A stretch of DNA of 64,000 bases. Source: an uncultured Draconibacterium sp. Lineage in GTDB: Bacteria; Bacteroidota; Bacteroidia; Bacteroidales; Prolixibacteraceae. Position 1 is the stretch's first letter, and each line of letters opens with the position of its first letter. A program made the translations under genes and the position numbers. Below, piece after piece: positions 1 to 64,000 of the stretch. The notes under the pieces were generated by a model. It was not told the DNA's origin. It made no database searches and saw only the letters and a list, made by a program, of their open reading frames with translations. The stretch covers positions 1 to 64,000 of the forward strand of contig NZ_CAJXTC010000008.1 of the NCBI RefSeq assembly GCF_913060805.1, in the 5' to 3' direction.

Positions 1-73
1 TAATCGGGTTACTGTCGTTTAACGGATCCGACAGTAATTTTAAATTTTTCTTTGAAAATAATGGTTCGCTCAT
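1..73 (-). CDS. nqrD: Na+-translocating NADH-quinone reductase subunit D, N-terminal fragment
   Basis: The first 24 codons of a minus-strand gene are visible, starting from an ATG at 73 and running off the left edge of the window. The peptide begins MSEPLFSKKNLKLL and continues SDPLNDSNPI, which matches the usual N-terminus of NqrD, an integral membrane subunit of the six-subunit sodium pump. It starts 5 bp after the nqrC stop codon, as expected for the conserved order nqrABCDEF. The remaining subunits (D, E, F) should lie outside the window. The identification rests on the short N-terminal match plus gene order. Confidence 0.85.
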   Translation of the reverse strand, partial: MSEPLFSKKNLKLLSDPLNDSNPI

Positions 74-78
74 CTCTA

Positions 79-777
79 TTATTTTTTATTCTTGTTTAAG
101 AATGCTTCATATCCTGTAAAGTCGTCTTTCAACATTGCTTCTAGACCTTTACTTGTAATTGTACCACCCGAGATTCCATCAACCTTATGTTCTTCAGGAG
201 CAACCTGTCCGGTTTTTGCAACCAGAATAGAAACCATTTCACCTGAATTATCAAAGATCTCTTTTCCTTTAAATTGCTCTTCAAAGGCCGAAGTTGAAAT
301 CTCAGCACCTAATCCTGGAGTTTCACCCTCGTGATCGAAATTAGCACCGAAAATGGTGTTCATATCGTCGCTTACCGAAACATATCCCCAGATAGGTCCC
401 CAAAGACCTGCTCCGTAAACAGGAAGTACATATTTGGTTCCTTCTTCTGTATCGCAAACAAATACCGGAAGTACCATTTCGTCGAAACTTTTAGCACGTT
501 CCTTTTTCAGGTCGGTTGTGAAAGCGTTACCGTCAACTTTTTCACCTTTTGTATTTACAAGGTACTCGTCAACAATTTTTTCAGCGTAAATAGCTTCTGC
601 TGTTTCCGCGGTACTTTCAATATTTACCGATGCCAGGATATTTTGTTTTTTCTCTATCTCAACGTTCTTTTTCTGCGCAGGCTTTAATGCCATTGAAACC
701 GAAGCAAGAACGGCAGCCACAACAATTACCATAATGGCTGCATATAAAAATGTGTAAGTATTACTATTTCTGTCCAT
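79..777 (-). CDS. nqrC: Na+-translocating NADH-quinone reductase subunit C
   Basis: NqrC is a 232-residue subunit of the Na+-pumping NADH:quinone oxidoreductase. One N-terminal membrane helix (about residues 10-31) anchors a periplasmic FMN-binding domain. The flavinylation motif SGGTITSK is visible with Thr206, the residue expected to carry FMN through a phosphoester bond. The YGAGLWGPIWGYV segment before it is typical of the FMN-binding domain. The gene lies 17 bp after nqrB and 5 bp before nqrD on the minus strand, so it is co-transcribed with them. Flavinylation would need an ApbE transferase, which is not encoded in this window. Confidence 0.96.
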   Translation of the reverse strand: MDRNSNTYTFLYAAIMVIVVAAVLASVSMALKPAQKKNVEIEKKQNILASVNIESTAETAEAIYAEKIVDEYLVNTKGEKVDGNAFTTDLKKERAKSFDEMVLPVFVCDTEEGTKYVLPVYGAGLWGPIWGYVSVSDDMNTIFGANFDHEGETPGLGAEISTSAFEEQFKGKEIFDNSGEMVSILVAKTGQVAPEEHKVDGISGGTITSKGLEAMLKDDFTGYEAFLNKNKK

Positions 778-794
778 CTCTTCTTCGTTTTTAA

Positions 795-1976
795 TTATGC
801 AGAAACTTTAGCTCGTTTTGTTCTTTTCTTAACATGACCTGCTACAACGTAGTGGTCGATAAGCGGAGCAAATGTATTCATCAGCAGAATTGCCAACATC
901 ATACCTTCAGGGAATGCCGGGTTGATTACACGGAAAATGATGGCCAAAATACCGATAAGGAATCCGTAGATCCATTTTCCTTTTTCGGTTTGTGATGCCG
1001 AAACAGGGTCGGTTGCCATAAAAATTGCACCAAACATAAAACCACCTAAAATTAAGTGATGCCAGAACGGCATTGAAAAGTAAGTTGCAACTTCGGGCGA
1101 TAAACCTGCACTGCCTGCAAATGCGTTAAGGATAAGTCCCATAACCGCACCACCTGCAATAGTTGAAACCATGATCTTCCAGCTTCCGATTCCGGTAATG
1201 ATCAACAATACAGCTCCGATAAGGATTGCCAATGTTGATGTTTCACCAATTGAACCAGGAATAAAACCAAAGAATGCATCGGCTACACTATAATTAAGAT
1301 TACCTGCAGCTGCATTTGCCATTGGAGTTGCTCCTGAGAAACCGTCAATTACTTTGTCAGTATCTTTTAATGCGATCCAAACCGACTCGCCCGACATTTG
1401 CGCCGGATAAGCGAAGAATAGGAAAGCACGTGCTACAAGCGCCGGGTTCCAGATGTTCATTCCGGTTCCGCCGAATACCTCCTTACCCAAAACAACTGCA
1501 AAAGCTGTTGCTACTGCAATCATCCAAAGTGGAGTGTTTACCGGCATAATAAGCGGAATAAGCATACCTGATACCAGGAATCCTTCCTGAATTTCGTGTC
1601 CGCGCAATTGAGCGAAAACGAATTCGATTCCTAAACCTACTGCATATGATACAATAACGATTGGAAGTACTTTAATTAACCCAAACAGGAAGATTTCGAA
1701 AAATCCTGTAGCGGCTAATTCGCCAATGGCTTTAAAGTGTTGCACTCCTACGTTGTACATCCCGAACAACAAAGCCGGAACCACCGATAAAACAACAATC
1801 GACATGGTACGTTTCAAATCGATGTAATCGTGAATGTGCGTACCCGTTTTCGACGTGGTTTTCGGCGTGTATAAAAATGTAAAGAATCCGTCGTGTACCG
1901 ATTGGAGCCAATGGTATTTGCCTCCTTTCTGAACCAGCGGTTCTGTCCTTTCAAAAAAGTTTTTTATGAATTTCAT
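795..1976 (-). CDS. nqrB: Na+-translocating NADH-quinone reductase subunit B
   Basis: NqrB is the large membrane subunit (393 aa) that carries a covalent FMN and contributes to the Na+ and quinone sites. About ten hydrophobic segments are visible. The flavin attachment motif DGFSGATPMA places the expected FMN-threonine at Thr217. The cytosolic N-terminus (FFERTEPLVQKGGKYHWLQS) is typical of the family, as is GKEVFGGTGMNIWNPALVARAF in the membrane part. It lies 29 bp after nqrA and 17 bp before nqrC, forming a single operon. Length and motifs agree with a complete, functional subunit. Confidence 0.97.
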   Translation of the reverse strand: MKFIKNFFERTEPLVQKGGKYHWLQSVHDGFFTFLYTPKTTSKTGTHIHDYIDLKRTMSIVVLSVVPALLFGMYNVGVQHFKAIGELAATGFFEIFLFGLIKVLPIVIVSYAVGLGIEFVFAQLRGHEIQEGFLVSGMLIPLIMPVNTPLWMIAVATAFAVVLGKEVFGGTGMNIWNPALVARAFLFFAYPAQMSGESVWIALKDTDKVIDGFSGATPMANAAAGNLNYSVADAFFGFIPGSIGETSTLAILIGAVLLIITGIGSWKIMVSTIAGGAVMGLILNAFAGSAGLSPEVATYFSMPFWHHLILGGFMFGAIFMATDPVSASQTEKGKWIYGFLIGILAIIFRVINPAFPEGMMLAILLMNTFAPLIDHYVVAGHVKKRTKRAKVSA

Positions 1977-2005
1977 CTTAAAAGACTAAATAAGTTACGT
2001 AATTA

Positions 2006-3352
2006 TTAACCAAGCTCTTTGATCATGGTGTTAATTCCTTCGCGTAAAATCTTCTGAACCTCGATTTTTGAAGTACAGGCGTATTCACACAAGGCGAAGT
2101 CTTCTTCTATTACTTCATAAATACCAAAGTTTTCCATTTTGTCAAGATCATTCACCAGGATTGCCTTTAACAGGTATACCGGAAGAATATCCATTGGAAC
2201 CAGTTTTTCGTATTGGTTCGACAAAACAAAAGCGCGTTCGCCACCATGTATGTTGGCATTCATTGTGTACTCTTTTTTCGGGAACAATTTTCCGAAATAG
2301 GCTTTGGTTGCACTGAATTTGTTAAAACCAGGATCGGCCCAGCCTAAAAATTCGTACTCATCGCCTTCAGGAATAACACTGATGTGCGAATCGTAAAATC
2401 CAACATAGCTTTTTTCAGATACTTTGGTTCCGGTAAGTACGTTACCGCTGATAATACGCTGGTTGTAATCGGCTTCTACCAATTTACCACCAACTATTGT
2501 AGCAACAGGTGCACCCAAAGTAGTTTGGTAATATTTAGGTGTTTTAACCTCTGATCCGGTTAAAGCAACAGTTTTTGTAAAATCAACTTTTCCGGTTTCG
2601 AACAGGCGACCAATAAACAATACATCCTGAACGTTAATGGTCCAAACCACTTCTCCTTTGTTAATCGGAGATGTATTGGCGATTTGAATACCAACGTTAC
2701 CTGCAGGGTGAGGACCCTCAAACGTATTGATTTCAACATTTTTTACCGATGTAAAAGCAGAATCCTTCGAAACTCCAAGGTTTACTTTTCCTTCGGTTAG
2801 TTGAGCCAATGCGTTAACACCGGTTTGGAATGTATCCATTTGCCCTTCGATAACAAAATTGTAATCGGGTGCCAATGGAGCCGTGTCGAATGTTGAAATG
2901 TAAATGGCTTTTGGTTTCTCCTCCGGATTGGCGATAATACCATACGGACGTTTTTTGATTAACGGCCATATACCACTTTTCAAAATTTGTTCCTTCACCT
3001 CTTCCGCCGATAAGGTTGATGGATCAGCTTTTTTAAATTCGGCTGAACCAGCTTTCTCGTCGGTTGCAATAACTACTTCCAAAATTTTACGACGCTCACC
3101 ACGGTTAATCGATACTACTTTTCCTCCAAGAGGAGCTGTAAACAAGATTTCAGGATGATATTTGTCGTAGAATAAAGCGTCGCCGGCTTTTACCTCAGCA
3201 TCCACTTTTACACTAAGTTTTGGAGTAAGTCCCGGAAAATCGGTGGGTTTCAGAGCTACTGTTGCCGGAACCGGCAATTTGTCAAGTGCCTTTTCTGCAC
3301 TTCCTTTTAGCTTTATATTAAGCCCTTTCCTTAACTTAATTACTTCTGACAT
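2006..3352 (-). CDS. nqrA: Na+-translocating NADH-quinone reductase subunit A
   Basis: NqrA is the peripheral cytoplasmic subunit (448 aa) implicated in quinone interaction in the Na+-NQR complex. The start MSEVIKLRKGLNIKLKG is the conserved family opening, followed by the RnfC/NqrA-type barrel-sandwich region (FTAPLGGKVVSINRGERR). The segment NIHGGERAFVLSNQYEKLVP near residue 370 and the C-terminal EEDFALCEYACTSK are also family features. It is the first gene of the minus-strand nqr operon, and a good TAnnTTTG promoter lies just upstream at 3385-3416. The complex couples NADH oxidation to Na+ export at the inner membrane. Confidence 0.97.
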   Translation of the reverse strand: MSEVIKLRKGLNIKLKGSAEKALDKLPVPATVALKPTDFPGLTPKLSVKVDAEVKAGDALFYDKYHPEILFTAPLGGKVVSINRGERRKILEVVIATDEKAGSAEFKKADPSTLSAEEVKEQILKSGIWPLIKKRPYGIIANPEEKPKAIYISTFDTAPLAPDYNFVIEGQMDTFQTGVNALAQLTEGKVNLGVSKDSAFTSVKNVEINTFEGPHPAGNVGIQIANTSPINKGEVVWTINVQDVLFIGRLFETGKVDFTKTVALTGSEVKTPKYYQTTLGAPVATIVGGKLVEADYNQRIISGNVLTGTKVSEKSYVGFYDSHISVIPEGDEYEFLGWADPGFNKFSATKAYFGKLFPKKEYTMNANIHGGERAFVLSNQYEKLVPMDILPVYLLKAILVNDLDKMENFGIYEVIEEDFALCEYACTSKIEVQKILREGINTMIKELG

Positions 3353-3384
3353 ATTGAATTAAGAATGTATTATTTTTAAGTGGG

Positions 3385-3416
3385 CAAAAGTATCAATTTA
3401 ATTGGCTTTTCGCAAT
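3385..3416 (-). promoter_or_regulatory. Predicted Bacteroidota promoter of the nqr operon
   Basis: On the minus strand an ATTG (-33 region, 3413-3416) is followed after 20 bp by TACTTTTG (3385-3392), an exact match to the Bacteroidota -7 consensus TAnnTTTG. Transcription would start near 3379, leaving a leader of about 27 nt before the nqrA ATG at 3352. The assignment rests on sequence match and spacing only. Confidence 0.6.
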
Positions 3417-3667
3417 GGTTTATAGCAAAAGTTCAACGGTTTCAAATATGAAGATATGTGGATGTTGAAATAGTATGCGTAAGTGTCAGGTATTGAGTAA
3501 AATAAAAAATCAATTTTATCGTTATTTATCTTCAGATTAAATTAACATTTTGTTATCTATTTTCGCGATTTAACTATAAAAAGCCAGCATATTTATACGA
3601 AATTTGTGTTTTCGGTTTTGATATAAGATACGATTTACAGATTTTTACGTTTTAATGAGGCAGGCAC

Positions 3668-3675
3668 TACTTTTG
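3668..3675 (+). promoter_or_regulatory. Predicted -7 element for the DUF5103 gene
   Basis: TACTTTTG matches the TAnnTTTG consensus on the plus strand and would give a leader of about 90 nt before the ATG at 3773. The -33 region is weak (T-rich, no clear TTTG). The 3353-3772 gap (420 bp) between divergent genes holds this element and the nqr promoter. I see no RNA gene or other open frame of interest there. Confidence 0.45.
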
Positions 3676-3772
3676 CAGTACAATTGCCAGTAACCGGAAA
3701 CTGTTTTGTAAAACTATTGTTTACAAAACGAAACCGGCAAAACATTACCAACAATAACAAAGCAAATAGCAA

Positions 3773-5059
3773 ATGAGAACCGTTTTTTTTACCACTATAT
3801 TGTTTCTGATTTTCAGTGCCGGAGTAATGGGGCAGGAGGAGAATTTTTATTACGAAAATGCCATTAACCGCGAGAATATAAAAACGGTGCAGGCCTTCCG
3901 GAAAGGTTTCGAACTCTCGAACCCGATAATGGGACTGAACGAAAACATGACACTGGTTTTTAAATTCGATGACCTTTCGGAAGGGGTGAAAGATTACTAT
4001 TACACAGTAATTCATTGCGATGCCGACTGGAACGAGAGTTTTATTTCGCAGGACGAATATATCGATGGTTTTATAGAAAATCCGGTTGATGATTACGCCA
4101 TGTCGTTTAACACCACCTTTAGCTATGTAAATTACCGAATTGAAATACCCAACGACCAAATGCGCTTAAAACTTTCGGGAAATTATGTTTTGGTGGTTTA
4201 CGAAAATCAGGACAAGGAAAACGTGGTTCTGTCGAAACGTTTTCATATTTACGAAAACGCAGTGCGTATTGAAGGTACAGTTCGGCGTGCCACTGCCGAT
4301 GCTTTTGAAGGCAGCAACCACGAAGTAGATTTTAAAATATACCATCCCAATTTGTCGATATTAAATCCGCGGGAAGAAGTGAAAGTGGTAATTATGCAGA
4401 ATAACCGCTGGGATAATGCCATTCGCGATTTAAAGCCGCTGTACATCCGCGACCGGATTTTGGATTACGATTATAACCGCGAAAATGTATTTCCGGCAGG
4501 CAACGAGTTTCGTTATTTCGATAACCGGACTAACCGTATGAATGGAGAGAATATAATCGCTACCGATTTTCACCGCCCGTATTTTCATAAAACAGTTAAA
4601 ATTGATGAAGTGCGTGCGAATAAACCGTTCTTCTCGTACGAAGAAATGAACGGAATGTACGTGGTGGAAAGCCAGGATCAGGAGGTGCGCGATTTTGATA
4701 CCGAATGTGATTATACTTTTGTACATTTTACGCTGCCGCTTGAAGCACCGCTGCTTGGCGGATCGGTAAATGTGTTTGGTGCATTAAGCAACTGGAACGC
4801 GAACAAAAGCAACGAAATGACCTATAATTTCGATCGCGGAGAATACGAATTGACATTGTTGCTAAAACAAGGCTATTATAATTATATCTACGTTTATGTG
4901 CCACAAGGATCAAAAGTGGCCGACCATACCAATATTGAAGGAAGCTTTTGGGAAACGAACAACGATTATCAGATTCTGGTGTATTACCGCGATTTAGCCG
5001 GCCGTTACGACAGATTGGTTGGATATCGTCAATTAAATTCAGTTATAAACAGGTACTAA
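3773..5059 (+). CDS. DUF5103 family protein, type IX secretion system plug-like
   Basis: This 428-residue exported protein has a signal peptide (MRTVFFTTILFLIFSAGVMG, cleavage near QEENF). The body matches the Bacteroidota-specific DUF5103 family (NPIMGLNENMTLVFKFDDL; YYYTVIHCDADWNESF). Members include the Plug protein that closes the lateral opening of the SprA translocon in the type IX secretion system. The C-terminal third (LLGGSVNVFGALSNWNANKSNEM) looks like a beta-sandwich of the carbohydrate-binding or early-set type. It is a single-gene unit divergent from the nqr operon. Family membership is well supported. A role specifically as the T9SS plug is inferred, because no other T9SS gene is nearby. 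Confidence 0.8.
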   Translation: MRTVFFTTILFLIFSAGVMGQEENFYYENAINRENIKTVQAFRKGFELSNPIMGLNENMTLVFKFDDLSEGVKDYYYTVIHCDADWNESFISQDEYIDGFIENPVDDYAMSFNTTFSYVNYRIEIPNDQMRLKLSGNYVLVVYENQDKENVVLSKRFHIYENAVRIEGTVRRATADAFEGSNHEVDFKIYHPNLSILNPREEVKVVIMQNNRWDNAIRDLKPLYIRDRILDYDYNRENVFPAGNEFRYFDNRTNRMNGENIIATDFHRPYFHKTVKIDEVRANKPFFSYEEMNGMYVVESQDQEVRDFDTECDYTFVHFTLPLEAPLLGGSVNVFGALSNWNANKSNEMTYNFDRGEYELTLLLKQGYYNYIYVYVPQGSKVADHTNIEGSFWETNNDYQILVYYRDLAGRYDRLVGYRQLNSVINRY

Positions 5060-5141
5060 CTGGTTTCTGTTGTTTGAAATGTTTGATGCTGCCAATTGAA
5101 AGCAGCCACTGAAGACTGTTAACTGCGACTGCCAACTGACA

Positions 5142-7217
5142 TTAACTAACGATTTTCATGTAACCACGTCCGTCGCTAAAAGGTAGCATAAACCAGAAAT
5201 TACTTCCTTTATCCACTTTTGATTCAAACTCCAATTCTCCGCCCAAAAGCGTAACGTAATGCTGGGCAATTGGCAATCCAATTCCGGAGCCTGAAGTTGT
5301 CTGGTTTATTTTATTTTGCACGCGGTAAAAACGGCTAAAGATGTGTTCGTAGTCTTCTTCAGGAATACCAATTCCCGTATCGGCAACATAGAACTTGATA
5401 AAGTCGTTACGTACCATTTCGAAGCCAAAAGTTACCTGACCGCTTAATGTGTATTTTACAGCGTTGTCAACCAGAATTGTCATCACCTCTTTAAGTAACT
5501 GAGGATCGGTTGAGAAGCCAAATTCAGGAGTGGCAACATCGGTTTTTAAACTGATGCGAATATCCTTGCTATCGGGAAGTTCGGCAAAATAGGCATTGTA
5601 AATATCGCGAAGGAGCGGATTTATTTTGTTGAAAGAAGTGTTTACAGGAATATTCTCGGTTTCAATTTTTGCCAGATGAACCGTGTTGTCGATCATATTC
5701 AACAACTGCTGACCATTTTGCGTAATGGCATCGGTAAGTTGCAGGCGTTCCATCCCGTCAAGGGAATCGTCGGCCAACATTCTGGTAAAGTTCGAGATAA
5801 TGTTCATTGGGGTGCGAATCTCGTGCGACAAATTGGCGAGGAACGCTGATTTTAACCGATCGGATTCTTCTGCTTTTACGAGTGCTTTTTCCAGACCGAA
5901 TTCAGCAGTTTTGCGTTTGGTGATATCGCGCGCCACCGAAATTACCGCGTTGGCATTTAGTTTCGCCAGGCGCATTTCGAACATAAAAGTTCCGTTGGGC
6001 GTGTTTAACGAGTATTCGATACTTTCAATTGAGTCGTTTTTAATACAGTGCTGAATGCAGGAGTAAATTTTATTGGCCATTTTATCCGGGAACCCGGCGT
6101 TAAAAATCGAGCTGCCAATAATATTCGAGTCTTCAATTTTAAACAGGTCGCCCTCTTTAATTACAAAGTCCTCGTAAATTCCATCCTTGTCGATTACAAA
6201 GAAAATATCAGGAATAGCTTCCAGCAGTACTTTGTAGCGCCGTTTGCTCGCTTCGAGATCTGCAATCTGCTTTATGGTTTTTGTAATATCTTCAAAAGCC
6301 AGGTAGTACGAGTTGTACGAAGGATTTATTACATGTACTTTGTACCATTTGTCAAGGTTTCTGGCATAAAACTCACTAACACTCTTTTTATTGAAAAGCA
6401 CGGTTTTGTTCACATCAAACCGGCCTTTAAAAATAAGGTCGAACACATATTCAGCTTCCTGCTCCTGCACCTCGTACAAGTTGCGTTTAAAAGCCGCCTC
6501 AAATGCATTGTTTATTTTTTCAACCACCAGGTTGGTGATATTTCCGTCTTCGTCTCGAACAGCACGCAACCGCGAAATAAGAAACGATGAGTTTTGCAAA
6601 ACACGGTTAATCGCTTCGGTTTTCGAGTCAATTTCCTCGGTAAGAACTTCGATGTTTGTAATCAGTTTTTTCCGGAGATAGAATGTTACCAGGAAAAAGG
6701 CGGTGAATATTAAGATCGGGTTGCTGGCAAAAGGATCGAAATAACTAAAAGCATCGCTTAAATGCCCCGCTTTTTGCAACTGAAAACAAATCAGTGCCAG
6801 CGACACAAAAAAGTAAATTACACCCCGAACTTCCATCATCGAGAAATAGTAGAGGAAAACCAGTCCGGCCATTAACCACCAAACCGAAAGATGTACGGTT
6901 TCAATTAATGGTGCATGTTGTGTTAAATCTGAGATGTAAAAGGCGTAGATAAAAACGGGTAACGAAAAAATAACATTGGTGGAGCAATTCTTTTTTGCGT
7001 TAAATGTGCAAACAATGGCCAAAATTGAAGCCGATAAAAGAAGAAGGTAACCAACAAGGTCGCTTTTAGGTTCCGAAAGCAGGATTTCGCGGATGGATAA
7101 AATTAGAGACAGTACGCCTGCAACTCCCCAAAACAATAGAAGCTGAAAAAGCTGCCTTTTTTCAATGTCCGATTTAGCAGCCCAGAATCTTTCTGCTAAT
7201 GTTTTATAAATCCTCAT
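5142..7217 (-). CDS. Membrane PAS-domain sensor histidine kinase
   Basis: This is a 691-residue hybrid-less sensor kinase. Residues 25-185 contain about six hydrophobic helices, followed by a helical linker (185-210). Two PAS-like modules follow: about 205-315 (ends YLAFEDITKTIKQIADLE) and about 325-435 (PDIFFVIDKDG, ends SVARDITKRK). The HisKA H-box is FLANLSHEIRTPMN with phosphoacceptor His465. The ATPase domain shows the N box (VDNAVKYT), G1 (ADTGIGIPEED), F box (IFSRFYRV) and G2 (SGSGIGLPIAQHYV). No receiver domain is fused and no response regulator is adjacent, so it is an orphan kinase here. The signal is unknown. Confidence 0.93.
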   Translation of the reverse strand: MRIYKTLAERFWAAKSDIEKRQLFQLLLFWGVAGVLSLILSIREILLSEPKSDLVGYLLLLSASILAIVCTFNAKKNCSTNVIFSLPVFIYAFYISDLTQHAPLIETVHLSVWWLMAGLVFLYYFSMMEVRGVIYFFVSLALICFQLQKAGHLSDAFSYFDPFASNPILIFTAFFLVTFYLRKKLITNIEVLTEEIDSKTEAINRVLQNSSFLISRLRAVRDEDGNITNLVVEKINNAFEAAFKRNLYEVQEQEAEYVFDLIFKGRFDVNKTVLFNKKSVSEFYARNLDKWYKVHVINPSYNSYYLAFEDITKTIKQIADLEASKRRYKVLLEAIPDIFFVIDKDGIYEDFVIKEGDLFKIEDSNIIGSSIFNAGFPDKMANKIYSCIQHCIKNDSIESIEYSLNTPNGTFMFEMRLAKLNANAVISVARDITKRKTAEFGLEKALVKAEESDRLKSAFLANLSHEIRTPMNIISNFTRMLADDSLDGMERLQLTDAITQNGQQLLNMIDNTVHLAKIETENIPVNTSFNKINPLLRDIYNAYFAELPDSKDIRISLKTDVATPEFGFSTDPQLLKEVMTILVDNAVKYTLSGQVTFGFEMVRNDFIKFYVADTGIGIPEEDYEHIFSRFYRVQNKINQTTSGSGIGLPIAQHYVTLLGGELEFESKVDKGSNFWFMLPFSDGRGYMKIVS

Positions 7218-7407
7218 TTAACAATAATGTAAAAATATTAAAAAACAGGTACGTCCCGCCAAAACAAACGATTTTTCAGGGAAATTTTGTCAAAATGGGA
7301 AACTGAAAACCTGATTTTTGTTTTGTTTTCGGCGTCATTCCTTCTAAATGTTTGGCTATAAGAAGGTTGATTTATTCCGATTTTTCCGATTATGATTTTT
7401 GTTATGC

Positions 7408-7435
7408 TTTGAGAAAATGCGATTTTTTAGTTTTG
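7408..7435 (+). promoter_or_regulatory. Predicted promoter of pruA
   Basis: TTTG at 7408-7411 and TAGTTTTG at 7428-7435 are separated by 16 bp and match the Bacteroidota -33/-7 pair, with slightly short spacing. The predicted leader before the ATG at 7482 is about 40 nt. Confidence 0.5.
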
Positions 7436-7481
7436 CATAAACAGATCTGAAGAATTAATAAACGATAAATATTGTAGAATT

Positions 7482-9119
7482 ATGCCAAAAGGAAATTACA
7501 ACGTTCCGGTTGCTAAAAATGAACCGGTTTTAAGTTATGCTCCGGGATCTCCGGAAAGAGCAGAGCTGCAGGCTAAATTGCAGGAGTTACGTTCGGAAGA
7601 ACTCGATCAGCCAATGATTATTGGTGGTAAAGAAGTTTTTACCGACAGAAAAGTAAGAATGTTCCCACCTCACGAAATTGCACATACTTTAGGTCATTAT
7701 AACCAGGGTGATGCGAGCCACGTTGAAATGGCTATCGATGCTGCTTTGGAAGCCAGAGAAGAATGGGCAAACTTGTCTTGGCAACACCGCGCTTCAATTT
7801 TCCTGAAAGCCGCTGATCTTTTGGCAGGTCCATATCGTGCAAAAATCAATGCTGCATCGATGTTAGGACAATCAAAAAATGCTTTCCAGGCTGAAATTGA
7901 CGCTGCTTGTGAGTTCGCTGACTTTTTACGTTTTGGTGTTCAGGTAATGACTGAGATTTACAAAATCCAGCCTGAATCAGCAAAAGGTATCTGGAACTAC
8001 AACGAGTACCGTCCGTTGGAAGGTTTTATTTACGCATTAACACCATTCAACTTTACATCAATCGCCGGAAACCTTCCAGCTGCACCTGCTATGATGGGTA
8101 ACGTTGCTGTTTGGAAACCATCGAAAACTGCGGTTTATTCAGCTGGTGTAATCATGGAAATCTTCAAAGAAGCCGGTTTACCTGATGGTGTTATCAACCT
8201 GGTTTATGCATCGGGTCCTGTTGCTGCCGATACTGTGCTTACTCACCCTGAGTTTGCCGGAATTCACTTCACAGGTTCAACTGCTGTATTCCAAAGCATT
8301 TGGAAAACTATTGGCGAGAACATTTACAAATACAAATCATACCCACGTATCGTAGGTGAGACTGGTGGTAAAGACTTCATTTTTGCTGATCCAACAGCTA
8401 AAAAACGCGAATTGGCAATTGCCATGTTGCGCGGTGCTTTCGAATACCAGGGACAGAAATGTTCTGCAGCTTCAAGATGTTATGTTCCTGCAAGTATCTG
8501 GCCTGAGGTAAAAGAGATTTTTGGTGCTGAGCTGGCTACCGTGAAAATGGGACCGGTTGAAGATTTCACCAACTTTGTAAATGCTGTAATCGACGAGTCG
8601 TCGTTTGATAAACTGAAAGGTTTTATCGATCGTGCAAAAGAAGACGAAGATGCTGAAGTTATCTTTGGTGGAAACTGCGATAAATCAGTTGGTTATTTTG
8701 TTGAGCCAACGGTTATTCTGGCTAAAAAACCAGATTACATTACCATGAAAGAAGAGTTGTTTGGTCCGGTTCTTACTGTTTACGTATACGAAGACGAAGA
8801 CATGGATGCAACACTTGACTTGGTTGATTCAACTTCGATTTACGCACTTACTGGTGCTGTTTGGTCGCAAAGCCGTTACAATATCGAGAAGATTTCAAAA
8901 CGTCTTGAAAACTGTGCCGGTAACTTCTATATTAACGACAAGCCAACAGGTGCTGTTGTAGGCCAGCAGCCATTTGGTGGCGCGCGTGGTTCGGGTACCG
9001 ACGATAAAGCAGGTTCTATCTTTAACATGCTTCGTTGGACTGCAATCCGCACAATCAAAGAAAACTTTGTACCACCTGTAGATTATACTTATCCGAACTT
9101 TCAACCGGATAACAAATAG
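7482..9119 (+). CDS. pruA: L-glutamate gamma-semialdehyde (1-pyrroline-5-carboxylate) dehydrogenase
   Basis: This 545-aa enzyme oxidises glutamate semialdehyde / P5C to glutamate with NAD+, the second step of proline catabolism. The ALDH features are clear: the cofactor-binding segment (ALTPFNFTSIAGNLPAAPAM, then NVAVWKPSKTA), GETGGKD with the general-base glutamate, and the nucleophile Cys327 in YQGQKCSAAS. MKEELFGPVLTVYVY and the late FGGARGSGTDDKAG are typical of P5C dehydrogenases. It is a stand-alone PruA, without the proline dehydrogenase domain found in PutA, and no proline dehydrogenase gene is next to it. Its own promoter and terminator make it monocistronic. Confidence 0.95.
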   Translation: MPKGNYNVPVAKNEPVLSYAPGSPERAELQAKLQELRSEELDQPMIIGGKEVFTDRKVRMFPPHEIAHTLGHYNQGDASHVEMAIDAALEAREEWANLSWQHRASIFLKAADLLAGPYRAKINAASMLGQSKNAFQAEIDAACEFADFLRFGVQVMTEIYKIQPESAKGIWNYNEYRPLEGFIYALTPFNFTSIAGNLPAAPAMMGNVAVWKPSKTAVYSAGVIMEIFKEAGLPDGVINLVYASGPVAADTVLTHPEFAGIHFTGSTAVFQSIWKTIGENIYKYKSYPRIVGETGGKDFIFADPTAKKRELAIAMLRGAFEYQGQKCSAASRCYVPASIWPEVKEIFGAELATVKMGPVEDFTNFVNAVIDESSFDKLKGFIDRAKEDEDAEVIFGGNCDKSVGYFVEPTVILAKKPDYITMKEELFGPVLTVYVYEDEDMDATLDLVDSTSIYALTGAVWSQSRYNIEKISKRLENCAGNFYINDKPTGAVVGQQPFGGARGSGTDDKAGSIFNMLRWTAIRTIKENFVPPVDYTYPNFQPDNK

Positions 9120-9144
9120 ATATTAAGGTTAAACTGTTGAAAAA

Positions 9145-9178
9145 GGGGAATCGGAATTGTTCGGTTCCTCTTTTTTTT
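9145..9178 (+). terminator. Rho-independent terminator after pruA
   Basis: A stem of GGAATCG with CGGTTCC (one G-T wobble) around an 8-nt loop is followed by a run of eight T (9171-9178). It begins about 27 bp after the pruA stop codon. Confidence 0.75.
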
Positions 9179-9193
9179 GGTCGCGAAAGATTC

Positions 9194-9201
9194 TACTTTT
9201 G
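9194..9201 (+). promoter_or_regulatory. Predicted -7 element for the septum initiator gene
   Basis: TACTTTTG matches TAnnTTTG exactly and sits 18 bp before the ATG at 9220, giving a leader of only about 12 nt. A TTTG at 9176-9179 could be the -33 element, but the spacing (14 bp) is short. Confidence 0.45.
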
Positions 9202-9219
9202 TAACAACATTTGGGAATC

Positions 9220-9528
9220 ATGAAGAAAGAAATATTTCAATCCAGGTTTTTTAAAACCATAGGCAATAAATTTGTCATTGTCAGTATACTTTTTGCTGTC
9301 TGGATAATATTTTTTGACGAGAACAGCATTGTTTCTCATGTAAAAAGCAAGCGTCAGCTGAATGAGTTGAAGCAACAAAAAGAGTATTACCAGGAACGAA
9401 TTGTCTCCGACAGACAAAAACTTCAGGACCTGAATAAAGGAAAAGAGGAACTCGAAAAATTTGCCCGCGAACAGTACCAGATGTCAAAACCCGACGAAGA
9501 TGTTTTCATTATTGTTGAAGAAGAGTAG
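9220..9528 (+). CDS. FtsB/DivIC-like septum formation initiator protein
   Basis: This is a 102-residue bitopic protein of the septum formation initiator (FtsB/DivIC) family. It has a short cytoplasmic N-terminus and one membrane helix (about KFVIVSILFAVWIIFF). A periplasmic coiled coil follows (QLNELKQQKEYYQERI to KGKEELEKFAREQYQM), where LEKFAREQY is the family signature. FtsB-like proteins bridge FtsL and FtsQ in the divisome. A TTG at 9211 is in frame, but the ATG at 9220 is preferred because it gives the usual MKKE start and lies just after a good -7 element. Confidence 0.86.
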   Translation: MKKEIFQSRFFKTIGNKFVIVSILFAVWIIFFDENSIVSHVKSKRQLNELKQQKEYYQERIVSDRQKLQDLNKGKEELEKFAREQYQMSKPDEDVFIIVEEE

Positions 9529-9651
9529 ATCAACTTTTGGTAAACAATAATTTCCCTCAACTAGAACATTCTGTTAATAAATCCGTTACAAAGTAGTGTA
9601 AGATAAACAGCTATTTGATAGCCAGCATAAATTTCTTATATTGCTTTTACA

Positions 9652-10242
9652 ATGAACGAGAATCTTGACATATTCAAAATAAAATCGAACAACATTGCAC
9701 CGCAAAAAGGGCGAATTTTGATTGCTGAACCATTTTTGTCCGGCAATTATTTCAACCGTTCTGTGGTTTTTTTGGTTGCCTACAGTAAAAAAGGCGCGGT
9801 GGGTTTTATTCTGAATAAAAAGGTCGATTTTCCGGTGCAGGATGCTTTCCCCGATTTCCCTGATTTTAATGCCGATGTTTATCTCGGAGGACCTGTTTCT
9901 ACTGATTCGGTGTATTTTATCCATAAACTTGGCGATAAACTTCCGGGCAGTATTCATGTAATGGGCGACTTGTATTGGGGCGGCGATTTTGAAGTGTTGA
10001 AAAGAGATATTCGCAGCGGAAAGATAAATTCTTCAGATATCCGCTTTTTCCTTGGTTATTCGGGCTGGGATGGCGGTCAGCTGGAAGACGAACTAAAAGA
10101 AGATTCGTGGTTGGTAACCGATGTTGAGCAAAACGAAGTAATGAAAGATTTGAGTGAATCTTCGTGGTTCGATTTTGTGAAAAAGGCCGGTAACCGTTAT
10201 TCCGTTTGGGAGAATTTCCCAGAGAATCCTGCGCTTAATTAA
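9652..10242 (+). CDS. YqgE/AlgH family protein
   Basis: This is a 196-residue member of the YqgE/AlgH (UPF0301) family. Signatures visible are GRILIAEPFLSGNYFNRSV near the N-terminus, GAVGFILNK, VYLGGPVSTDSVYFIH and the C-terminal FLGYSGWDGGQLEDELKEDSW. The molecular role of the family is not settled. AlgH was named for an effect on alginate regulation in Pseudomonas. The gene is convergent with the class IV aminotransferase-like gene, with only 7 bp between the two stop codons. Confidence 0.92.
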   Translation: MNENLDIFKIKSNNIAPQKGRILIAEPFLSGNYFNRSVVFLVAYSKKGAVGFILNKKVDFPVQDAFPDFPDFNADVYLGGPVSTDSVYFIHKLGDKLPGSIHVMGDLYWGGDFEVLKRDIRSGKINSSDIRFFLGYSGWDGGQLEDELKEDSWLVTDVEQNEVMKDLSESSWFDFVKKAGNRYSVWENFPENPALN

Positions 10243-10249
10243 ACCATTT

Positions 10250-11086
10250 TCATTTCTGATTTTCAGTTTTCTTTTCTAAAAACTTATTTAACGAGGCATA
10301 AATCCGGTCGGTGTATTGGTGCACGTATCTACGGTTTTCAAATCCTAAAACCCACTGTATTCCCTGCGCTTCAGAGGCAAAGAATATTTCATCCATCTGC
10401 AAAAGATGTTTCGTTTCCAGGTCATCTGCTTCAACGACTTTCATGTTCAAATCATTGGCTATCCGAATAACTTCCGGACGAATTGTATCGGAGTAACACC
10501 CGGTGTTTATTGATGGTGTAAAAAGAATATTATCCTTTACCATAAATACATTGGAGGCAATGCCCTCGCACACCATATCCTTTTCATTTAGAATAACTGC
10601 CGCCCGATTGGTGTTATCCGTAATTTCAGCACGAACCTGTTTCCATAATGTTGCTTTCCCAAATCTCGAATTGTTGTTTCGCGAGTAACTTAACAATTTA
10701 GAATCTGAAATACTGATAAGCAATCCTTGCTCATTTATCTGGAAATCGAAATCTTCAAAAGCTTTACAGGTAACCAGGTAATCGATTTTATCATCAGCGA
10801 TAAAAAACTGAAAAGTAATGAGTCCTGTTCGGTAAAAACGGTTTTTATTGAGCGTCCGTTTTAACAGCCGGAATAATTCACGGCGGTTTTTAAAAAGGTC
10901 CGGAAGATCGTGTCCCAGCGTTTTGAATTCTAATTCCAGGATGTCCAGGTTTTCGTCGAGCAAAGGAATACCACCAAACCCAAACCAAATGCTGTGTTTG
11001 TACACTTCAGGGGTGCTTAACAGAAATGGTGTAAGGTTGGTTTCTGCTTCTTTTAAAATTTGATTATTTACAAGCAGGTAGGCCAT
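10250..11086 (-). CDS. Class IV aminotransferase-like protein (PabC/IlvE fold), possibly atypical
   Basis: This 278-aa protein belongs to the fold-type IV PLP enzymes (aminodeoxychorismate lyase / branched-chain aminotransferase). The C-terminal half is canonical: CEGIASNVFMVKDNILFTP with conserved Glu174, GCYSDTIRPEVIRIA and MDEIFFASEAQGI. The PLP lysine should lie roughly 33 residues before that glutamate. The stretch there reads SYSRNNNSRFGK, so only Lys144 is near, about three residues away from the expected place. The usual GLFET-type motif near residue 35 is also altered (WFGFGGIP). It may be a divergent PabC or a non-catalytic relative. It is the last gene of the AMP nucleosidase-holA-rhomboid operon. 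Confidence 0.75.
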   Translation of the reverse strand: MAYLLVNNQILKEAETNLTPFLLSTPEVYKHSIWFGFGGIPLLDENLDILELEFKTLGHDLPDLFKNRRELFRLLKRTLNKNRFYRTGLITFQFFIADDKIDYLVTCKAFEDFDFQINEQGLLISISDSKLLSYSRNNNSRFGKATLWKQVRAEITDNTNRAAVILNEKDMVCEGIASNVFMVKDNILFTPSINTGCYSDTIRPEVIRIANDLNMKVVEADDLETKHLLQMDEIFFASEAQGIQWVLGFENRRYVHQYTDRIYASLNKFLEKKTENQK

Positions 11087-11089
11087 AAA

Positions 11090-11701
11090 TTACAGGAACG
11101 AAAACAGGTTGTCGATAAAGCGGGTGAATAAATCCGGCTTCAGCAAAATCGGGAAAATGAACCCAAAAACGGCTCCCAGAAAGTGGGCGTCGTGTGCTAC
11201 GTTGTCCGATTGTCGTTTACTCATTTGATACGAGTAAAAAAGGTAACCGGCAGCAAACAAAATACCTGGAATAGGTATAACTGCAAATAAATACAGTGGC
11301 TCCCATGGCTGGAAAAATATAGTTGCAAAAAGCACTGCAGATACAGCTCCCGAAGCGCCAACTGCATTGTAGTAATAGTTGTTTTTATGCTTTATCAGGC
11401 TCCAAATATTCGAGGCCAAAATACCGCCAAAATATAGCAGCAGAAAATAAGCCGTGGCTTTATTTCCAAAATAATAGCCAAAATAAAGAACCGTATTTCG
11501 TCCGAAAAAATACAGCACCAGCATGTTTACGCCCAAATGTGCCCAACTGGCATGAATAAAGGCGTGACTCACCAATCGGTAGTATTCTTTGCGGTGAATA
11601 ATTTGCGCCGCATTAAACTGCAGCTTTGCCGATAACTCGCGGTTTTGAAAGGCAATATATGAAATAACGGCAGTTACGCCGATGATAAACCAAACTATCA
11701 T
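11090..11701 (-). CDS. Rhomboid family intramembrane serine protease
   Basis: This is a 203-residue six-helix membrane protease that cleaves single-pass substrates within the bilayer. The catalytic serine sits in GASGAVSAVLF and the catalytic histidine in HDAHFLGAVFGF. The HASWAHLGVNMLVLYFFG segment is the conserved H-x(n)-H..N region of helix 2. No extra soluble domain is present. Its ATG overlaps the holA stop codon by one base (TAATG), and the next gene starts 3 bp after its own stop, so it is translationally coupled in the operon. The substrate is unknown. Confidence 0.93.
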   Translation of the reverse strand: MIVWFIIGVTAVISYIAFQNRELSAKLQFNAAQIIHRKEYYRLVSHAFIHASWAHLGVNMLVLYFFGRNTVLYFGYYFGNKATAYFLLLYFGGILASNIWSLIKHKNNYYYNAVGASGAVSAVLFATIFFQPWEPLYLFAVIPIPGILFAAGYLFYSYQMSKRQSDNVAHDAHFLGAVFGFIFPILLKPDLFTRFIDNLFSFL

Positions 11702-12702
11702 TAGTGTAAAATTTTATAGATCATTTCCTTTTGCAGGTCTCCGGTTTCAACCATTGTTGACACATTGAACCCTTTACTTTTCATGTCGTACTCACGCAAA
11801 ATACCCATTATTTCGTACAGCTTGGTAGGAGAGTAGCGCTTGGCTGCAGACACATAATCTTTTACAAAGAAAGGATGAACGCGAAGCTCGGCAGCAACAT
11901 TTCGTTCCGATTTATTTTTAAGGAAATGGTAGGTAAAAAGTTTCGAAAAATAGAAATACAAACCGGCCACAGTTTTCTGTATCGGATTTAAAGTTGGATT
12001 AGAACCAAAATAATTAATGATCCGGTTGGCTTTTAATACGTTCTTTTCACCCAGTGCATTCTGAAGCTCCAGAATATTAAACTCTTTGCTAAGGCCGATA
12101 TTTTTTTCAATATGATCAGGCGTGATTTTGGTAGTGTCTTTTACGGCAATTACCAGTTTATTCAATTCGTTGGCAATTTTGCTTAAATCCGTACCCAAAT
12201 ACGAAGTCAGTAACAACGCCGCTTGTGGCGTTATGGTGTAATTATGACGTTTCAAAAAGCCATCTATCCAACCTGGTATTTTGTTTTCGTACAGTTTTTT
12301 TGAAGTAAAAAGTACACCATTCTTTTTTATGGCTTTGGCCAGTTTTGTTCTCGAATCGAGGTTTTTGTATTTGTAAGCCAACACCAAAATTGTTGAAGCC
12401 AGCGGCTTTTCGGCATACGATGTCAGCGTATCGATTTTGCTCAGACTTTGTGCCTCTTTTACAATAATTACCTGCTTGCTGGCCATCATCGGAAAACGCA
12501 ACGATGCTTCAACTATCGTAACCGGATCGGAATCTTTGCCATAAAATATGGTTTGGTTAAACCCTTTTTCGGCATCCGTCAGCACATTGTCTTCAATGTA
12601 ATCCGAAATCTCATCAATAAAATAAGCCTCTTCACCCTGAAGCAAATAAATAGGGTGGTAGATGCATTTTTTCAAATTGTGCAGTATGTCGCTATACTCC
12701 AT
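11701..12702 (-). CDS. holA: DNA polymerase III subunit delta
   Basis: HolA is the clamp-loader delta subunit (333 aa) that opens the beta sliding clamp. The N-terminus (CIYHPIYLLQGEEAYFIDEI) matches the family opening. The AAA+-like middle carries RFPMMASKQVIIVKEAQSL, and the SYLGTDLSKIANELNKLVI helix pair is characteristic of lid domain II. The C-terminal collar domain covers roughly residues 210-333. It starts 1 bp after the AMP nucleosidase stop codon and overlaps the rhomboid start. Confidence 0.94.
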   Translation of the reverse strand: MEYSDILHNLKKCIYHPIYLLQGEEAYFIDEISDYIEDNVLTDAEKGFNQTIFYGKDSDPVTIVEASLRFPMMASKQVIIVKEAQSLSKIDTLTSYAEKPLASTILVLAYKYKNLDSRTKLAKAIKKNGVLFTSKKLYENKIPGWIDGFLKRHNYTITPQAALLLTSYLGTDLSKIANELNKLVIAVKDTTKITPDHIEKNIGLSKEFNILELQNALGEKNVLKANRIINYFGSNPTLNPIQKTVAGLYFYFSKLFTYHFLKNKSERNVAAELRVHPFFVKDYVSAAKRYSPTKLYEIMGILREYDMKSKGFNVSTMVETGDLQKEMIYKILH

Positions 12703-12703
12703 T

Positions 12704-13474
12704 TTAGAATCGTAAGTGTTTTACAGAAAGTCCGTGGTTTTTAATTTCCAGCAATGCATCGATACCGGCTTGAATATGTCTCTCTACATACGAAGACGAA
12801 ACATATTGATCGCTTTTGTCGGTTTTTACGCCGGTAGAAATCATAGGCTGATCGGAAACCAGTAACAAAACGCCGGTAGGTATTTGGTTGGCGAAACCAA
12901 CGGTAAACAGGGTTGCTGTTTCCATATCGACAGCCATTGCCCGTGTTTTTTTGAGGTATTTTTTAAATCGATCGTCGTATTCCCAAACCCGGCGGTTAGT
13001 TGTAAAAACAACGCCTGTCCAGTAATCCTGCTCCGAATTTCGAAGAATATGAGAAACCGCACGCTGCAGGTTAAAAGCGGGAAGCGCCGGAACTTCCGGT
13101 GGCAGGTAATCTGCCGATGTTCCGTCGCTACGAATGGCGGCAATCGGCAGAATAAAATCACCCAGTTGATTTTTCTTTTTTAAACCACCACATTTTCCCA
13201 GGAACAAAACAGCTTTTGGATGAATTGCACTCAACAAATCCATTACTGTGGCTGCGTTAGGACTTCCCATTCCAAAATTGATCATGGTAATTCCTTCGGC
13301 AGTTGCACTGGGCATATTCTTATCAGTTCCTTCAACCGGAACCTCAAATTTTCGTGCAAATCGTTCTACGTAATCCTGAAAATTAGTGAGCAAAATATAC
13401 TTGCCAATTTCATCGAGCTTTTTACCGGTATATCGCGGTAGCCAGTTGTCAACAATTTCTTTTTTCGTCTTCAT
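12704..13474 (-). CDS. amn: AMP nucleosidase
   Basis: This 256-aa protein hydrolyses AMP to adenine and ribose 5-phosphate, and belongs to the PNP/UDP phosphorylase fold. Visible motifs include GITMINFGMGSPNAATVMDL (phosphate/ribose side), AVLFLGKCGGLK, and AVDMETATLFTVGF, whose acidic residue contacts ribose, followed by LLLVSDQPM. An upstream in-frame ATG at 13513 exists. The start at 13474 (MKTKKEIVDNWLPRYTG) is chosen because that is the usual N-terminus of short Bacteroidota AMP nucleosidases. First gene of the operon with holA. Confidence 0.9.
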   Translation of the reverse strand: MKTKKEIVDNWLPRYTGKKLDEIGKYILLTNFQDYVERFARKFEVPVEGTDKNMPSATAEGITMINFGMGSPNAATVMDLLSAIHPKAVLFLGKCGGLKKKNQLGDFILPIAAIRSDGTSADYLPPEVPALPAFNLQRAVSHILRNSEQDYWTGVVFTTNRRVWEYDDRFKKYLKKTRAMAVDMETATLFTVGFANQIPTGVLLLVSDQPMISTGVKTDKSDQYVSSSYVERHIQAGIDALLEIKNHGLSVKHLRF

Positions 13475-13531
13475 AAGCTGAATTATTCTACCTTTGAACA
13501 AATAGGAATACAATTGGTTTTAAGGCGAACA

Positions 13532-13562
13532 CAAATGTACATTTTTAGTGCTCGCCAGCCAA
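13532..13562 (-). promoter_or_regulatory. Predicted promoter of the amn-holA operon
   Basis: On the minus strand TTG (13560-13562) and TACATTTG (13532-13539) are 20 bp apart, the same geometry as the nqr promoter. The leader before the ATG at 13474 would be about 50 nt. The element lies in the gap between divergent genes. Confidence 0.55.
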
Positions 13563-13590
13563 GTTGAGTTAATAAGTTATTGAGAAGATT

Positions 13591-14031
13591 ATGTACAAAC
13601 TGAATTTGCCGGAATATGCTTTCCGAACAAAAACAGAAAATAGTAAGACCTTCATATTTGATTCGATCCGGAAAAAATTTGTGGTGCTGACGCCGGAAGA
13701 GTGGGTGCGCCAGAATTTTATTCAATACTTGATACAGGAAAAGAACTATCCGCAGAATTTAATGGCTGTGGAAAAGCAAATAAAAGTAAATCAACAACAA
13801 CGCCGTTTTGATTTGCTTATCTATCAACGCAACGGAAATCCACATTTAATCGCTGAATTTAAGGCGCCAAACGTGAAAATTACTCAAAATGCTTTTGATC
13901 AGGTAGTGCGCTACAATATGGCTTTACGTGTTGAAAGGGTTGTGGTGTCGAACGGAATGCAGCATTTTGCCTGTGAGATCGATTATGAAAAGAACAGCTA
14001 TTCTTTTTTGAAAGAAATTCCGGTATTTTGA
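13591..14031 (+). CDS. Small HsdR-N-terminal-like nuclease-fold protein
   Basis: This 146-residue protein resembles the stand-alone type I restriction R-subunit N-terminal domain (HSDR_N_2) common in Bacteroidota. The PD-(D/E)XK core is visible: a helix with TPEEWVRQNFIQYLI, QQRRFDLLIYQ with the metal-binding Asp, and LIAEFKAPN giving the E-x-K pair. A QVVRYNMALRVERVVVSNG helix-strand follows. It lacks helicase domains, and there are no hsdM or hsdS genes nearby, so it is not a restriction system. Its position opposite holA is common in the phylum. The cellular role is unknown; nuclease activity is possible but not shown. Confidence 0.82.
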   Translation: MYKLNLPEYAFRTKTENSKTFIFDSIRKKFVVLTPEEWVRQNFIQYLIQEKNYPQNLMAVEKQIKVNQQQRRFDLLIYQRNGNPHLIAEFKAPNVKITQNAFDQVVRYNMALRVERVVVSNGMQHFACEIDYEKNSYSFLKEIPVF

Positions 14032-14041
14032 ATTATTCTTT

Positions 14042-14181
14042 GCACCGTTCTTTAGAGCGGTGTTAAGTAACAAAGATGGCAACAATGATTTTTTAGGATT
14101 TTGGTAAATTTCAAATTGCCAAAATCCTAAAAAATCAGATTAAGGTAGAATATTCCAGGTCACCGCCTTGAAAGACGGTGC
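14042..14181. repeat. REPIN-like palindromic intergenic element
   Basis: This 140-bp nested palindrome lies between convergent genes. The outer arms (14042-14062 and 14161-14181, 21 nt each) are near-perfect inverted copies of each other. Each also folds by itself (CACCG...CGGTG). Inside, 14086-14104 and 14119-14137 form a perfect 19-bp inverted repeat around a 14-nt spacer. Flanking T/A tracts (TTTGCACCG on one side, CGGTGCAAA on the other) are also mirrored. The layout of paired small hairpins in inverse orientation resembles REP doublets (REPINs) mobilised by RAYT-type IS200-like transposases. No such transposase is in the window. Confidence 0.65.
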
Positions 14182-14225
14182 AAAAAAATTATTGGTCGTG
14201 AATGAGTCTTGGGATTGAATGAATT

Positions 14226-14753
14226 TTACCCCAGAAACTTCTGATAAAACAGCTCATCTTTCCAGCCGGAGAAAGTTTTGATCCAGTCTTTTTTGACGCC
14301 GCTACGGGAAAAACCTGCTTTTTCGAATAACTGTATACTGCCCCAATTATCGGAAGTAATGTTGGCGTATAATTGCCTTAATCCCAGAAATTCGAATGCG
14401 TAACCGGATAAAGCGTTGAGGGCATCGCCGGCGTAACCTTTTTTACGGTCGTCGCTTTTATGAATAAGAATACCAACTCCGGCCCGCATGTGGAACGGCT
14501 CAAAGTCAAAAAGGTCAATGGCGCCAACAGGCTTTTTGTCTGTGGTTTCGATAACCAAACGAAGCTGTTTGGTTTCGTAAATATCTTTTGCCGACTCTAA
14601 CAGGTACTGGGCAAGAATGTGTTTCGAGAAAGGAGTTTTGGTGTTACTTACTTCCCAAATTTCGGTATTGTTTTCCCATTGGTACAACAGGTCAATATCT
14701 TCCGGTTCAAGGGGCCTGAGTATTATTTTTCCAAAGCTTAGTTTTTCCTTCAT
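14226..14753 (-). CDS. GNAT family N-acetyltransferase (RimJ/RimL-like)
   Basis: This is a 175-residue GNAT acyltransferase. The start ILRPLEPEDIDLLYQWENN is the typical RimL/SpeG-like opening. DRKKGYAGDALNALSGYAF is the acetyl-CoA pyrophosphate-binding motif A (R-x-x-G-x-A). YANITSDNWGSIQLFEKAGF is motif B with the conserved N-x-x-S-x-x-L-x-x-x-x-G-F pattern. The acceptor could be a protein N-terminus, an amino acid or a polyamine, and cannot be told from sequence. It lies 17 bp downstream of the GT2-fusion gene and probably shares its transcript. Confidence 0.88.
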   Translation of the reverse strand: MKEKLSFGKIILRPLEPEDIDLLYQWENNTEIWEVSNTKTPFSKHILAQYLLESAKDIYETKQLRLVIETTDKKPVGAIDLFDFEPFHMRAGVGILIHKSDDRKKGYAGDALNALSGYAFEFLGLRQLYANITSDNWGSIQLFEKAGFSRSGVKKDWIKTFSGWKDELFYQKFLG

Positions 14754-14770
14754 CTTCTTTGTTTTGGTGA

Positions 14771-16726
14771 TTACCTGTCAAGGTGTTTCCAGCCTTTTAA
14801 CAAAAGCTCAACGTCCGACAATAAATTGTAATCCTTTGCATATAATCGGTTTAATTGAACTGATTTTTCTTTATCCAACTCTAATCCCGGAAATCGATCT
14901 CCCGGATGTAAAATTCCTTCTTTTAGCGTTGGAAGTTTGCTTTCTTCAGCGGCGTTTGGAATGTATCCGATCCAGGATTTTTTCCCTACAATTACCTTGA
15001 AAATATTTTTGATAAAGTTTCCTTTGTTTCCGGTGAACCAGATTAAAACCGGGCTCAGGATTAAAATCAGTGTTGCCGAAACCAGATCCAGGAATCGTTT
15101 TTTACGCTTGTTGCCGGATTTTGAAATAGCATTCAAATTCACCACATAAAGATCGCCGGCAGTATGAATGGAATTACTTCCGATAATACTTGCACTTTCC
15201 GGTGGCGCAATTTTGTAATCAATATCTAATCGGCTCAAATCAAGCATTGCTTTAATGATATCGGCCGAACTGATGTTTTCAGCACAAAAAACAATCTCAT
15301 CAATGCGGTTAATCCGAATGATCTCCTCCAATTGGCTCAACTCGCCCATGTAATTCTGACCTTTATCGCTGCTGTCGAGGGCAATAAAACCGGCCATCTG
15401 CGATCGAATCCGGGTTTCTTCCAAAATCTGTTGAACGCGGCGTGCCTCTTTCGAATGTCCGACAATGGCAATTTTTCGGGTACGTTGCGAGTTAAGTCGG
15501 AAATCGCTTATTTTAAACCAGTGCCCCAGTAAACGGTAAGCGATAAGTATGACTCCCGACCAAGCTGTGCCTAATAAAATCAAAGCGCGCGAAAAGCGGT
15601 ATTGTTCATCAACCAGCGAATACGCCAGAAGCAGCGATATTAATCCCCAAAGAATTCCCCGGCCAACTTTGTAAATGCTAACCGGCTTTATATAGCCGCC
15701 GGAAAAAAGGATTCCAAATAGAAAAAACAGACAGTAAACGGGTACCACAAATTGCATGAATTCAGGTGGGTAGTAATCGGGTTGATGAAAACGGAATTGT
15801 TCCCACGTTGGAGTGATCAGCCAGAATCCGGCGAAAATTAACAAAGCATCTACAACCGGAATATATATTTTTTGCAAAACGCGTTTTGATGCCGATAACA
15901 ACGCCCGGAAATATATGGCAAGGTTAATTAACAGCGCAAAAATACTTGCTTTACTTCCCGAAAAATGTTTCCGCGCAAAAATTACCATGGCATTGTAAAA
16001 TACCTTCACGTAGTTCAGCGAGCCCTTTTTGGTGCTTTCTCCTTTGTAATGGATAATCGTTGTTTCGGGGTAATAATAGTTTTTATATCCTCCTTTTTGA
16101 ATGCGGTACGAAAGATCAATGTCTTCGCCATACATAAAAAAGGTTTCATCAAGCAACCCAACCTTGTCGAGTGCCGATTTGCGAAGTAGCATGAAGGCTC
16201 CTGCCAGCACATCAATTTCATGAACTTCATCTTTATCCAGATAGGACAGATGATATTTCCCGAATTTCTTTGATTTCGGAAAAAGCCTCGACAAACCAAA
16301 CATTTTATAAAATGCAACCCACGGCGTTGGCAATCCTCGTTTTGATTCAGGGAGAAAAACACCCTTTCCATCGATCATTTTTACACCAAGGCCACCGGCA
16401 TCGGGGTGCGATTCCATAAAAGATATAACCTTTTCAAAAGTATCTTCCTCAACAACAGTGTCCGGATTTAACAACAAAACATATTTGCCATTCGACTGCT
16501 GAATGGCCTGATTATTAGCTCTTGAAAATCCAACATTCTCAGTGTTCTGGATGAAAGTAACATTGGGAAACTTCTCGTTTATCAACTGCGCTGAGCCATC
16601 AACCGAGTTATTATCAACAACAAAAACTTCGCCTTGTACATTCTGCAAAGCCTTCTCAACCGAGTGGAGGCATTGTTCCAGAAAATGTTTTACGTTGTAG
16701 TTGACAATAACAATTGAAATATCCAT
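14771..16726 (-). CDS. GT2 glycosyltransferase fused to a degenerate polyprenyl glycosylphosphotransferase-like region
   Basis: This is a 651-residue membrane protein. Residues 1-240 are a GT-A family 2 domain close to rhamnosyltransferase-like enzymes: SIVIVNYNVKHFLEQCL, LLLNPDTVVEEDTF as the metal-binding segment, and FFMYGEDIDLSYRIQKGG as the acceptor-base region. Residues 270-400 contain about five hydrophobic helices. Residues 410-520 form a Rossmann-like domain (RKIAIVGHSKEARRVQQIL) as in the CoA_binding_3 part of WbaP/WcaJ-type initiating transferases. The C-terminus has the KRFLDLVSATLILILSPVL helix and a DVELLLKG tail seen in sugar transferases. The catalytic core between them is missing or very reduced, so transferase activity probably rests on the GT2 part. 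Confidence 0.8.
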   Translation of the reverse strand: MDISIVIVNYNVKHFLEQCLHSVEKALQNVQGEVFVVDNNSVDGSAQLINEKFPNVTFIQNTENVGFSRANNQAIQQSNGKYVLLLNPDTVVEEDTFEKVISFMESHPDAGGLGVKMIDGKGVFLPESKRGLPTPWVAFYKMFGLSRLFPKSKKFGKYHLSYLDKDEVHEIDVLAGAFMLLRKSALDKVGLLDETFFMYGEDIDLSYRIQKGGYKNYYYPETTIIHYKGESTKKGSLNYVKVFYNAMVIFARKHFSGSKASIFALLINLAIYFRALLSASKRVLQKIYIPVVDALLIFAGFWLITPTWEQFRFHQPDYYPPEFMQFVVPVYCLFFLFGILFSGGYIKPVSIYKVGRGILWGLISLLLAYSLVDEQYRFSRALILLGTAWSGVILIAYRLLGHWFKISDFRLNSQRTRKIAIVGHSKEARRVQQILEETRIRSQMAGFIALDSSDKGQNYMGELSQLEEIIRINRIDEIVFCAENISSADIIKAMLDLSRLDIDYKIAPPESASIIGSNSIHTAGDLYVVNLNAISKSGNKRKKRFLDLVSATLILILSPVLIWFTGNKGNFIKNIFKVIVGKKSWIGYIPNAAEESKLPTLKEGILHPGDRFPGLELDKEKSVQLNRLYAKDYNLLSDVELLLKGWKHLDR

Positions 16727-16816
16727 TTTTCAGAGCTGGCATTTTCAAATCGACTGTTGCTGTATGAAGCGGCAGGCTTATGAAAACGACTTTTATAGTT
16801 GCTTAATAACGATTCT

Positions 16817-16824
16817 CAAATGTA
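16817..16824 (-). promoter_or_regulatory. Predicted -7 element for the GT2-fusion/GNAT unit
   Basis: TACATTTG on the minus strand matches TAnnTTTG. A TTCG 17 bp further upstream is a weak -33 candidate. The leader to the ATG at 16726 would be about 85 nt. Confidence 0.4.
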
Positions 16825-16871
16825 AGGTTTCCTTTTCATAACGAAAAAAATCCGCCTTTCTGATGTGAGAT

Positions 16872-17498
16872 TTATTTTCCAAGTGAACTTTCGAATGGAA
16901 CTCGGTTCATTAGAGAACGGCCAAGAGTAATCTCATCGGTGTATTCCAGTTCGTCGCCAATGGAAACACCTCGGGCCAGCGTCGAAATTTTTACTTCTTT
17001 GCCTTTTAACTTTCGATAGATGTAAAAGTTGGTGGTATCGCCTTCCATGGTGGTTGAAAGTGCGAGAATAATTTCAACCACTTTTCCCGAATCTACGCGT
17101 TCAATCAGTGAGTCGATTTCTAATTCGGCCGGCCCAATTCCATCCATCGGAGAGATTATTCCTCCCAGCACGTGGTAAAGTCCGTTAAACTGGTGAGTAT
17201 TTTCCACCGACATTACATCGCGGATATTCTCCACCACGCAAATTACACTTTCGTTGCGCGACGGATTGGAACAAATCTGGCAAGTGTCGCTATCCGAAAT
17301 GTTATGGCAAATTTTGCAGTGTTTTATTTCGTTTCGCAGTTGTATCAAGCTGTTCCCAAACGAATTAACTTCCTCTTTGTCTTGCCTTAAAAGGTGCAAA
17401 ACAAGGCGCAAAGCACTTTTTCGTCCAATGCCGGGTAGTTTCGAGAATTCGTTAACAGCGGTTTCCAGTAGTCGCGATGGATATTTGTCGATATTCAT
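16872..17498 (-). CDS. recR: Recombination mediator protein RecR
   Basis: RecR (208 aa) helps RecO/RecF load RecA at gapped DNA. The helix-hairpin-helix is [19 protein letters not shown]4 zinc finger follows ([16 protein letters not shown]), then the Toprim domain ([15 protein letters not shown]) and the C-terminal Walker-B-like [19 protein letters not shown] region. An upstream in-frame ATG at 17555 exists. The start at 17498 ([12 protein letters not shown]) is chosen because it matches the family N-terminus. A TATTTTTG -7-like element at 17504-17511 would also place transcription start at about this codon, which suggests a leaderless message. Confidence 0.95.
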
Positions 17499-17649
17499 AA
17501 AAGCAAAAATAGTGTTGAATTTTAAAATACGATACGTGAAAGCAATTTTTCGCACAAAGCTGTTTTTTCAAGCGTTTTCATTACGGATTTTGTTGCTTCG
17601 AAACCTATTTTATGTGTATCTTATCATCATTAAATTAAAACCACAAGCG

Positions 17650-18210
17650 ATGAAAATTTCATTTTTACTTGTTGTATTACTCATTTTTTCTGCATCATTA
17701 TTTGCACAAGTGCAGGATACAACGGTAGTTGACCAACAGGAAGAAACAACTTTACCCAAGCCAAAACTCGACAAAAGCCGGATTTATTATGGCGGTTATG
17801 TAAGCATGAATTTTAGCAAGAATTACAGCGTTATTGGAGCTCAGCCTTTGGTTGCGTATAAACTTACTCCAAAATTATCGGCCGGAACACAGGTGTCGTA
17901 CGAATATGTTAGTTATGGTAATGATGAAGATCGAAATGGGTCAAATTATGGAGCCAGTATTTTTAGCCGATATCGGGTAACTCCGCGTTTATATGCGCAC
18001 ACTGAATTTGAATTGATGAGTTACAAATTTTATTTTCCTGAGGACCGAAAATTGGTACCCATGTTTTATGTGGGTGGAGGATACAGCCAGCCGATTTCAA
18101 GGAATACATGGTTGAATGCCCAGGTGCTGTTTGATGTACTGAATCATGAAAATTCACCCTACAAAGATTGGGAACCCTATTTCAGTATTGGGGTTGGAGT
18201 TGGATTCTAA
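17650..18210 (+). CDS. Exported beta-barrel-like protein of unknown function
   Basis: This 186-residue protein has a clear signal peptide (MKISFLLVVLLIFSASLFAQ, cleavage after AQ). The mature part begins with an acidic, proline-containing linker and then has alternating aromatic/polar strands such as SRIYYGGYVSMNFSKNYSV, PMFYVGGGYSQPIS and YFSIGVGVGF. It ends in phenylalanine, as outer-membrane barrels usually do. Roughly eight strands would fit an OmpW/OmpX-size barrel. The open frame extends upstream into recR, but that part is antisense to recR and the signal peptide fixes the start at 17650. No specific function can be assigned. Confidence 0.75.
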   Translation: MKISFLLVVLLIFSASLFAQVQDTTVVDQQEETTLPKPKLDKSRIYYGGYVSMNFSKNYSVIGAQPLVAYKLTPKLSAGTQVSYEYVSYGNDEDRNGSNYGASIFSRYRVTPRLYAHTEFELMSYKFYFPEDRKLVPMFYVGGGYSQPISRNTWLNAQVLFDVLNHENSPYKDWEPYFSIGVGVGF

Positions 18211-18242
18211 AAAGGAAGACATTCGTAAATTCAATAAATAAA

Positions 18243-18274
18243 AATGCCGGAGTTCGATTATGAGCTCCGGCATT
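18243..18274 (-). terminator. Hairpin terminator between the barrel-protein gene and maeB
   Basis: A perfect 10-bp stem (AATGCCGGAG with CTCCGGCATT) surrounds a 12-nt loop. On the minus strand it is followed by TTTTATTTATT, so it should stop maeB transcription. The plus-strand tail is less T-rich, so any effect on the convergent gene is weaker. Confidence 0.7.
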
Positions 18275-18294
18275 TCTATGTTTGCATCAGCTAT

Positions 18295-20571
18295 TTACTC
18301 AGCGTTACTGTCCTGCGCATCGATAACAGCTATGGCTGTCATGTTGATGATTTCGCGTACGGTACTGTCGCGTTGCAAAATATGGATCGGTTTTTTCATA
18401 CCCATCAAAATCGGACCGATAGCCTCGTAAGGACCCAATGCCTGTAAAATCTTGTAGGTAATATTTCCCGAACTCAGGTTGGGGAAAATTAAGGTATTTG
18501 CGTCCTGATCGCCCAGTTTGTTAAATGGGTAGCGTGAATACCGCAACTTGCCGTTCAGTGCATAATTGGCTTGCATTTCGCCATCAACAATTAAATCCGG
18601 AACACTCTCATGAAGCTTTTGTACGGCCTCTTTTACTCTGATCGGGCTGCCTTCGCCTTTGTAGGCGCCAAAGTTAGAGTAGGAGAGCAGCGCGATCCGA
18701 GGTTCGATATTAAATTTACGAACTTCAGCTGCGGTAAGTAATGTGGTATCGGCCAGTGTTTGTGCCGAAGGATTCATATTTACTGTTGTATCGGCCAGGA
18801 ACAACGGGCCACGTTTGGTTAACAGCATATACATTCCTGCAATGTGGTTATAATCCTTTTTCACTCCAATTACCTGCAGAGTGGGACGAATGGTAGAAGA
18901 GTATTTTCTGGAAAATCCGGAAATAAAAGCATCCGCTTCGCCTGTTTCCACCATCATCGAACCATAATAGTCGCGATTCATCATTTTTTCTACCGCCTCA
19001 TTGTACGTCATTCCTTTGCGTTTACGTTTTTCGTAAAGGATTTTTGCAAATTGATGACGTTTTTCATCGCTTACCGATTCACAAACATCGATAATTGGAA
19101 CATTGTCGATATCCAGCTGATTCTCTCTTATCAGCGCCTGAATTTTCTCTTTATTTCCCAACAGAATCGGTTTGGCAATTCCTTCGCGAATCACAAATTG
19201 TACGGCTTTTAAAATGCGGAAACTGTTGGCCTCGGCAAATACAATACGTTTTGGATCTTGTTTCGCTTTGGTGCGAATGGCCATAATCAGACGGTTGTCA
19301 ATTCCCAGTCGTTCGGTTAACTCACGCTCATATGCTGTCCAGCTTTTTATGGGGTTGCGTGCAACCCCGCTTTCCATGGCAGCATGAGCCACTGCCGACG
19401 AAACAGTAGTAATTAAACGTGGATCGAGTGGTTTCGGAATGATATAGTCTTTACCAAATACAATGTTTTTCATGTTATAGGCTTTGGCAACCATCTCGGG
19501 CACATATTCTTTTGCCAGTTTTGCCAGTGCTTTCGAAGCCGCAATTTTCATTTCTTCGTTAATGGTTGTTGCCCGCACATCCAGCGCTCCTCTGAAAATG
19601 AAAGGGAATCCCAGCACATTGTTAATTTGGTTCGGATAATCACTTCGTCCGGTGGCCATGATTATGTCCTTTCTAGCCGCCGTGGCATCTTCATAAGAGA
19701 TTTCCGGGTTAGGATTGGCCATGGCAAAAACGATCGGATTTTTAGCCATTGATTTGATCATTTTTTTGCTGACCACATCGGCAACAGAAAGCCCCAGAAA
19801 TACATCGGCATCTTTCATGGCTTCTTCCAGCGTATTGATTTTTCTATTGGTAATAAATTGTTGTTTGATCTCATTCAAGTCGGTGCGTTCGCGGTTGATC
19901 ACGCTCTTGCTGTCGACCATTACAATGTTTTCGGGTTCAACGCCCATGCTGATGTACAATTTGGCGCACGATACAGCAGCTGCTCCGGCTCCGCTAACTA
20001 CTACCTGAATATCTTCAATTAGTTTTTTATTCAACTCCAGTGCATTGAGCAATGCTGCTGCAGAAATGATTGCTGTTCCATGCTGGTCGTCGTGAAACAC
20101 AGGAATATTGAGTTGTTTACGAAGTGTTTCTTCAATTTTAAAACATTCGGGAGCTTTGATGTCCTCCAGGTTTATGCCTCCAAAAGTAGGTGCGATCGCT
20201 TTTACTACTTCTATCAGTTTGTCGGGATCTTTTTCATCTACCTCAATATCGAAAACATCAACATCAGCAAAAATCTTAAACAATAAACCTTTTCCCTCCA
20301 TAACAGGCTTTCCGGCTTCCGGCCCGATATCTCCAAGTCCCAAAACCGCTGTTCCGTTCGAAATTACTGCTACAAGGTTTCCTTTTGCCGTGTATTTATA
20401 TGCATTATCCTTGTCCTTCTCAATTTCGAGGCAAGGTTGCGCTACTCCCGGCGTGTAAGCCAACGACAGATCGTATTGCGTGTTATGCGGTTTTGTTGGA
20501 ACTACCTCTATTTTTCCGGGACGATGTTTTTTGTGGTAGTTGAGGGCATCGATTCTACGAATTTTAGGCAT
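18295..20571 (-). CDS. maeB: NADP-dependent malic enzyme with C-terminal phosphotransacetylase-like domain
   Basis: This 758-residue two-domain enzyme of the MaeB type oxidatively decarboxylates malate to pyruvate. The N-terminal malic-enzyme part has [54 protein letters not shown] (metal site) and [15 protein letters not shown] (dinucleotide fold). The C-terminal 330 residues resemble phosphate acetyltransferase ([38 protein letters not shown]). In MaeB this domain is regulatory rather than catalytic. It is monocistronic, with a terminator just downstream. Confidence 0.95.
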
Positions 20572-20888
20572 GGCAGTAGTTTTTATGGTTTAATCTAAAT
20601 TTACATAAAATGCTTTGCCTATAAAATGTTATTAATCAGAAATAAAAGTGTTATTCAGCAATGGAAAAATAGAAGTGGAGAGGAAATTGTGACGGACCGA
20701 TGTCACGAAAGAAAGGAGAAAGTAGTGTGGTAGATGGCTTTGGTGAAGATATACTCTTAATAAAGTTTTATAGAGAGAATAAGAAAGATAAAACTCGTTT
20801 AAGTGCTGTTCAGACTTCTGTCAAATTTAAAACAGATTTTGAAAGCGCTGTTGATCTATAAGCTTATTCGAACACTTAAGACAAGTCG
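20572..20888. other. Intergenic gap without recognisable gene
   Basis: The 317-bp stretch separates maeB from the polysaccharide locus. I find no convincing open frame, RNA fold or TAnnTTTG element in it, although the maeB promoter must lie near its left end. Confidence 0.5.
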
Positions 20889-21965
20889 TTACGAAGAATA
20901 TGCTTTTTTCGATGTTTTTGCACGCAACACATAAGATGGTACCAGCGAGAATGCAAGGCCAATAAGGAAAATAACAACAAACTGTAGGTTTACATTTAAT
21001 CGCCAGTGGTTGAGGCCAAGAGCGATTGCAATTAAAACAACGTTACCGGCTAATATGGTGAGCGTTACTTTTAAATGAGAATTGAGTAACGAAAGTAAAC
21101 GATGGTGGATATGATTTTTATCTGGAGAAAATGGCGAGCGTCGCTGAGCTATTCGTATTGTCATCACTCGTAACGTGTCGATAAGCGGTACAATGATAAT
21201 TGCAAAAGAGACTGCTGGTGCTCCACCGATTCGATAAGGCTCAGGTGCCGTTAAATTCAGTTCGTTAAAGGCGACAACCATTACAGAGATAAGTAATCCG
21301 ATTATTAGTGAACCGGTATCTCCCATAAACAGTTTATTAGTGTTGCCAAAAACGTTGAATAAAAAGAACGCTGCAAGACTTCCAACCAATGCAAATGCCA
21401 TAATGGCTATTGCATAGTTCCCTGTTAAATAAAACCAGGTGCCGAAAACAAATGAAGCTAACATCCCTAAACCGGATGCCAAGCCATCAACACCGTCAAT
21501 TAGGTTGAAGGCGTTTATAATAACGATCATTGCAAACAATGATAGAGAAATTCCTGTGATATGGCCAATTTTGTGCTCTCCGAGAACCCCATGCAAATTT
21601 GTAAAATGGACATTGGCAAAACTGATCAACAAAATAACTGTGACTATTTGTATAACTAGTTTTTTTCTAGCGGAAATAATCATTAAGTCATCTTTTAGAC
21701 CAATAAAAAACATTAGTGTTACTCCCGCAATAATGTATTTTAACTCACTAAATTCTAATCCGTCGGTAGCAAATATTACACTCAGAATAAAAGCTATAAA
21801 AATGGCGACTCCTCCTAATGGCGGAACCACCCTTGTATGAACTTTCCTTTCGTCAAAAGGTTCGAATAAATGTTTGGCTTTTGCTGTACGGATAATCGGA
21901 GGTACAACTATCAGTACGATAACAAAAGAAAGAATGAGTGCGGAAAGGATTAAAATTATTTCCAT
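20889..21965 (-). CDS. WecA/TagO/MraY-family polyprenyl-phosphate sugar-1-phosphate transferase
   Basis: This 358-aa polytopic enzyme (about ten helices) moves a HexNAc-1-phosphate from UDP-sugar to undecaprenyl phosphate, starting glycan assembly at the cytoplasmic face. The conserved motifs are present: GLKDDLMIISARKKL (DDxx motif), INAFNLIDGVDGLASG, FMGDTGSLIIGL (the catalytic Asp region) and the cytoplasmic loop SPFSPDKNHIHHRLLSL with the HIHH signature. The N-terminal HTRVVPPLGGVAIF is also typical. It is the last gene of the minus-strand polysaccharide locus and the only intact initiating transferase in the window. The exact sugar is unknown. Confidence 0.92.
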   Translation of the reverse strand: MEIILILSALILSFVIVLIVVPPIIRTAKAKHLFEPFDERKVHTRVVPPLGGVAIFIAFILSVIFATDGLEFSELKYIIAGVTLMFFIGLKDDLMIISARKKLVIQIVTVILLISFANVHFTNLHGVLGEHKIGHITGISLSLFAMIVIINAFNLIDGVDGLASGLGMLASFVFGTWFYLTGNYAIAIMAFALVGSLAAFFLFNVFGNTNKLFMGDTGSLIIGLLISVMVVAFNELNLTAPEPYRIGGAPAVSFAIIIVPLIDTLRVMTIRIAQRRSPFSPDKNHIHHRLLSLLNSHLKVTLTILAGNVVLIAIALGLNHWRLNVNLQFVVIFLIGLAFSLVPSYVLRAKTSKKAYSS

Positions 21966-22261
21966 GTTGTGCTTGTTATAACTAGTTGCAATCTAACGTA
22001 TAGATCCTTGCTTCTTAATATTAGTACTTTTAATCATAAAATATTGCTAAGTTTCTAGAACTGGATTGTTTGCGTATGTTGTTAAGTCAAAAGTATATAA
22101 AATAAACAGAAAAGCTTCATTTCCTAGCTATATTTTATTATCTATAATAATTTCTTAGTGCAGGTGTTATTAGTCTCATATAATGAGGGTGTTGTGGGGT
22201 GTTTCTTATGCTATAAGGTGAATTTGAGAGTAGTTTTTTTGGACATAAATTCATTCATAAC

Positions 22262-23683
22262 TTAGTTTAAACGATAGAAAACAGAGAACATTGTTCCCAA
22301 TCGCGTTGTGGTATTTCCGTTATCATACAGGCTCCCACGATCAAATGCCAAAGAGCCAGATATACCAATTTTTTTCTTTTTCGGATTCCAGCTGAGGTTA
22401 AATAATACGGATGTTTGTCGGCGCGACGGATCGTAAGTCGTACCTCCTAGCCCGTTATACAGTCCGAAGTTGTTAGAATATGTCAATAGACCTTTCCAGT
22501 GCAAAACCTCAGAGAATAAACCGTCTGCTCCAACATGGAATCCTGAAAAACGATTGTTCTCAAATCCTTTACTTATTCCATCTTCAACGAATACCGGTGC
22601 AAAAAGCGGACTCCCAATCGCCATTTTATCGAAAGTAACACCTGAAAGATAGATACCATGATTAAAATAATTATCGTTACCTCGGTTCGTGCTGTGTCCG
22701 TTATTGAAGTCTTCAAAGTAAAAATTTCCACTTTGGTTTTTGGTATGAAAATATTCCAATACCAGATTTTCAAAGAGAGCTTGTTCTCTCTTAAAATCAA
22801 GGTGAATTCCTATCAGGTTGTCTTCAAAATTAACAAACTCCATTCCGGAGTGATCTTCATAAGGATGGCTGACGTATAATGTTGCATGTAGTTTTTCCCA
22901 GTTTTTGTTTAATTCAACTTGATAAACCCCATAACTGTTTCCCATTGAGTTTATTTGATCAAATATTAGGGCATTTTCGCCACCTGCACTGGCTGTCATG
23001 TATTTGAAGTAGGAGTCCCAACCAGGTAATTCTCCGTATTCAGGGTGTGTTCCGCCCCACATTACCATCTGATCAATACCAGCGGTAATCTGAATGGTTT
23101 CCGGGTTACCAAAACGCAAATAAAGGGCTCCGTAATGTAAATGCGTGTCTTCTACGTATCGATTGTCATTTAAAAGGCCTTCTTCGTAAAAACCTTTTAT
23201 CGAGAACCAATCCAATATAGGAACAAAACGATTAAAACCTGCTCTTATTCGTGGATGAGGACGTGCATTTCGCGATGTTGCCAGATTGCCGTTCGTGGTT
23301 GACAGTCCGGCATAAACTTCATCTTCAGGGAAAGCACCTACTTGCAATTGAAGGAATTTCCAGCTAAGTGCAGCAAACAATTGTGTAAAACGAATATCAT
23401 TTTCGTCTGCCAGAAGCAGGTCAAGATCTACTCCGGCTTTATAGCTGAAATTTGAGTCACCAATTTGTTGCTGATGAAAAGCATTAATACTGAGATTTTG
23501 AATTGTACTGCTGGTCCGGTCGAACTGCCCCAATTGATTTGCCCATAACCAAAAAGGGAGCTGGTCTTTTGTTCCGGCAAGACTGTTGTACTCAACTTTT
23601 GCCGACTGCGCAAATAGCGCAGATAAAGGGAGTAGCAAAAAAAATAAAAATATCGATGATATTTTCCGGGTTTGTTTTTGCAT
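22262..23683 (-). CDS. Capsule assembly Wzi family outer-membrane protein
   Basis: This 473-residue outer-membrane protein has a signal peptide (IFLFFLLLPLSALFAQ) and a long run of amphipathic strands. It resembles Wzi, the 18-stranded barrel/lectin that anchors capsule on the cell surface. Family-like segments include LPFWLWANQLGQ near the mature N-terminus, MVMWGGTHPEYGELPGW, and a C-terminal LGTMFSVFYRLN. It is followed by the initiating transferase 296 bp downstream and preceded 143 bp upstream by the Wzz-like gene. It is clearly more divergent than the tandem Wzi pair at 32152-35656. Confidence 0.85.
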   Translation of the reverse strand: MQKQTRKISSIFLFFLLLPLSALFAQSAKVEYNSLAGTKDQLPFWLWANQLGQFDRTSSTIQNLSINAFHQQQIGDSNFSYKAGVDLDLLLADENDIRFTQLFAALSWKFLQLQVGAFPEDEVYAGLSTTNGNLATSRNARPHPRIRAGFNRFVPILDWFSIKGFYEEGLLNDNRYVEDTHLHYGALYLRFGNPETIQITAGIDQMVMWGGTHPEYGELPGWDSYFKYMTASAGGENALIFDQINSMGNSYGVYQVELNKNWEKLHATLYVSHPYEDHSGMEFVNFEDNLIGIHLDFKREQALFENLVLEYFHTKNQSGNFYFEDFNNGHSTNRGNDNYFNHGIYLSGVTFDKMAIGSPLFAPVFVEDGISKGFENNRFSGFHVGADGLFSEVLHWKGLLTYSNNFGLYNGLGGTTYDPSRRQTSVLFNLSWNPKKKKIGISGSLAFDRGSLYDNGNTTTRLGTMFSVFYRLN

Positions 23684-23826
23684 AGGATTATAACGTAGTT
23701 TTTTCGGGTTAGTTTTAATCCCTAATCAATTTTTCAGAATATGTCAATAAATGTTTAGTTTAGAGCTTTTACAGGAAGCGTAATGATTCTTAAGCAAGAT
23801 GGAATGATCGGATTTGGAGAGGATAA

Positions 23827-24951
23827 TTAAATGGTTTCTGTAGGATTTGAACTGAAGAATTCTTTCCAGAGAATAATGCAAGTTCCGGCAAACAAACCAA
23901 TTAGTGAAAGGCTGATGATGGTAAAAATTGTTTTGGGTTTGCTTTTTTGTTGGGGGACTTTCGCCGGTTCTATAACTGTGAATACAGGTGTTTTATCCTG
24001 AACCAGAATTTGTGCTTGTTCTCTTTTTTGCGCCAATCCTTTGTAAAGGTTCGATGCCAAAGTGGTTTCAGTAACCAATCTATCGCGGCGTGATTTTGCA
24101 GATGCCAGAATTACATTTACGTTACTGTCATCGTATTCTGCCAAAGCTTCCTGTTTTTCAAAATACCGGGCTTTAGCTTCCTTGTAGCGTGCCTCGATAA
24201 ATGCAAGGTCTTTTTTCTCTTTACTGGTATGATAATCAATAATGTATTGTTTTAAACTGGCGATCACTTTTTCAGTTAACAGCGCTGAAACATATGGATC
24301 TTGTTGCTCCACACTAACTTGAATAATTTTACTGTCGCCACTGGTAAGTCCACTTTCCGACTTAATAATATTAACTTCTATGGAGTTAGCTAATCCCTCA
24401 ATCAAATTCAGATCTCCCTGTGTTAGGTTAAGTGGTTCACCTTCTTCTTTCTGAGGAATAACTCGCCGTTCTTCTTTTGATTTCAGTAATCCAATAGCAT
24501 AACTCAGCCAGCCTGCGATGGATGGTTTGGTATGCTCCTGCAGGTATTCACTTACCGGTAGCGTGAGTTCTTCTTTGGGTAAATACACTTCTTCCTGTAA
24601 AATATCGATAAGAAAAGTTGTGCTTTTTACCACTTCGGGGTATAAATCGGGCGTTAAGGCGCTGCTGTTACTTCCGCCCATATCTAAACCCATCAATCCT
24701 CCCACATCTAATCCTGCGAGGTTGCCCAATTGGCCCATTAATCCATTTGCCGGACTATTTGAATTAGATTCCGCTAATAAACTAACTTGCGTTTTATATA
24801 GTTTCGGAGTAAAAACCACAAGAAATACACCTACAAAAAAGGCGATGGCGGTTGATTTGATCAGTATACTACGGTTTTGTTTTATCCGATTAAACAGATC
24901 TTTTATTTCGAGGTAATCCTTTTTATTTATTGTATTTATATTTTCGCTCAT
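23827..24951 (-). CDS. Wzz/GumC-type polysaccharide chain-length / co-polymerase protein (copy 1)
   Basis: This 374-aa inner-membrane protein has the PCP architecture: a cytoplasmic N-terminus, a first helix (SILIKSTAIAFFVGVFLVVF), a periplasmic coiled-coil domain, and a second helix near the end (TIFTIISLSLIGLFAGTCII) preceded by proline-rich VIEPAKVPQQKSKPK. The Gly-rich segment LMGQLGNLAGLDVGGLMGL is typical of the Bacteroidota subtype. No BY-kinase domain is fused. It sits 76 bp after the Wza-like gene, and the pair should control chain length and export. A paralog with the same layout is at 54790-55908. Confidence 0.9.
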   Translation of the reverse strand: MSENINTINKKDYLEIKDLFNRIKQNRSILIKSTAIAFFVGVFLVVFTPKLYKTQVSLLAESNSNSPANGLMGQLGNLAGLDVGGLMGLDMGGSNSSALTPDLYPEVVKSTTFLIDILQEEVYLPKEELTLPVSEYLQEHTKPSIAGWLSYAIGLLKSKEERRVIPQKEEGEPLNLTQGDLNLIEGLANSIEVNIIKSESGLTSGDSKIIQVSVEQQDPYVSALLTEKVIASLKQYIIDYHTSKEKKDLAFIEARYKEAKARYFEKQEALAEYDDSNVNVILASAKSRRDRLVTETTLASNLYKGLAQKREQAQILVQDKTPVFTVIEPAKVPQQKSKPKTIFTIISLSLIGLFAGTCIILWKEFFSSNPTETI

Positions 24952-25027
24952 TTCAGATTGGATAAAGATTTTCAGTGAATTTGTCTCATCAATAATTACT
25001 TTGATTATTACTGATCCGTTTCCATTA

Positions 25028-27460
25028 TCACATCGTATTGATTAGAGCAACAACAATAAGAGAGAGCGATGCAGCTAACGAGATGGCACCTGTTTGAGAA
25101 AGTTTTCTTCGTTCGCCTTTACTCGGAACAATTATTTCTGCACCTGCACGCAATTCGGGGTATTTTCGACCAAATATAGTTTTGTCAGTTTTTCTCACTG
25201 AGCCATTTGCGTAAACCACATAAATATGGCCGGGCTTCGATCGTTTTGTTAAACCTCCTGCATTAGCGAGGTATTCCTTCACACTAAGTGAGTTATCGAA
25301 AGGAACGACATTTGGATTGTAGACTGAACCGCTAACTTTAATGGTTTGTAGTGATTTTAATATGCGTATAGAATCTCCTTCCTGTAAAAGCAAATCGCTT
25401 TTTCCACCCGGATTGGACAGAATTTCATCGAGGTCGAGCGCAATAATATCAAACTCACCTCTGAGAATGTTTATATTATTCGACGATTCTTTTTCCATTG
25501 TAATATTGTCAATGGCTTTATCGGTAAGCGTTTTGTCCAGAGTTTTCTTCCGTATTAAACTGGCGCCGTTAATGTATGCTTCGGTGGTAATGCCTCCCGA
25601 TCGCTTAATTAAATCGGAGATTCGTTCGGTGCGCGATGTTATTGAGTATTTTCCGGGAAAGTTCACTTCTCCATTGATACTTACCAGCATTTGCGGCAGA
25701 TAAGCAGGAGATTTGCGGATAAACACCTGATCGAAAGGTTTGAGCACAAAATTGGAGGCCTCATCACTTATCGCCAATGATTTATCGATCGGGAATTTAA
25801 TGATATCGGCCAATTTAACGGAAGTAACTGTTGACGTATCGTCAGATACCCGTCGGGCTATTTCGATATTTGCCGTCGATGCGGTTTCCAAAAGACCTCC
25901 GGCCTGGATAATTAAATCTTCAACTTTACTATTTTCAGAATAAGGATAAACACCCGGAAGTTTAACTGCTCCTTCAATTTGAATGGTGCGTACTTCGCGT
26001 AAATCATGAATTGAAGGAATATGAACAGAATCTTCTCGTTTCAATGTAAAATCAAGATTGGAAGCGAACAGATTATTTAAATCCACCGCAATATGCTCCC
26101 TTGTCAGATCGTCTTGTAAACGGAAAACCGATACACGGTCTTTAAATACATCTTCGCGCAAACCATCTGCTTTTGTTATTAGTTGCTTCAAGGTAGTAGT
26201 TTCGTCAATGGCATAAATTCCGGGGCGAAAAACAGCTCCCGATATATACACCCGGTTTTCGAAACGATTTAAAACAGCATCAATTTGCACCTGATCGCCG
26301 TTTTCTAATTTTATGGCATCTAAATAGTCGGCTGCAATGTCTAAAATGCGCTTTTCTTTACCTGTTTTTCTTACAATTTTAACACGTTCGGTATAGGCAT
26401 TTCCTGTAAAACCACCTGCAAAACCAATTAAATCTTCCAACGATTCGTCGACTTTTATATCGAATGACATGGGGCGTTTTACTTCGCCTTTTATCGACAC
26501 TCGATTTTCATAAGGAGGAATAAAAATGATATCCTGATCCTGTAAGCGAATATTGTTGGATTGCTTCGCGTTTATTAGGTATTCATAAAAATCGATGTGG
26601 GCAACAACTTTGTTGTTACGGATTATCTGCACATCACGAAGAGATCCGTTTTCGTCAGGACCACCGGCTATGTACATGGCATTAAACGCCGTTGCCATTG
26701 CCGAAATATTGTAAGTGCCGGGTAAAACTACCTCGCCGACAATGTTAATTTGAATGCTACGAACAGCACCAAGCGTAACCTTCATCGAGGTTTTACCATC
26801 CTTTAGCCCTGAGTAGATGCGGCTTAAAATCGTTTCCAGTTTTTTCCCGGCATCTTCGGTGCTCATTCCACTTAAGAATACGGGGCCAATATTTGAAATG
26901 ATGATACTTCCTTCGTTTGAAACCACTTCCTGGTAACTGTGCTGCGATGCACCCCAAATATCGATGTTCAGCAAGTCACCGGGGCCAATCAGATAATCGC
27001 GCGGAGTTAAAACATTAAAACTCGGCTCGAAGGTAAGGTCGGTATTTTTAAACAATGCAAAACCAAAATTTGTATTTACCTGAGTTGGTGCGGAGTGGGG
27101 AAGTCGTTCTTCCAAGCTTTCAGGATAATCCACTTGCGGGCGTGTATTTATTTTTATTCCTTCACTATCTTCATCCATTAACTTGTTATCGTAAAGACGT
27201 TCAGCACGTTCCTTAAATTTTTCAATTTCGCTTTCTGCCATCCCGCGCGATCGGGCAAGGGATTCGATCTGGTCGGGAGACAATCCTGATTCAATGGCAC
27301 GTTGCATAATCACCCGCATCTGCGCATCAGAAATTTGGCTTGATTTTATTTCGGAAACATTTTGGTCCATTGTGTTTATGCTTTGGGCCATTATTTTTCC
27401 TTGCACCAGGAATAAAAACAATAGAATGGAACAGGAATATTTAAGAATATTGATCCTCAT
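25028..27460 (-). CDS. Wza-type SLBB polysaccharide export outer-membrane protein (copy 1)
   Basis: This 810-residue periplasmic/outer-membrane export protein begins with a signal sequence ending near VQGKIMAQ. A helical region with the family-typical repeat ESGLSPDQIESLARSRGMAESEIE follows. The Poly_export domain (about 150-250) contains YLIGPGDLLNIDIWGA and VFLSGMSTEDAGKKLETIL. Several SLBB beta-grasp repeats follow, each with a pattern such as VSIKGEVKRPMSFDI, VYISGAVFRPGIYAI and VSINGEVNFPGKYSI. A C-terminal hydrophobic helix (ISLAASLSLIVVALI) ends the protein. It would form the translocation channel for one of the two polysaccharides. Confidence 0.93.
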   Translation of the reverse strand: MRINILKYSCSILLFLFLVQGKIMAQSINTMDQNVSEIKSSQISDAQMRVIMQRAIESGLSPDQIESLARSRGMAESEIEKFKERAERLYDNKLMDEDSEGIKINTRPQVDYPESLEERLPHSAPTQVNTNFGFALFKNTDLTFEPSFNVLTPRDYLIGPGDLLNIDIWGASQHSYQEVVSNEGSIIISNIGPVFLSGMSTEDAGKKLETILSRIYSGLKDGKTSMKVTLGAVRSIQINIVGEVVLPGTYNISAMATAFNAMYIAGGPDENGSLRDVQIIRNNKVVAHIDFYEYLINAKQSNNIRLQDQDIIFIPPYENRVSIKGEVKRPMSFDIKVDESLEDLIGFAGGFTGNAYTERVKIVRKTGKEKRILDIAADYLDAIKLENGDQVQIDAVLNRFENRVYISGAVFRPGIYAIDETTTLKQLITKADGLREDVFKDRVSVFRLQDDLTREHIAVDLNNLFASNLDFTLKREDSVHIPSIHDLREVRTIQIEGAVKLPGVYPYSENSKVEDLIIQAGGLLETASTANIEIARRVSDDTSTVTSVKLADIIKFPIDKSLAISDEASNFVLKPFDQVFIRKSPAYLPQMLVSINGEVNFPGKYSITSRTERISDLIKRSGGITTEAYINGASLIRKKTLDKTLTDKAIDNITMEKESSNNINILRGEFDIIALDLDEILSNPGGKSDLLLQEGDSIRILKSLQTIKVSGSVYNPNVVPFDNSLSVKEYLANAGGLTKRSKPGHIYVVYANGSVRKTDKTIFGRKYPELRAGAEIIVPSKGERRKLSQTGAISLAASLSLIVVALINTM

Positions 27461-27586
27461 ATAAAATTAGTTATGCTTTCAGGTATTGGTTAATAAATTC
27501 AAAATGTTAAAATACTGAGCAATAAAAGTAGTAAATATCTCTATCAATAAAGTAGTCGTTTGCTGTTCTTGAAAATAATTCGGATT

Positions 27587-28471
27587 TTAATTGCTCTTGC
27601 AGAATTTTAACTGCACCTTTTTTGCAAACAGGAAAAGCGAATAAAATAGTTTTAAAAAGCTAAGTAAAAAGATATTTGTATTGGCATGGTATTGATGAAA
27701 AACCAGTCGGCTATGCAATAAATGCTTAAGTTGTGACAGACGATTAATTTCTTTTCTAATTACCAAGGAATCTTCGTGAAAAAAGTTAAGCTGTAAGGCC
27801 AGATAATTTTTAAGCCCGGCTTTTTTTACTTTTAGTCCCAAAATGCGCTCTTCTTCATACAAAAAAGTACGTTCGTCGAAATAGTTTAATTGCTCAAATG
27901 TTTTTAACTTTCCCATAAAGAAAGAACCAGTGAGGCAATCTACTGCCAATAACTCTTCATTTTCGGGAAAGTCGTAATAAACAGTTTCATTGGCTTGTGC
28001 CCTGTTAAATCCAACAACTGTAAAAACATCATAAGAAAAACCGGGAATTTTCCAGGCAGCATTACGGGCTGGCTGCTCATTAATATGCATTCGTGGCGCT
28101 ATAAATGCAATCTCGTCGCATTGTTTGTAAGAGGCGACAAGTTGCCTTATTAGCTCCGGGTTTTTAATAGAAATATCGTTATTGCTTATAATAACAAAAG
28201 TGTTTATTTCAACCTTTTGTTTAAGGTAATTAAATCCAAAATTATTTCCGTAAGCATATCCGCCGTTATAATCTGATTGAATAATTTCTACCTGATTATC
28301 ATCGGCAAAATGCTGACTTAGTGTTTTATAGGATTCATCTGTGGAACAATTGTCGACAACCAAAAAGGAAAGCTGAATGCCTTGTTGCTGTTTTAATTGA
28401 TGGATGTAAGCAACAGTGGCGCTCCATGAATTATAATTCAGAATTAATACAACTACGTGAGGAATATCCAT
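27587..28471 (-). CDS. Family 2 glycosyltransferase
   Basis: This 294-aa GT-A fold enzyme is of the rhamnosyltransferase-like GT2 group. VVVLILNYNSWSATVAYIHQL opens the nucleotide-binding region, FLVVDNCSTDES follows, and ISNNDISIKNPE takes the place of the DxD motif. FFMGKLKTFEQLNYFDERTF is followed by LYEEERILGLKVKKAGL, the acceptor-side acidic motif. The C-terminal basic tail may associate with the membrane. It is separated by 2 bp from the next upstream GT2. Donor and acceptor cannot be predicted. Confidence 0.88.
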   Translation of the reverse strand: MDIPHVVVLILNYNSWSATVAYIHQLKQQQGIQLSFLVVDNCSTDESYKTLSQHFADDNQVEIIQSDYNGGYAYGNNFGFNYLKQKVEINTFVIISNNDISIKNPELIRQLVASYKQCDEIAFIAPRMHINEQPARNAAWKIPGFSYDVFTVVGFNRAQANETVYYDFPENEELLAVDCLTGSFFMGKLKTFEQLNYFDERTFLYEEERILGLKVKKAGLKNYLALQLNFFHEDSLVIRKEINRLSQLKHLLHSRLVFHQYHANTNIFLLSFLKLFYSLFLFAKKVQLKFCKSN

Positions 28472-28473
28472 TT

Positions 28474-29211
28474 TTATCTATTAGCGAAAAGGAGTTTAGA
28501 TTTTATATTGATCAGGCGTGTAACTACAAGTAAAAACATTTTAACCCGAAACGCTATTATGTAAAACAACGAATTTGTGTTGGTGTTGGCATCCAGCGGT
28601 GTTTTGTTGAAATCATGCCTTCTGTACTTTACTAATTTGGTTGGGCAGAAAACCGGTCTTGAATGCAGTTCGGCATTCAGGCCAATCCATAAATCGTGCA
28701 TAGCAATTGATTTTGGGAAAGGCAGAACAATCGGTAATAAATCTTTATGAAAAGCCATACAACATCCCATATAGGAATTTTTTGTCAGGTTTTTTAAAAA
28801 GCCTCTTCGTGAGTTAAAAAGTTCAAATAATGAAGGAGCAATCATTTCTCCTGCCTGATTTATCACCTCTCCGTTTGAAACCACTAATTTACATTTTGCT
28901 AATTCTTTTACCAGAACTTCCACCTTATTGGGCATCCATATGTCGTCTTGGTCGGCTAAAAAAATATAGTCGCCTTTAGTCTGTTTTAACGCAAACTCGA
29001 GATTGAATATTGGGCTTGAAAACTTTTGTTTCTCAAATAATTTAATTTTATGGTTGTTATATGACTGAATAACTTCAACAGTACGGTCACTTGAGGAATC
29101 ATCTGAAATAATAATTTCATCAACAACCTGTGTCTGATTGAGAATTGAATCGAGCTGTTCTCTTATAAACTGCTCGCCGTTATAGGTTGGTATACAAACC
29201 GAAATAGACAT
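28474..29211 (-). CDS. Family 2 glycosyltransferase
   Basis: This is a 245-aa GT2 enzyme starting MSISVCIPTYNGEQFIREQL. The metal-binding motif is in YIFLADQDDIWMPNKV, with SDDSSSDRTVEVI before it and KLVKYRRHDFNKT near the end. A longer frame with an ATG at 29295 exists, but it would overlap the neighbouring gene by 76 bp. The ATG at 29211 leaves a normal 8-bp gap and gives the typical N-terminus, so it is chosen. It is closely related in style to the adjacent gene at 29220. Confidence 0.88.
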   Translation of the reverse strand: MSISVCIPTYNGEQFIREQLDSILNQTQVVDEIIISDDSSSDRTVEVIQSYNNHKIKLFEKQKFSSPIFNLEFALKQTKGDYIFLADQDDIWMPNKVEVLVKELAKCKLVVSNGEVINQAGEMIAPSLFELFNSRRGFLKNLTKNSYMGCCMAFHKDLLPIVLPFPKSIAMHDLWIGLNAELHSRPVFCPTKLVKYRRHDFNKTPLDANTNTNSLFYIIAFRVKMFLLVVTRLINIKSKLLFANR

Positions 29212-29219
29212 TATTGGTT

Positions 29220-30047
29220 TTACAGGAGTTTTGAAAACGAGATGCGCAGTTTGTAATAGAAAAGTTTGAAAATTGAATAATTGGTTGACAAACATTTCAT
29301 CATTCGATAACTTTCCATATTTCTTTTTAACGTAACCGATAAATCACCAACACGCGATAAAAGATAGTTGTTTTTAATAGCCTCTGCACCAATTTTGTTT
29401 GTTGAGTGTTGCCGGTATAACAAGCCCGGTTTTTTTGTATAAGCAATTACACCCGATTCTGCTACTTTCAGAAGAATCCACCAATCGTGCATTCTGGCTT
29501 GCTCCGGAAATGGTAATACCAGTTTTTTCACCTGTTTATTCATAATAAAAGTGCAGCCTGGTGCCGGATTATTAATCAAAAGTTTATAGCAGTTGTAAAC
29601 ATTATCGGGATCAACTTTCGAATATTTCCAGAATGATGAATGAATCGTTTTAAGCTGTTCATCCGCTACTACCAGATCCGAAAAAACCAAAGCCGGTTTA
29701 TCGGGATATTTTTGTTCAAGTTGCTCAATACAAGCTAATGATTCTTTAATTTTATGTGGTAACCAAACGTCATCATGATCGCAAAACATCATATAGTCAG
29801 CAGAACTGTTTTCTAATAAATATTCGAAACTCTGCTTTGGACCTAATTGCTGTTTGCTGATATATATTTTGATGTTTCTGTCTTGTTTCTTTTCAAAATC
29901 TCTCAAAATCGATAAAGTTCGATCATGTGAACCATCATCGTGTACCAAGAGTTTCCAGTCTGTATACGATTGCTCCATCAACGATTCCAAGAGCTCCGGA
30001 AGGTATTTTTCGCTGTTAAACGTAGCGAGTAATATTTCTACCTTCAT
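29220..30047 (-). CDS. Family 2 glycosyltransferase
   Basis: This 275-aa GT2 enzyme begins MKVEILLATFNSEKYLPELL. Motifs are HDDGSHDRTLSIL and DYMMFCDHDDVWLPHKIKES, with the D-x-D-D metal site. The central segment NPAPGCTFIMNKQVKKLVLPF and MHDWWILLKVAESG are shared with the dTDP-rhamnose-type transferases near it. It overlaps the Wzy-like gene by 4 bp (ATGA), indicating translational coupling. Sugar specificity is unknown. Confidence 0.88.
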   Translation of the reverse strand: MKVEILLATFNSEKYLPELLESLMEQSYTDWKLLVHDDGSHDRTLSILRDFEKKQDRNIKIYISKQQLGPKQSFEYLLENSSADYMMFCDHDDVWLPHKIKESLACIEQLEQKYPDKPALVFSDLVVADEQLKTIHSSFWKYSKVDPDNVYNCYKLLINNPAPGCTFIMNKQVKKLVLPFPEQARMHDWWILLKVAESGVIAYTKKPGLLYRQHSTNKIGAEAIKNNYLLSRVGDLSVTLKRNMESYRMMKCLSTNYSIFKLFYYKLRISFSKLL

Positions 30048-31273
30048 TCTAATCTTTTGTTATAGGATGTCGAGAAAAAGGTTTGTGAAAATACATAAAC
30101 CAACACAAGCATTCCGGTAGAACTTAAAAGGAGAGGGTTGGTACCTGCAATAAACAGATACGCGATGTAGGCAATAAAAAGGTGACTTATTGATCTGTTT
30201 TTTATTTCATGATAAACAGGAAGAAGCAGGATTAGACCAAAGACAATTGAAACAGGTATTCCCCAAACCCGTACTAGTTCGAAATAGGTTAATTCGGTTA
30301 CGCTAACAACACTGTTTATGCCCGATGTGTACATGGTGCTGCCAATACCCTGGCCAAAGATCAAAATACCTAAATGATCTGAAAAATGTTCTATATAGGA
30401 AAACAAGTGTCCCAGCTTAACCTGATTGGAAACTTCAGAACGATTTAAAAATACTTCTGCCAGAATATTTGCTCCATAAAAGAAACCGGCTAAATAAATA
30501 AATGCCACAAGCAAAGCTATAGGCTTCGAATTTTTGTAGGCATAAAAAAGGATGTAAAAAAGCACGATTAAACCCATGGATAAGATATTTGCCCGCGTAC
30601 CTGATAGAAATAGTGTGGTGCACAGTGCCAATATAAATACGATATGCCCGGCTTTGTTTTTTTTAGTTGTTAGAATCAATACCCGGTGCAGAGAATAAGC
30701 CAGCGGGAATACTAATATTGGTGATGTTTTGTAGAATACCATTAAAAGGGTAAATCCACCGTAATTTCGAAGTGCATAAACGGCAACTTCTTTTTCCATC
30801 ACAAAAAAAGCATATAGTTTCGCAAAAAAGCCGGGATTAAACAGCGGTAATAAATAGGAAAATGCGGTAACGACAACAAGCAGTATTGCAGATACATTAA
30901 GAACAGGACGGAGTTGGATGTTTTCAGTTACGATTACAAGTAACAGGAAAAAAAAGAAAAAAGAGTTAAGGTAAACCAGGTTGGCCATCGAGCTGTTGGT
31001 GGCAAAGTTATTAAAGAGCCCAACTGATAAGGCATAAAAAGGCATAAAAAAGCCAATGAATGTTACTGCAAAAAGTAATTGTTTCGAGAGGTTTATTATA
31101 TTTTTGTAGTGCTGTGGAAACCATAGCACAAATACTCCCAGAAATAAAACATATTTACTCTGAAATATTTTATTGCTCGGATCGATAATTACGTCCAGAA
31201 ATAACAAGGCTATGCAGAGGTATAGCAATGTGTTGTAATTGTTTTTGAACAGATGTGTTGTATTATTAATCAA
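30044..31273 (-). CDS. O-antigen polymerase/ligase-like membrane protein (Wzy candidate)
   Basis: This 409-residue protein is almost entirely hydrophobic, with about eleven membrane helices. The longest loop (NILAEVFLNRSEVSNQVKLG to GIGSTMYTSGINSVVSVTEL) is periplasmic in the usual Wzy/WaaL topology. GQGIGSTMYTSG and VSVTELTYFELVRVWGIPV resemble the O-antigen ligase/polymerase family pattern. The sequence is otherwise poorly conserved, as is normal for Wzy. It overlaps glycosyltransferase genes by 4 bp on both sides. Polymerase is favoured over ligase because of its place within the locus. Confidence 0.75.
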   Translation of the reverse strand: MINNTTHLFKNNYNTLLYLCIALLFLDVIIDPSNKIFQSKYVLFLGVFVLWFPQHYKNIINLSKQLLFAVTFIGFFMPFYALSVGLFNNFATNSSMANLVYLNSFFFFFLLLVIVTENIQLRPVLNVSAILLVVVTAFSYLLPLFNPGFFAKLYAFFVMEKEVAVYALRNYGGFTLLMVFYKTSPILVFPLAYSLHRVLILTTKKNKAGHIVFILALCTTLFLSGTRANILSMGLIVLFYILFYAYKNSKPIALLVAFIYLAGFFYGANILAEVFLNRSEVSNQVKLGHLFSYIEHFSDHLGILIFGQGIGSTMYTSGINSVVSVTELTYFELVRVWGIPVSIVFGLILLLPVYHEIKNRSISHLFIAYIAYLFIAGTNPLLLSSTGMLVLVYVFSQTFFSTSYNKRLE

Positions 31274-32076
31274 TGAAATAACCGATAAATTGTTCGTATA
31301 GGTTTTAGTAGAAATACTCCTAATTTATACTCATGCGACTGAGTAATTAGTTCATACTCAAAAGATTCCTGGGGGTCGAGCAAATGTTTTGCATACAGCT
31401 CTTTATGATTTTTATAAATCTGTCTTCGAAGTTTTTTGAAATGCGCATTTAATTGACTGTTTCTGGATTTTCTTTTAATTCTATAATAAAAGCCTACTGA
31501 ATTAATTTTATGAACTTTCCCTCCGTTTTTAAGTAAGGACAACCAGAAATCCCAATCTTCAAAACCATCTTTCATATTGGTATTGTAACCATTGGTGCGG
31601 TCAAAATCGCTTCTTCGGTACACGGAAGAAACGGTCATCATGTTTTTTGCCAGCAGTTTTTCCAATGAATAAGCTTCATAACGAACAATTCCATTTTTTA
31701 TTCCAAACAGTTTAGTGTCACAGTTTACCACCTTAATGTCATCGTCTTTCTCCAGTATTTCTACCGCTTTTTGAATAAAATCTACTCCAATTTTATCATC
31801 AGCATCCAAAGGCAAAAGGTATTTTCCTGATGAAACGTTTATGGCGTGGTTACGAGCACTTGAAACCCCCTGATTTGTAGTTTGCAGTACTTTTATCTTA
31901 GGGTGCGAAATTTTACTTATTATTTTGTTCGTTAGCTCGTCAGTACTTCCATCGTTTATAACAATAATCTCATAATTATTGTAGCTCTGCGAATGAATAC
32001 TCTCCAGACATTCATCAAGATATTCTCCTTGGTTGTAACAAGGGACGATAACTGAAATCAAGGGTGGTATATGCAT
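31270..32076 (-). CDS. Family 2 glycosyltransferase
   Basis: This 268-aa GT2 enzyme has the standard opening LISVIVPCYNQGEYLDECL, the nucleotide-site motif VINDGSTDELTNKII, and the metal-binding LLPLDADDKIGVDFIQKA. DGFEDWDFWLSLLKNGGKV matches the ED acceptor-base motif of the family, and a basic C-terminal part follows. It overlaps the Wzy-like gene by 4 bp. A gap of 75 bp separates it from the tandem Wzi genes upstream. Donor sugar is unknown. Confidence 0.9.
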   Translation of the reverse strand: MHIPPLISVIVPCYNQGEYLDECLESIHSQSYNNYEIIVINDGSTDELTNKIISKISHPKIKVLQTTNQGVSSARNHAINVSSGKYLLPLDADDKIGVDFIQKAVEILEKDDDIKVVNCDTKLFGIKNGIVRYEAYSLEKLLAKNMMTVSSVYRRSDFDRTNGYNTNMKDGFEDWDFWLSLLKNGGKVHKINSVGFYYRIKRKSRNSQLNAHFKKLRRQIYKNHKELYAKHLLDPQESFEYELITQSHEYKLGVFLLKPIRTIYRLFH

Positions 32077-32151
32077 TTACAAAGTCGTTAAATTGGTAGT
32101 TTTAATTGTTTTTAATCTACTGATTATATAACATGATAATCTCATGTGCTA

Positions 32152-33831
32152 TTAAAACCTGTAGGTTATGCCAAGCTGTGTATGCATGTTAAAAGTATTG
32201 TTAGTATGTGTCCAATAATTGGCCTGAATTTCTGCCCATGTCGGTTCATACAGCCATTGATAATTTATTGAATTTACAAATTTAATTTTACCCGTAAGAA
32301 GAAAGTTTTTATAATCCCAATTTGCAAATAAAGTACCGCTTAAATCAACCCAGTTGGCCCTAAAATCCTTAATATATTCATGCCAAAAGTTATTATTATG
32401 CACATAACGTTCAAATTCTATCCCCACTTGTTTCAGTTCTCTGTTCCAACTGATTTCTATAGTTTGTGTATTGCTGCCGGGGGCAATTCCTGCACCGATT
32501 AACTGGCCTTTGTGCGTGTATCCTTGTCTCAACTGCGAATGATAATACCAGGTGCCAGTGGTTTCTTTATAAGTCCGTCGTCTGTTTATATTTACTTGAT
32601 TTGCAGCCATGTGAGTGGTTTCACTACGAACAAGAAAATAGCGGTCTCCTTTAAGTCCAAGTATTTTATGTGCTCCAAATATATAAGCTGCCGAATGTGA
32701 AGGTTCCATTAAAAAATCGCGCATATCCCAGGAATGGTCCTCCCGGCCGTATTCAAAATAAATTTCAGCATAAGATTCAGGGAAAAGCCATCTGGCAAAA
32801 AAAGAAATTCGTTGATCTTGCCTCTGACTATCTACATCGCTATTGGAGCCTCCGGTATTTTTTGTCAAAAAACTAAGTACCGGCAAATAATCGGCAACTC
32901 CAGACCCCATATCTTCTGAATAAGTCATAAAACTTCGGGTGAAGCCTAAAAACAAGCCGGGTACCCAACGGGGCTGGTAGCTGAATACCATGGCATTTAG
33001 ATAGCGCCAGTCATCCGGCATTCCATTAGTATAGCCTGATTCTTCCAGCCGGCCCCCAATAATTTGTCCTTCGAAAGAACCGATTGGCGTTTTTATAGGG
33101 CGAACTGTGTTTAAGGTAAGATGTACAAAGCCAGGAGCAGAATTGGTCAAAAGCAATGAATTTTTATAGCCCGGTCCCCACCAAATGTTTTCAGTAGACA
33201 AACCTATTGATACAGGTTTATATGTTAAACGTATACTGCTTTGGCCCCAAAAGAATTTGTTATAATGAAAACCACCAGTTCGTTCCGGTAAATCAATAGT
33301 TCCTTTTGAATTCGGGAATTGCATATTTAGTGTAGTAGTATAGCCGGAAGGAAAACCATCATATGCTTTGTTGTGCGCATACACAAACTCCGGGTTAAAG
33401 GTTATGCTGAGCAGGCTGTATTTAAAATAAAATCCCAGGTCGGCTCGCAGTTGTGCACCCCGGGCATGAATCATTGAACCGTCATTAATTCCTTCCGGGT
33501 GATGACTGTTGTATTGATTGAGGAGGCTTACAGGAAGTAAGCTAAATTCTCCTCTTTGTTTTTGAAAGGCAAAGTTACTGTCGAAATTGTTCAGATTAGA
33601 ATATTTTAATGTTTTTTCAGGATCGAAAATGTCATCCTTTTTCAATGCTTCAGAAAATAAAGGCCGCGAAACAAAAGAAATGGTAGAATCCACATTACCC
33701 AGTAATTGCTGACGACGATAATAGTCATTTAGATTTTGCTTATTTAATGATAACGATTGGGCAAAACTACTTTCTAAGCCTATAAACAATAGGATAAGGA
33801 AGAAAATAAGTTTGTAGTATTTTGTATTCAT
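32152..33831 (-). CDS. Capsule assembly Wzi family protein (tandem copy A)
   Basis: This 559-aa outer-membrane protein has a signal peptide (IFFLILLFIGLESSFAQ). Family-like segments are LNDYYRRQQLLGNVDS at the mature N-terminus, FFWGQSSIRLTYKPVSIGLS with ENIWWGPGYKNSLLLTN, and a final strand ending LGITYRF. The periplasm-facing strands and terminal Phe fit a large beta barrel. It shares start, middle and end motifs with the next gene upstream (33872-35656), 40 bp away, so the two arose by duplication. It probably helps surface attachment of the glycan. Confidence 0.87.
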   Translation of the reverse strand: MNTKYYKLIFFLILLFIGLESSFAQSLSLNKQNLNDYYRRQQLLGNVDSTISFVSRPLFSEALKKDDIFDPEKTLKYSNLNNFDSNFAFQKQRGEFSLLPVSLLNQYNSHHPEGINDGSMIHARGAQLRADLGFYFKYSLLSITFNPEFVYAHNKAYDGFPSGYTTTLNMQFPNSKGTIDLPERTGGFHYNKFFWGQSSIRLTYKPVSIGLSTENIWWGPGYKNSLLLTNSAPGFVHLTLNTVRPIKTPIGSFEGQIIGGRLEESGYTNGMPDDWRYLNAMVFSYQPRWVPGLFLGFTRSFMTYSEDMGSGVADYLPVLSFLTKNTGGSNSDVDSQRQDQRISFFARWLFPESYAEIYFEYGREDHSWDMRDFLMEPSHSAAYIFGAHKILGLKGDRYFLVRSETTHMAANQVNINRRRTYKETTGTWYYHSQLRQGYTHKGQLIGAGIAPGSNTQTIEISWNRELKQVGIEFERYVHNNNFWHEYIKDFRANWVDLSGTLFANWDYKNFLLTGKIKFVNSINYQWLYEPTWAEIQANYWTHTNNTFNMHTQLGITYRF

Positions 33832-33871
33832 TTTGATGGATTTGGGATACTTTTAATACTTAAAGTTTTAA

Positions 33872-35656
33872 CTAAAAACGATACATGATTCCCAGTTTTC
33901 CATGGAAATTAAAAATATCTGTTCCTCTACTATTATCCCAGTATTCGTTTGGATTAAAGTCGTAGATCCACTGGTAATTTTTAGCACCTACAAATTTTAA
34001 GTTTAGCGAAAACAGCAGGTTTTTATAGTCCCAGCTACCATTTAATGCTGCCGCCAAATCTACCCAGTGCATTCGTACATCTTTTATCGTTTCATTGTGG
34101 AAATCTTGGTTGTGGGCATACCTTTCCAGCTGTAACCCAATTTCTTTCAATCCTCTATTCCAGCCTACATTTAAACTCAGTAAATTACTGCCCGGGCCAA
34201 TTCCTGCTCCCAATAATTGTCCTTTGTGTGTATACCCCTGTCGAATACCAACTCCGGTGTACCAGGTTTTGCTTCCTTGTTGATAGGTATCCTGTGCCCC
34301 TCTTAACACCGATTCTGGATTTTTGGCCAAACGAGTGATTTCCATTCCAACCTGAATGACTTCATTTTTGGCAGATGGGAGCTCCAATAATTTTCTGAAT
34401 CCCAAATTATAAGCACTGGAATGTTCCATTTCAACAATAAAATCTCTTCTATCCCAATGATTGTCAGCGAAGCCATATTCTGCATAAATTTCAACATGTG
34501 CCTCGGGCCAAACGTAACGCATAAAAAACGAGTAGTACGATTCTCTTTTTTGGTGGTTACTTAATTCGCCTTCCTCGGTATCTTCGGCTTGTTCTTGTAA
34601 TTTCTTTTCTCTGAATGAACTAAAGACGGGGAGATAGGCATCAAATGAGTTATCCATATCTTTTTTATACATCTGGAAACTACGTATTAGCCCCAGATGT
34701 AAGCCATCAATCCATTTCGGATTATACGACAGTATCATTCCATTAAAATAACGGTTGTCCTGTCGTTTTGGCGAATAAAAATGCATGCCATTGTGGTCTT
34801 TTACATCGGTATTTGGAGGAGGGTAGCCCGAAGCTTTTAGTGTCCCCGTTACAATTTGCCCTTCAAAAGATCCTACCGGAGTTCGAATTGGACTGATGGT
34901 ATTCAGGGTAAAATGGCGGAAGCCAGGTGCAGTGTTGGTCATTAAAAGGCTATTTCGCCTACCGGGGCCCCACCAGAGATTTTCGTTGGAGACGCCTAAG
35001 GAAATGGATTTATAGTTCAAACGAATACTGCTTTGGCCCCAGGTAAATTCATTGTAAGGATCTTCTCCGAAACGTTCCGGCTGGTCAATGTAATTTAAGG
35101 TATGAAAATAATACTGTGCCCATCTTAAAATTGACAATTCAGGATTTTCCCGGGTTAGTGGGAAACCATCATACACAGGATTAGTGGCATAGACATATTC
35201 AGGTTGGATTTTAACAGTTAGAGAAGGAAGATTATTGCGTAATGTATAATTAAAATAGAGCCCACCACTAACGAGGGTTTGATATCCTTTGGCTGGAATC
35301 ATTGCGCCATCATTCCAGTCTTCCGGGTGGTGAGAGTTGTATTGGTTCATCCAAACCAATGGAAGCAGTTCTAACGAAAGCCCTGAAGTCAACTGTTTTT
35401 CAAAAAAGTTTTTATCATCACCATTAAAAAACCGTTTCATTGTGCTATCAGGTTTGTGTGAATCTTTCACTCCGAAAGCCTCTGTGGGAAAGAGGGGATA
35501 GGCTGTAAAGGAATGATCAGGTTTAATATTCCCGAGCAATTGCTCTCTGCGGTAATAATCCTCCAGATTGTCAAAATTGCTTGAAAGTGCTTGCGCCCAA
35601 ACTTGTTCTGTAACAAGAAAGATTAAAAACACTAAAAGGTAATTTCTCCAGGGCAT
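33872..35656 (-). CDS. Capsule assembly Wzi family protein (tandem copy B)
   Basis: This 594-residue paralog of the neighbouring Wzi protein has a signal peptide (LLVFLIFLVTEQVWAQ). Shared motifs include LEDYYRREQLLGNIKP, FTWGQSSIRLNYKSISLGVS, ENLWWGPGRRNSLLMTN, VGSFEGQIVTG, YTHKGQLLGAGIGPGSN and a C-terminal LGIMYRF. It is longer than copy A, mainly through inserted segments near residues 170-190 and 300-370. It ends 40 bp before copy A and starts 3 bp after the Wzx stop codon. Both copies look intact. Confidence 0.87.
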   Translation of the reverse strand: MPWRNYLLVFLIFLVTEQVWAQALSSNFDNLEDYYRREQLLGNIKPDHSFTAYPLFPTEAFGVKDSHKPDSTMKRFFNGDDKNFFEKQLTSGLSLELLPLVWMNQYNSHHPEDWNDGAMIPAKGYQTLVSGGLYFNYTLRNNLPSLTVKIQPEYVYATNPVYDGFPLTRENPELSILRWAQYYFHTLNYIDQPERFGEDPYNEFTWGQSSIRLNYKSISLGVSNENLWWGPGRRNSLLMTNTAPGFRHFTLNTISPIRTPVGSFEGQIVTGTLKASGYPPPNTDVKDHNGMHFYSPKRQDNRYFNGMILSYNPKWIDGLHLGLIRSFQMYKKDMDNSFDAYLPVFSSFREKKLQEQAEDTEEGELSNHQKRESYYSFFMRYVWPEAHVEIYAEYGFADNHWDRRDFIVEMEHSSAYNLGFRKLLELPSAKNEVIQVGMEITRLAKNPESVLRGAQDTYQQGSKTWYTGVGIRQGYTHKGQLLGAGIGPGSNLLSLNVGWNRGLKEIGLQLERYAHNQDFHNETIKDVRMHWVDLAAALNGSWDYKNLLFSLNLKFVGAKNYQWIYDFNPNEYWDNSRGTDIFNFHGKLGIMYRF

Positions 35657-35659
35657 TTA

Positions 35660-37147
35660 TTATAAATTATTTTGAGTTTGCTTTTTAATAAAAATGGCTG
35701 GTATCCATCCTTTGTTCTTTGCAAAGACATAAGCTTCGCCAAGTAACGGGTTTTTAAATACCCGGCTCTGAATGCTAAAATATACCAATGCACTAAATGG
35801 AATTGCAATGAGGAGGCAGATAATTTCATTTTCAGAAATTGAACGTACCCCATAAGCAATAGGAATAAAAAGAAAACAGGTTACAATTGCTTTTACTAAC
35901 AGTCTCCACTCTATTTTGAATCTTATAAGTTTATACGCAAAATACCCAGCGATCGCGGTAACCACAATTTCGCTTGATAGAGTAGCAATGGCTGCACCTT
36001 TGTCTTTAAGGCTGCCAATAAGTAACAAGTTTAGCCCAATGCTCAGTCCCATCCCTACCAGTGTTGCCCAAAGGTATTTTCGTTCGTAACCGGCCGGAAT
36101 TAGCAATTGAAAGCCAAAAATATGAGCAATCCCTATTATTAACGCTAAAGGTGCACTTATTTTCATGGTTAATACTGCATTGGCAAATTCATATCCTGAA
36201 ATGGAAAGTATAAACTCCCTGGCAAATAGAAAGAGTCCGAAACTGATGGGTACACCAATTAAGCACGTAAAAGCAAAGGATTTATTAATCAAATTATTTA
36301 CCTGAGTCTTGTCGTTGCTTTCAAGGCTTTGTGTTATACGGGGAATCAATACTGTACCCAGTGCAATTAAAACAGGAATGGTAATTTTATTAATTTTTAA
36401 CGCCGCAGTATAAAGTCCTACCGAAGTATCGTCAGCCAGAAACCCAAGCAACAAGGTATCAACCACTGAATATATACTAATGGAAACCGAAGTTCCAAGC
36501 AGAGTTAGTAATGCCGGAAGGTGCCGTTTGATTTTCAGTTCATTGAAACGCAGGGATATGATATTTCGGATTCCCCACAAGTTCCATAAATGATTGGCTA
36601 AAATTGAAAAAATAACCACGCCAAAATAAGTCAGCAGGTCTTCTTTTGTTTTAACTAAAATGAATAGAGCTACTAAGGAGAGTGCCTTTATACTTATGGA
36701 GCGCATGGATAAAAAGCGAAATTGCTCCATGCCATTATAATACCAATCGAGGTTGGAGAAGGCGCTTATAACTAATAAACCACCAAGGAGGTATAGCTGA
36801 ATATCCTCCTGAAATCGGGGAACCACAAAAAGAGTTCCGAGATATATGAAAAACAAAAGTAGAGAACTAAATCCGTTCAAAAGAACCAGTTCGGAAACAG
36901 TTCTACTGATTTGAGTTTTATCGTTACGAATTTTAGCAATTTCACGTACCCCGTAAATGGGAATTCCAATGGCAGCCAACAAAACAAAATACTGGGCAAA
37001 AACCAAAATGAACTGAATTTTACCAAAAGCCTCAGGACCCAACACTCGCGATGCATAGGAAAAACTAATGAATGGAAACAATAAGTTACTTAGTAGGAGC
37101 AAACTATTGTGAAATAAATTCCTTTTTATAGATACAGTTTTTTGCAA
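35660..37147 (-). CDS. Polysaccharide flippase, Wzx/MATE-like (copy 1)
   Basis: This 495-aa protein with about 14 hydrophobic helices belongs to the polysaccharide biosynthesis/transport family (MOP superfamily). The opening SLLLLSNLLFPFISFSYASR and VLGPEAFGKIQFILVFAQYF is characteristic, as are YGVREIAKIRNDKTQISRTV and the mid-protein TLLLGFLADDTSVGLYTAAL. It would flip the undecaprenyl-linked repeat unit to the periplasmic face. It is immediately upstream of the tandem Wzi genes. A second, differently built flippase is encoded at 53288-54739. Confidence 0.92.
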   Translation of the reverse strand: MQKTVSIKRNLFHNSLLLLSNLLFPFISFSYASRVLGPEAFGKIQFILVFAQYFVLLAAIGIPIYGVREIAKIRNDKTQISRTVSELVLLNGFSSLLLFFIYLGTLFVVPRFQEDIQLYLLGGLLVISAFSNLDWYYNGMEQFRFLSMRSISIKALSLVALFILVKTKEDLLTYFGVVIFSILANHLWNLWGIRNIISLRFNELKIKRHLPALLTLLGTSVSISIYSVVDTLLLGFLADDTSVGLYTAALKINKITIPVLIALGTVLIPRITQSLESNDKTQVNNLINKSFAFTCLIGVPISFGLFLFAREFILSISGYEFANAVLTMKISAPLALIIGIAHIFGFQLLIPAGYERKYLWATLVGMGLSIGLNLLLIGSLKDKGAAIATLSSEIVVTAIAGYFAYKLIRFKIEWRLLVKAIVTCFLFIPIAYGVRSISENEIICLLIAIPFSALVYFSIQSRVFKNPLLGEAYVFAKNKGWIPAIFIKKQTQNNL

Positions 37148-37180
37148 AACTTAGAATTAGGCGTAAAGAGAATTTTATAA

Positions 37181-37208
37181 GAGACCCTGAAACAAGTTCA
37201 GGGTGACG
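37181..37208. repeat. Short dispersed hairpin sequence
   Basis: CCCTGAA and TTCAGGG (7-bp perfect stem, 37185-37203) enclose the loop ACAAG, followed by TGACG. This CTGAAACAAGTTCAG-plus-TGACG word, with varying outer bases, is one I have seen in intergenic DNA of many Bacteroidota. It lies in the 252-bp gap between Wzx and the next GT2 gene. Only one copy was noticed in this window. Confidence 0.45.
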
Positions 37209-37399
37209 TTCTTGACACTGACAATAAATAGTGCTTGCTGCTGCGCGAATTCTTTTGCGTGTTTGCTTAGTTATTCTTATAACATAACATATAGCTAATA
37301 GTGCTTTCTTATCGATATAATTTGTTGCACAGATTTACAGGATGTCCACACTACAGAATTCACTCGGTTGTAATTAAGGCTGATGCAAAACAGTTTGTA

Positions 37400-38254
37400 T
37401 TATTCAACCGTTGTTTTGTGTTTACTTATTTCTTTCTTACTGAGTTTGTATTCCAATTCTTTTAATACCCGTTTATTTGTTTTTCTTCTATTTCGATCGA
37501 AAAACCATCCCCATTTGTTAAAGTAGCGAATGGTATTTATCATATGAACCAGCATCATACGGCCACTTTTGTATGAATGCCGGTGGTGATAATGAGTAAT
37601 GGATACTTTTGGATAATATATAGTTTGGTATTTCTCATGAATCCGTCGTGATAAATCAAAGTCTTCAGCATAAAGAAAATAGCGTTCGTCGAATAGTCCT
37701 ACCTCCTTTAGTGCTTCTACACGAAAAAACATAAAACAGCCCGATAGGCATGGTGCTTCCATGGTAGTATTGTAGCCGTTAAATGCTAATTGGTATTTGG
37801 TTCGTTTTTTCTTTAGGATATTCTTAGGCAAAAACAAACGAATTAATAAATTGGACGGAGTAGGTAAGAGCTTAGCTAAATGTTGAACTTCGCCCCTCAA
37901 ATTTAGTACTTTCGGCAGAACAAGTCCAACTTTGCGATGTTCGTTAAGGTATTCAACTAATTTGGGAATAACATTGGCCGAAAAAAATATATCGGTGTTT
38001 AATGCCAGGTGGTAGTCCGATTGATCGATTATTTTTCGTATGGCAATATTGTGAGCTGCGCCATAACCAATATTTCTTCCATTAAAAATATATTCAACTT
38101 TTTTGTCGGGAATAATATTTTTTAGCCGGTCATCGGGCGAATTATCAACAATAATAACTTTTGAAAAGGTGTCGTCCTGAAACAATGACTGACAAACTTT
38201 TTCCAATTCTGCCATCGATGTTTTATATAGTACAATACTGGCTGTAATAATCAT
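37400..38254 (-). CDS. Family 2 glycosyltransferase (WbbL/rhamnosyltransferase-like)
   Basis: This 284-aa GT2 enzyme has ITASIVLYKTSMAELEKVCQ at the start, VIIVDNSPDDRL, and YIFNGRNIGYGAAHN, the NxGxGxAxN motif typical of rhamnosyl- and related transferases. HLALNTDIFFSANV is the metal site and ERYFLYAEDFDLSRRIHEKY the acceptor-base motif. The C-terminus is strongly basic (RNRRKTNKRVLKELEYKLSK), probably membrane-associated. It is bounded by gaps of 252 bp downstream and 533 bp upstream, so it may be transcribed separately from its neighbours. Confidence 0.9.
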   Translation of the reverse strand: MIITASIVLYKTSMAELEKVCQSLFQDDTFSKVIIVDNSPDDRLKNIIPDKKVEYIFNGRNIGYGAAHNIAIRKIIDQSDYHLALNTDIFFSANVIPKLVEYLNEHRKVGLVLPKVLNLRGEVQHLAKLLPTPSNLLIRLFLPKNILKKKRTKYQLAFNGYNTTMEAPCLSGCFMFFRVEALKEVGLFDERYFLYAEDFDLSRRIHEKYQTIYYPKVSITHYHHRHSYKSGRMMLVHMINTIRYFNKWGWFFDRNRRKTNKRVLKELEYKLSKKEISKHKTTVE

Positions 38255-38787
38255 CTTTAGTCTGGTTTATCGTTCTAAAATTGTGTTTTTTATTTGGGGT
38301 CCTTTTATAATGATTGCTATACATTTATAGTAATTACATAGATATAGATGGATGTAAGTTTTAACTTGATCTTGAAAATTGGAGTTAATAAGATTAGGAA
38401 AAAAATAACTGGCTAGGATTATCGCTCGGAGTTCGCTTTCTCTCGATTTCATATCCGTGTATTTGTATGTTTTTCGAATGATCATCTAAAGAGTCGAAGA
38501 AAACATAAATTTCTTTTTTTTAACGTTTCTGACTGAAGTTGTTTTTATACACATAATCCTCTGCATTAAATTCCAAACATACTTCTAACTTATTTTGATG
38601 CATATAGTCAATCTTTTTTAATTGATTAATGTCGAACTCCATATCTTTTAGGTTTGTTAACTGTTCTCGAAAAAGGAAAATCTTCCAATGTTTCTAACTT
38701 TTTTTAATAACTACTCTTCTAACATGCTAATCCCAGTTGGTCATATACGATAGCTTTGAATTTAGAAATGCACTGGCGTAACAACAT
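38255..38787. other. 533-bp gap with possible gene remnants
   Basis: This A/T-rich gap interrupts an otherwise tightly packed operon and separates the two halves of the polysaccharide locus. Two minus-strand open frames are visible. One encodes 72 residues (38267-38485) with no recognisable domain. The other encodes 40 residues (38520-38642), rich in polar residues and open upstream without a stop for about 16 more codons, as if it were the 3-prime end of a decayed gene. Neither has a promoter-like element or a known motif. A site where a gene was lost or two loci were joined is a reasonable reading, but it is unproven. Confidence 0.4.
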
Positions 38788-39915
38788 TTAGTCTGTCTTC
38801 ACTGCCTTACTTATAGCCTCGAGATAAGCATTAATAACAATTTGTTCATCAAATTTTGATTCTGCGAGTTTTCTTGATTGTATTCCCATTTGCAACCTTT
38901 GATTCGGTTTAAGATTCAAATAAGCTTCCATTTTTTCTGCTAAATCAGAGGCTGATTTAGGAACACAGATATATCCGTTCACTCCATGTTTAACCGTTTC
39001 TTTGCAGCCAGGCATATTTGTCGTAATTATCGGGCGGCCAATAGCAAGAGCCTCCAAAAGACTTTTAGGTGTACCTTCGCGGTAATACGATGGCAAAACC
39101 ACTGCTTCAGAATTTTGCAAATATTGTTTTACGTTATCTGTTTTTCCAAGATAGGTAACAAATTCATTTGAACATATCTCATTCATTTCCTGCTCACTGA
39201 TCGCATGTGGATTATTAATTCCCATTTCTCCCAATAATCTGATATAGAAATTATTATATCCTTTTTGCTTTAACAACTTTCCTGCCTCCACAAATTCTGC
39301 AATTCCTTTTGTACGAATCATTCGGGCAACCAATAAAAAATTAATTGATTGATTCTCGTTTTGTGACATAGGGCTAAATGGAAATTCATTGAGATTTACG
39401 CCCGATCCCGGAAGAAGTTTGGCTTTTCTTTTTTTGATAATGTTTGAGTCTGTAAGTTCTCTCTTATCATCGGGATTTTGAAAGAAAACAGTTTGCACAC
39501 GATATTGCGAGACTTTAAAAAGAAACTTTAAAATTATTCTCGAAAAATAACCATCGGAAAACAAAGTCCCCATGCCCGCGACATTATTTACGCAAGAAAT
39601 GCCTTGGATTCTTGCTGCCAAGGAACCGTAAACATTCGGTTTAATGGTAAAGTTTAAAAGCACATCTGGTTTTATTTTTGCCAGAACTTTTCGAATACGA
39701 AGTAGTAATACAAGATCGTATATGGGATTTTTCAATTTTGAGTCAATATCAAGATGATTGAATGTACAGCCGAGTGCTTCTAATTTCGAAGAGTATTCAT
39801 CGGTTGGAGCTATTGCAACAACTTTATAGCCTTGTCTCTGTAATTCCATTATTAGATTTTTTCTGAAATTATATATATACCATGAGGTATTTAGAAGAAT
39901 GGCAACCGTTTTCAT
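38788..39915 (-). CDS. Family 4 glycosyltransferase
   Basis: This 375-aa GT-B enzyme of family 4 resembles the PglA/bacillosaminyl-linked HexNAc transferases. The N-terminal domain opens VAILLNTSWYIYNFRKNLI and contains TIKPNVYGSLAARIQGI. The C-terminal donor domain has FLLVARMIRTKGIAEFVEAG, LGKTDNVKQYLQNSEAVVLP and the EX7E motif in YYREGTPKSLLEALAIGRPI. GINNPHAI and the retained glutamates fit a retaining enzyme using a UDP sugar. It lies 12 bp after the glycosyltransferase gene upstream. Acceptor and donor are not predictable with certainty. Confidence 0.92.
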   Translation of the reverse strand: MKTVAILLNTSWYIYNFRKNLIMELQRQGYKVVAIAPTDEYSSKLEALGCTFNHLDIDSKLKNPIYDLVLLLRIRKVLAKIKPDVLLNFTIKPNVYGSLAARIQGISCVNNVAGMGTLFSDGYFSRIILKFLFKVSQYRVQTVFFQNPDDKRELTDSNIIKKRKAKLLPGSGVNLNEFPFSPMSQNENQSINFLLVARMIRTKGIAEFVEAGKLLKQKGYNNFYIRLLGEMGINNPHAISEQEMNEICSNEFVTYLGKTDNVKQYLQNSEAVVLPSYYREGTPKSLLEALAIGRPIITTNMPGCKETVKHGVNGYICVPKSASDLAEKMEAYLNLKPNQRLQMGIQSRKLAESKFDEQIVINAYLEAISKAVKTD

Positions 39916-39927
39916 GTTTTCTAATAA

Positions 39928-40950
39928 CTATTTTGTTAACATCGAGTAATATTTCTTTTTCCATTTAGAAAAAGAATAGTCAGTAGATACCAGATCGAAC
40001 CCCGCATTTCCAAAATTTATTCTCAGCTCCTTATTTGAATACAATATTGAAAGGTAATGCTCCCACTCTGAATGGGTTTTTGCAAGAAACCCATTTTTAT
40101 TATGTTTTATAATCTCCGAATTAGCAGCAGATGGGCTTCCTATTACTGGAAGTTTGGCAGACATATATTGGAGTAATTTAAATCCGCATTTACCATTTTC
40201 CCAATCTGAATTAAAAAGTGGCATTATTCCAATATCACTTGATCTTAGGTAGTCAAATTCTTTTTCTTCAGACCAGGCTAGATTTTCAATATCAATATCA
40301 GGATCATTTAGGTAACATCCTATTACTCGCAATTTAAATTTTAAACCCTTATTCTGTAACGATCTAAAAACAGGTACTAAATCTTTTAAATAATTTATAT
40401 TACTTGGTGTACCTATCCAGCAAATAATTAATTTTTGGTTTGTATTTACATGTTTAAAGTTGTCACAAGGAGTATCGATCACGGTTGGTAAAAAATAACA
40501 GTTAGCGTCTGGAAGCTGTTTGAAATACCATTTATTTCCACAAGTAACAAACTTGGCATTTTTGCAAAGTTTTATATGCTTTTCGCGTAAGAAAGGTATT
40601 TTTGAGTATTTTAAAAATACCGCATCATCATAATCAATACTGTACTGTCCTTTTTTTAAGAATAATTTTTCAATTAAATATGGAATTCCAGGAAACAACT
40701 CTTTTTCAATAACAAGAAAATTATTTTTCTTATTTACTCTAAATAGTTTTATTAATCTTTTAAGATAGGAAGTAATAACTCTTACAAAAGACTTATCAGA
40801 TTTATATAAGTCGCGTACATAGCCATTGTAAAAGAAAGGAAAATACTGATAATCCAATTTTTTCTCTTTAAAGTATTCCAAGTATTTATATGTCCGATAC
40901 CTCGATGAAGGTCCTTCCTGGTGGTATTTTGGGAAAAATATTAATGCCAT
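39928..40950 (-). CDS. GT-B fold glycosyltransferase
   Basis: This is a 340-residue protein starting MALIFFPKYHQEGPSSRYR, a common opening in Bacteroidota capsule glycosyltransferases. The first domain has NNFLVIEKELFPGIPYLIEK and YSIDYDDAVFLKYSKIPFL. The second domain includes LIICWIGTPSNINYLKDLVP, SSDIGIMPLFNSDWENGKCG and FKLLQYMSAKLPVIGSP, a GT4-like donor site with Lys-Gly in place of the full EX7E motif. A longer start at 40989 would overlap the upstream gene, so the ATG at 40950 is preferred. Sugar specificity is unknown. Confidence 0.82.
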   Translation of the reverse strand: MALIFFPKYHQEGPSSRYRTYKYLEYFKEKKLDYQYFPFFYNGYVRDLYKSDKSFVRVITSYLKRLIKLFRVNKKNNFLVIEKELFPGIPYLIEKLFLKKGQYSIDYDDAVFLKYSKIPFLREKHIKLCKNAKFVTCGNKWYFKQLPDANCYFLPTVIDTPCDNFKHVNTNQKLIICWIGTPSNINYLKDLVPVFRSLQNKGLKFKLRVIGCYLNDPDIDIENLAWSEEKEFDYLRSSDIGIMPLFNSDWENGKCGFKLLQYMSAKLPVIGSPSAANSEIIKHNKNGFLAKTHSEWEHYLSILYSNKELRINFGNAGFDLVSTDYSFSKWKKKYYSMLTK

Positions 40951-40963
40951 TAGGTATAACAGG

Positions 40964-41869
40964 TTAATGTGTTGAATAGATAAAACCATCTTTAATGCCC
41001 TGTATCATATTCGAAATAATTTTTTTACTATTAGGTGCAACGAGGGGAATATAAACTAAAAAGAAAATCTTTTTCAGTATATTTTTAAATTTCCAATTAA
41101 TAGGTACGTAATTGCGTTTTAATAAAATAATTAAATTACGGTACTGGTAGTAATACCTAGAGGGAGATGAAAGTAAAATCTTATAACCAAATAATGAATA
41201 ATCTTTTTCTCCAACTTTATGTAGCATTTCTACTCGATTTGTCATACAACATTTATAACCTTTTGCATTTGCTCTCCAACACCATTCAAAATCAACTGTA
41301 TCAATAAAAAGTGAACTGTCCATCATTCCTACATCCTCTATTGTTTTCAAGCTAATTAACATTCCGGAACTAATTAACTTTGATGCGAAATGATAATCCA
41401 ATTCTTTATTATCTGGTGTATTTTTTTCTTGTTTATATGGCGTATTGCTAACTATGTTTATTGGGGTTGGTCCAATGGCAGCTAATTTGGGTACTTGATT
41501 GATAACTTTATCATATTCTTCAATCATTTTCAATGGAAAATCTTTTCTGATTCTGGAGTCTTGATCTAAAAAAAGAATATGAGTAATTCCTTCTATTCTT
41601 TTTGCTTTTTTTATTCCAATGTTTTGTGCTTCGGCAATTCCTCTATTTTCACGTAATGGAGAATATAAAATATTTTTATGAACTCGAGAATAAGATTGCA
41701 ATTCTTCATTGATTAAATCAGGAGTATTATCAATAACAATGATCATTGAATCTCCACTCTTTATATTATTCAATAACAGCTTGTTTTGTTCAATTGAAGG
41801 ATGATATAGAACTATTATAATGCATATATTGTGTGCATTTACTTTCTCCTTTTTTCTCATATTTAGCAA
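40964..41869 (-). CDS. Rhamnosyltransferase-like family 2 glycosyltransferase
   Basis: This 301-aa GT2 enzyme has NICIIIVLYHPSIEQNKLLL, SMIIVIDNTPDL, YSPLRENRGIAEAQNIGI and ILFLDQDSRIRKDFPLKMIE, the pattern of the rhamnosyltransferase subgroup. SLFIDTVDFEWCWRANAKGY supplies the acidic acceptor motif. The C-terminal part is basic with a hydrophobic stretch (IFFLVYIPLVAP). The start could also be the second Met at 41860. The stop codon of the polymerase-like gene lies 3 bp upstream of the first Met. Confidence 0.88.
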   Translation of the reverse strand: MLNMRKKEKVNAHNICIIIVLYHPSIEQNKLLLNNIKSGDSMIIVIDNTPDLINEELQSYSRVHKNILYSPLRENRGIAEAQNIGIKKAKRIEGITHILFLDQDSRIRKDFPLKMIEEYDKVINQVPKLAAIGPTPINIVSNTPYKQEKNTPDNKELDYHFASKLISSGMLISLKTIEDVGMMDSSLFIDTVDFEWCWRANAKGYKCCMTNRVEMLHKVGEKDYSLFGYKILLSSPSRYYYQYRNLIILLKRNYVPINWKFKNILKKIFFLVYIPLVAPNSKKIISNMIQGIKDGFIYSTH

Positions 41870-41872
41870 TGA

Positions 41873-42865
41873 TTAAAAAATATTGAGAAGATTTAGATTG
41901 TACAAACTGTGATATAAGAAAAGCAGAACAAAAGGAGAAAATACAATTATCTTTTGCTTGAAGAAGTATAATAGAAATGGTAAAACTAGTACTTCAACAA
42001 CACCTAAAAACTCACTGATTCGGAAACTAACAACTGGTAAATCGTGAAATAAAACAACGGTTACTACACTAATTGTATATAACTTTAATAATATAAACGC
42101 ATACTTGTTTTTGACAACAATTTTGTCTGACAAGAGAATAAGAATGCCACAAATAATGCAACGAAATAACTGTAAAAGGTTGTAAATATTTATCTTATCA
42201 CCAATTCCTTGTTCCATGGCATAGGAATGATGTTCTAGTAGAATTTGAATCTCAGGAATAGGTACAAACGAGATTAAATAGGTTAAAGACAAGCCACTTC
42301 CCGCAATAATGTATGAAATTGGTATTAATACCAGGTAAAATGCTTTATTCAGTTTCTGAGGTTTTATGAACCATAATGGGATCAACATAAATGCCGAATA
42401 ATGGAAAAGAACAGCACAAAACGTCAGAAATATGAATTGTTTAAAGCTTCTATCATAAAGTGGTTTAATACTAAATAAAAAGAATGCAACAGCAACGCTT
42501 GCTCTAATTTGAGTTACTTCGTGTAAAAGAAAGAAATAGGCAACGTAAAGAATTAGTGAATACGCAAAGTACGGGCTTAATTCTTTAATCGCTTTTAGTT
42601 TAATTGGAACTGCAATTATTGAATATAATAGATACAATATAATTACACCGCTTCCAATAAATTTAGTTATTGACGTAAATAGTAGAAATGTTGGTTCTAT
42701 TCTGCTTGACGCCCCATAATTAAAGGAACGCTGATAATTTGAATAATCGTCGCTATGAGGCGCCAAGAAATAAACAGCAACACTTAAGAGCAATATAACA
42801 ATGAAATATGGATTGATTTCACTCTTATCGGTTGTATGTGATTTAACCGTTCTTTGGTTATCCAT
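41873..42865 (-). CDS. EpsG-family polysaccharide polymerase-like membrane protein (second Wzy candidate)
   Basis: This 330-aa protein has about nine to ten membrane helices. The EpsG-like signature is visible: SDDYSNYQRSFNYGASSRIE (aqueous segment after the first helix) with PTFLLFTSITKFIGSGVII, then HEVTQIRASVAVAFFLFSIK, and FKQFIFLTFCAVLFHYSAFM with the conserved HYSA. EpsG proteins are thought to polymerise repeat units, equivalent to Wzy. It lies within the glycosyltransferase group of the upstream half of the locus, so each half has one polymerase candidate. Confidence 0.83.
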   Translation of the reverse strand: MDNQRTVKSHTTDKSEINPYFIVILLLSVAVYFLAPHSDDYSNYQRSFNYGASSRIEPTFLLFTSITKFIGSGVIILYLLYSIIAVPIKLKAIKELSPYFAYSLILYVAYFFLLHEVTQIRASVAVAFFLFSIKPLYDRSFKQFIFLTFCAVLFHYSAFMLIPLWFIKPQKLNKAFYLVLIPISYIIAGSGLSLTYLISFVPIPEIQILLEHHSYAMEQGIGDKINIYNLLQLFRCIICGILILLSDKIVVKNKYAFILLKLYTISVVTVVLFHDLPVVSFRISEFLGVVEVLVLPFLLYFFKQKIIVFSPFVLLFLYHSLYNLNLLNIF

Positions 42866-42883
42866 TCTTTTGTTTTAGCTACC

Positions 42884-43921
42884 TTAATTTGTTTTCTGAA
42901 TAAATTCTTTTACCCAATAAACATATTTCAATAAATAATTCCCCAGAGGAATTTTAGCTGTCATAAAAAGCAACTTATCTCTAAAAAATAATCCATCATT
43001 ATACAAATACTTTTTTGCCATTGCTATATCTTCTTTTCTATCCAGAACAATAGCTGCCGGTAATACCTTATGATAATGTTTTTTTAAAATCTTAAATTTT
43101 AGTTCATCAGAGAGATTATATTTTTTATGAATCTCCAGTTGCGTATTCAATATTCCAAATTCTCTCTTATACTTTTTGCGTTTGGATTTTGATTGGCTTG
43201 CGCTTTCTTCTATTCTTCGATAAACCACTGTTGTATCTGGTAGCACGTGAACCTTACTTTTTGAAAAAAAATCCAGTAATAGCACAAATGAACCATCAAC
43301 AGATTTTGTTATAGATTTTGGTAATAAGTCTCTTCTTAATAGCCAGGAGCAAGGAGCCATAAAGCCAGCATTAAGCAGAAAATCCTCCAGCTCTGTATAA
43401 ATAGGAAATCTTTCCGGTTCATTTTTAAATAATGAATAGGTCATTTTTTGCGTCTTCTGGTGAAGCATATTAAAATCAGTTGCAACCAAACCATACTCCG
43501 AATTATTATCCAAAAAATCAACTTGCTTTTGCAATTTATATGGATCTATCCAATAGTCGTCACCTTCGCAAATAGCCATATATTTACCGCGTGAAGCATT
43601 TATACATCTTCTTCCATTTGCTTTACTTCCCACATTGTAATCCGCTGTTAAAACTCGAATTATATCAGGATATTTTTTTGCATAATCAAAAACGATCTCC
43701 CGAGTTCCATCTGTACTAAAATCTTCCCCAATAATAAATTCGATAGGAAAAGTTGTTTTTTGCATCAATACTCCCTCAATGCAGTCTTTTATATACTTGC
43801 CATGTTGATAGGTTGATGTCCTTATAGTTACCAATGGTTTAGGGACAGCATTAAGAACATTATTTGGTAGCTCGTAAGATTCATCAATTCTCTTCTGTAT
43901 TTCTTCTTGTGATAAAGCCAT
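42884..43921 (-). CDS. Family 2 glycosyltransferase
   Basis: This 345-aa GT2 enzyme begins MALSQEEIQKRIDESYELPN and has PLVTIRTSTYQHGKYIKDCI, FIIGEDFSTDGTREIVFDYA, and the metal site KYMAICEGDDYWIDPYKLQK. TRTSTY-type openings with GDDYW are common in Bacteroidota LPS glycosyltransferases. A longer frame from 43972 would overlap the tartrate-dehydratase-like gene, so the ATG at 43921 is chosen; it lies 11 bp after that gene. The donor sugar is unknown. Confidence 0.88.
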   Translation of the reverse strand: MALSQEEIQKRIDESYELPNNVLNAVPKPLVTIRTSTYQHGKYIKDCIEGVLMQKTTFPIEFIIGEDFSTDGTREIVFDYAKKYPDIIRVLTADYNVGSKANGRRCINASRGKYMAICEGDDYWIDPYKLQKQVDFLDNNSEYGLVATDFNMLHQKTQKMTYSLFKNEPERFPIYTELEDFLLNAGFMAPCSWLLRRDLLPKSITKSVDGSFVLLLDFFSKSKVHVLPDTTVVYRRIEESASQSKSKRKKYKREFGILNTQLEIHKKYNLSDELKFKILKKHYHKVLPAAIVLDRKEDIAMAKKYLYNDGLFFRDKLLFMTAKIPLGNYLLKYVYWVKEFIQKTN

Positions 43922-43932
43922 AAAAAAGTTTA

Positions 43933-44790
43933 TTACAGGACTACACTTGCCTTTCTTGGTTCTATACTGCAACAGGGGCGCATTGAAACAATACGGACAC
44001 CACTTGCGCGTTGTGGACCAACTTTTAGAAAAGTACTTAATGCCGTAATATCTCCTCCTAATCCAAGAGAACCAATATTACTTTTATTAACTCTGCTTGT
44101 AATATCTTTTTCAATGTCACTCTGAATAGAATGTTTTCCAAACACCATGGCTTCAAACATAAGTGTACTTGCTTCGAAGTGCGAACGTCCAATTCCTACC
44201 GCTAAGGTAATTGGCGAACAACCTAATTTGCCTGCTGCTTCCACTGTCCAATCAATAATTTCGTCGGTTACTACCGAAACACTATGTTTATGGAATACAC
44301 GAAATGTTTTTCCTCTTATTTCGGGACCACCTCCATGCATAAGAACGTGTAAACGAAGAACATCTTCTTTAGTTGGTTTTATGATAAGTGGAGAAGGGAG
44401 CATAGCTCCTGGATCGACATTCAGACCTCCAGATTGATCTATACGTTCAAAATCGTTGCCCATTATTGCCATCGGGCGGCCAGGCAAAGCATTGAGTCCT
44501 TGGTAAATTCCCATATGAATATCGGCTATTAGTTGCCCGCTAACTTCACTGTTAGGGCCAACTTCTAAAAACAGATGTGGAATACCAGAATCATCGCAAA
44601 GCGGACTGCGATTTATCTCAGCAGCAAGTGCATTCTTTAAGGTATTTTCAAGTACCCATTTTGCAACTGGTTGCGATTCTTTTTCAATAGCCTGTCGATA
44701 GATCTCTTTCTTATCATCACTGAATGTGGAACCTGCACTGATTAAAGTTTCTTTTACTTTATTTATTATTTCTGTACTCTTATAGCTCAT
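43933..44790 (-). CDS. Class I fumarase / L-tartrate dehydratase alpha-subunit-like Fe-S hydro-lyase
   Basis: This 285-aa subunit corresponds to the N-terminal domain of class I (4Fe-4S) fumarases and to TtdA. It reversibly hydrates an unsaturated dicarboxylate. Three cysteine regions suited to cluster binding are visible: PLCDDSGIPHLFLEVG, AGKLGCSPITLAVGIGRS and SMRPCCSIEP. LHVLMHGGGPEIRGKTFRV and GSLGLGGDITALS are also family features. The ATG at 44790 (MSYKSTEIINKVKETL) is chosen; it overlaps the beta-subunit stop by 11 bp. A housekeeping fumarase would not be expected inside a glycan locus, so a dedicated substrate such as tartrate or a methylated analogue is plausible. Confidence 0.85.
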   Translation of the reverse strand: MSYKSTEIINKVKETLISAGSTFSDDKKEIYRQAIEKESQPVAKWVLENTLKNALAAEINRSPLCDDSGIPHLFLEVGPNSEVSGQLIADIHMGIYQGLNALPGRPMAIMGNDFERIDQSGGLNVDPGAMLPSPLIIKPTKEDVLRLHVLMHGGGPEIRGKTFRVFHKHSVSVVTDEIIDWTVEAAGKLGCSPITLAVGIGRSHFEASTLMFEAMVFGKHSIQSDIEKDITSRVNKSNIGSLGLGGDITALSTFLKVGPQRASGVRIVSMRPCCSIEPRKASVVL

Positions 44791-45292
44791 CGTAAATACT
44801 TTTACCATTAACCGCTGCAATAATTGCAGGAAAATCTTTAATCTCCAACAAATGTAATGCCTCCATTCCTAATTCTGGAAATGCCACTACTTTCTTACTA
44901 ATGGTTTTATCTTTAAGAAGTGCCGTTACGGGAGGAATAACAGCAAATACGGAATTGTGTTTTTTTAATTCTGCTATGGTTTCAGGTTTTAACGCACCTT
45001 TTCCTAAATGCAGTTTTACTCCAGCTTTTGAAAGAGTAGGTATACTACTTTCAATGTCGAACTTGTTACTTGATGTTGGGCCAACACCAGCAGGGCTTAC
45101 CGCTGTGTGAAAAATAACAGCACCTTTGAGGTTAATTTCTAAAGCTTGAATCTGATTGTTTTCGATTAAAGTAACAATTTTGGGTAAAACCGCATCACGT
45201 CCGGTATAAATGAAGCCAGAAATGGAAATCATATCACCAACGGTTAATTTTTCAATTATTGAATTTGTTATTGGTGTTTGAATTTTAATCAT
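44780..45292 (-). CDS. Class I fumarase / L-tartrate dehydratase beta-subunit-like protein
   Basis: This 170-residue partner of the preceding Fe-S subunit is homologous to the C-terminal domain of class I fumarase (TtdB). LTVGDMISISGFIYTGRDAV is the start motif. VGPTSSNKFDIESSIPTLSK and LHLGKGALKPETIAELKKHN form the swivelling domain that closes over the substrate. FPELGMEALHLLEIKDFPAI is the conserved tail. The overlap with the alpha gene suggests assembly of a heteromeric enzyme. The substrate is not determined by sequence. Confidence 0.87.
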   Translation of the reverse strand: MIKIQTPITNSIIEKLTVGDMISISGFIYTGRDAVLPKIVTLIENNQIQALEINLKGAVIFHTAVSPAGVGPTSSNKFDIESSIPTLSKAGVKLHLGKGALKPETIAELKKHNSVFAVIPPVTALLKDKTISKKVVAFPELGMEALHLLEIKDFPAIIAAVNGKSIYDEL

Positions 45293-45303
45293 TTGCTTGC
45301 ATT

Positions 45304-46545
45304 TTAATTGATTGAATATATGTCTTTATACATAATTGGGTTGCCCTTCTCATCATAAACCTCAATTATATCGAGAACTTGATTTATATTGTTAACACAC
45401 TTCTCGGTTGAGGAAGCTTTTACGATAAATGCACCCACTCTATTATTGCTGGAGAGGTCTCTACCTATCTGTGTTCCTTTAACTTTATATATGTTTGAGT
45501 ATTCAATAAGATTTTGTTCTTTTGCTTTTTCGAAACCAATTATTTCTCCCAAAACTTTAGGTTGTACGTATATATATGTGTCAGAAATATATTCGGTTGG
45601 TTGCACATAGTTCGTTTCCATTTGACGGTGGAAGAAAGAATTAATTCCGGCTTCTATTATGTCATATCCCGTTAATAGTTCTACAATCTTATAGTTTTCG
45701 CCTCCTCCAATTCTCGCACCAAATTCAATGACACTTATATCATTGCCATTAACAATTGCTTGAATCATTAATGTAGTATGAGCTAAACCAAAAGAATCCG
45801 AAATCTGTTTGGCGATTATCATAAATTTTTCGATTATATCATCTGTTAAGTTTGCGGGCCAAAATGATCCTTGTATTTGCTGTATTGGATTCTTCTCATT
45901 AAGAATCATTTTTCTTCGTTCGCGAGACATTAAATAAATAACTTCTCCACTTTGTATTAAACAATCAAAACCTATTTCCCTACCAATTTTATATTCTTCG
46001 ATAATAGCACGACCATCTCTACTAATCTCTAATGCACTTCGCAGGTATTTTTCCAATTCTTGGTCATTATTTGCTCTTCTTACTCCTTTTGAACTATTAG
46101 AATCAACAGGCTTAACTATTAAAGGATAAGACAAATCAAGATTTTCGATGTCAACTTTGTCGACAACATTGTATTTCGATGTTGGTATATTGTTCTTTAC
46201 CATTATATCTTTCATCGCTTTTTTGTCGGTAACGGTTTTTGACACTTCATATGTGTATGGATGTGGCAATCCTAGTTTTTCAGCTACGTAACACGCTGTA
46301 ACATTTGCTTGATCTACACAAACGCTAATAACAAGTTTTACGTTATATTCTATTGCAATAGAAAGAACCTTCTCTTTATCTAATGTACTTTCTTGCAGGT
46401 GTATATCTGCATCGTTTTTTGCTGAGGGATTAGGTAGGTAATCTACCAAAATAACAAAGTAGCCCCTTTGTTTTAGCTTTGTTATTAGTAACTTATGAGG
46501 AAAAGTTCCTCCAAGAACAATCGCGTTATCTTTTTCGTTAACCAT
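45304..46545 (-). CDS. ATP-grasp carboxylate-amine/thiol ligase
   Basis: This 413-aa ATP-grasp protein has three parts. The N-terminal Rossmann-like domain opens AIVLGGTFPHKLLITKLKQR. The ATP-grasp core carries YPLIVKPVDSNSSKGVRRAN (glycine-rich/lysine loop), AIIEEYKIGREIGFDCLI and the metal-binding SVIEFGARIGGGENYKIVEL. A C-terminal domain completes it. Such enzymes join a carboxylate (via acyl phosphate) to an amine or thiol. In this setting it may couple the product of the neighbouring acid-forming enzymes to an amino sugar or amino acid. It lies 4 bp after the decarboxylase-like gene and 11 bp before the dehydratase pair. Confidence 0.85.
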   Translation of the reverse strand: MVNEKDNAIVLGGTFPHKLLITKLKQRGYFVILVDYLPNPSAKNDADIHLQESTLDKEKVLSIAIEYNVKLVISVCVDQANVTACYVAEKLGLPHPYTYEVSKTVTDKKAMKDIMVKNNIPTSKYNVVDKVDIENLDLSYPLIVKPVDSNSSKGVRRANNDQELEKYLRSALEISRDGRAIIEEYKIGREIGFDCLIQSGEVIYLMSRERRKMILNEKNPIQQIQGSFWPANLTDDIIEKFMIIAKQISDSFGLAHTTLMIQAIVNGNDISVIEFGARIGGGENYKIVELLTGYDIIEAGINSFFHRQMETNYVQPTEYISDTYIYVQPKVLGEIIGFEKAKEQNLIEYSNIYKVKGTQIGRDLSSNNRVGAFIVKASSTEKCVNNINQVLDIIEVYDEKGNPIMYKDIYSIN

Positions 46546-46549
46546 AAGT

Positions 46550-47686
46550 TTACTTTAAAATGTTATTCATAAACTCATTTTTTGCTTTAAGGTGACTAAA
46601 TTTTAATGGTGGCATATCTTTTCTTATTCCTTTCTGTATATGAAAATCAATGAAATTTGGTCCATCAATGTTTAAAAATGAGGTAATCGTTGTAATCAAT
46701 TCCTGCTTTTTGGCGATATATGAATCTAATGTATTTTTATATCCGCAATTCTTGGCAATTTCTGTTAGGTTTATCATCTGACCTGCAGATTTTTGCCCAC
46801 CAACAGATTCATGAACACCGTTGTTTAATACAATGTGTAACAAATTTTTTGGGCTTACTTTGCCCATGGTGGTCATTGCTCCTAGATGCATAATTGTTGA
46901 CGAATCTCCATCAATACAAACAACTAACCTATCTTTATTTGCTATAGCTAAACCTAAGGCAATTGAAGAAGTGTGTCCCATAGCTCCTACATTTAAGAAA
47001 TCGTGTTTATGCGATTGGCCCAGAATATTTCTTACTTCAAATAACTCTCTGGTCGAGCGCCCCGTAGAAGCCACAAAGAGCGTGTTTTTAGGAACATTTT
47101 CAACAACAACTTTAATGGCATCCTCTCTTGATAATTCATATCTATCATCTTTATTAAAACCAGATTTCTCCGCTTTATGGAATACCCCCTTTCGTGCAAT
47201 TAATGCAACTGGATGACTGGTTTTTCTAGCTGTATCAACAGCCCACTTTAAATCTTCGATAGCCTTGTCATCATCATTTTCAACAACTTTGCATTGCACT
47301 CCCATAGCCTCTAATGAGGTAATTGTCAATTCTCCTTGTTTTGTATGCTGTGGATGATCTTTTATACCAGGTTCACCTCTCCATCCTATCAGTAGGATCA
47401 TCGGAATAGAATAAACATTTTTTTCGGTTAAAGAGAGTAGGGGATTAACGCAATTTCCTATTCCCGAGTTTTGCATGTATACAAATGGTATGGTATTAGT
47501 CGAAACATGGTATCCAGCAGCTAAACCGATCGAGTTTCCTTCATTTGCTGCTATTACATGTTTGTCCTTATCCCAACTCTCTTCTATATTTAAACAAAAG
47601 TCATTTAAAAGTGTATCTGGGACACCGGTTATAAATTCAATTCCTTGAACTCTAAGTTCTGATATAAATTTTCGGATATCTATCAT
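46550..47686 (-). CDS. Phosphonopyruvate decarboxylase-like TPP enzyme
   Basis: This 378-aa thiamine-diphosphate enzyme resembles AepY/Ppd and the sulfopyruvate decarboxylases. GIEFITGVPDTLLNDFC opens the PYR domain. HVIAANEGNSIGLAAGYH contains the catalytic glutamate. PFVYMQNSGIGNCVNPLLSL and GWRGEPGIKDHPQH are strong family signatures. The PP domain has VVCIDGDSSTIMHLGAMTTM and HIVLNNGVHESVGGQ (GDG...NN motif). In phosphonate pathways it converts phosphonopyruvate to phosphonoacetaldehyde. No PEP mutase is encoded in this window, so another 3-acidic 2-oxoacid may be the substrate. Confidence 0.87.
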   Translation of the reverse strand: MIDIRKFISELRVQGIEFITGVPDTLLNDFCLNIEESWDKDKHVIAANEGNSIGLAAGYHVSTNTIPFVYMQNSGIGNCVNPLLSLTEKNVYSIPMILLIGWRGEPGIKDHPQHTKQGELTITSLEAMGVQCKVVENDDDKAIEDLKWAVDTARKTSHPVALIARKGVFHKAEKSGFNKDDRYELSREDAIKVVVENVPKNTLFVASTGRSTRELFEVRNILGQSHKHDFLNVGAMGHTSSIALGLAIANKDRLVVCIDGDSSTIMHLGAMTTMGKVSPKNLLHIVLNNGVHESVGGQKSAGQMINLTEIAKNCGYKNTLDSYIAKKQELITTITSFLNIDGPNFIDFHIQKGIRKDMPPLKFSHLKAKNEFMNNILK

Positions 47687-47705
47687 GTGTTTTTCGTGTT
47701 AAAGT

Positions 47706-49049
47706 TTAAAGCGTAAATATTGAATTGTCATTTATACTTTGATTCCAAATATTATTGAGCTGACTCTTTATGATATCTTGATCTACTAGACCATATTCAG
47801 AAAGTGATATAAATTTATCAGATATTTCTTTATCGCTTAAGGGGTTTTCTGGTTCTCCTTTGGCAAACTCAATAAATTCTGATAACGTTTGGCCACTATT
47901 TAATGTAACCTCAACAAATGCAACACTTTTTTGTGGAAATAATTGAGTGTATTCTTCTTTTGCAATTACCGTAATTTTTGATGTCAATGTTTTTATATCG
48001 GTATTTTCAATGTTGCTTTCCGAGAATTGATTGATGTCAGCTTTCCCAATAACAAATGCTAACGCAAAACTAAAAGGTATGCTCATTTTTGCAGAGGAAA
48101 CATTTGGCAACTTAGTATGGTCATGTTTGTAAACGGCCCAATAATATGTTTCTATCTTTACACTTAGGATATCTTCAGTATTTATATTTTTTCGAAGCTT
48201 AATGGCTGCATCTATACTTGGATGAGTGTAACGACATGAAGCATAAGGCTTATAGTAAGCTCTTTCTACACCAAATTTATCTTCCACTTTTTCAAATAAA
48301 ACCTCAGTATTGTATTCTTTAGACATTAAAGCGAACCATCCCCTTTCTCCTCCAAGAACATCTTCAGGGCCTTTAAATCCAGATAATGAACTGTAAGCGG
48401 CGATCAGACCATTGTTTGATGCTTTCGCTACATTAAATGGTTTTAACTCTGAATCGTCTTCTAATACTTTTAAAGTACCGTATGAAGATAATGCTGCCGT
48501 TGAGAAAGCATGTTTTAATTGTGTACGATCAAGGTCAAGAGCAATTGCAATTGATATTGCTGCCCCAATAGTTCCGCATGTGCCGGTGGCATGATAGCCA
48601 ATAGATTTATGAGATGGTTGAATCGCATCTGCTAACCTGACTGCCACTTCATATCCAATAATACCAGCGATTATAAACTTTGAAATACATACTGAATGTT
48701 TTTCGACAATTGGCAGTAATGCTGAAAAGACAGGGGCTCCTGGATGAATAATCCCAGATATTACTCCGTCATCTAATTCTGCTATGTGACTATTTAATCC
48801 ATTAACATATGATGCTGTATTTACATCAACTTTTTGCGAAGAACCTAACAGTGTGCAGTCATTACCATTGCTATTCGCTAAGTCTAGATATCGATTAGCT
48901 TTTGTCTTATTCATTTTTGCTCCAGCATATGTCGCACCTAAATAGTCTATAAAGCATCTTTTAAAACAATGTATGGTGTTGCTAGTGAAGTTAGTTTGTT
49001 TTAAAGAAATTATTTCATCAATGAATAAATTTGTAATATTTTTCTCCAT
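47706..49049 (-). CDS. MmgE/PrpD family dehydratase, epimerase or decarboxylase
   Basis: This 447-residue member of the MmgE/PrpD family includes 2-methylcitrate dehydratase, cis-aconitate decarboxylase and iminodisuccinate epimerase among its relatives. Signatures include GLNSHIAELDDGVISGIIHP and GAPVFSALLPIV, GYHATGTCGTIGAAISIAIA, KPYASCRYTHPSIDAAIKLR (the conserved K-P-Y-x-x-C-R-x-T-H-P block), and FAKGEPENPLSDKEISDKF. All major blocks are present, so it appears active. It lies 1 bp from the reductase gene and 19 bp from the decarboxylase gene. The likely substrate is a di- or tricarboxylic acid; which one is unknown. Confidence 0.87.
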   Translation of the reverse strand: MEKNITNLFIDEIISLKQTNFTSNTIHCFKRCFIDYLGATYAGAKMNKTKANRYLDLANSNGNDCTLLGSSQKVDVNTASYVNGLNSHIAELDDGVISGIIHPGAPVFSALLPIVEKHSVCISKFIIAGIIGYEVAVRLADAIQPSHKSIGYHATGTCGTIGAAISIAIALDLDRTQLKHAFSTAALSSYGTLKVLEDDSELKPFNVAKASNNGLIAAYSSLSGFKGPEDVLGGERGWFALMSKEYNTEVLFEKVEDKFGVERAYYKPYASCRYTHPSIDAAIKLRKNINTEDILSVKIETYYWAVYKHDHTKLPNVSSAKMSIPFSFALAFVIGKADINQFSESNIENTDIKTLTSKITVIAKEEYTQLFPQKSVAFVEVTLNSGQTLSEFIEFAKGEPENPLSDKEISDKFISLSEYGLVDQDIIKSQLNNIWNQSINDNSIFTL

Positions 49050-49050
49050 T

Positions 49051-50001
49051 TTAAAGTTTGGTAAAATATTTATAATAATCAGGACTGTCTAAAATTACTT
49101 TTGACCATGCTTCATCAAATGCATTTTTGATTTCTTCTGGCAGTTCTGGTTGAGTTGCTGCTTGAATGTTTTTTTGCAGTTGGGGCAAATTTGAAGCTCC
49201 AATTATAATTCCATCACCATATTCTGAATTTAATTCGGAATGGTTTACTAACCAACGATATGCTGCTTCAGCCAATGCGATATCAAAAATGTCACATTGT
49301 TTCTTTAAAAGGTTAACAGCATTGAAATAATTTTCTTTCCAATATCTATTTCGATAGCTTTTAAGACGAGCAAAGCGTCCAGGTTGAGGTTTTTCATTAA
49401 AGTTTAAATGTTTTCCTGTCAACATACCTCCTGCAAGTGGATTAAAAGCATAAAACCTCATTCCTAATTTGCGCAAAGCAGGAAATAGTTCTGGTTCAAC
49501 ATTTCGGCACAAACCATTGTACATGCCTTGGTAAATTGAAGGTTTAGGACAACCAATTTTCTCACATAAATGCCATATGTCTACAACCATCCAAGATGGG
49601 AAATTGCTTAATCCCAATTCCTTAAATTTTCCGCTTTCATATAATACAGCACATTTTTCGAGTGCTTTTTCAACTGGTGTAACATTGTCGGGAAAATGAA
49701 AATATAAGATGTCAACTGAGTTGCGATTCATTCTACGCAATGATTCATTGAATTGCAAGTCTATAGCATCTCCGTCAAGTTTACCCGTAATACGTGGGTG
49801 TACTTTCGTTGCAATGGAGTACTTTTCTTTAGGTATATTATTTAGATACGAACCTAAAATTTTCTCAGTTTCGCCGTTGTTATATACAAATGCAGAATCA
49901 AGCTCTTTGTTTCCTGTTGATAAAAAAATATCAACCATTTTCTGACTTGTGGTTAAATCAACTTGTGGGCCAAAAGTCATTGTGCCGAATATCAATTTCA
50001 T
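49051..50001 (-). CDS. Aldo/keto reductase, AKR7-like
   Basis: This 316-aa NAD(P)H-dependent reductase opens MKLIFGTMTFGPQVDLTTSQ and has the catalytic tetrad visible in ELDSAFVYNNGETEKILG (Asp, Tyr), SIATKVHPR (Lys) and VDILYFHFPDNVTP (His). FYAFNPLAGGMLTGKHL and the C-terminal GIIIGASNLPQLQKNI (cofactor site) are typical. The opening resembles AKR7 enzymes, which reduce succinic semialdehyde and dialdehydes. A semialdehyde made by the neighbouring decarboxylase is therefore an attractive substrate. That link is an inference from adjacency. Confidence 0.88.
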   Translation of the reverse strand: MKLIFGTMTFGPQVDLTTSQKMVDIFLSTGNKELDSAFVYNNGETEKILGSYLNNIPKEKYSIATKVHPRITGKLDGDAIDLQFNESLRRMNRNSVDILYFHFPDNVTPVEKALEKCAVLYESGKFKELGLSNFPSWMVVDIWHLCEKIGCPKPSIYQGMYNGLCRNVEPELFPALRKLGMRFYAFNPLAGGMLTGKHLNFNEKPQPGRFARLKSYRNRYWKENYFNAVNLLKKQCDIFDIALAEAAYRWLVNHSELNSEYGDGIIIGASNLPQLQKNIQAATQPELPEEIKNAFDEAWSKVILDSPDYYKYFTKL

Positions 50002-50102
50002 GCTTTGTAATTGTAATGTTTCATTTGTAATCGTTCAAGCATGTGTTTAATCATACCCTTAAATGGTAATTTTGCACATGTTTGTTTTTTCTTGTTTTAG
50101 TG

Positions 50103-51245
50103 TTATCCTGCAATTATTTTTAAGTATGAGAGGTCATTCTCTATAACACCATATGCATTTGCTCTTGATATTGTTTGGTTCGCCCAACTGCGGTGTGGGT
50201 TTATTTCATTCATTTTATTTGATTGAGCACTTTTTATTACTCCACCTTCAGAGTTTATAATTTGCATCGCATCTTCATAAGCCTCTTGAGTTACGCATTG
50301 CATTGCATTCACAAATCGCGCGTGGGAAGGATGAATAATCGTTTTACCAACAAATCCGTTGGCTTTATCAATAATAACTTCTCGGAGTAAGCCATCTATG
50401 GCATCATTTAATATTGGCGTTCTATTGGTTAACGATCTGTGGATATCATCGTTAAGAAATTTTCTAATATTATCTGCTTTATATGCTAAGAAGTATTCCC
50501 AAACAGGTGCCGAAATTAAATAATCGTCTTCAGCACGATTAAAAAAATTAAGGATGTCGGCCAAACAATCTCTTACGGTAAGGATGTCGTAGATAGAATA
50601 GTTAATTCCCCTTCTTACTCCGAATAGGGATGAAAAGTCGGTACCTCCAACTCTTATATTCAGTATTTGCTCTTTAAACGGGTATAAAATATCTTTTAAC
50701 GCTTTCAATTCTTCTCTTCGGGATTCTTGATAAGCTATAGTTTTTCCTTCAAGAATTGGCATGCTATATAGCTTGGCATCATGTTTTCTGGATAGGAATT
50801 CAACTTCTTTTAGGTATTCAATTGCATTTTGACTATAAAATTTTGGGAATACAAAGCCTGTTAAGATTCTTATCTGTTTTCGTGATATTTGTTGCGAAAA
50901 ATGCTGAAATTGACCAAGATCTCTAATTCTGATAAATATCAAGGGAATATCACCAATTGAGAGCAGCTTATTCTCTACTGCCTCTCCAATTTTTTCAAGA
51001 TGATGAATAATATTTTTTTCTGCAGTAATTAAATCCGATTCCTGAATAGCATCTTCCAGACACATTACCATGGAAGTAATGTCAACAAGTTCTTTGTTTA
51101 ATATTTTAGACAGAATATCTTTTGTTCCTGGCATGTACAATGTAGCCCCCAAACAATATTGTAGGAAATTTCGTTCTGTATTTTTGTCAAATTCAACTGG
51201 CTCCTTAACAAAATTGTAATTTTTGTTGTAACGATGGTGTCTCAT
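50103..51245 (-). CDS. CitE-like HpcH/HpaI aldolase/citrate lyase family protein
   Basis: This 380-aa TIM-barrel protein of the citrate lyase beta / malyl-CoA lyase superfamily opens YCLGATLYMPGTKDILSKIL and has SMVMCLEDAIQESDLITAEK, PLIFIRIRDLGQF (substrate Arg), YSMPILEGKTIAY (metal Glu) and RVGGTDFSSLFGVRRG (metal Asp). VGKTIIHPSHARFVNAM is the late conserved block. The LGATLYMPGT and CLEDAI arrangement looks close to the subgroup found in tellurite-resistance-associated metabolite operons. The usual reaction class is C-C bond cleavage or formation on a 2-oxo/3-hydroxy acid or CoA thioester. A 101-bp gap separates it from the reductase gene. Confidence 0.85.
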   Translation of the reverse strand: MRHHRYNKNYNFVKEPVEFDKNTERNFLQYCLGATLYMPGTKDILSKILNKELVDITSMVMCLEDAIQESDLITAEKNIIHHLEKIGEAVENKLLSIGDIPLIFIRIRDLGQFQHFSQQISRKQIRILTGFVFPKFYSQNAIEYLKEVEFLSRKHDAKLYSMPILEGKTIAYQESRREELKALKDILYPFKEQILNIRVGGTDFSSLFGVRRGINYSIYDILTVRDCLADILNFFNRAEDDYLISAPVWEYFLAYKADNIRKFLNDDIHRSLTNRTPILNDAIDGLLREVIIDKANGFVGKTIIHPSHARFVNAMQCVTQEAYEDAMQIINSEGGVIKSAQSNKMNEINPHRSWANQTISRANAYGVIENDLSYLKIIAG

Positions 51246-51262
51246 AGTTTTAAGTTTGGGAT

Positions 51263-52177
51263 CTATTTAATTGAACCTTTTTTCGAACCCTTTGCTTCAG
51301 GGTAATACTGATCGATGACTCTTTTCACTAAACTAACCTGTTTGGCACGTTGCTTTGCCTCGGTTGCTGTAGTGTTCCAACCATGTGTTTTTGCTACAGA
51401 ACCACCGGTTTTAAGGAAGACTGGTGCAGTATATTTGATCATATCTGGGACTTCGTAGTGGCGTATAAAACCACCTGAAGATGTCGGATTCTCGGTATGT
51501 AGGTCAATTGGAACGTTAATTGCTTGACGTATGGAAGCCAACATTGGTATTTGTAAATCTCTAACTGGATTGATAGAATCTGCACCTAAGATTTCCAGTA
51601 ATTTTGCTGAACATGGATTCCCGTGTCCGGTATGAGCAGAGATTTTAAATTTTACGTTGGCAGGTAGTTCTCTCTGCTCCCTCATTTGGTTTAAAATCCA
51701 AAGTAAACCTTCATCGTAAAGTAGAAAGGAGTTACAACCCAGCACATTTGCCCTTTTCACATCTTCAATGGCACGAATAATTTGTTCTTGTCCTCGTAGG
51801 CGCAGTCCCATGCGTTGTCCTTCTGCTGTATGTACTGATGCACTGGTATCGTAGGTAGCACGGGGGCCGATGGATAGAACCAAATCTACTTGACCATGTT
51901 TTGCCAAATTTACCATAGCAGATATTTCGTTGTCTGTTAACAACATAATTCCCTTGGTTTGTGTTACCCGATGGATTGTCAGGTTTAAGGTAATTATCTC
52001 GTCAAGCAGTGCTTCCATTGTTGCAGGACCTTGAATTCCTGGTACTTCGAAACGATACTGAGCACTATCAGAAAAACATTTTTCTGAGGGCTGCATATTT
52101 GTTAAGTCACCATCCGGTAATCCTGATTTTGATAAAAACTCTTTAGTGCTTTTCATTGGTATATAAAGATTTGGCAT
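51263..52177 (-). CDS. TIM-barrel protein resembling peptidase U32 family
   Basis: This 304-residue protein was not confidently recognised beyond a U32-like/TIM-barrel appearance. Visible blocks are VLSIGPRATYDTSASVHTAE, QRMGLRLRGQEQIIRAIEDV, NSFLLYDEGLLWILNQMREQ, FKISAHTGHGNPCSAKLLEI, and PIDLHTENPTSSGGFIRHYE with FLKTGGSV. U32-like proteins act in nucleotide or cofactor modification as well as proteolysis, so a peptidase role should not be assumed. The frame overlaps the DegT gene end by 35 bp; an alternative ATG at 52156 reduces this to 14 bp. Its place between a CitE-like lyase and an aminotransferase suggests a metabolic role. Confidence 0.65.
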   Translation of the reverse strand: MPNLYIPMKSTKEFLSKSGLPDGDLTNMQPSEKCFSDSAQYRFEVPGIQGPATMEALLDEIITLNLTIHRVTQTKGIMLLTDNEISAMVNLAKHGQVDLVLSIGPRATYDTSASVHTAEGQRMGLRLRGQEQIIRAIEDVKRANVLGCNSFLLYDEGLLWILNQMREQRELPANVKFKISAHTGHGNPCSAKLLEILGADSINPVRDLQIPMLASIRQAINVPIDLHTENPTSSGGFIRHYEVPDMIKYTAPVFLKTGGSVAKTHGWNTTATEAKQRAKQVSLVKRVIDQYYPEAKGSKKGSIK

Positions 52178-53291
52178 TTAAGTCTATAAGTTGGCAAATT
52201 TTGCAAACTGTTTCTAAAGATAGGTTGGGATATAAAGGCAAGCAGATCACCTGCTCAGCTGTCTGTTGTGCAATTCGTAATTTTTCAGGATTTGCGGATT
52301 CTAATCCCTTATAAATTGGAAATTCACTAATTAGAGGATAAAAATAACGCCTGCCATAGATATTATTTTGCTTTAGTCGTTCGTATAAGTCGTTACGGCT
52401 TATTCCGTATTCTGCTTCGTTAATAAAAATTGGGAAGTATGCATAGTTAGAAGTAGTATCGGAAGGTTGCGATAGAAAAGAAACACCTTTAATTCCTTTT
52501 AATTTTAGTTGATATTGCTCAACAATTGTTTTCCTCTTTTCAACATTTTCTTTGTGGTGTTTTAACTGTAAAATTCCCATGGCTGCCTGTAATTCGTTCA
52601 TTTTCGAATTAATGCCTGGCGCCATCACTTTTATTTCTCCTGCAAAACCAAAATTCTTTAGGAAATCTATTCGTTTTTTGGTCGCCTCATCATGGCAGAC
52701 AATGGCGCCTCCTTCCATGGTATTAAAGACTTTGGTGGCGTGGAAACTTAAAATGGAAAGATCGCCAAAGTTGCAGATACCCTGACCTTTGTGGTTTACT
52801 CCAAAACAGTGGGCTGCATCGTAAATAACTTTCAGTCCATAAATGTCTGCTATATCCTGTATTCGCTCAATTTTGCAGGGATTACCGTAAACATGAACAG
52901 GAAGGATGGCTGTTGTTTTGGGGGTTATGGCTGCTTCTATTTTCTCCGGATCTAGATTGCAAAATTCCTTCTCAATATCAACGAATACAGGTTTTATATT
53001 GTTCCACCACAAACTATGTGTTGTTGCAACAAAACTATATGGGGTTGTAATAACCTCACCGGTAACCTGTAGCACTTGCAAAGCTGTAACTAAAGCTAAG
53101 GTTCCATTCGCAAACAGAGAGATGTATGGAACCCCTAAAAATTCAGCGAGTTCTTTCTCCAATTGTTTATGAAAAGGTCCGTTATTAGTTAGGATTTTAT
53201 TATCCCATATTTGTTGTAGGTAGGGAATAAACTCATCCAATTCAGGTAGTGATGGTTGAGTTACATAGATTGGGTTATCTAATTCTTTCAT
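52143..53291 (-). CDS. DegT/DnrJ/EryC1/StrS family aminotransferase
   Basis: This 382-aa PLP-dependent sugar aminotransferase converts a keto-sugar nucleotide to an amino sugar. Motifs are GPFHKQLEKELAEFLGVPYI, VTALQVLQVTGEVITTPYSF, ILPVHVYGNPCKIERI, VIYDAAHCFGVNHKGQG and LSFHATKVFNTMEGGAIVC, where the Lys after HAT is the PLP lysine. MNELQAAMGILQLKHH is the C-terminal signature. Products in this family are 4-amino-4,6-dideoxy or 3-amino sugars. It is the only amino-sugar-forming enzyme in the locus, and no dehydratase (RmlB/WbpM-like) is encoded nearby. It overlaps the flippase gene by 4 bp. Confidence 0.92.
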   Translation of the reverse strand: MKELDNPIYVTQPSLPELDEFIPYLQQIWDNKILTNNGPFHKQLEKELAEFLGVPYISLFANGTLALVTALQVLQVTGEVITTPYSFVATTHSLWWNNIKPVFVDIEKEFCNLDPEKIEAAITPKTTAILPVHVYGNPCKIERIQDIADIYGLKVIYDAAHCFGVNHKGQGICNFGDLSILSFHATKVFNTMEGGAIVCHDEATKKRIDFLKNFGFAGEIKVMAPGINSKMNELQAAMGILQLKHHKENVEKRKTIVEQYQLKLKGIKGVSFLSQPSDTTSNYAYFPIFINEAEYGISRNDLYERLKQNNIYGRRYFYPLISEFPIYKGLESANPEKLRIAQQTAEQVICLPLYPNLSLETVCKICQLIDLNAKSLYTNEKH

Positions 53292-54739
53292 TTTTTTCTG
53301 TAGGTTGATATTTTCTCAAATACAACAAGTTTTATATATATATAATCTTTAAAGTTTATTATTTCGCATACTAAGAAGACATAAAGAATACCAGTTAATA
53401 TTTGAACAAATAATTGCCAGATAGCGGGGATGTCCAAATATTTACCTACTAAAAAAGTTATGCTTGCCATGGATAAAGCAAGCAAAAATGAAGGGGTAAT
53501 ATCTTTAATTTGTCGAATAAACGAATAGCCAATCATTTTTCCCGACCAGTAGCTGTTGAGATAAAAGGCAATGATTGTATTGACCATCATTCCCAATATC
53601 ATCATTTTTATTCCCCAATAAATCCCAACAAGGATGGTGGGTACTGCCAATGCTTTTTTTATGATCTCAAGTCGCAAAAACAGATCACTTCTTCTCTGTA
53701 CCTGTAACATATTGAGGTTTAAGGCATGTAGGGGGTAAAACATCCCTACAAAACACAACATTTGTAAATAAACAACAGCCGGTAACCATTTCTCTCCAAT
53801 TAAGGCAATGATCATTGGTTTCGCCACTGCTGCCATTCCAAGCATTAGGCAGAAAGTAACCAGCATAGTTATTCGAATAATTTTTTGATAGGCATGTTTT
53901 AATTTTTCTTTATCATTCTGAATACTAGCTAAAACCGGGTAACTTACTCGACTAATAATGTTATTTAAATTTTTTGATGGAAAGGCTTTGAATTGGTCTG
54001 CCCTAGTGTAAAAACCAAGTTCTTTAGCTGCAAAGTACTTACCAATAACAAGAAAATAGATATTTCGATATATGGTATCAATGAGGCCACTTATTAATAG
54101 CTTACTACCAAAAGAAAAAAGTTCGTTAAAGGACTTCTTGCTAAATACTCCTTTTGGTTTCCATTTAGCCCAAATCCATAAAAACATTGAGTTTAATCCA
54201 AATCGCAAAAGAGTTAACGCAACAAGGCTCCAAACGCCGTATCCCAACATTGCCATTATGATAGCGATTGAACCCGAGCCTACTGACGCCACGATGGAAA
54301 CTCGTGTTTGTAGTTTAAAATTAATTTCTTTTGTAAGTATTGTGCGCTGAATAATGCCTATTGCATTGAATACAATTCCAATACCTAAAACCTTTAAAAG
54401 CAATATTAGCTGCGGTTCTTTAAAAAAGAAACTTATTTGAGGAGCAAAAAAGAATAATATTGCGTAAAAGAGAATGCCTATTATCAGATTATAATAAAAG
54501 ACAGTTGAATAGTCTTCTTGGGTACAATTTTTCTTTTGTATTAATGCATTGCTAAAACCACTGTCGACTATAGATTGAGAGACAGCAATAAAAATGGTGA
54601 GCATACCAATTAATCCAAACTCTCTGGGAGATAGAATACGTGCCAGAATTATGCCCACCACAAATTGTACTCCTTGATTGGTAAAACTATCTATAAAACT
54701 CCATAAGAGCCCATTTATAGTTCTTTGTTTAAGTGTCAA
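53288..54739 (-). CDS. Lipopolysaccharide/polysaccharide flippase (Wzx/TuaB-like, copy 2)
   Basis: This 483-aa MOP-superfamily transporter has about 12-14 helices. It opens RTINGLLWSFIDSFTNQGVQ and has ILSPREFGLIGMLTIFIAVS and DSGFSNALIQKKNCTQEDYS, a pattern typical of the WzxC/TuaB-like subgroup. ELGFYTRADQFKAFPSKNLN is the conserved loop. It differs in sequence and subgroup from the flippase at 35660-37147, so the two probably move different lipid-linked units. It lies 50 bp downstream of the second Wzz-like gene and overlaps the DegT gene by 4 bp. Confidence 0.91.
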   Translation of the reverse strand: MTLKQRTINGLLWSFIDSFTNQGVQFVVGIILARILSPREFGLIGMLTIFIAVSQSIVDSGFSNALIQKKNCTQEDYSTVFYYNLIIGILFYAILFFFAPQISFFFKEPQLILLLKVLGIGIVFNAIGIIQRTILTKEINFKLQTRVSIVASVGSGSIAIIMAMLGYGVWSLVALTLLRFGLNSMFLWIWAKWKPKGVFSKKSFNELFSFGSKLLISGLIDTIYRNIYFLVIGKYFAAKELGFYTRADQFKAFPSKNLNNIISRVSYPVLASIQNDKEKLKHAYQKIIRITMLVTFCLMLGMAAVAKPMIIALIGEKWLPAVVYLQMLCFVGMFYPLHALNLNMLQVQRRSDLFLRLEIIKKALAVPTILVGIYWGIKMMILGMMVNTIIAFYLNSYWSGKMIGYSFIRQIKDITPSFLLALSMASITFLVGKYLDIPAIWQLFVQILTGILYVFLVCEIINFKDYIYIKLVVFEKISTYRKK

Positions 54740-54789
54740 TATCTTTGATTTTAATCTAAGCTATCAGATTCTATTTATGAAAATGACGG

Positions 54790-55908
54790 TTAAGCAGAAG
54801 GACTATTCCATTGTTCTTTTATACTATTCAAAAACTCTTTCCCAAATATCCATCCAATGGAAACAACCATTCCTACAAAAGTATAAATAATAAGTGTTGT
54901 AAGCCCACTTTTATTATCCTCCAATGGTACAGTAACGGGTTTAAGAACCGAGAATACAGGTGTGTCTTCTTTTACCTGTATCCGCGCCTGCTCCAGTTGT
55001 TGTGCGAGTCCTGAATATACATCAAAGGCCAGCTGGTAATTGCTTTGCAGTTGTTCTTCCTGAGTACGGGCCAGAGCAGAGGTAACATTTTTGTTTTTAT
55101 CGCGAAATTCGGCAAGTGTAGCCTGGGCTGATTCAAATTCTTTTTTATTTTCAATGTAACGTTCTTCAATAAATCTGAGCTGTGCTGATGCTTTTTCGAT
55201 TTTATAATTTGTAATATACCTTTGTAACATAGATAGTGCTTTTTGGGTTACCTGAGCGGCCAGTTCTGCATTTACAGTACTTGCCGAAAGCGTTAAAAAG
55301 CCATCCTTGTCGTTTACTTCGAGATTTACTTTTTTGCTGAGCATCTTTCGAACCTTTTCCTGCTCTTTTGTTAGAGTTACATAGCCATTGGTTGTTGTTT
55401 CATTTATCGCATTTTCTTCTTCACCTTTAATAACTTTAATAATTACCCCAGGAAGTCCAATTGTGTATTTTTTCAGACCTTCCAAAAAACCGGTTTTTCT
55501 TACTTCAGTGTAATATGTATATATACTTAAGGAGTCCCTTTGTCCGGGGAAACTAAAAGGGGTATTCATCAGTTCAAGCTGAAAGGGGACACTTTTTATT
55601 ATTTGGGGGTATACCATAGGAGAGAGTTGTGTATTTCCTCCGGTCATATCATTAAGGTTAAACCCGGCCATGGCTGCCAATGAGGATAAACCACCTATTT
55701 TTGAGGAACCATCAGAGATTTGAGGAACTACAGTCGTGGAGGCGGTGTATTCTTTTGGAGTAAACAGGGCTACTGCTATGCCCATAACCATAAAAGCGAA
55801 TACGGTTATTAAGATGAACTTTCGTCCTTCCCAAAGGGTTTTTGCGAGGGCTATGAGGTCTATTTCATCCTCTGTAGCTTTGTTTGTTTTATTTATTTCG
55901 TCTGTCAT
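54790..55908 (-). CDS. Wzz/GumC-type polysaccharide co-polymerase (copy 2)
   Basis: This 372-aa PCP-family protein is paralogous to the one at 23827-24951. It has an N-terminal helix (FILITVFAFMVMGIAVALF), a Gly-rich SSKIGGLSSLAAMAGFNLND stretch, a periplasmic helical region (SAQLRFIEERYIENKKEFES), and a second helix (LTTLIIYTFVGMVVSIGWIF) after PVFSVLKPVTVPLEDNKSG. No kinase domain is attached. It is co-transcribed with the second Wza-like gene upstream, after a 254-bp gap, and with the second flippase. Confidence 0.9.
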   Translation of the reverse strand: MTDEINKTNKATEDEIDLIALAKTLWEGRKFILITVFAFMVMGIAVALFTPKEYTASTTVVPQISDGSSKIGGLSSLAAMAGFNLNDMTGGNTQLSPMVYPQIIKSVPFQLELMNTPFSFPGQRDSLSIYTYYTEVRKTGFLEGLKKYTIGLPGVIIKVIKGEEENAINETTTNGYVTLTKEQEKVRKMLSKKVNLEVNDKDGFLTLSASTVNAELAAQVTQKALSMLQRYITNYKIEKASAQLRFIEERYIENKKEFESAQATLAEFRDKNKNVTSALARTQEEQLQSNYQLAFDVYSGLAQQLEQARIQVKEDTPVFSVLKPVTVPLEDNKSGLTTLIIYTFVGMVVSIGWIFGKEFLNSIKEQWNSPSA

Positions 55909-56162
55909 TATTTATGTTGCTTACATTATTATTCACTTATCACATCAAATTTCAGAAATTAGTTTGTCTGCCCGAAAAGCCAGACTCTTCCATATGATTG
56001 TAAATCTCATACCGGTTTTTATTGTGATGTTTGTTGGTTTAATTTCAACCTGTAGCAATTTTGGTTATCTGGAATTTTATAATACCCAATTTGTTTACCT
56101 ATGAGATACTGATATTGCTGATTATCTCAAAGACTATTCAAAATAAATGCGGCAATTATAAT

Positions 56163-58487
56163 CTAATTAGTAATATTTATAATCGTAGCAATAGATACGG
56201 CCAATGAGGCCATGGTTGAAGCGATGGCAAGCCAGGCTCCCTGATTACCTTGTTTCTCCTGTTTTTCAGGAACAACAACCATACTGCCTGGTGTTACCCT
56301 GGGGTAACGTTTTACGATAAATCCTTTGGTAACGGCTGTTTCGCCATTGGGATATTGCACATAGGTTTTTTTCTTATTAGCTTGTGCCTGAAATCCTCCT
56401 GAGCGGTTGATGTAGTATTTGGCACTTCGTCCGCTTTCATAAGTAATCGAGTAAGGATTTTGTACGCTGCCAATAATTTTCACTGTTTGCATAAATTCCG
56501 GAATATTCAGGCGGTCACCGTCTTTTAGCAGCAGGTCTTTATCGTTTCCCGGGTCATCAATGATTGCGTCAAGATTAATGGCGACCTGTTCAGCACCCAA
56601 TTCTTCGGAAAAACGTTCCAGAGTAGCGCCTTCGAGGTAAGCTCTTGGTGTGTATCCACCAGCCAATCTAACAAGATCAGAAATTCGCATTTGTTTGTTG
56701 GTGATGGCATATGCTCCTGCGTAAACTACCTCTCCTGATACAAATGCTGTTGTGTTTTGTCTGAAATTGGGAGCAGTACGAACAGATACCTGGTCCCAGG
56801 GGTGAAGTATCATTTCAGCGTCATTTTTTCCCAATTGTAATCCACGTGAGATATTAGCAATAATCACATGTCCGATAGTATCTGAAAGGATAGAGGCATC
56901 GCTGTAGCTTAATCGGCGTGCAATTTCAATAAAGGTACTGTCGGCACCTTCCGTAAGTCCACCGGCCAGGAAGATTGCATCGCCAAGGGTCATGTTATTC
57001 GACCAGTTAAAAGGCCCTGGTTCGAGTACTTCGCCATTAACCGTTATATACGGTTGTTCTTTTAAGTCGAAATGTGTTTTTATCAAAACTTCATCGTCGG
57101 GTTTCAATAATATATTTTGTTTTCCTGAGCTAATATCTTCAACATCAAAAGCAATGGCGGACGTGGTGCGGTCGCTGTTATAGCGGGTAATCAATCCCCT
57201 GCCTTTAAATGCTTCAGGTAGTAGTTTGTCGGCTTTTTTTATTAATTGAGCAAGTGTAAGCCCTTCGGTCCATTCGTATTCACCCGGATGATAAACGGCA
57301 CCTTCTATGCTTACCCTGTTTTCGAAACGGTCGGTAATTAGAGTATTTTGTATGGTGTCCCCCTTTACCAGAGGAGTGGTGCTGAGTTGTTCATAAGTTA
57401 CGTCAATAATCTGCTGTCCCTGTTGGGCTTGTCTTACTATTTGAGTATTACCAAGAAAAGCTTGTGCTTTGAATCCTCCGGCAAAGCGCACCAGGTCACT
57501 TAACATTTCACCTTCTTTAATTTCAAAAATACCGTTCCGTTTAAACTCGCCGTTTACCATCACATGTTTTTCTACTGGCGGAATAAAAATAATGTCACCG
57601 TCCTTCAGAGTTATATTATCGGTCGGATCAGCATTGACCAATAAATTGTAAATATCTACAAGCTTCTCGATTTTGTTGTTGCGAATGACTTTTATATTCC
57701 TAAATGAACCAATTTCGTTGGGACCTCCCGATAGGTATAATGCATTAAAGACAGTAGCTGTTACAGGGAGAGTATAGGTGCCGGGTGTTACCACTTCGCC
57801 CAGCAGGTTTACTCGAATAGATCGTAATTGTCCCATATCTAACTGGGCAAAGGTTCCCGGATTGTCGCCTCCCATATCGGCATAAATTGCCGTGAGGTTT
57901 TTTATAATTTTCTTTTCAGCCTCTTCAAAATTCAAGCCGGCTACATATATTGGTCCCAGGTCGGGGATTACGATTTGTCCATTATTGTTTACCCTTAACT
58001 GATAGGTGTTTTGCGAGTTTCCCCATATTTGTATAAGAAGTTGATCGCCATATCCAATCTCATAGTTTTTTGGTGTCTGTATGTTTAACTGTGGTTCAAA
58101 AGTAAGATTTTCGTTATTAAACAGGTAGGCTCCAAATACTTTTAATTCTTTAGCGAATTCGCTTGTTCGTTGTGAATTGATGGTGTCTTGTTCAGGAAGT
58201 ATCTCCGGCTCTTCGTAGAGGTTGTACATATTTCGTCGCGAGGTATCCTGTTCACTTAAACGTTGCCGCATTTCGTTGATCTGCTGTTCGGTTGCTCCAC
58301 GTTGTCGGGCAAGTTTTATAGCCTCCTCTTCCGATAATCCGGCGTCGATCATGGCTTTTTGAGCCTTTTCGATCTCGGATTGTGTTAATGATTTAATATC
58401 TATCTTCTTTACATCCTGTGCGTGAACAGACAAAAGCATTACAGTGCATAGGATTAATGTTAATATTGAACTTAATAAGTGCTTCAT
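56163..58487 (-). CDS. Wza-type SLBB polysaccharide export outer-membrane protein (copy 2)
   Basis: This 774-residue paralog of the export protein at 25028-27460 has a signal peptide (LTLILCTVMLLSVHAQ). The helical hairpin AMIDAGLSEEEAIKLARQRG and the Poly_export domain (YEIGYGDQLLIQIWGNSQN; PIYVAGLNFEEAEKKII) follow. SLBB repeats include VMVNGEFKRNGIFEIKEG, VSIEGAVYHPGEYEWTEG, ITVNGEVLEPGPFNWSN and AFVSGEVVYAGAYAITN. A C-terminal hydrophobic helix (LAIASTMASLAVSIATI) ends it. It is the first structural gene of the locus, 67 bp after the winged-helix regulator gene. Confidence 0.93.
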   Translation of the reverse strand: MKHLLSSILTLILCTVMLLSVHAQDVKKIDIKSLTQSEIEKAQKAMIDAGLSEEEAIKLARQRGATEQQINEMRQRLSEQDTSRRNMYNLYEEPEILPEQDTINSQRTSEFAKELKVFGAYLFNNENLTFEPQLNIQTPKNYEIGYGDQLLIQIWGNSQNTYQLRVNNNGQIVIPDLGPIYVAGLNFEEAEKKIIKNLTAIYADMGGDNPGTFAQLDMGQLRSIRVNLLGEVVTPGTYTLPVTATVFNALYLSGGPNEIGSFRNIKVIRNNKIEKLVDIYNLLVNADPTDNITLKDGDIIFIPPVEKHVMVNGEFKRNGIFEIKEGEMLSDLVRFAGGFKAQAFLGNTQIVRQAQQGQQIIDVTYEQLSTTPLVKGDTIQNTLITDRFENRVSIEGAVYHPGEYEWTEGLTLAQLIKKADKLLPEAFKGRGLITRYNSDRTTSAIAFDVEDISSGKQNILLKPDDEVLIKTHFDLKEQPYITVNGEVLEPGPFNWSNNMTLGDAIFLAGGLTEGADSTFIEIARRLSYSDASILSDTIGHVIIANISRGLQLGKNDAEMILHPWDQVSVRTAPNFRQNTTAFVSGEVVYAGAYAITNKQMRISDLVRLAGGYTPRAYLEGATLERFSEELGAEQVAINLDAIIDDPGNDKDLLLKDGDRLNIPEFMQTVKIIGSVQNPYSITYESGRSAKYYINRSGGFQAQANKKKTYVQYPNGETAVTKGFIVKRYPRVTPGSMVVVPEKQEKQGNQGAWLAIASTMASLAVSIATIINITN

Positions 58488-58554
58488 ATTTTTGAAGTGT
58501 TAATCTTTCTGGTTAGTATATTGTTTGTCTTTGCAATAAGAACAAAGCTAAAAT

Positions 58555-59082
58555 TTATTCTTTTGACCAAATATGTAAAGCGTTTTGTTTTTGCAAGTAA
58601 TCGGTTTTTTCGTCGTCTGAAAGAACAAGGTAGCGTATTTTTTTATTGACCATTTTTTCGGCTTTAGAAACTAGCGCAACAACGAAACGTGTATCGATGG
58701 AGTCTCCAATCAGCAGCAGGTCGATTATTCCTGATGCCTTACCGATTGCCAGATCTCCAATTAGATAGGCTTCGTTGAGATCGCCAACATTTTTAAGGAT
58801 CTTATCAATGACAGTATCTAAGCCCACTGTTTTTTGCAAAATACTATTGATCTCGCTGTATAGTGGGTGATTGTCGTTGGCACGGAAATATTTTCTGTTA
58901 CCGTTAAAATTGGATACTAGTAAATCTGCTTTTTCTAGTCTATTCAGTTCCACTCGTATCGCATTTGATGACTCACCAAACTCATTCTCAAGGTTTCGGA
59001 GGTAGCTGGTAGTCTCCTTATTCAGAAAGAACTTGAGTAAAAGTTTTAGCCGGGTTTTGTTAGTAATTAAGGAATCTAACAT
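58555..59082 (-). CDS. Winged-helix regulator with degenerate nucleotidyltransferase-like domain
   Basis: This is a 175-aa protein. Residues 1-75 look like a winged helix-turn-helix (TTSYLRNLENEFGESSNAIR; VELNRLEKADLLVSNFNGNR). Residues 95-175 resemble a MNT-type nucleotidyltransferase fold (EAYLIGDLAIGKASGIIDLL; LIGDSIDTRFVVALVSKAEK). The catalytic G-S-x-D-x-D pattern is replaced by GDLAIGKASGIID, so enzymatic activity is unlikely. It lies between the UpxY-like gene and the export genes, where Bacteroides loci would have UpxZ. It probably modulates expression of the locus. The role is an inference from position. Confidence 0.78.
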   Translation of the reverse strand: MLDSLITNKTRLKLLLKFFLNKETTSYLRNLENEFGESSNAIRVELNRLEKADLLVSNFNGNRKYFRANDNHPLYSEINSILQKTVGLDTVIDKILKNVGDLNEAYLIGDLAIGKASGIIDLLLIGDSIDTRFVVALVSKAEKMVNKKIRYLVLSDDEKTDYLQKQNALHIWSKE

Positions 59083-59486
59083 AAGGGTTATTTAATAAGT
59101 TAATTGAAATGGTGCGTATTAATAGACCGGGTCGATATTCTGAGTTGGACACTGCTTCGCCTCCTCAGTTACATATAATGTATGAGTTGGTTGTTAAAAT
59201 TAATATTGAGTAACAAATGTACTCGTTCTTCTACGAAAATAAACAAATTTTATAAAATTCTTTAATTTTTATCTCTACGTTAAATGTTTTGTAGAGTCGT
59301 AGGTAAAAAGTTTTTAACGGTATGTATTTGATTACAAAATGGTAAAAGAAATTTGAGTGGTGTTTCTTTTCGTAATTATATGTTAACTAGGTGTTTGGTT
59401 GATTTTACTTGCTGTTTTATGATATGCTATTAAGTTTGGTTTTTATTGTTTTTGATGGTCTGTTTAATTCTTTTTCGCGACTGTTG
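59083..59486. other. 404-bp leader/intergenic stretch between UpxY-like gene and the locus
   Basis: This A/T-rich stretch contains no convincing gene. If UpxY acts as an antiterminator in cis, the leader target would be expected here or just downstream. I see no strong hairpin with a T-tract, so no terminator is called. A minus-strand -7-like element lies at 59214-59221. Confidence 0.45.
59214..59221 (-). promoter_or_regulatory. Predicted -7 element upstream of the winged-helix regulator
   Basis: TACATTTG on the minus strand matches TAnnTTTG. A TTTG lies 22 bp further upstream, slightly long for the -33 element. Transcription would start near 59208, giving a leader of about 125 nt before the ATG at 59082. 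Confidence 0.4.
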
Positions 59487-60020
59487 TTAAGAGCAAACGT
59501 TCATAGTTTCAGGCAGTGCACTTAGATAAGCGGCCGGTATTTCCACCAAAAAGGAGGTGTTGATCTGCTCAATACGCAACGCAAATTTATTCTTGCCCCT
59601 GGATTCGATCAGTTCACCTTTTAGTCCCACCATTGGTCCTTCGATCACTTCAACCAGTTTTCCCGGTTCAAAATTTTCCATGGTAACATCCACTTCAAAA
59701 TCAAATTGCTGAAGTAGGGTGCGCATGGCATCAATTTCCTTCTGGCTGACGATGGCTGCTTTGCGCTCGAAAGTGATGTAGTATACCACATTTGTCAGTT
59801 GCAAAACCTGGTCGTATTCTTTTCGGGTGATATTTACAAAACAATAACCGGGAATGAGTGGTGTTTCTACCCATTTTTTGCGGTCTTTCCACTGGCGAAG
59901 CTGCTTCTGCATGGGGAGGAAGCATTCTATATCACTGGCCAGAAGTTCCTGTAGTACTTTTTTTTCGGCTCGTGATCGGGTATATATTACATGCCATTGT
60001 TTCTGGGTCTGTATGGTCAT
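59487..60020 (-). CDS. UpxY-family NusG-like transcription antiterminator
   Basis: This 177-aa NusG paralog has an N-terminal NGN domain (QWHVIYTRSRAEKKVLQELL; IECFLPMQKQLRQWKDRKKW; TPLIPGYCFVNITRKEY) and a C-terminal KOW domain (FEPGKLVEVIEGPMVGLKGE; LIESRGKNKFALRI). Such proteins head polysaccharide loci in Bacteroidota and prevent premature termination in the long operon that follows. It is transcribed first, with the rest of the locus beginning 404 bp downstream. It acts on RNA polymerase in the cytoplasm. Operon specificity is inferred from position. Confidence 0.92.
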   Translation of the reverse strand: MTIQTQKQWHVIYTRSRAEKKVLQELLASDIECFLPMQKQLRQWKDRKKWVETPLIPGYCFVNITRKEYDQVLQLTNVVYYITFERKAAIVSQKEIDAMRTLLQQFDFEVDVTMENFEPGKLVEVIEGPMVGLKGELIESRGKNKFALRIEQINTSFLVEIPAAYLSALPETMNVCS

Positions 60021-60053
60021 TATTAGTCTTTCTTGTGAATCTTAAATATGCAA

Positions 60054-60061
60054 CAAAAATA
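60054..60061 (-). promoter_or_regulatory. Predicted -7 element of the UpxY-like gene
   Basis: TATTTTTG on the minus strand matches TAnnTTTG, and transcription would begin near 60048, about 28 nt before the ATG at 60020. The -33 region is weak. Confidence 0.42.
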
Positions 60062-60164
60062 TAAATTGCCGGTGAAAATAACGCTTTGCAGCTTGTTATA
60101 TTTTGTGCTGATGCTATTTTAGGCAATTTGCTGAGTAGGACTAAGGTGTTTTTGGGAATAAAGT

Positions 60165-60602
60165 GAAAAGGCAAAAGTAAAAAGGCAAAAGTGAAAAGTA
60201 AAAGGGCAAAAGTGAATGAGTAATTGAGTGATTGAGTGGGTAGTTGGCAAATGGCGGTAGGTATGTTGGCAATGTGGCGTAACGCGGTATGCTTTTGGAA
60301 TTGTTGGTAAGTAGTGTTGAAAAGGGAAAAGAGTTTGAAGTTGTTTAGCTGAATAAACTCAGTCTTCTTGGTGTAGCTTTGTGACTTCTTTGTGAAGCTT
60401 TGTGGTAAATGGTATTCAGGTTAAGGTGAAAGGCAAAGGTGAAAAGGCAAAAGTAAAAGGTGAATGAGTAACTGAGTAGATGAGACGGTGAGCACTGCGA
60501 CTGTGTGATGGTAAAATAGTGGTGCTGAGTTCTTGGGGTGGTAGTTTGCGAGTTTGGCTTATTATGTTTTGAACTTGTAACTCGTAACTCGCGGCTCGTA
60601 AC
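60165..60602. repeat. Degenerate A/G-rich intergenic repeats (585-bp gene-free gap)
   Basis: The gap 60021-60605 has no gene. Variants of AAAAGGCAAAAGT occur in two clusters (about 60169-60215 and 60425-60460), each followed by GTGAATGAGTAA(T/C)TGAGT. Further on come GAGCACTGCGACTG (about 60490) and the nested repeat AACTCGTAACTCGCGGCTCG (about 60581-60600). Related words in the same order recur at 61438-61605 on the other side of the PAP2 gene. Coding potential is not apparent. Confidence 0.55.
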
Positions 60603-60605
60603 CTT

Positions 60606-61415
60606 CTAAAAAGTATAAACCAAAGCAAGTCCCTTTTGCTGGCCGGTTTTCCACGGGAAAATATCGAGGTTTTTAAGGTGCTGGCGATCCCATTTGTATT
60701 GGTGGGTAAGGTAGGTGAGTTCGGTGGAGATCATTCCGATTCCAGCCCCGACCATTACGTCGGAAGCCCAGTGTCCGCCTTTGGCAACACGCATAACTCC
60801 TGTGGCTGTAGCACAAGCGTAGGCGCCTATACTGTACCACGGACTTAATTCTCCATATTCGCGGTGCATCCATTGAGCTGCTGCAAATACTATTGAAGTG
60901 TGTCCTGAAGGCATAGAGCCGGATTCACCTGTTGGGCGTTTCACATCCAAAATGCTTTTTAAGCTTTTTGTAATAAGCGTTGTCAATATCATACTTTTGC
61001 CCAGGATCGCAGTTTGGTTACCAATGTTGTTTTTCCCTTTAATTCCAAACGCATTTAAAGAATACACTGCGGCAATTGGTGCAAAACGGAGATAATCGTC
61101 CAGGTCTCCGGTGTAGTTAAAATGTTCCCAGCGCCACTGGTCGATATCGTATTTCCAATCGGAAAAATGCAGGATCGTTCCTCCTGCAATCAGAATCGAT
61201 GGAGCGATAAAAGGCTTAAACCCTCGTTTTTTATCCGCATAACGAAAATCAATCCGGTGAATGGAATCGTTGTGAAACGCAAAGCCGGAATTTATTTCAG
61301 TAGTCAGCAAAGAAACCCGTTCCGGATTTTTCTTATCAGACGCTATTCCTATTATGGAGAATAGTAGCAGTACAGCTACCAGGATATTTTTTATGAGTGT
61401 TGAATGATTTTGCAC
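60606..61415 (-). CDS. PAP2-family membrane phosphatase
   Basis: This protein of about 269 aa has a likely signal/anchor (LIKNILVAVLLLFSIIGIAS). The acid phosphatase motifs are complete: KSILDVKRP (K-x6-R-P), PSGHTSIVFA and MRVAKGGHWASDVMVG (R-x(n)-H-x3-D). It probably dephosphorylates a lipid phosphate such as undecaprenyl pyrophosphate or phosphatidate at the periplasmic face. The frame is open back to an ATG at 61469, but that start lies in the repeat DNA and upstream of a good promoter (61420-61447). A GTG at 61415 is therefore preferred, though the start remains uncertain. Confidence 0.82.
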   Translation of the reverse strand: MQNHSTLIKNILVAVLLLFSIIGIASDKKNPERVSLLTTEINSGFAFHNDSIHRIDFRYADKKRGFKPFIAPSILIAGGTILHFSDWKYDIDQWRWEHFNYTGDLDDYLRFAPIAAVYSLNAFGIKGKNNIGNQTAILGKSMILTTLITKSLKSILDVKRPTGESGSMPSGHTSIVFAAAQWMHREYGELSPWYSIGAYACATATGVMRVAKGGHWASDVMVGAGIGMISTELTYLTHQYKWDRQHLKNLDIFPWKTGQQKGLALVYTF

Positions 61416-61419
61416 GTGG

Positions 61420-61447
61420 CAAAAATAGAAAAAGGATTTGCAAGGCA
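61420..61447 (-). promoter_or_regulatory. Predicted promoter of the PAP2 gene
   Basis: On the minus strand TTTTG is followed after 18 bp by TATTTTTG (61420-61427), a good match to the Bacteroidota -33/-7 pair. Transcription would start within a few bases of the GTG at 61415, implying a leaderless or nearly leaderless message. Confidence 0.5.
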
Positions 61448-61605
61448 AAAGGAAAAAGTTTAAAGGCAAAAGTTAAGAAGCACCAAGACTGTGAGATTGT
61501 TGGAGATTGAAAGGCCGAGAAGGATGAAGGATTAAAGAGCGCTGAGCACTGAGATGGTGAGAGATTTGAAAAACTAGTAGCTAGTGACTAGTAGCTCGAA
61601 GCTGG
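61438..61605. repeat. Second copy of the degenerate A/G-rich intergenic repeat
   Basis: AAGGCAAAAGGAAAAAGTTTAAAGGCAAAAGTT-type sequence is followed by GAGCGCTGAGCACTGAGATGG and then a nested CTAGTAGCTAGTGACTAGT-like repeat ending in AGCTCGAAGCTGG. The order of words matches that at 60425-60602, so the PAP2 gene is bracketed by related repeat blocks. Confidence 0.5.
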
Positions 61606-61648
61606 AAACAAAAAAGCACCACCTCCAAAATTGAAGATAGTGCTTTAA
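61606..61648 (-). terminator. Rho-independent terminator of the ornithine carbamoyltransferase gene
   Basis: On the minus strand a 13-bp stem (61614-61626 with 61633-61645, three G-T wobbles) surrounds a 6-nt loop and is followed by a run of six or more T. It starts about 20 bp after the stop codon at 61667. Confidence 0.8.
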
Positions 61649-61666
61649 AATCTATGGTGGTTTTGC

Positions 61667-62665
61667 TTAAGCCAGTGTGGTGACCATAACTGCTTTAATG
61701 GTGTGCATACGGTTTTCGGCTTCGTCGAATACCAGTGATGCTTCGCTCTCAAAAACTTCTTCGGTTACTTCCATTGCTTCCAGACCAAATTTTTGATAGA
61801 TCTGCTCGCCAACTTTTGTGTCGCGGTTATGAAAGGCCGGTAGACAATGCAGGAATTTTACATCGGGATTGCCGGTGAGGTCCATAGCTTTTTTGTTTAC
61901 CTGGTAAGGGAGTAGTAGTTTAATTCGTTCCTGCCATACTTCGTCGGGTTCACCCATCGACACCCAAACATCGGTATAAAGAAAATCACAGTCTTTAACG
62001 GCGGTGGATACATCTTCGGTAATAGTAATTTTGCCACCTGTTTGAGTGGCTATTTCGCGGCATTCAGCCTGTAATTCTTCCGAAGGCTGACAGGCCTTTG
62101 GAGCAGCTGCCCTGAAATCCATTCCCAGTTTGGCCGCGCCTACCATTAGCGAATTGCCCATGTTGTTTCGAGCATCGCCCAGGTAGCAGAATTTTATTTC
62201 CGATAAAGGTTTGTTGCTGTGTTCTTTCATGGTCAGGAAATCAGCCAGAATCTGCGTCGGATGAAATTCGTTGGTTAGTCCATTCCAGACCGGAACGCCG
62301 GCAAATTCTCCTAATTCCTCCACAATATCCTGTCCAAATCCACGGTATTCAATTCCGTCGTACATTCTTCCAAGTACGCGTGCTGTGTCTTTCATAGTTT
62401 CTTTTTGGCCAATTTGCGAACCCGAGGGGCCGAGATAAGTAACCTGCGCTCCCTGATCGTAAGCCGCTACTTCAAAAGCGCAACGGGTGCGGGTAGAGGC
62501 TTTTTCAAAGATCAGTGCAATGTTTTTACCTGAAAGTTGCGGTTTCTCAGTGCCTTCGTATTTTGCCTTTTTTAAACTTGCTGCTAAATCGAGCAGTTCA
62601 TTTATTTCGTTGGGTGTAAAATCAAGTAGTTTAAGGAAGTTTCTGTTTTTTAAATTATTGGTCAT
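61667..62665 (-). CDS. argF: Ornithine carbamoyltransferase
   Basis: This 332-aa cytosolic enzyme interconverts ornithine plus carbamoyl phosphate and citrulline. The carbamoyl-phosphate motif STRTR is in [36 protein letters not shown] carries the SMG-like loop, and [13 protein letters not shown] and [10 protein letters not shown] supply the ornithine and catalytic Cys-Leu-Pro signatures. Length and the HPTQ/HCLPAFH motifs indicate an OTC rather than the acetylornithine variant seen in some Bacteroidota. Carbamate kinase lies directly upstream (157-bp gap), which favours a catabolic arcB-type role. An arginine deiminase gene is not in the window. Confidence 0.95.
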
Positions 62666-62724
62666 TCTATTTTAGTATTTTATTTGGTTGCTGTTGATTC
62701 TAATTTGTTACTAGTTTTTTACTA

Positions 62725-62785
62725 CAGAGCCGCACAGAGCCGCACAGAGAAAAAGGCAAAAGGAAAAAGTGTAAAGTCAAAAGTT
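62725..62785. repeat. 10-bp tandem repeat plus A/G-rich repeat between arcC and argF
   Basis: CAGAGCCGCA is repeated twice and a half (62725-62749), followed by AAAAAGGCAAAAGGAAAAAG, a further variant of the repeat word near the PAP2 gene. No hairpin is obvious and no gene is overlapped. Confidence 0.55.
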
Positions 62786-62822
62786 ATTAGCACAATTTAT
62801 CAGTTTTTCAATTTAACAATCT

Positions 62823-63794
62823 CTAATCAATCTTTTCTTCATCGTCGTATTCCATTGTAATCTTCGATCCATAACTTTTGTCAGCCAGTTTTGTGGCTTC
62901 GGTGATGATACTTTTACTGCCGCCGTTTTTTATAAAATCGAGGCAGGCTTTAATTTTGGGCTCCATTGTTCCTTCAGCAAATGTACCATTTTCAAGATGC
63001 TTTAGCGTGTCAGCATAATTTAAAAATTCCAGTTTTTGCTGCGTTTCCTGTCCAAAGTCTTTATAAATAAAAGGTACGTCTGTGAGGATGTATAACTCGT
63101 CAGCATCGATATTTGTGGCCAGCATACCCGAAGCCCTGTCTTTATCGATTACCGCATCCAATGTGCGTACGTCGTTGTTCTCGTCGAAATAAACCGGAAT
63201 GCCACCGCCTCCGGCAGCAATAACAATATTACCGTTTTCCAGTAGTTGCCGGATAATGTCTTTATTCAAAATATCAATGGGCATGGGCGAGGGGACAACT
63301 CTCCGGTAACCATCTTTGCTTTTTGATGTAGATTTAAATACCCAGCCTTTTTGTTTGGCCAGTCTGTCTGCTTCGGTTTTGCTGTAAACTTTCCCGATTC
63401 GTTTCGATGGATACTGAAAAGCCGGATCGTTGGCATCGATCTCCACCAGCGTAACCATGGAAATTACGTTTTTATCGATGCCGTGTTTGTTAAGCACATT
63501 GCGCATCATTCGCTCGATCATAAAACCGATACCGCCTTGTGAGTCGGCTACGCAAATATTAAGTGGCATAGGCGCAATACTGTAAAGTTGTTCACCGGCG
63601 TCGTTGCGCATTAATATATTCCCTACCTGCGGCCCGTTGCCGTGTGTGAGCACCAGCTCGTAACCTTCGCGAAGCAAAGGCACCAGGTTTTCAAGTGTGT
63701 CGGTTACATTTTTTTCCTGCTGAACGATGGTTCCTTCTTCGTTACCGCGCAGAATGGCGTTTCCGCCCAAAGCAACAACAGCTCTTTTCTTCAT
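62823..63794 (-). CDS. arcC: Carbamate kinase
   Basis: This 323-aa amino-acid-kinase-fold enzyme makes ATP from carbamoyl phosphate and ADP, giving carbamate. Signatures are VVALGGNAILRGNEEGT (start), LVLTHGNGPQVGNILMRNDA, CVADSQGGIGFMIERMM, RRVVPSPMPIDILN, VIAAGGGGIPVYFDENND and DAVIDKDRASGMLATNIDAD. All match carbamate kinases of the arginine deiminase pathway. It probably acts with the adjacent ornithine carbamoyltransferase to harvest ATP from citrulline. Expression is likely from its own promoter near 63838-63845. Confidence 0.95.
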   Translation of the reverse strand: MKKRAVVALGGNAILRGNEEGTIVQQEKNVTDTLENLVPLLREGYELVLTHGNGPQVGNILMRNDAGEQLYSIAPMPLNICVADSQGGIGFMIERMMRNVLNKHGIDKNVISMVTLVEIDANDPAFQYPSKRIGKVYSKTEADRLAKQKGWVFKSTSKSKDGYRRVVPSPMPIDILNKDIIRQLLENGNIVIAAGGGGIPVYFDENNDVRTLDAVIDKDRASGMLATNIDADELYILTDVPFIYKDFGQETQQKLEFLNYADTLKHLENGTFAEGTMEPKIKACLDFIKNGGSKSIITEATKLADKSYGSKITMEYDDEEKID

Positions 63795-63837
63795 TGGTAT
63801 AGTTAATTAGTAACCTGAAAATAGATCAGGCGCCTAA

Positions 63838-63845
63838 CAAACATA
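63838..63845 (-). promoter_or_regulatory. Predicted -7 element upstream of carbamate kinase
   Basis: TATGTTTG on the minus strand matches TAnnTTTG, with transcription expected near 63832 and a leader of about 38 nt. The -33 region is not clear. Confidence 0.38.
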
Positions 63846-64000
63846 GAAAAACAAAGCATAAAAAGAAATGTGTTATCGCTTGGTTTTGTGTTGGTTGTGC
63901 TATTTTACAACAGCTTTTTCCGATTGATTTATTAATTCGGAAAACAGGTGTAAGGTATTCTTTCGAATTGCAAGAAAAAGGCCTTTATTTATTAACACTT

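Follow-up and report, generated by a model that had tools for sequence, protein, structure and literature searches.

The question raised by the window, a 64,000-nucleotide stretch of an uncultured Draconibacterium sp. genome, was why nine nearly contiguous ORFs for small-molecule enzymes, all on the minus strand (43933-53291), should lie between genes for a Wzx flippase and a glycosyltransferase. The earlier note, made from sequence alone, had described this same-strand run, its families and its framing; Pfam and NCBIfam searches bore this out, with all nine ORFs found on the minus strand, Wzx (PF13440) on one side and a family 2 glycosyltransferase (PF00535) on the other. With ORF starts set mechanically, the nine genes and their context were:

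59487..60020, minus strand: context, NusG-family protein (PF02357)
56163..58487, minus strand: context, Wza-like polysaccharide export protein (PF02563, PF10531)
54790..55908, minus strand: context, Wzz chain-length protein (PF02706)
53288..54739, minus strand: context, MOP flippase, Wzx-like (PF13440, 1.6e-93)
52143..53291, minus strand: DegT-family sugar 4-aminotransferase-like protein, DesI-like (PF01041, E=1.4e-101)
51263..52177, minus strand: U32-like TIM-barrel protein, the module marker (AF2 model; without Pfam or NCBIfam match)
50103..51245, minus strand: CitE-like C-C bond lyase (PF15617, 376.7 bits against a gathering score of 28.4)
49051..50001, minus strand: aldo/keto reductase, AKR (PF00248)
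47706..49049, minus strand: MmgE/PrpD-family dehydratase (PF03972 and PF19305)
46550..47686, minus strand: TPP enzyme, phosphonopyruvate decarboxylase (Ppd) paralogue (TIGR03297, 421.8 bits, cut-off 312.5)
45304..46545, minus strand: ATP-grasp carboxylate-amine ligase-like enzyme (PF07478, PF13535, others)
44780..45292, minus strand: class I hydro-lyase beta subunit (PF05683; PDB 7xky_B)
43933..44820, minus strand: class I hydro-lyase alpha subunit (PF05681; PDB 7xky_A)
42884..43972, minus strand: context, glycosyltransferase family 2 (PF00535)

By their coordinates, neighbouring genes of the block either overlap by 35 to 41 bases or leave gaps of 1 to 101, and the block's end ORFs overlap the flippase and glycosyltransferase genes; because of this spacing and these end overlaps, the block is likely transcribed as a single unit. 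Upstream of it lie the genes for Wzz, the Wza-like protein and the NusG-family protein, the last of which we take to be probably an UpxY-like antiterminator. Inspection of the window by eye revealed no dTDP-sugar genes (RmlA/B), which counts against the amino-sugar reading proposed below.

We compared the window with 12 relatives, 13 bacterial loci in all, each with a U32-like gene. Scattering of the genes in relatives had been named beforehand as telling against a shared pathway, but the genes for the CitE-like lyase and PrpD were linked to the U32-like gene in every locus, with FumB linked in 11 and FumA in 10 within the stretches compared; the invariant core of these loci is the CitE-like lyase, PrpD and the U32-like protein, and the hydro-lyase pair is usual. 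Pfam confirmed glycan-type neighbours (Wzx, glycosyltransferase or NDP-sugar type) in 11 of the 13, the glycan setting being a single gene each in L011, L014 and L065. The other two were L064, where the one neighbour tested was an ABC transporter, and L066, where the contig ends and the one neighbour tested had no Pfam match. Occurrence was sporadic, with linkage intact: 3 of 395 genomes in the window's phylum and 2 of 198 in its order (both counts including the window's genome), while the order of genome G200 held two strong occurrences and one weak among 295 genomes, G200 itself included. From these sequence comparisons the block is a conserved module and not a product of chance, and we regard its identity as a transferable biosynthetic module, together with its glycan role, as the firm part of our explanation. 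The fumarase, PrpD and CitE families usually serve in catabolism or central metabolism, which might suggest an operon for the breakdown or redox metabolism of a di- or tricarboxylic acid, present in a glycan locus only by chance; however, the glycan-type setting recurs in distant bacterial groups and the block overlaps its glycan neighbours, and we consider this explanation very improbable. A literature search at listing level found no description of the gene set, and we know of no such acid-making set of enzymes.

Our preferred reading, held with moderate confidence, is that the block's enzymes would turn central metabolites into a branched carboxylic acid through citrate-type chemistry, and that this acid would become amide-linked to an amino sugar in a surface polysaccharide; we infer the substrates, step order and product. 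The CitE-like enzyme would first join an acyl-CoA and a 2-oxo acid into a citrate-like hydroxy acid, which PrpD would then dehydrate. In a third step the FumAB-type Fe-S hydro-lyase would re-add water, or act on a related alkene, and in a fourth the U32-like TIM barrel would make or break a C-C bond, yielding a 2-oxo acid that carries an anionic group close by. The order of these four steps is a guess that may well be wrong. Like the 2-methylcitrate cycle (PrpC, PrpD, AcnB, PrpB), the scheme combines a Claisen-type enzyme (the CitE-like lyase, or in archaea a citryl-CoA-lyase-like one) with PrpD-family, Fe-S hydro-lyase-family and TIM-barrel proteins; PrpB is among the many Foldseek matches of the block's barrel. 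Unlike that cycle, the block has no members of the citrate synthase (PrpC), aconitase (AcnB) or PrpB families, ends in a decarboxylase and reductase or a dehydrogenase, plus an ATP-grasp enzyme, and is located in glycan loci.

The CitE-like protein, far above the PF15617 threshold, is proposed to be a Claisen or retro-Claisen enzyme. Members of its family are also frequent on plasmids, there alongside a phosphoribosyltransferase in what we take to be a Ter-type biosynthetic module, a different setting that counts against our reading; the lyases there are up to 46.6% identical to the block's, but no U32-like, PrpD or fumarase gene was annotated in the single neighbourhood read. The MmgE/PrpD protein has both domains (PF03972/PF19305), and its PDB relatives include IDS-epimerase and IRG1. 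Residues D93, H102, H153, K203, K267 and H276, presumably equivalent to the catalytic residues of IRG1, showed conservation of 95% or more across 25 sequences from bacteria and archaea, and the NCBIfam PrpD models scored the block protein far under cut-off.

The hydro-lyase has both class I fumarase families, PF05681 (alpha) and PF05683 (beta), as do class I fumarase, L-tartrate dehydratase and mesaconase. Yet PLCDD replaces P[IL]CQD in the alpha subunit, and GRDAVLP (GRDA[VA]LP in relatives) replaces ARDxAH in the beta, relative to housekeeping fumarases of five Firmicutes genomes and PDB 7xky and 6upo. In a motif survey every cassette alpha subunit, 11 bacterial and 17 archaeal, had PLCDD[TS]G, and GRDA[VA]LP was present in those beta subunits caught by the search pattern. 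An alpha-subunit tree split 28 block and cassette rows from five housekeeping rows with support of 100/100, four of the nine housekeeping loci, including that of the window's own genome, giving no row that passed the filter; identity of the block alpha subunit to housekeeping ones was 23-30%. A housekeeping-type fumarase was rejected on the missing motifs and the separate clade. Thus the initial label of fumarase or tartrate dehydratase stood for the two subunit families but not for the housekeeping motifs or tree position, and the enzyme is a divergent paralogue of fumarase, probably with a new substrate. FumAB was absent from two of the 13 loci (L064, L065), and searching the whole genomes that hold them, G477 and G466, turned up no block-type FumA; since the pair is missing from L064 and L065, the third step would not always be needed.

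The U32-like protein gave no Pfam or NCBIfam match at E <= 0.001, and thus none to the Peptidase U32 family; the 'U32' label is based on weak resemblance and on the annotation of distant plasmid relatives. With its AF2 model (mean pLDDT 86.2), the best Foldseek matches were class II (sugar-phosphate) aldolases at TM-scores of about 0.40-0.52, which do not discriminate; methylisocitrate lyases appeared within the top 50 in the same low range, and the U32 protein MK0906 was one among many TIM-barrel matches. From the model a role as a C-C lyase or aldolase is possible. These top matches, along with cytidylyltransferase-family genes near L011 and L065, could instead point to a sugar aldolase, the block product being an unusual higher sugar acid with no acyl group. 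We give this only a slim chance: the TM-scores are low, cytidylyltransferases were confirmed in those two loci only, the two that were searched, and the PrpD, class I hydro-lyase and CitE families handle di- and tricarboxylic acids.

For the end of the pathway the 13 loci carry three mutually exclusive endings: a TPP enzyme in eight, a D-2-hydroxyacid dehydrogenase in four and Ldh_2 in one. These endings point to a 2-oxo acid intermediate, which strengthens the earlier note's logic of a keto acid followed by decarboxylase and reductase. In the window the TPP enzyme would decarboxylate the 2-oxo acid to an aldehyde and the AKR would reduce this to an alcohol; elsewhere a direct reduction of the 2-oxo acid would give the D- or L-2-hydroxy acid. 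The AKR, present in seven loci and always alongside the TPP enzyme, keeps D35, Y40, K66 and H102 in all seven, and its NCBIfam matches (YdjG-like and others) all fell under cut-off; the earlier note's AKR7-like label is taken here only at the level of the aldo/keto reductase family. Its reduction of the TPP-derived aldehyde is proposed from sequence and co-occurrence.

The TPP enzyme scores above the NCBIfam equivalog threshold for phosphonopyruvate decarboxylase, and the window genome has a PEP mutase elsewhere, observations that would suit a different product: a glycan-borne aminoethyl- or hydroxyethylphosphonate, made by a true Ppd with the U32-like protein in place of PEP mutase. In the TPP tree, however, the eight block rows formed a clade separate (support 100/99) from three Ppds whose genes cluster with that of PEP mutase, and PEP mutase was over cut-off in just two of the eight TPP-bearing host genomes, the window's being one. 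It was lacking in G101 and G477 (listed as 99% and 98% complete), and some other hosts are incomplete assemblies. Moreover, 5 of the 13 loci carry a 2-hydroxyacid dehydrogenase and not a TPP enzyme, and the methanogen U32-like gene is likewise grouped with citryl-CoA-lyase-like and hydro-lyase genes. The phosphonate product is, in our judgement, highly unlikely. The block shares a Ppd paralogue with the aminoethylphosphonate branch (PEP mutase, Ppd, transaminase) of capsule loci, but has no PEP mutase and its TPP enzymes form their own clade; the assignment as phosphonopyruvate-decarboxylase-like held at family level and failed at clade level, and the enzyme is a divergent Ppd paralogue, probably a 2-oxo acid decarboxylase with a new substrate.

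In the last step the ATP-grasp enzyme would couple the acid to an amine, here probably a DegT-made 4-amino sugar, before Wzx export. That it joins acid to amine is plausible since its gene is linked in 11 of the 13 loci; L011 has none in 20.9 kb, and L066 has none in a locus cut by contig ends. With an identity of only 23-25%, the copies in L012, L015 and L064 could represent a different ligase. The DegT enzyme, which probably makes the amino sugar, scored 313 bits against TIGR04427 (DesI), under the cut-off of 650; 2po3 was its only PDB sequence match at E <= 1e-60, and Lys187 is conserved in the five loci aligned. Only 5 of the 13 loci, counting the window, have DegT at >=40% identity, so that different loci may use different amine partners; of the idea that the acid is joined to a DegT-made amino sugar, the ligation part stayed plausible and the partner became less certain. 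An unlikely alternative, though one carrying some weight, is that the ATP-grasp enzyme links the acid to an amino acid in the style of L-amino-acid ligases, or that a membrane acyltransferase links it to a hydroxyl. The PDB relatives of the ATP-grasp enzyme include 4dim (PurD-like) and the L-amino acid ligase 3vot, DegT is not universal, and the blocks of L010 and L011 contain membrane acyltransferases of the Acyl_transf_3 family, the L010 copy having a homologue in L019. Against this, the window block has no Acyl_transf_3-type acyltransferase between its genes, and the ATP-grasp gene is widely linked. Loci for N-acylated 4-amino-4,6-dideoxy-sugars (anthrose, viosamine type) likewise bring together a DegT aminotransferase, acid-making enzymes and Wzx, but their attachment uses a CoA-dependent acyltransferase where we propose ATP-grasp for the block.

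The tie of the pathway to glycan loci held in bacteria but not for the core as such, as PrpD, U32-like and FumA genes, usually with a citryl-CoA-lyase-like gene, form a widespread cassette of Methanobacteria, a group of methane-forming archaea, the U32-like gene being present in 126 of 149 genomes. The archaeal citryl-CoA-lyase-like gene encodes a short citrate-synthase-like protein (the L017 copy matches 6HXP, E=1.2e-66), and inspection by eye of the surroundings of L017, L018 and L020 showed no glycan genes. We know of no genes for the 1,3,4,6-hexanetetracarboxylic acid tail of methanofuran. A passage in PMC1224877 gives a tetracarboxylic acid as a component of methanofuran, and one in PMC8141765 states that the enzymes for its linker or terminal moieties remained to be identified in 2021. 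Among the 23 Methanobacteria genomes without the U32-like gene, MfnB was kept in 22 and FwdB was over cut-off in 20, and the methanol gene MtaB was present in 15, versus 16 of the 126 with the U32-like gene. The PrpD, U32-like and hydro-lyase families are common to the block and the archaeal cassette, whose tie to methanofuran side-chain biosynthesis we infer. Tentatively, and with considerable doubt, we suggest that PrpD, the U32-like protein and the FumAB-type enzyme may be one pathway in two domains: in Methanobacteria, with the citryl-CoA-lyase-like enzyme, it would make the methanofuran tail, part of a coenzyme; in gut and other bacteria, which would share the enzymes through transfer in one direction or the other, with the CitE-like lyase instead, it would make a branched polycarboxylic acid, finished by one of the three endings, that decorates surface polysaccharides.

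These results warn against annotating the block genes as fumarase, U32 peptidase, 2-methylcitrate dehydratase or phosphonopyruvate decarboxylase. If our reading is true, the block would be an undescribed acid-building pathway for surface glycans; it would include a TIM-barrel protein outside present classification, and its class I hydro-lyases and Ppd-like decarboxylases would be branches with new substrates. Its interchangeable endings would make the class of product predictable and testable, and the archaeal link would supply candidate genes (PrpD, U32-like, FumA/FumB, citryl-CoA-lyase-like) for a widespread pathway of Methanobacteria, possibly that of the methanofuran side-chain acid.

The earlier note had described nine genes on one strand between a flippase and a glycosyltransferase, and this description held: the open reading frames are present, and Pfam and NCBIfam bore out the family of each except the U32-like TIM-barrel protein, which matched neither database.

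43933-53291, minus strand: block of nine open reading frames lying head to tail

In transcription order the block encodes a DegT sugar aminotransferase-like protein, the U32-like protein, a CitE-like C-C bond lyase, an aldo/keto reductase (AKR), an MmgE/PrpD-family dehydratase (PrpD), a TPP-dependent decarboxylase (TPP), an ATP-grasp enzyme, and the FumB-like (beta) and FumA-like (alpha) subunits of a class I hydro-lyase. At its two ends the block overlaps a Wzx-type flippase gene and a glycosyltransferase gene, and upstream of it are genes for Wzz, a Wza-like protein and a NusG-family protein. The gene content of the window genome points to a member of the Bacteroidota. The positions that we take to be catalytic in the PrpD, AKR, TPP and DegT enzymes are conserved in alignments. 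The U32-like protein had no significant relative in the PDB (best E-value 0.51), and two AlphaFold models gave generic TIM-barrel matches only. We also saw that the window has two Wzz-like plus Wza-like sets (23827-27460, judged by eye, and 54790-58487, checked by Pfam) and two flippases (35660-37147 and 53288-54739), which may mean that two polysaccharide loci lie side by side or that a single locus has its export genes in duplicate.

A contig scan with the U32-like protein identified 11 loci, eight in Firmicutes and three in Methanobacteria; the Firmicutes are for the most part Clostridia, many represented by metagenome assemblies, and include Acetatifactor muris (L012). Whole-genome searches added genome G101 from the window's order (2 positives of 198, the window genome counted), genomes G466 and G477 from its phylum (3 of 395, counted likewise), and genome G887 from the order of another host, G200 (two strong matches and one weak among 295, G200 counted), giving a bacterial set of 13 loci with the window included. 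All 13 have the U32-like, CitE-like and PrpD genes within ~5 kb. The FumB-like gene was found in 11 of the 13 and the FumA-like gene in 10, with an eleventh in genome G207 on the same contig just past the locus stretch examined; the hydro-lyase is missing in G466 and G477. An ATP-grasp gene is present in 11 loci (eight above 200 bits, including the window, and three at only 23-25% identity), and DegT at ≥40% identity in five, again including the window. Among the Firmicutes loci, L066 is cut short by a contig end and L010 has a split CitE-like gene.

Glycan-type neighbours were confirmed by Pfam in 11 of the 13 loci: nine have a flippase, sugar transferase, glycosyltransferase, RmlC-type epimerase or UDP-galactopyranose mutase (in L014 the setting is one glycosyltransferase only), and L011 and L065 have a single cytidylyltransferase-family gene each. 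In L064 we saw only an ABC transporter and no Pfam-confirmed glycan-type neighbour, and the single neighbour tested in L066 had no Pfam match; many more glycan-type neighbours in the loci were recognised by eye alone. Membrane acyltransferases (Acyl_transf_3 by Pfam) are inserted in the blocks of L010 (14290-15285) and L011 (6687-7706), and a homologue of the L010 enzyme lies inside a third Firmicutes block (L019, about 14271-15311). We conclude that the block is a real, conserved module, and that its locus is a variant, apparently undescribed, of a known kind of locus that places a non-sugar decoration on a glycan; among open-licence PMC papers, searches for the gene set listed no title on it.

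Beyond these loci, more distant U32-like relatives (33–40% identity) occur on four plasmid records, two of which have no gene annotation in the examined stretch; within the 18-19 kb examined around them, no other block gene reached E ≤ 1e-8. One of them, at 33% identity on an Enterobacter plasmid (L007, 8974-9912), lies in a different biosynthesis-like gene set annotated as an aminotransferase, an oxidoreductase, an M14 metallopeptidase and iron-containing redox enzymes. The CitE-like family was present on 2515 of 72,556 plasmid records, with Klebsiella, Escherichia, Enterobacter and Salmonella the commonest hosts; judging from the one neighbourhood examined (Brevibacillus), these probably belong to Ter-type modules.

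The bacterial loci split into three exclusive classes by the enzyme that would finish the product, and at the BLAST threshold used none of the 13 had two endings together.

Ending classes in the 13 bacterial loci
TPP-dependent decarboxylase: eight loci, seven of them with AKR, which always occurs alongside TPP
D-isomer 2-hydroxyacid dehydrogenase: four loci (L010, L014, L016 and L019)
Ldh_2 malate/lactate-type dehydrogenase: one locus (L065)

Since all three families use 2-oxo acids, such an acid is the inferred product of the core, and each locus would complete it in its own way. The TPP enzyme's family, which is phosphonopyruvate decarboxylase (Ppd)-like, would favour an acid bearing another negative group close by. 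A phosphonate route for the block is disfavoured, as PEP mutase passes its cut-off in few of the hosts, other loci have non-TPP endings, and the clade of the TPP enzymes (100/99) is separate from three Ppds whose genes lie with that of PEP mutase, one of these from the window's own genome. PEP mutase was above the cut-off in two of the eight TPP-bearing hosts (the window genome, G000, and G199) and in three of 13 hosts overall, some assemblies being incomplete. The window genome's PEP mutase/phosphonopyruvate decarboxylase cluster (L070, G000:C11:63000-74000) is a phosphonate pathway separate from the block.

The block hydro-lyase is diverged from its housekeeping relatives. Alpha subunits of the block and of an archaeal cassette of PrpD, U32-like and FumA-like genes are 44–61% identical to the window copy, versus 23–30% for housekeeping alpha subunits in the genomes searched, and a FumA tree split 28 block or cassette rows from five housekeeping rows with support of 100/100 (four of nine housekeeping loci gave no row). 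The alpha motif is PLCDD[TS]G in 11/11 bacterial and 17/17 archaeal cassette subunits, as against PICQDTG in the housekeeping copies of five Firmicutes genomes and PLCQDTG in PDB 7xky. The beta motif is GRDA[VA]LP in the subunits caught by the pattern, which some beta subunits escaped; its housekeeping counterpart is ARDAAHKR (ARDxAH in PDB 7xky and 6upo). Because the cysteine beside the altered alpha-motif residue is retained, the block hydro-lyase is likely an Fe-S enzyme with an altered substrate. Hungatella effluvii, the host of L013, has another hydro-lyase pair (G201:C2:209393-210730) that comes close to the block type, its alpha subunit being 46% identical, and that may serve a further pathway.

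The block probably works by a citrate-like series of joining, dehydration, rehydration and C-C cleavage that would yield the 2-oxo acid, which would then be finished and coupled to an amine by the ATP-grasp enzyme. Weak points of this mechanism are the absence of the hydro-lyase in two hosts, the variable ATP-grasp and DegT genes, the role of the U32-like barrel and the order of the core steps, which is tentative.

In Methanobacteria the three cassette genes were adjacent in 17 of 17 loci examined; the matching FumB-like gene sits elsewhere in the genome (three genomes checked). A citrate-synthase-family gene follows or adjoins the cassette in 14 of the 17, contig ends cutting two of the three exceptions, and the 269-residue copy in L017 matched citryl-CoA lyase 6HXP at 1.2e-66. 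No citryl-CoA-lyase-like gene was found in the 13 bacterial loci. The archaeal citryl-CoA-lyase-like and bacterial CitE-like proteins belong to unrelated sequence families, either of which would fit a Claisen reaction of this type, and we read this as a probable substitution of one for the other. A nitroreductase-family gene (one copy checked by Pfam) adjoins the citryl-CoA-lyase-like gene in eight methanogen loci (L046-L052 and L020), and its protein could be an ene-reductase of the same pathway, reducing a double bond.

The U32-like gene was present in 126 of 149 Methanobacteria genomes (128 of 151 across the phylum). The 23 genomes lacking it (20 from the class scan and three from the phylum scan, some perhaps incomplete) include 15 of the 31 that carry the methanol gene MtaB, which suggests Methanosphaera-like lineages. 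Block-type FumA was not found in the 13 of these 23 that were searched and was present in 7/7 searched genomes with the U32-like gene, suggesting that retention and loss of the two genes go hand in hand. Loss of the entire coenzyme methanofuran does not account for the U32-like absence, since MfnB is kept in 22 of the 23 (and in 30/30 tested genomes with the gene) and FwdB was over the cut-off in 20 of the 23; this pattern neither favours a role of the cassette in the methanofuran tail nor rules one out.

A review (PMC1224877) describes 1,3,4,6-tetracarboxyhexane as a methanofuran component and a major solute in Methanothermobacter, and passages of a 2021 paper (PMC8141765) state that enzymes for the methanofuran linker or terminal moieties remained to be identified. 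The fitting kind of chemistry, the breadth of the cassette in Methanobacteria and the neighbouring nitroreductase-family gene make it conceivable, if on balance doubtful, that the archaeal cassette makes the methanofuran tail acid. Weighed against this is the retention of MfnB, and mostly of FwdB, in genomes that lack the U32-like gene.

In a U32 tree with very long outgroup branches, the 13 bacterial rows formed one group (94/99) nested among archaea, whose rows did not form one group; the FumA tree showed the converse, a single archaeal group (83/100), weakly nested, and bacterial rows that did not hold together. Horizontal transfer, in either direction, likely links the two sets, and this tie of a bacterial glycan-locus block to a widespread archaeal cassette is a surprising link.
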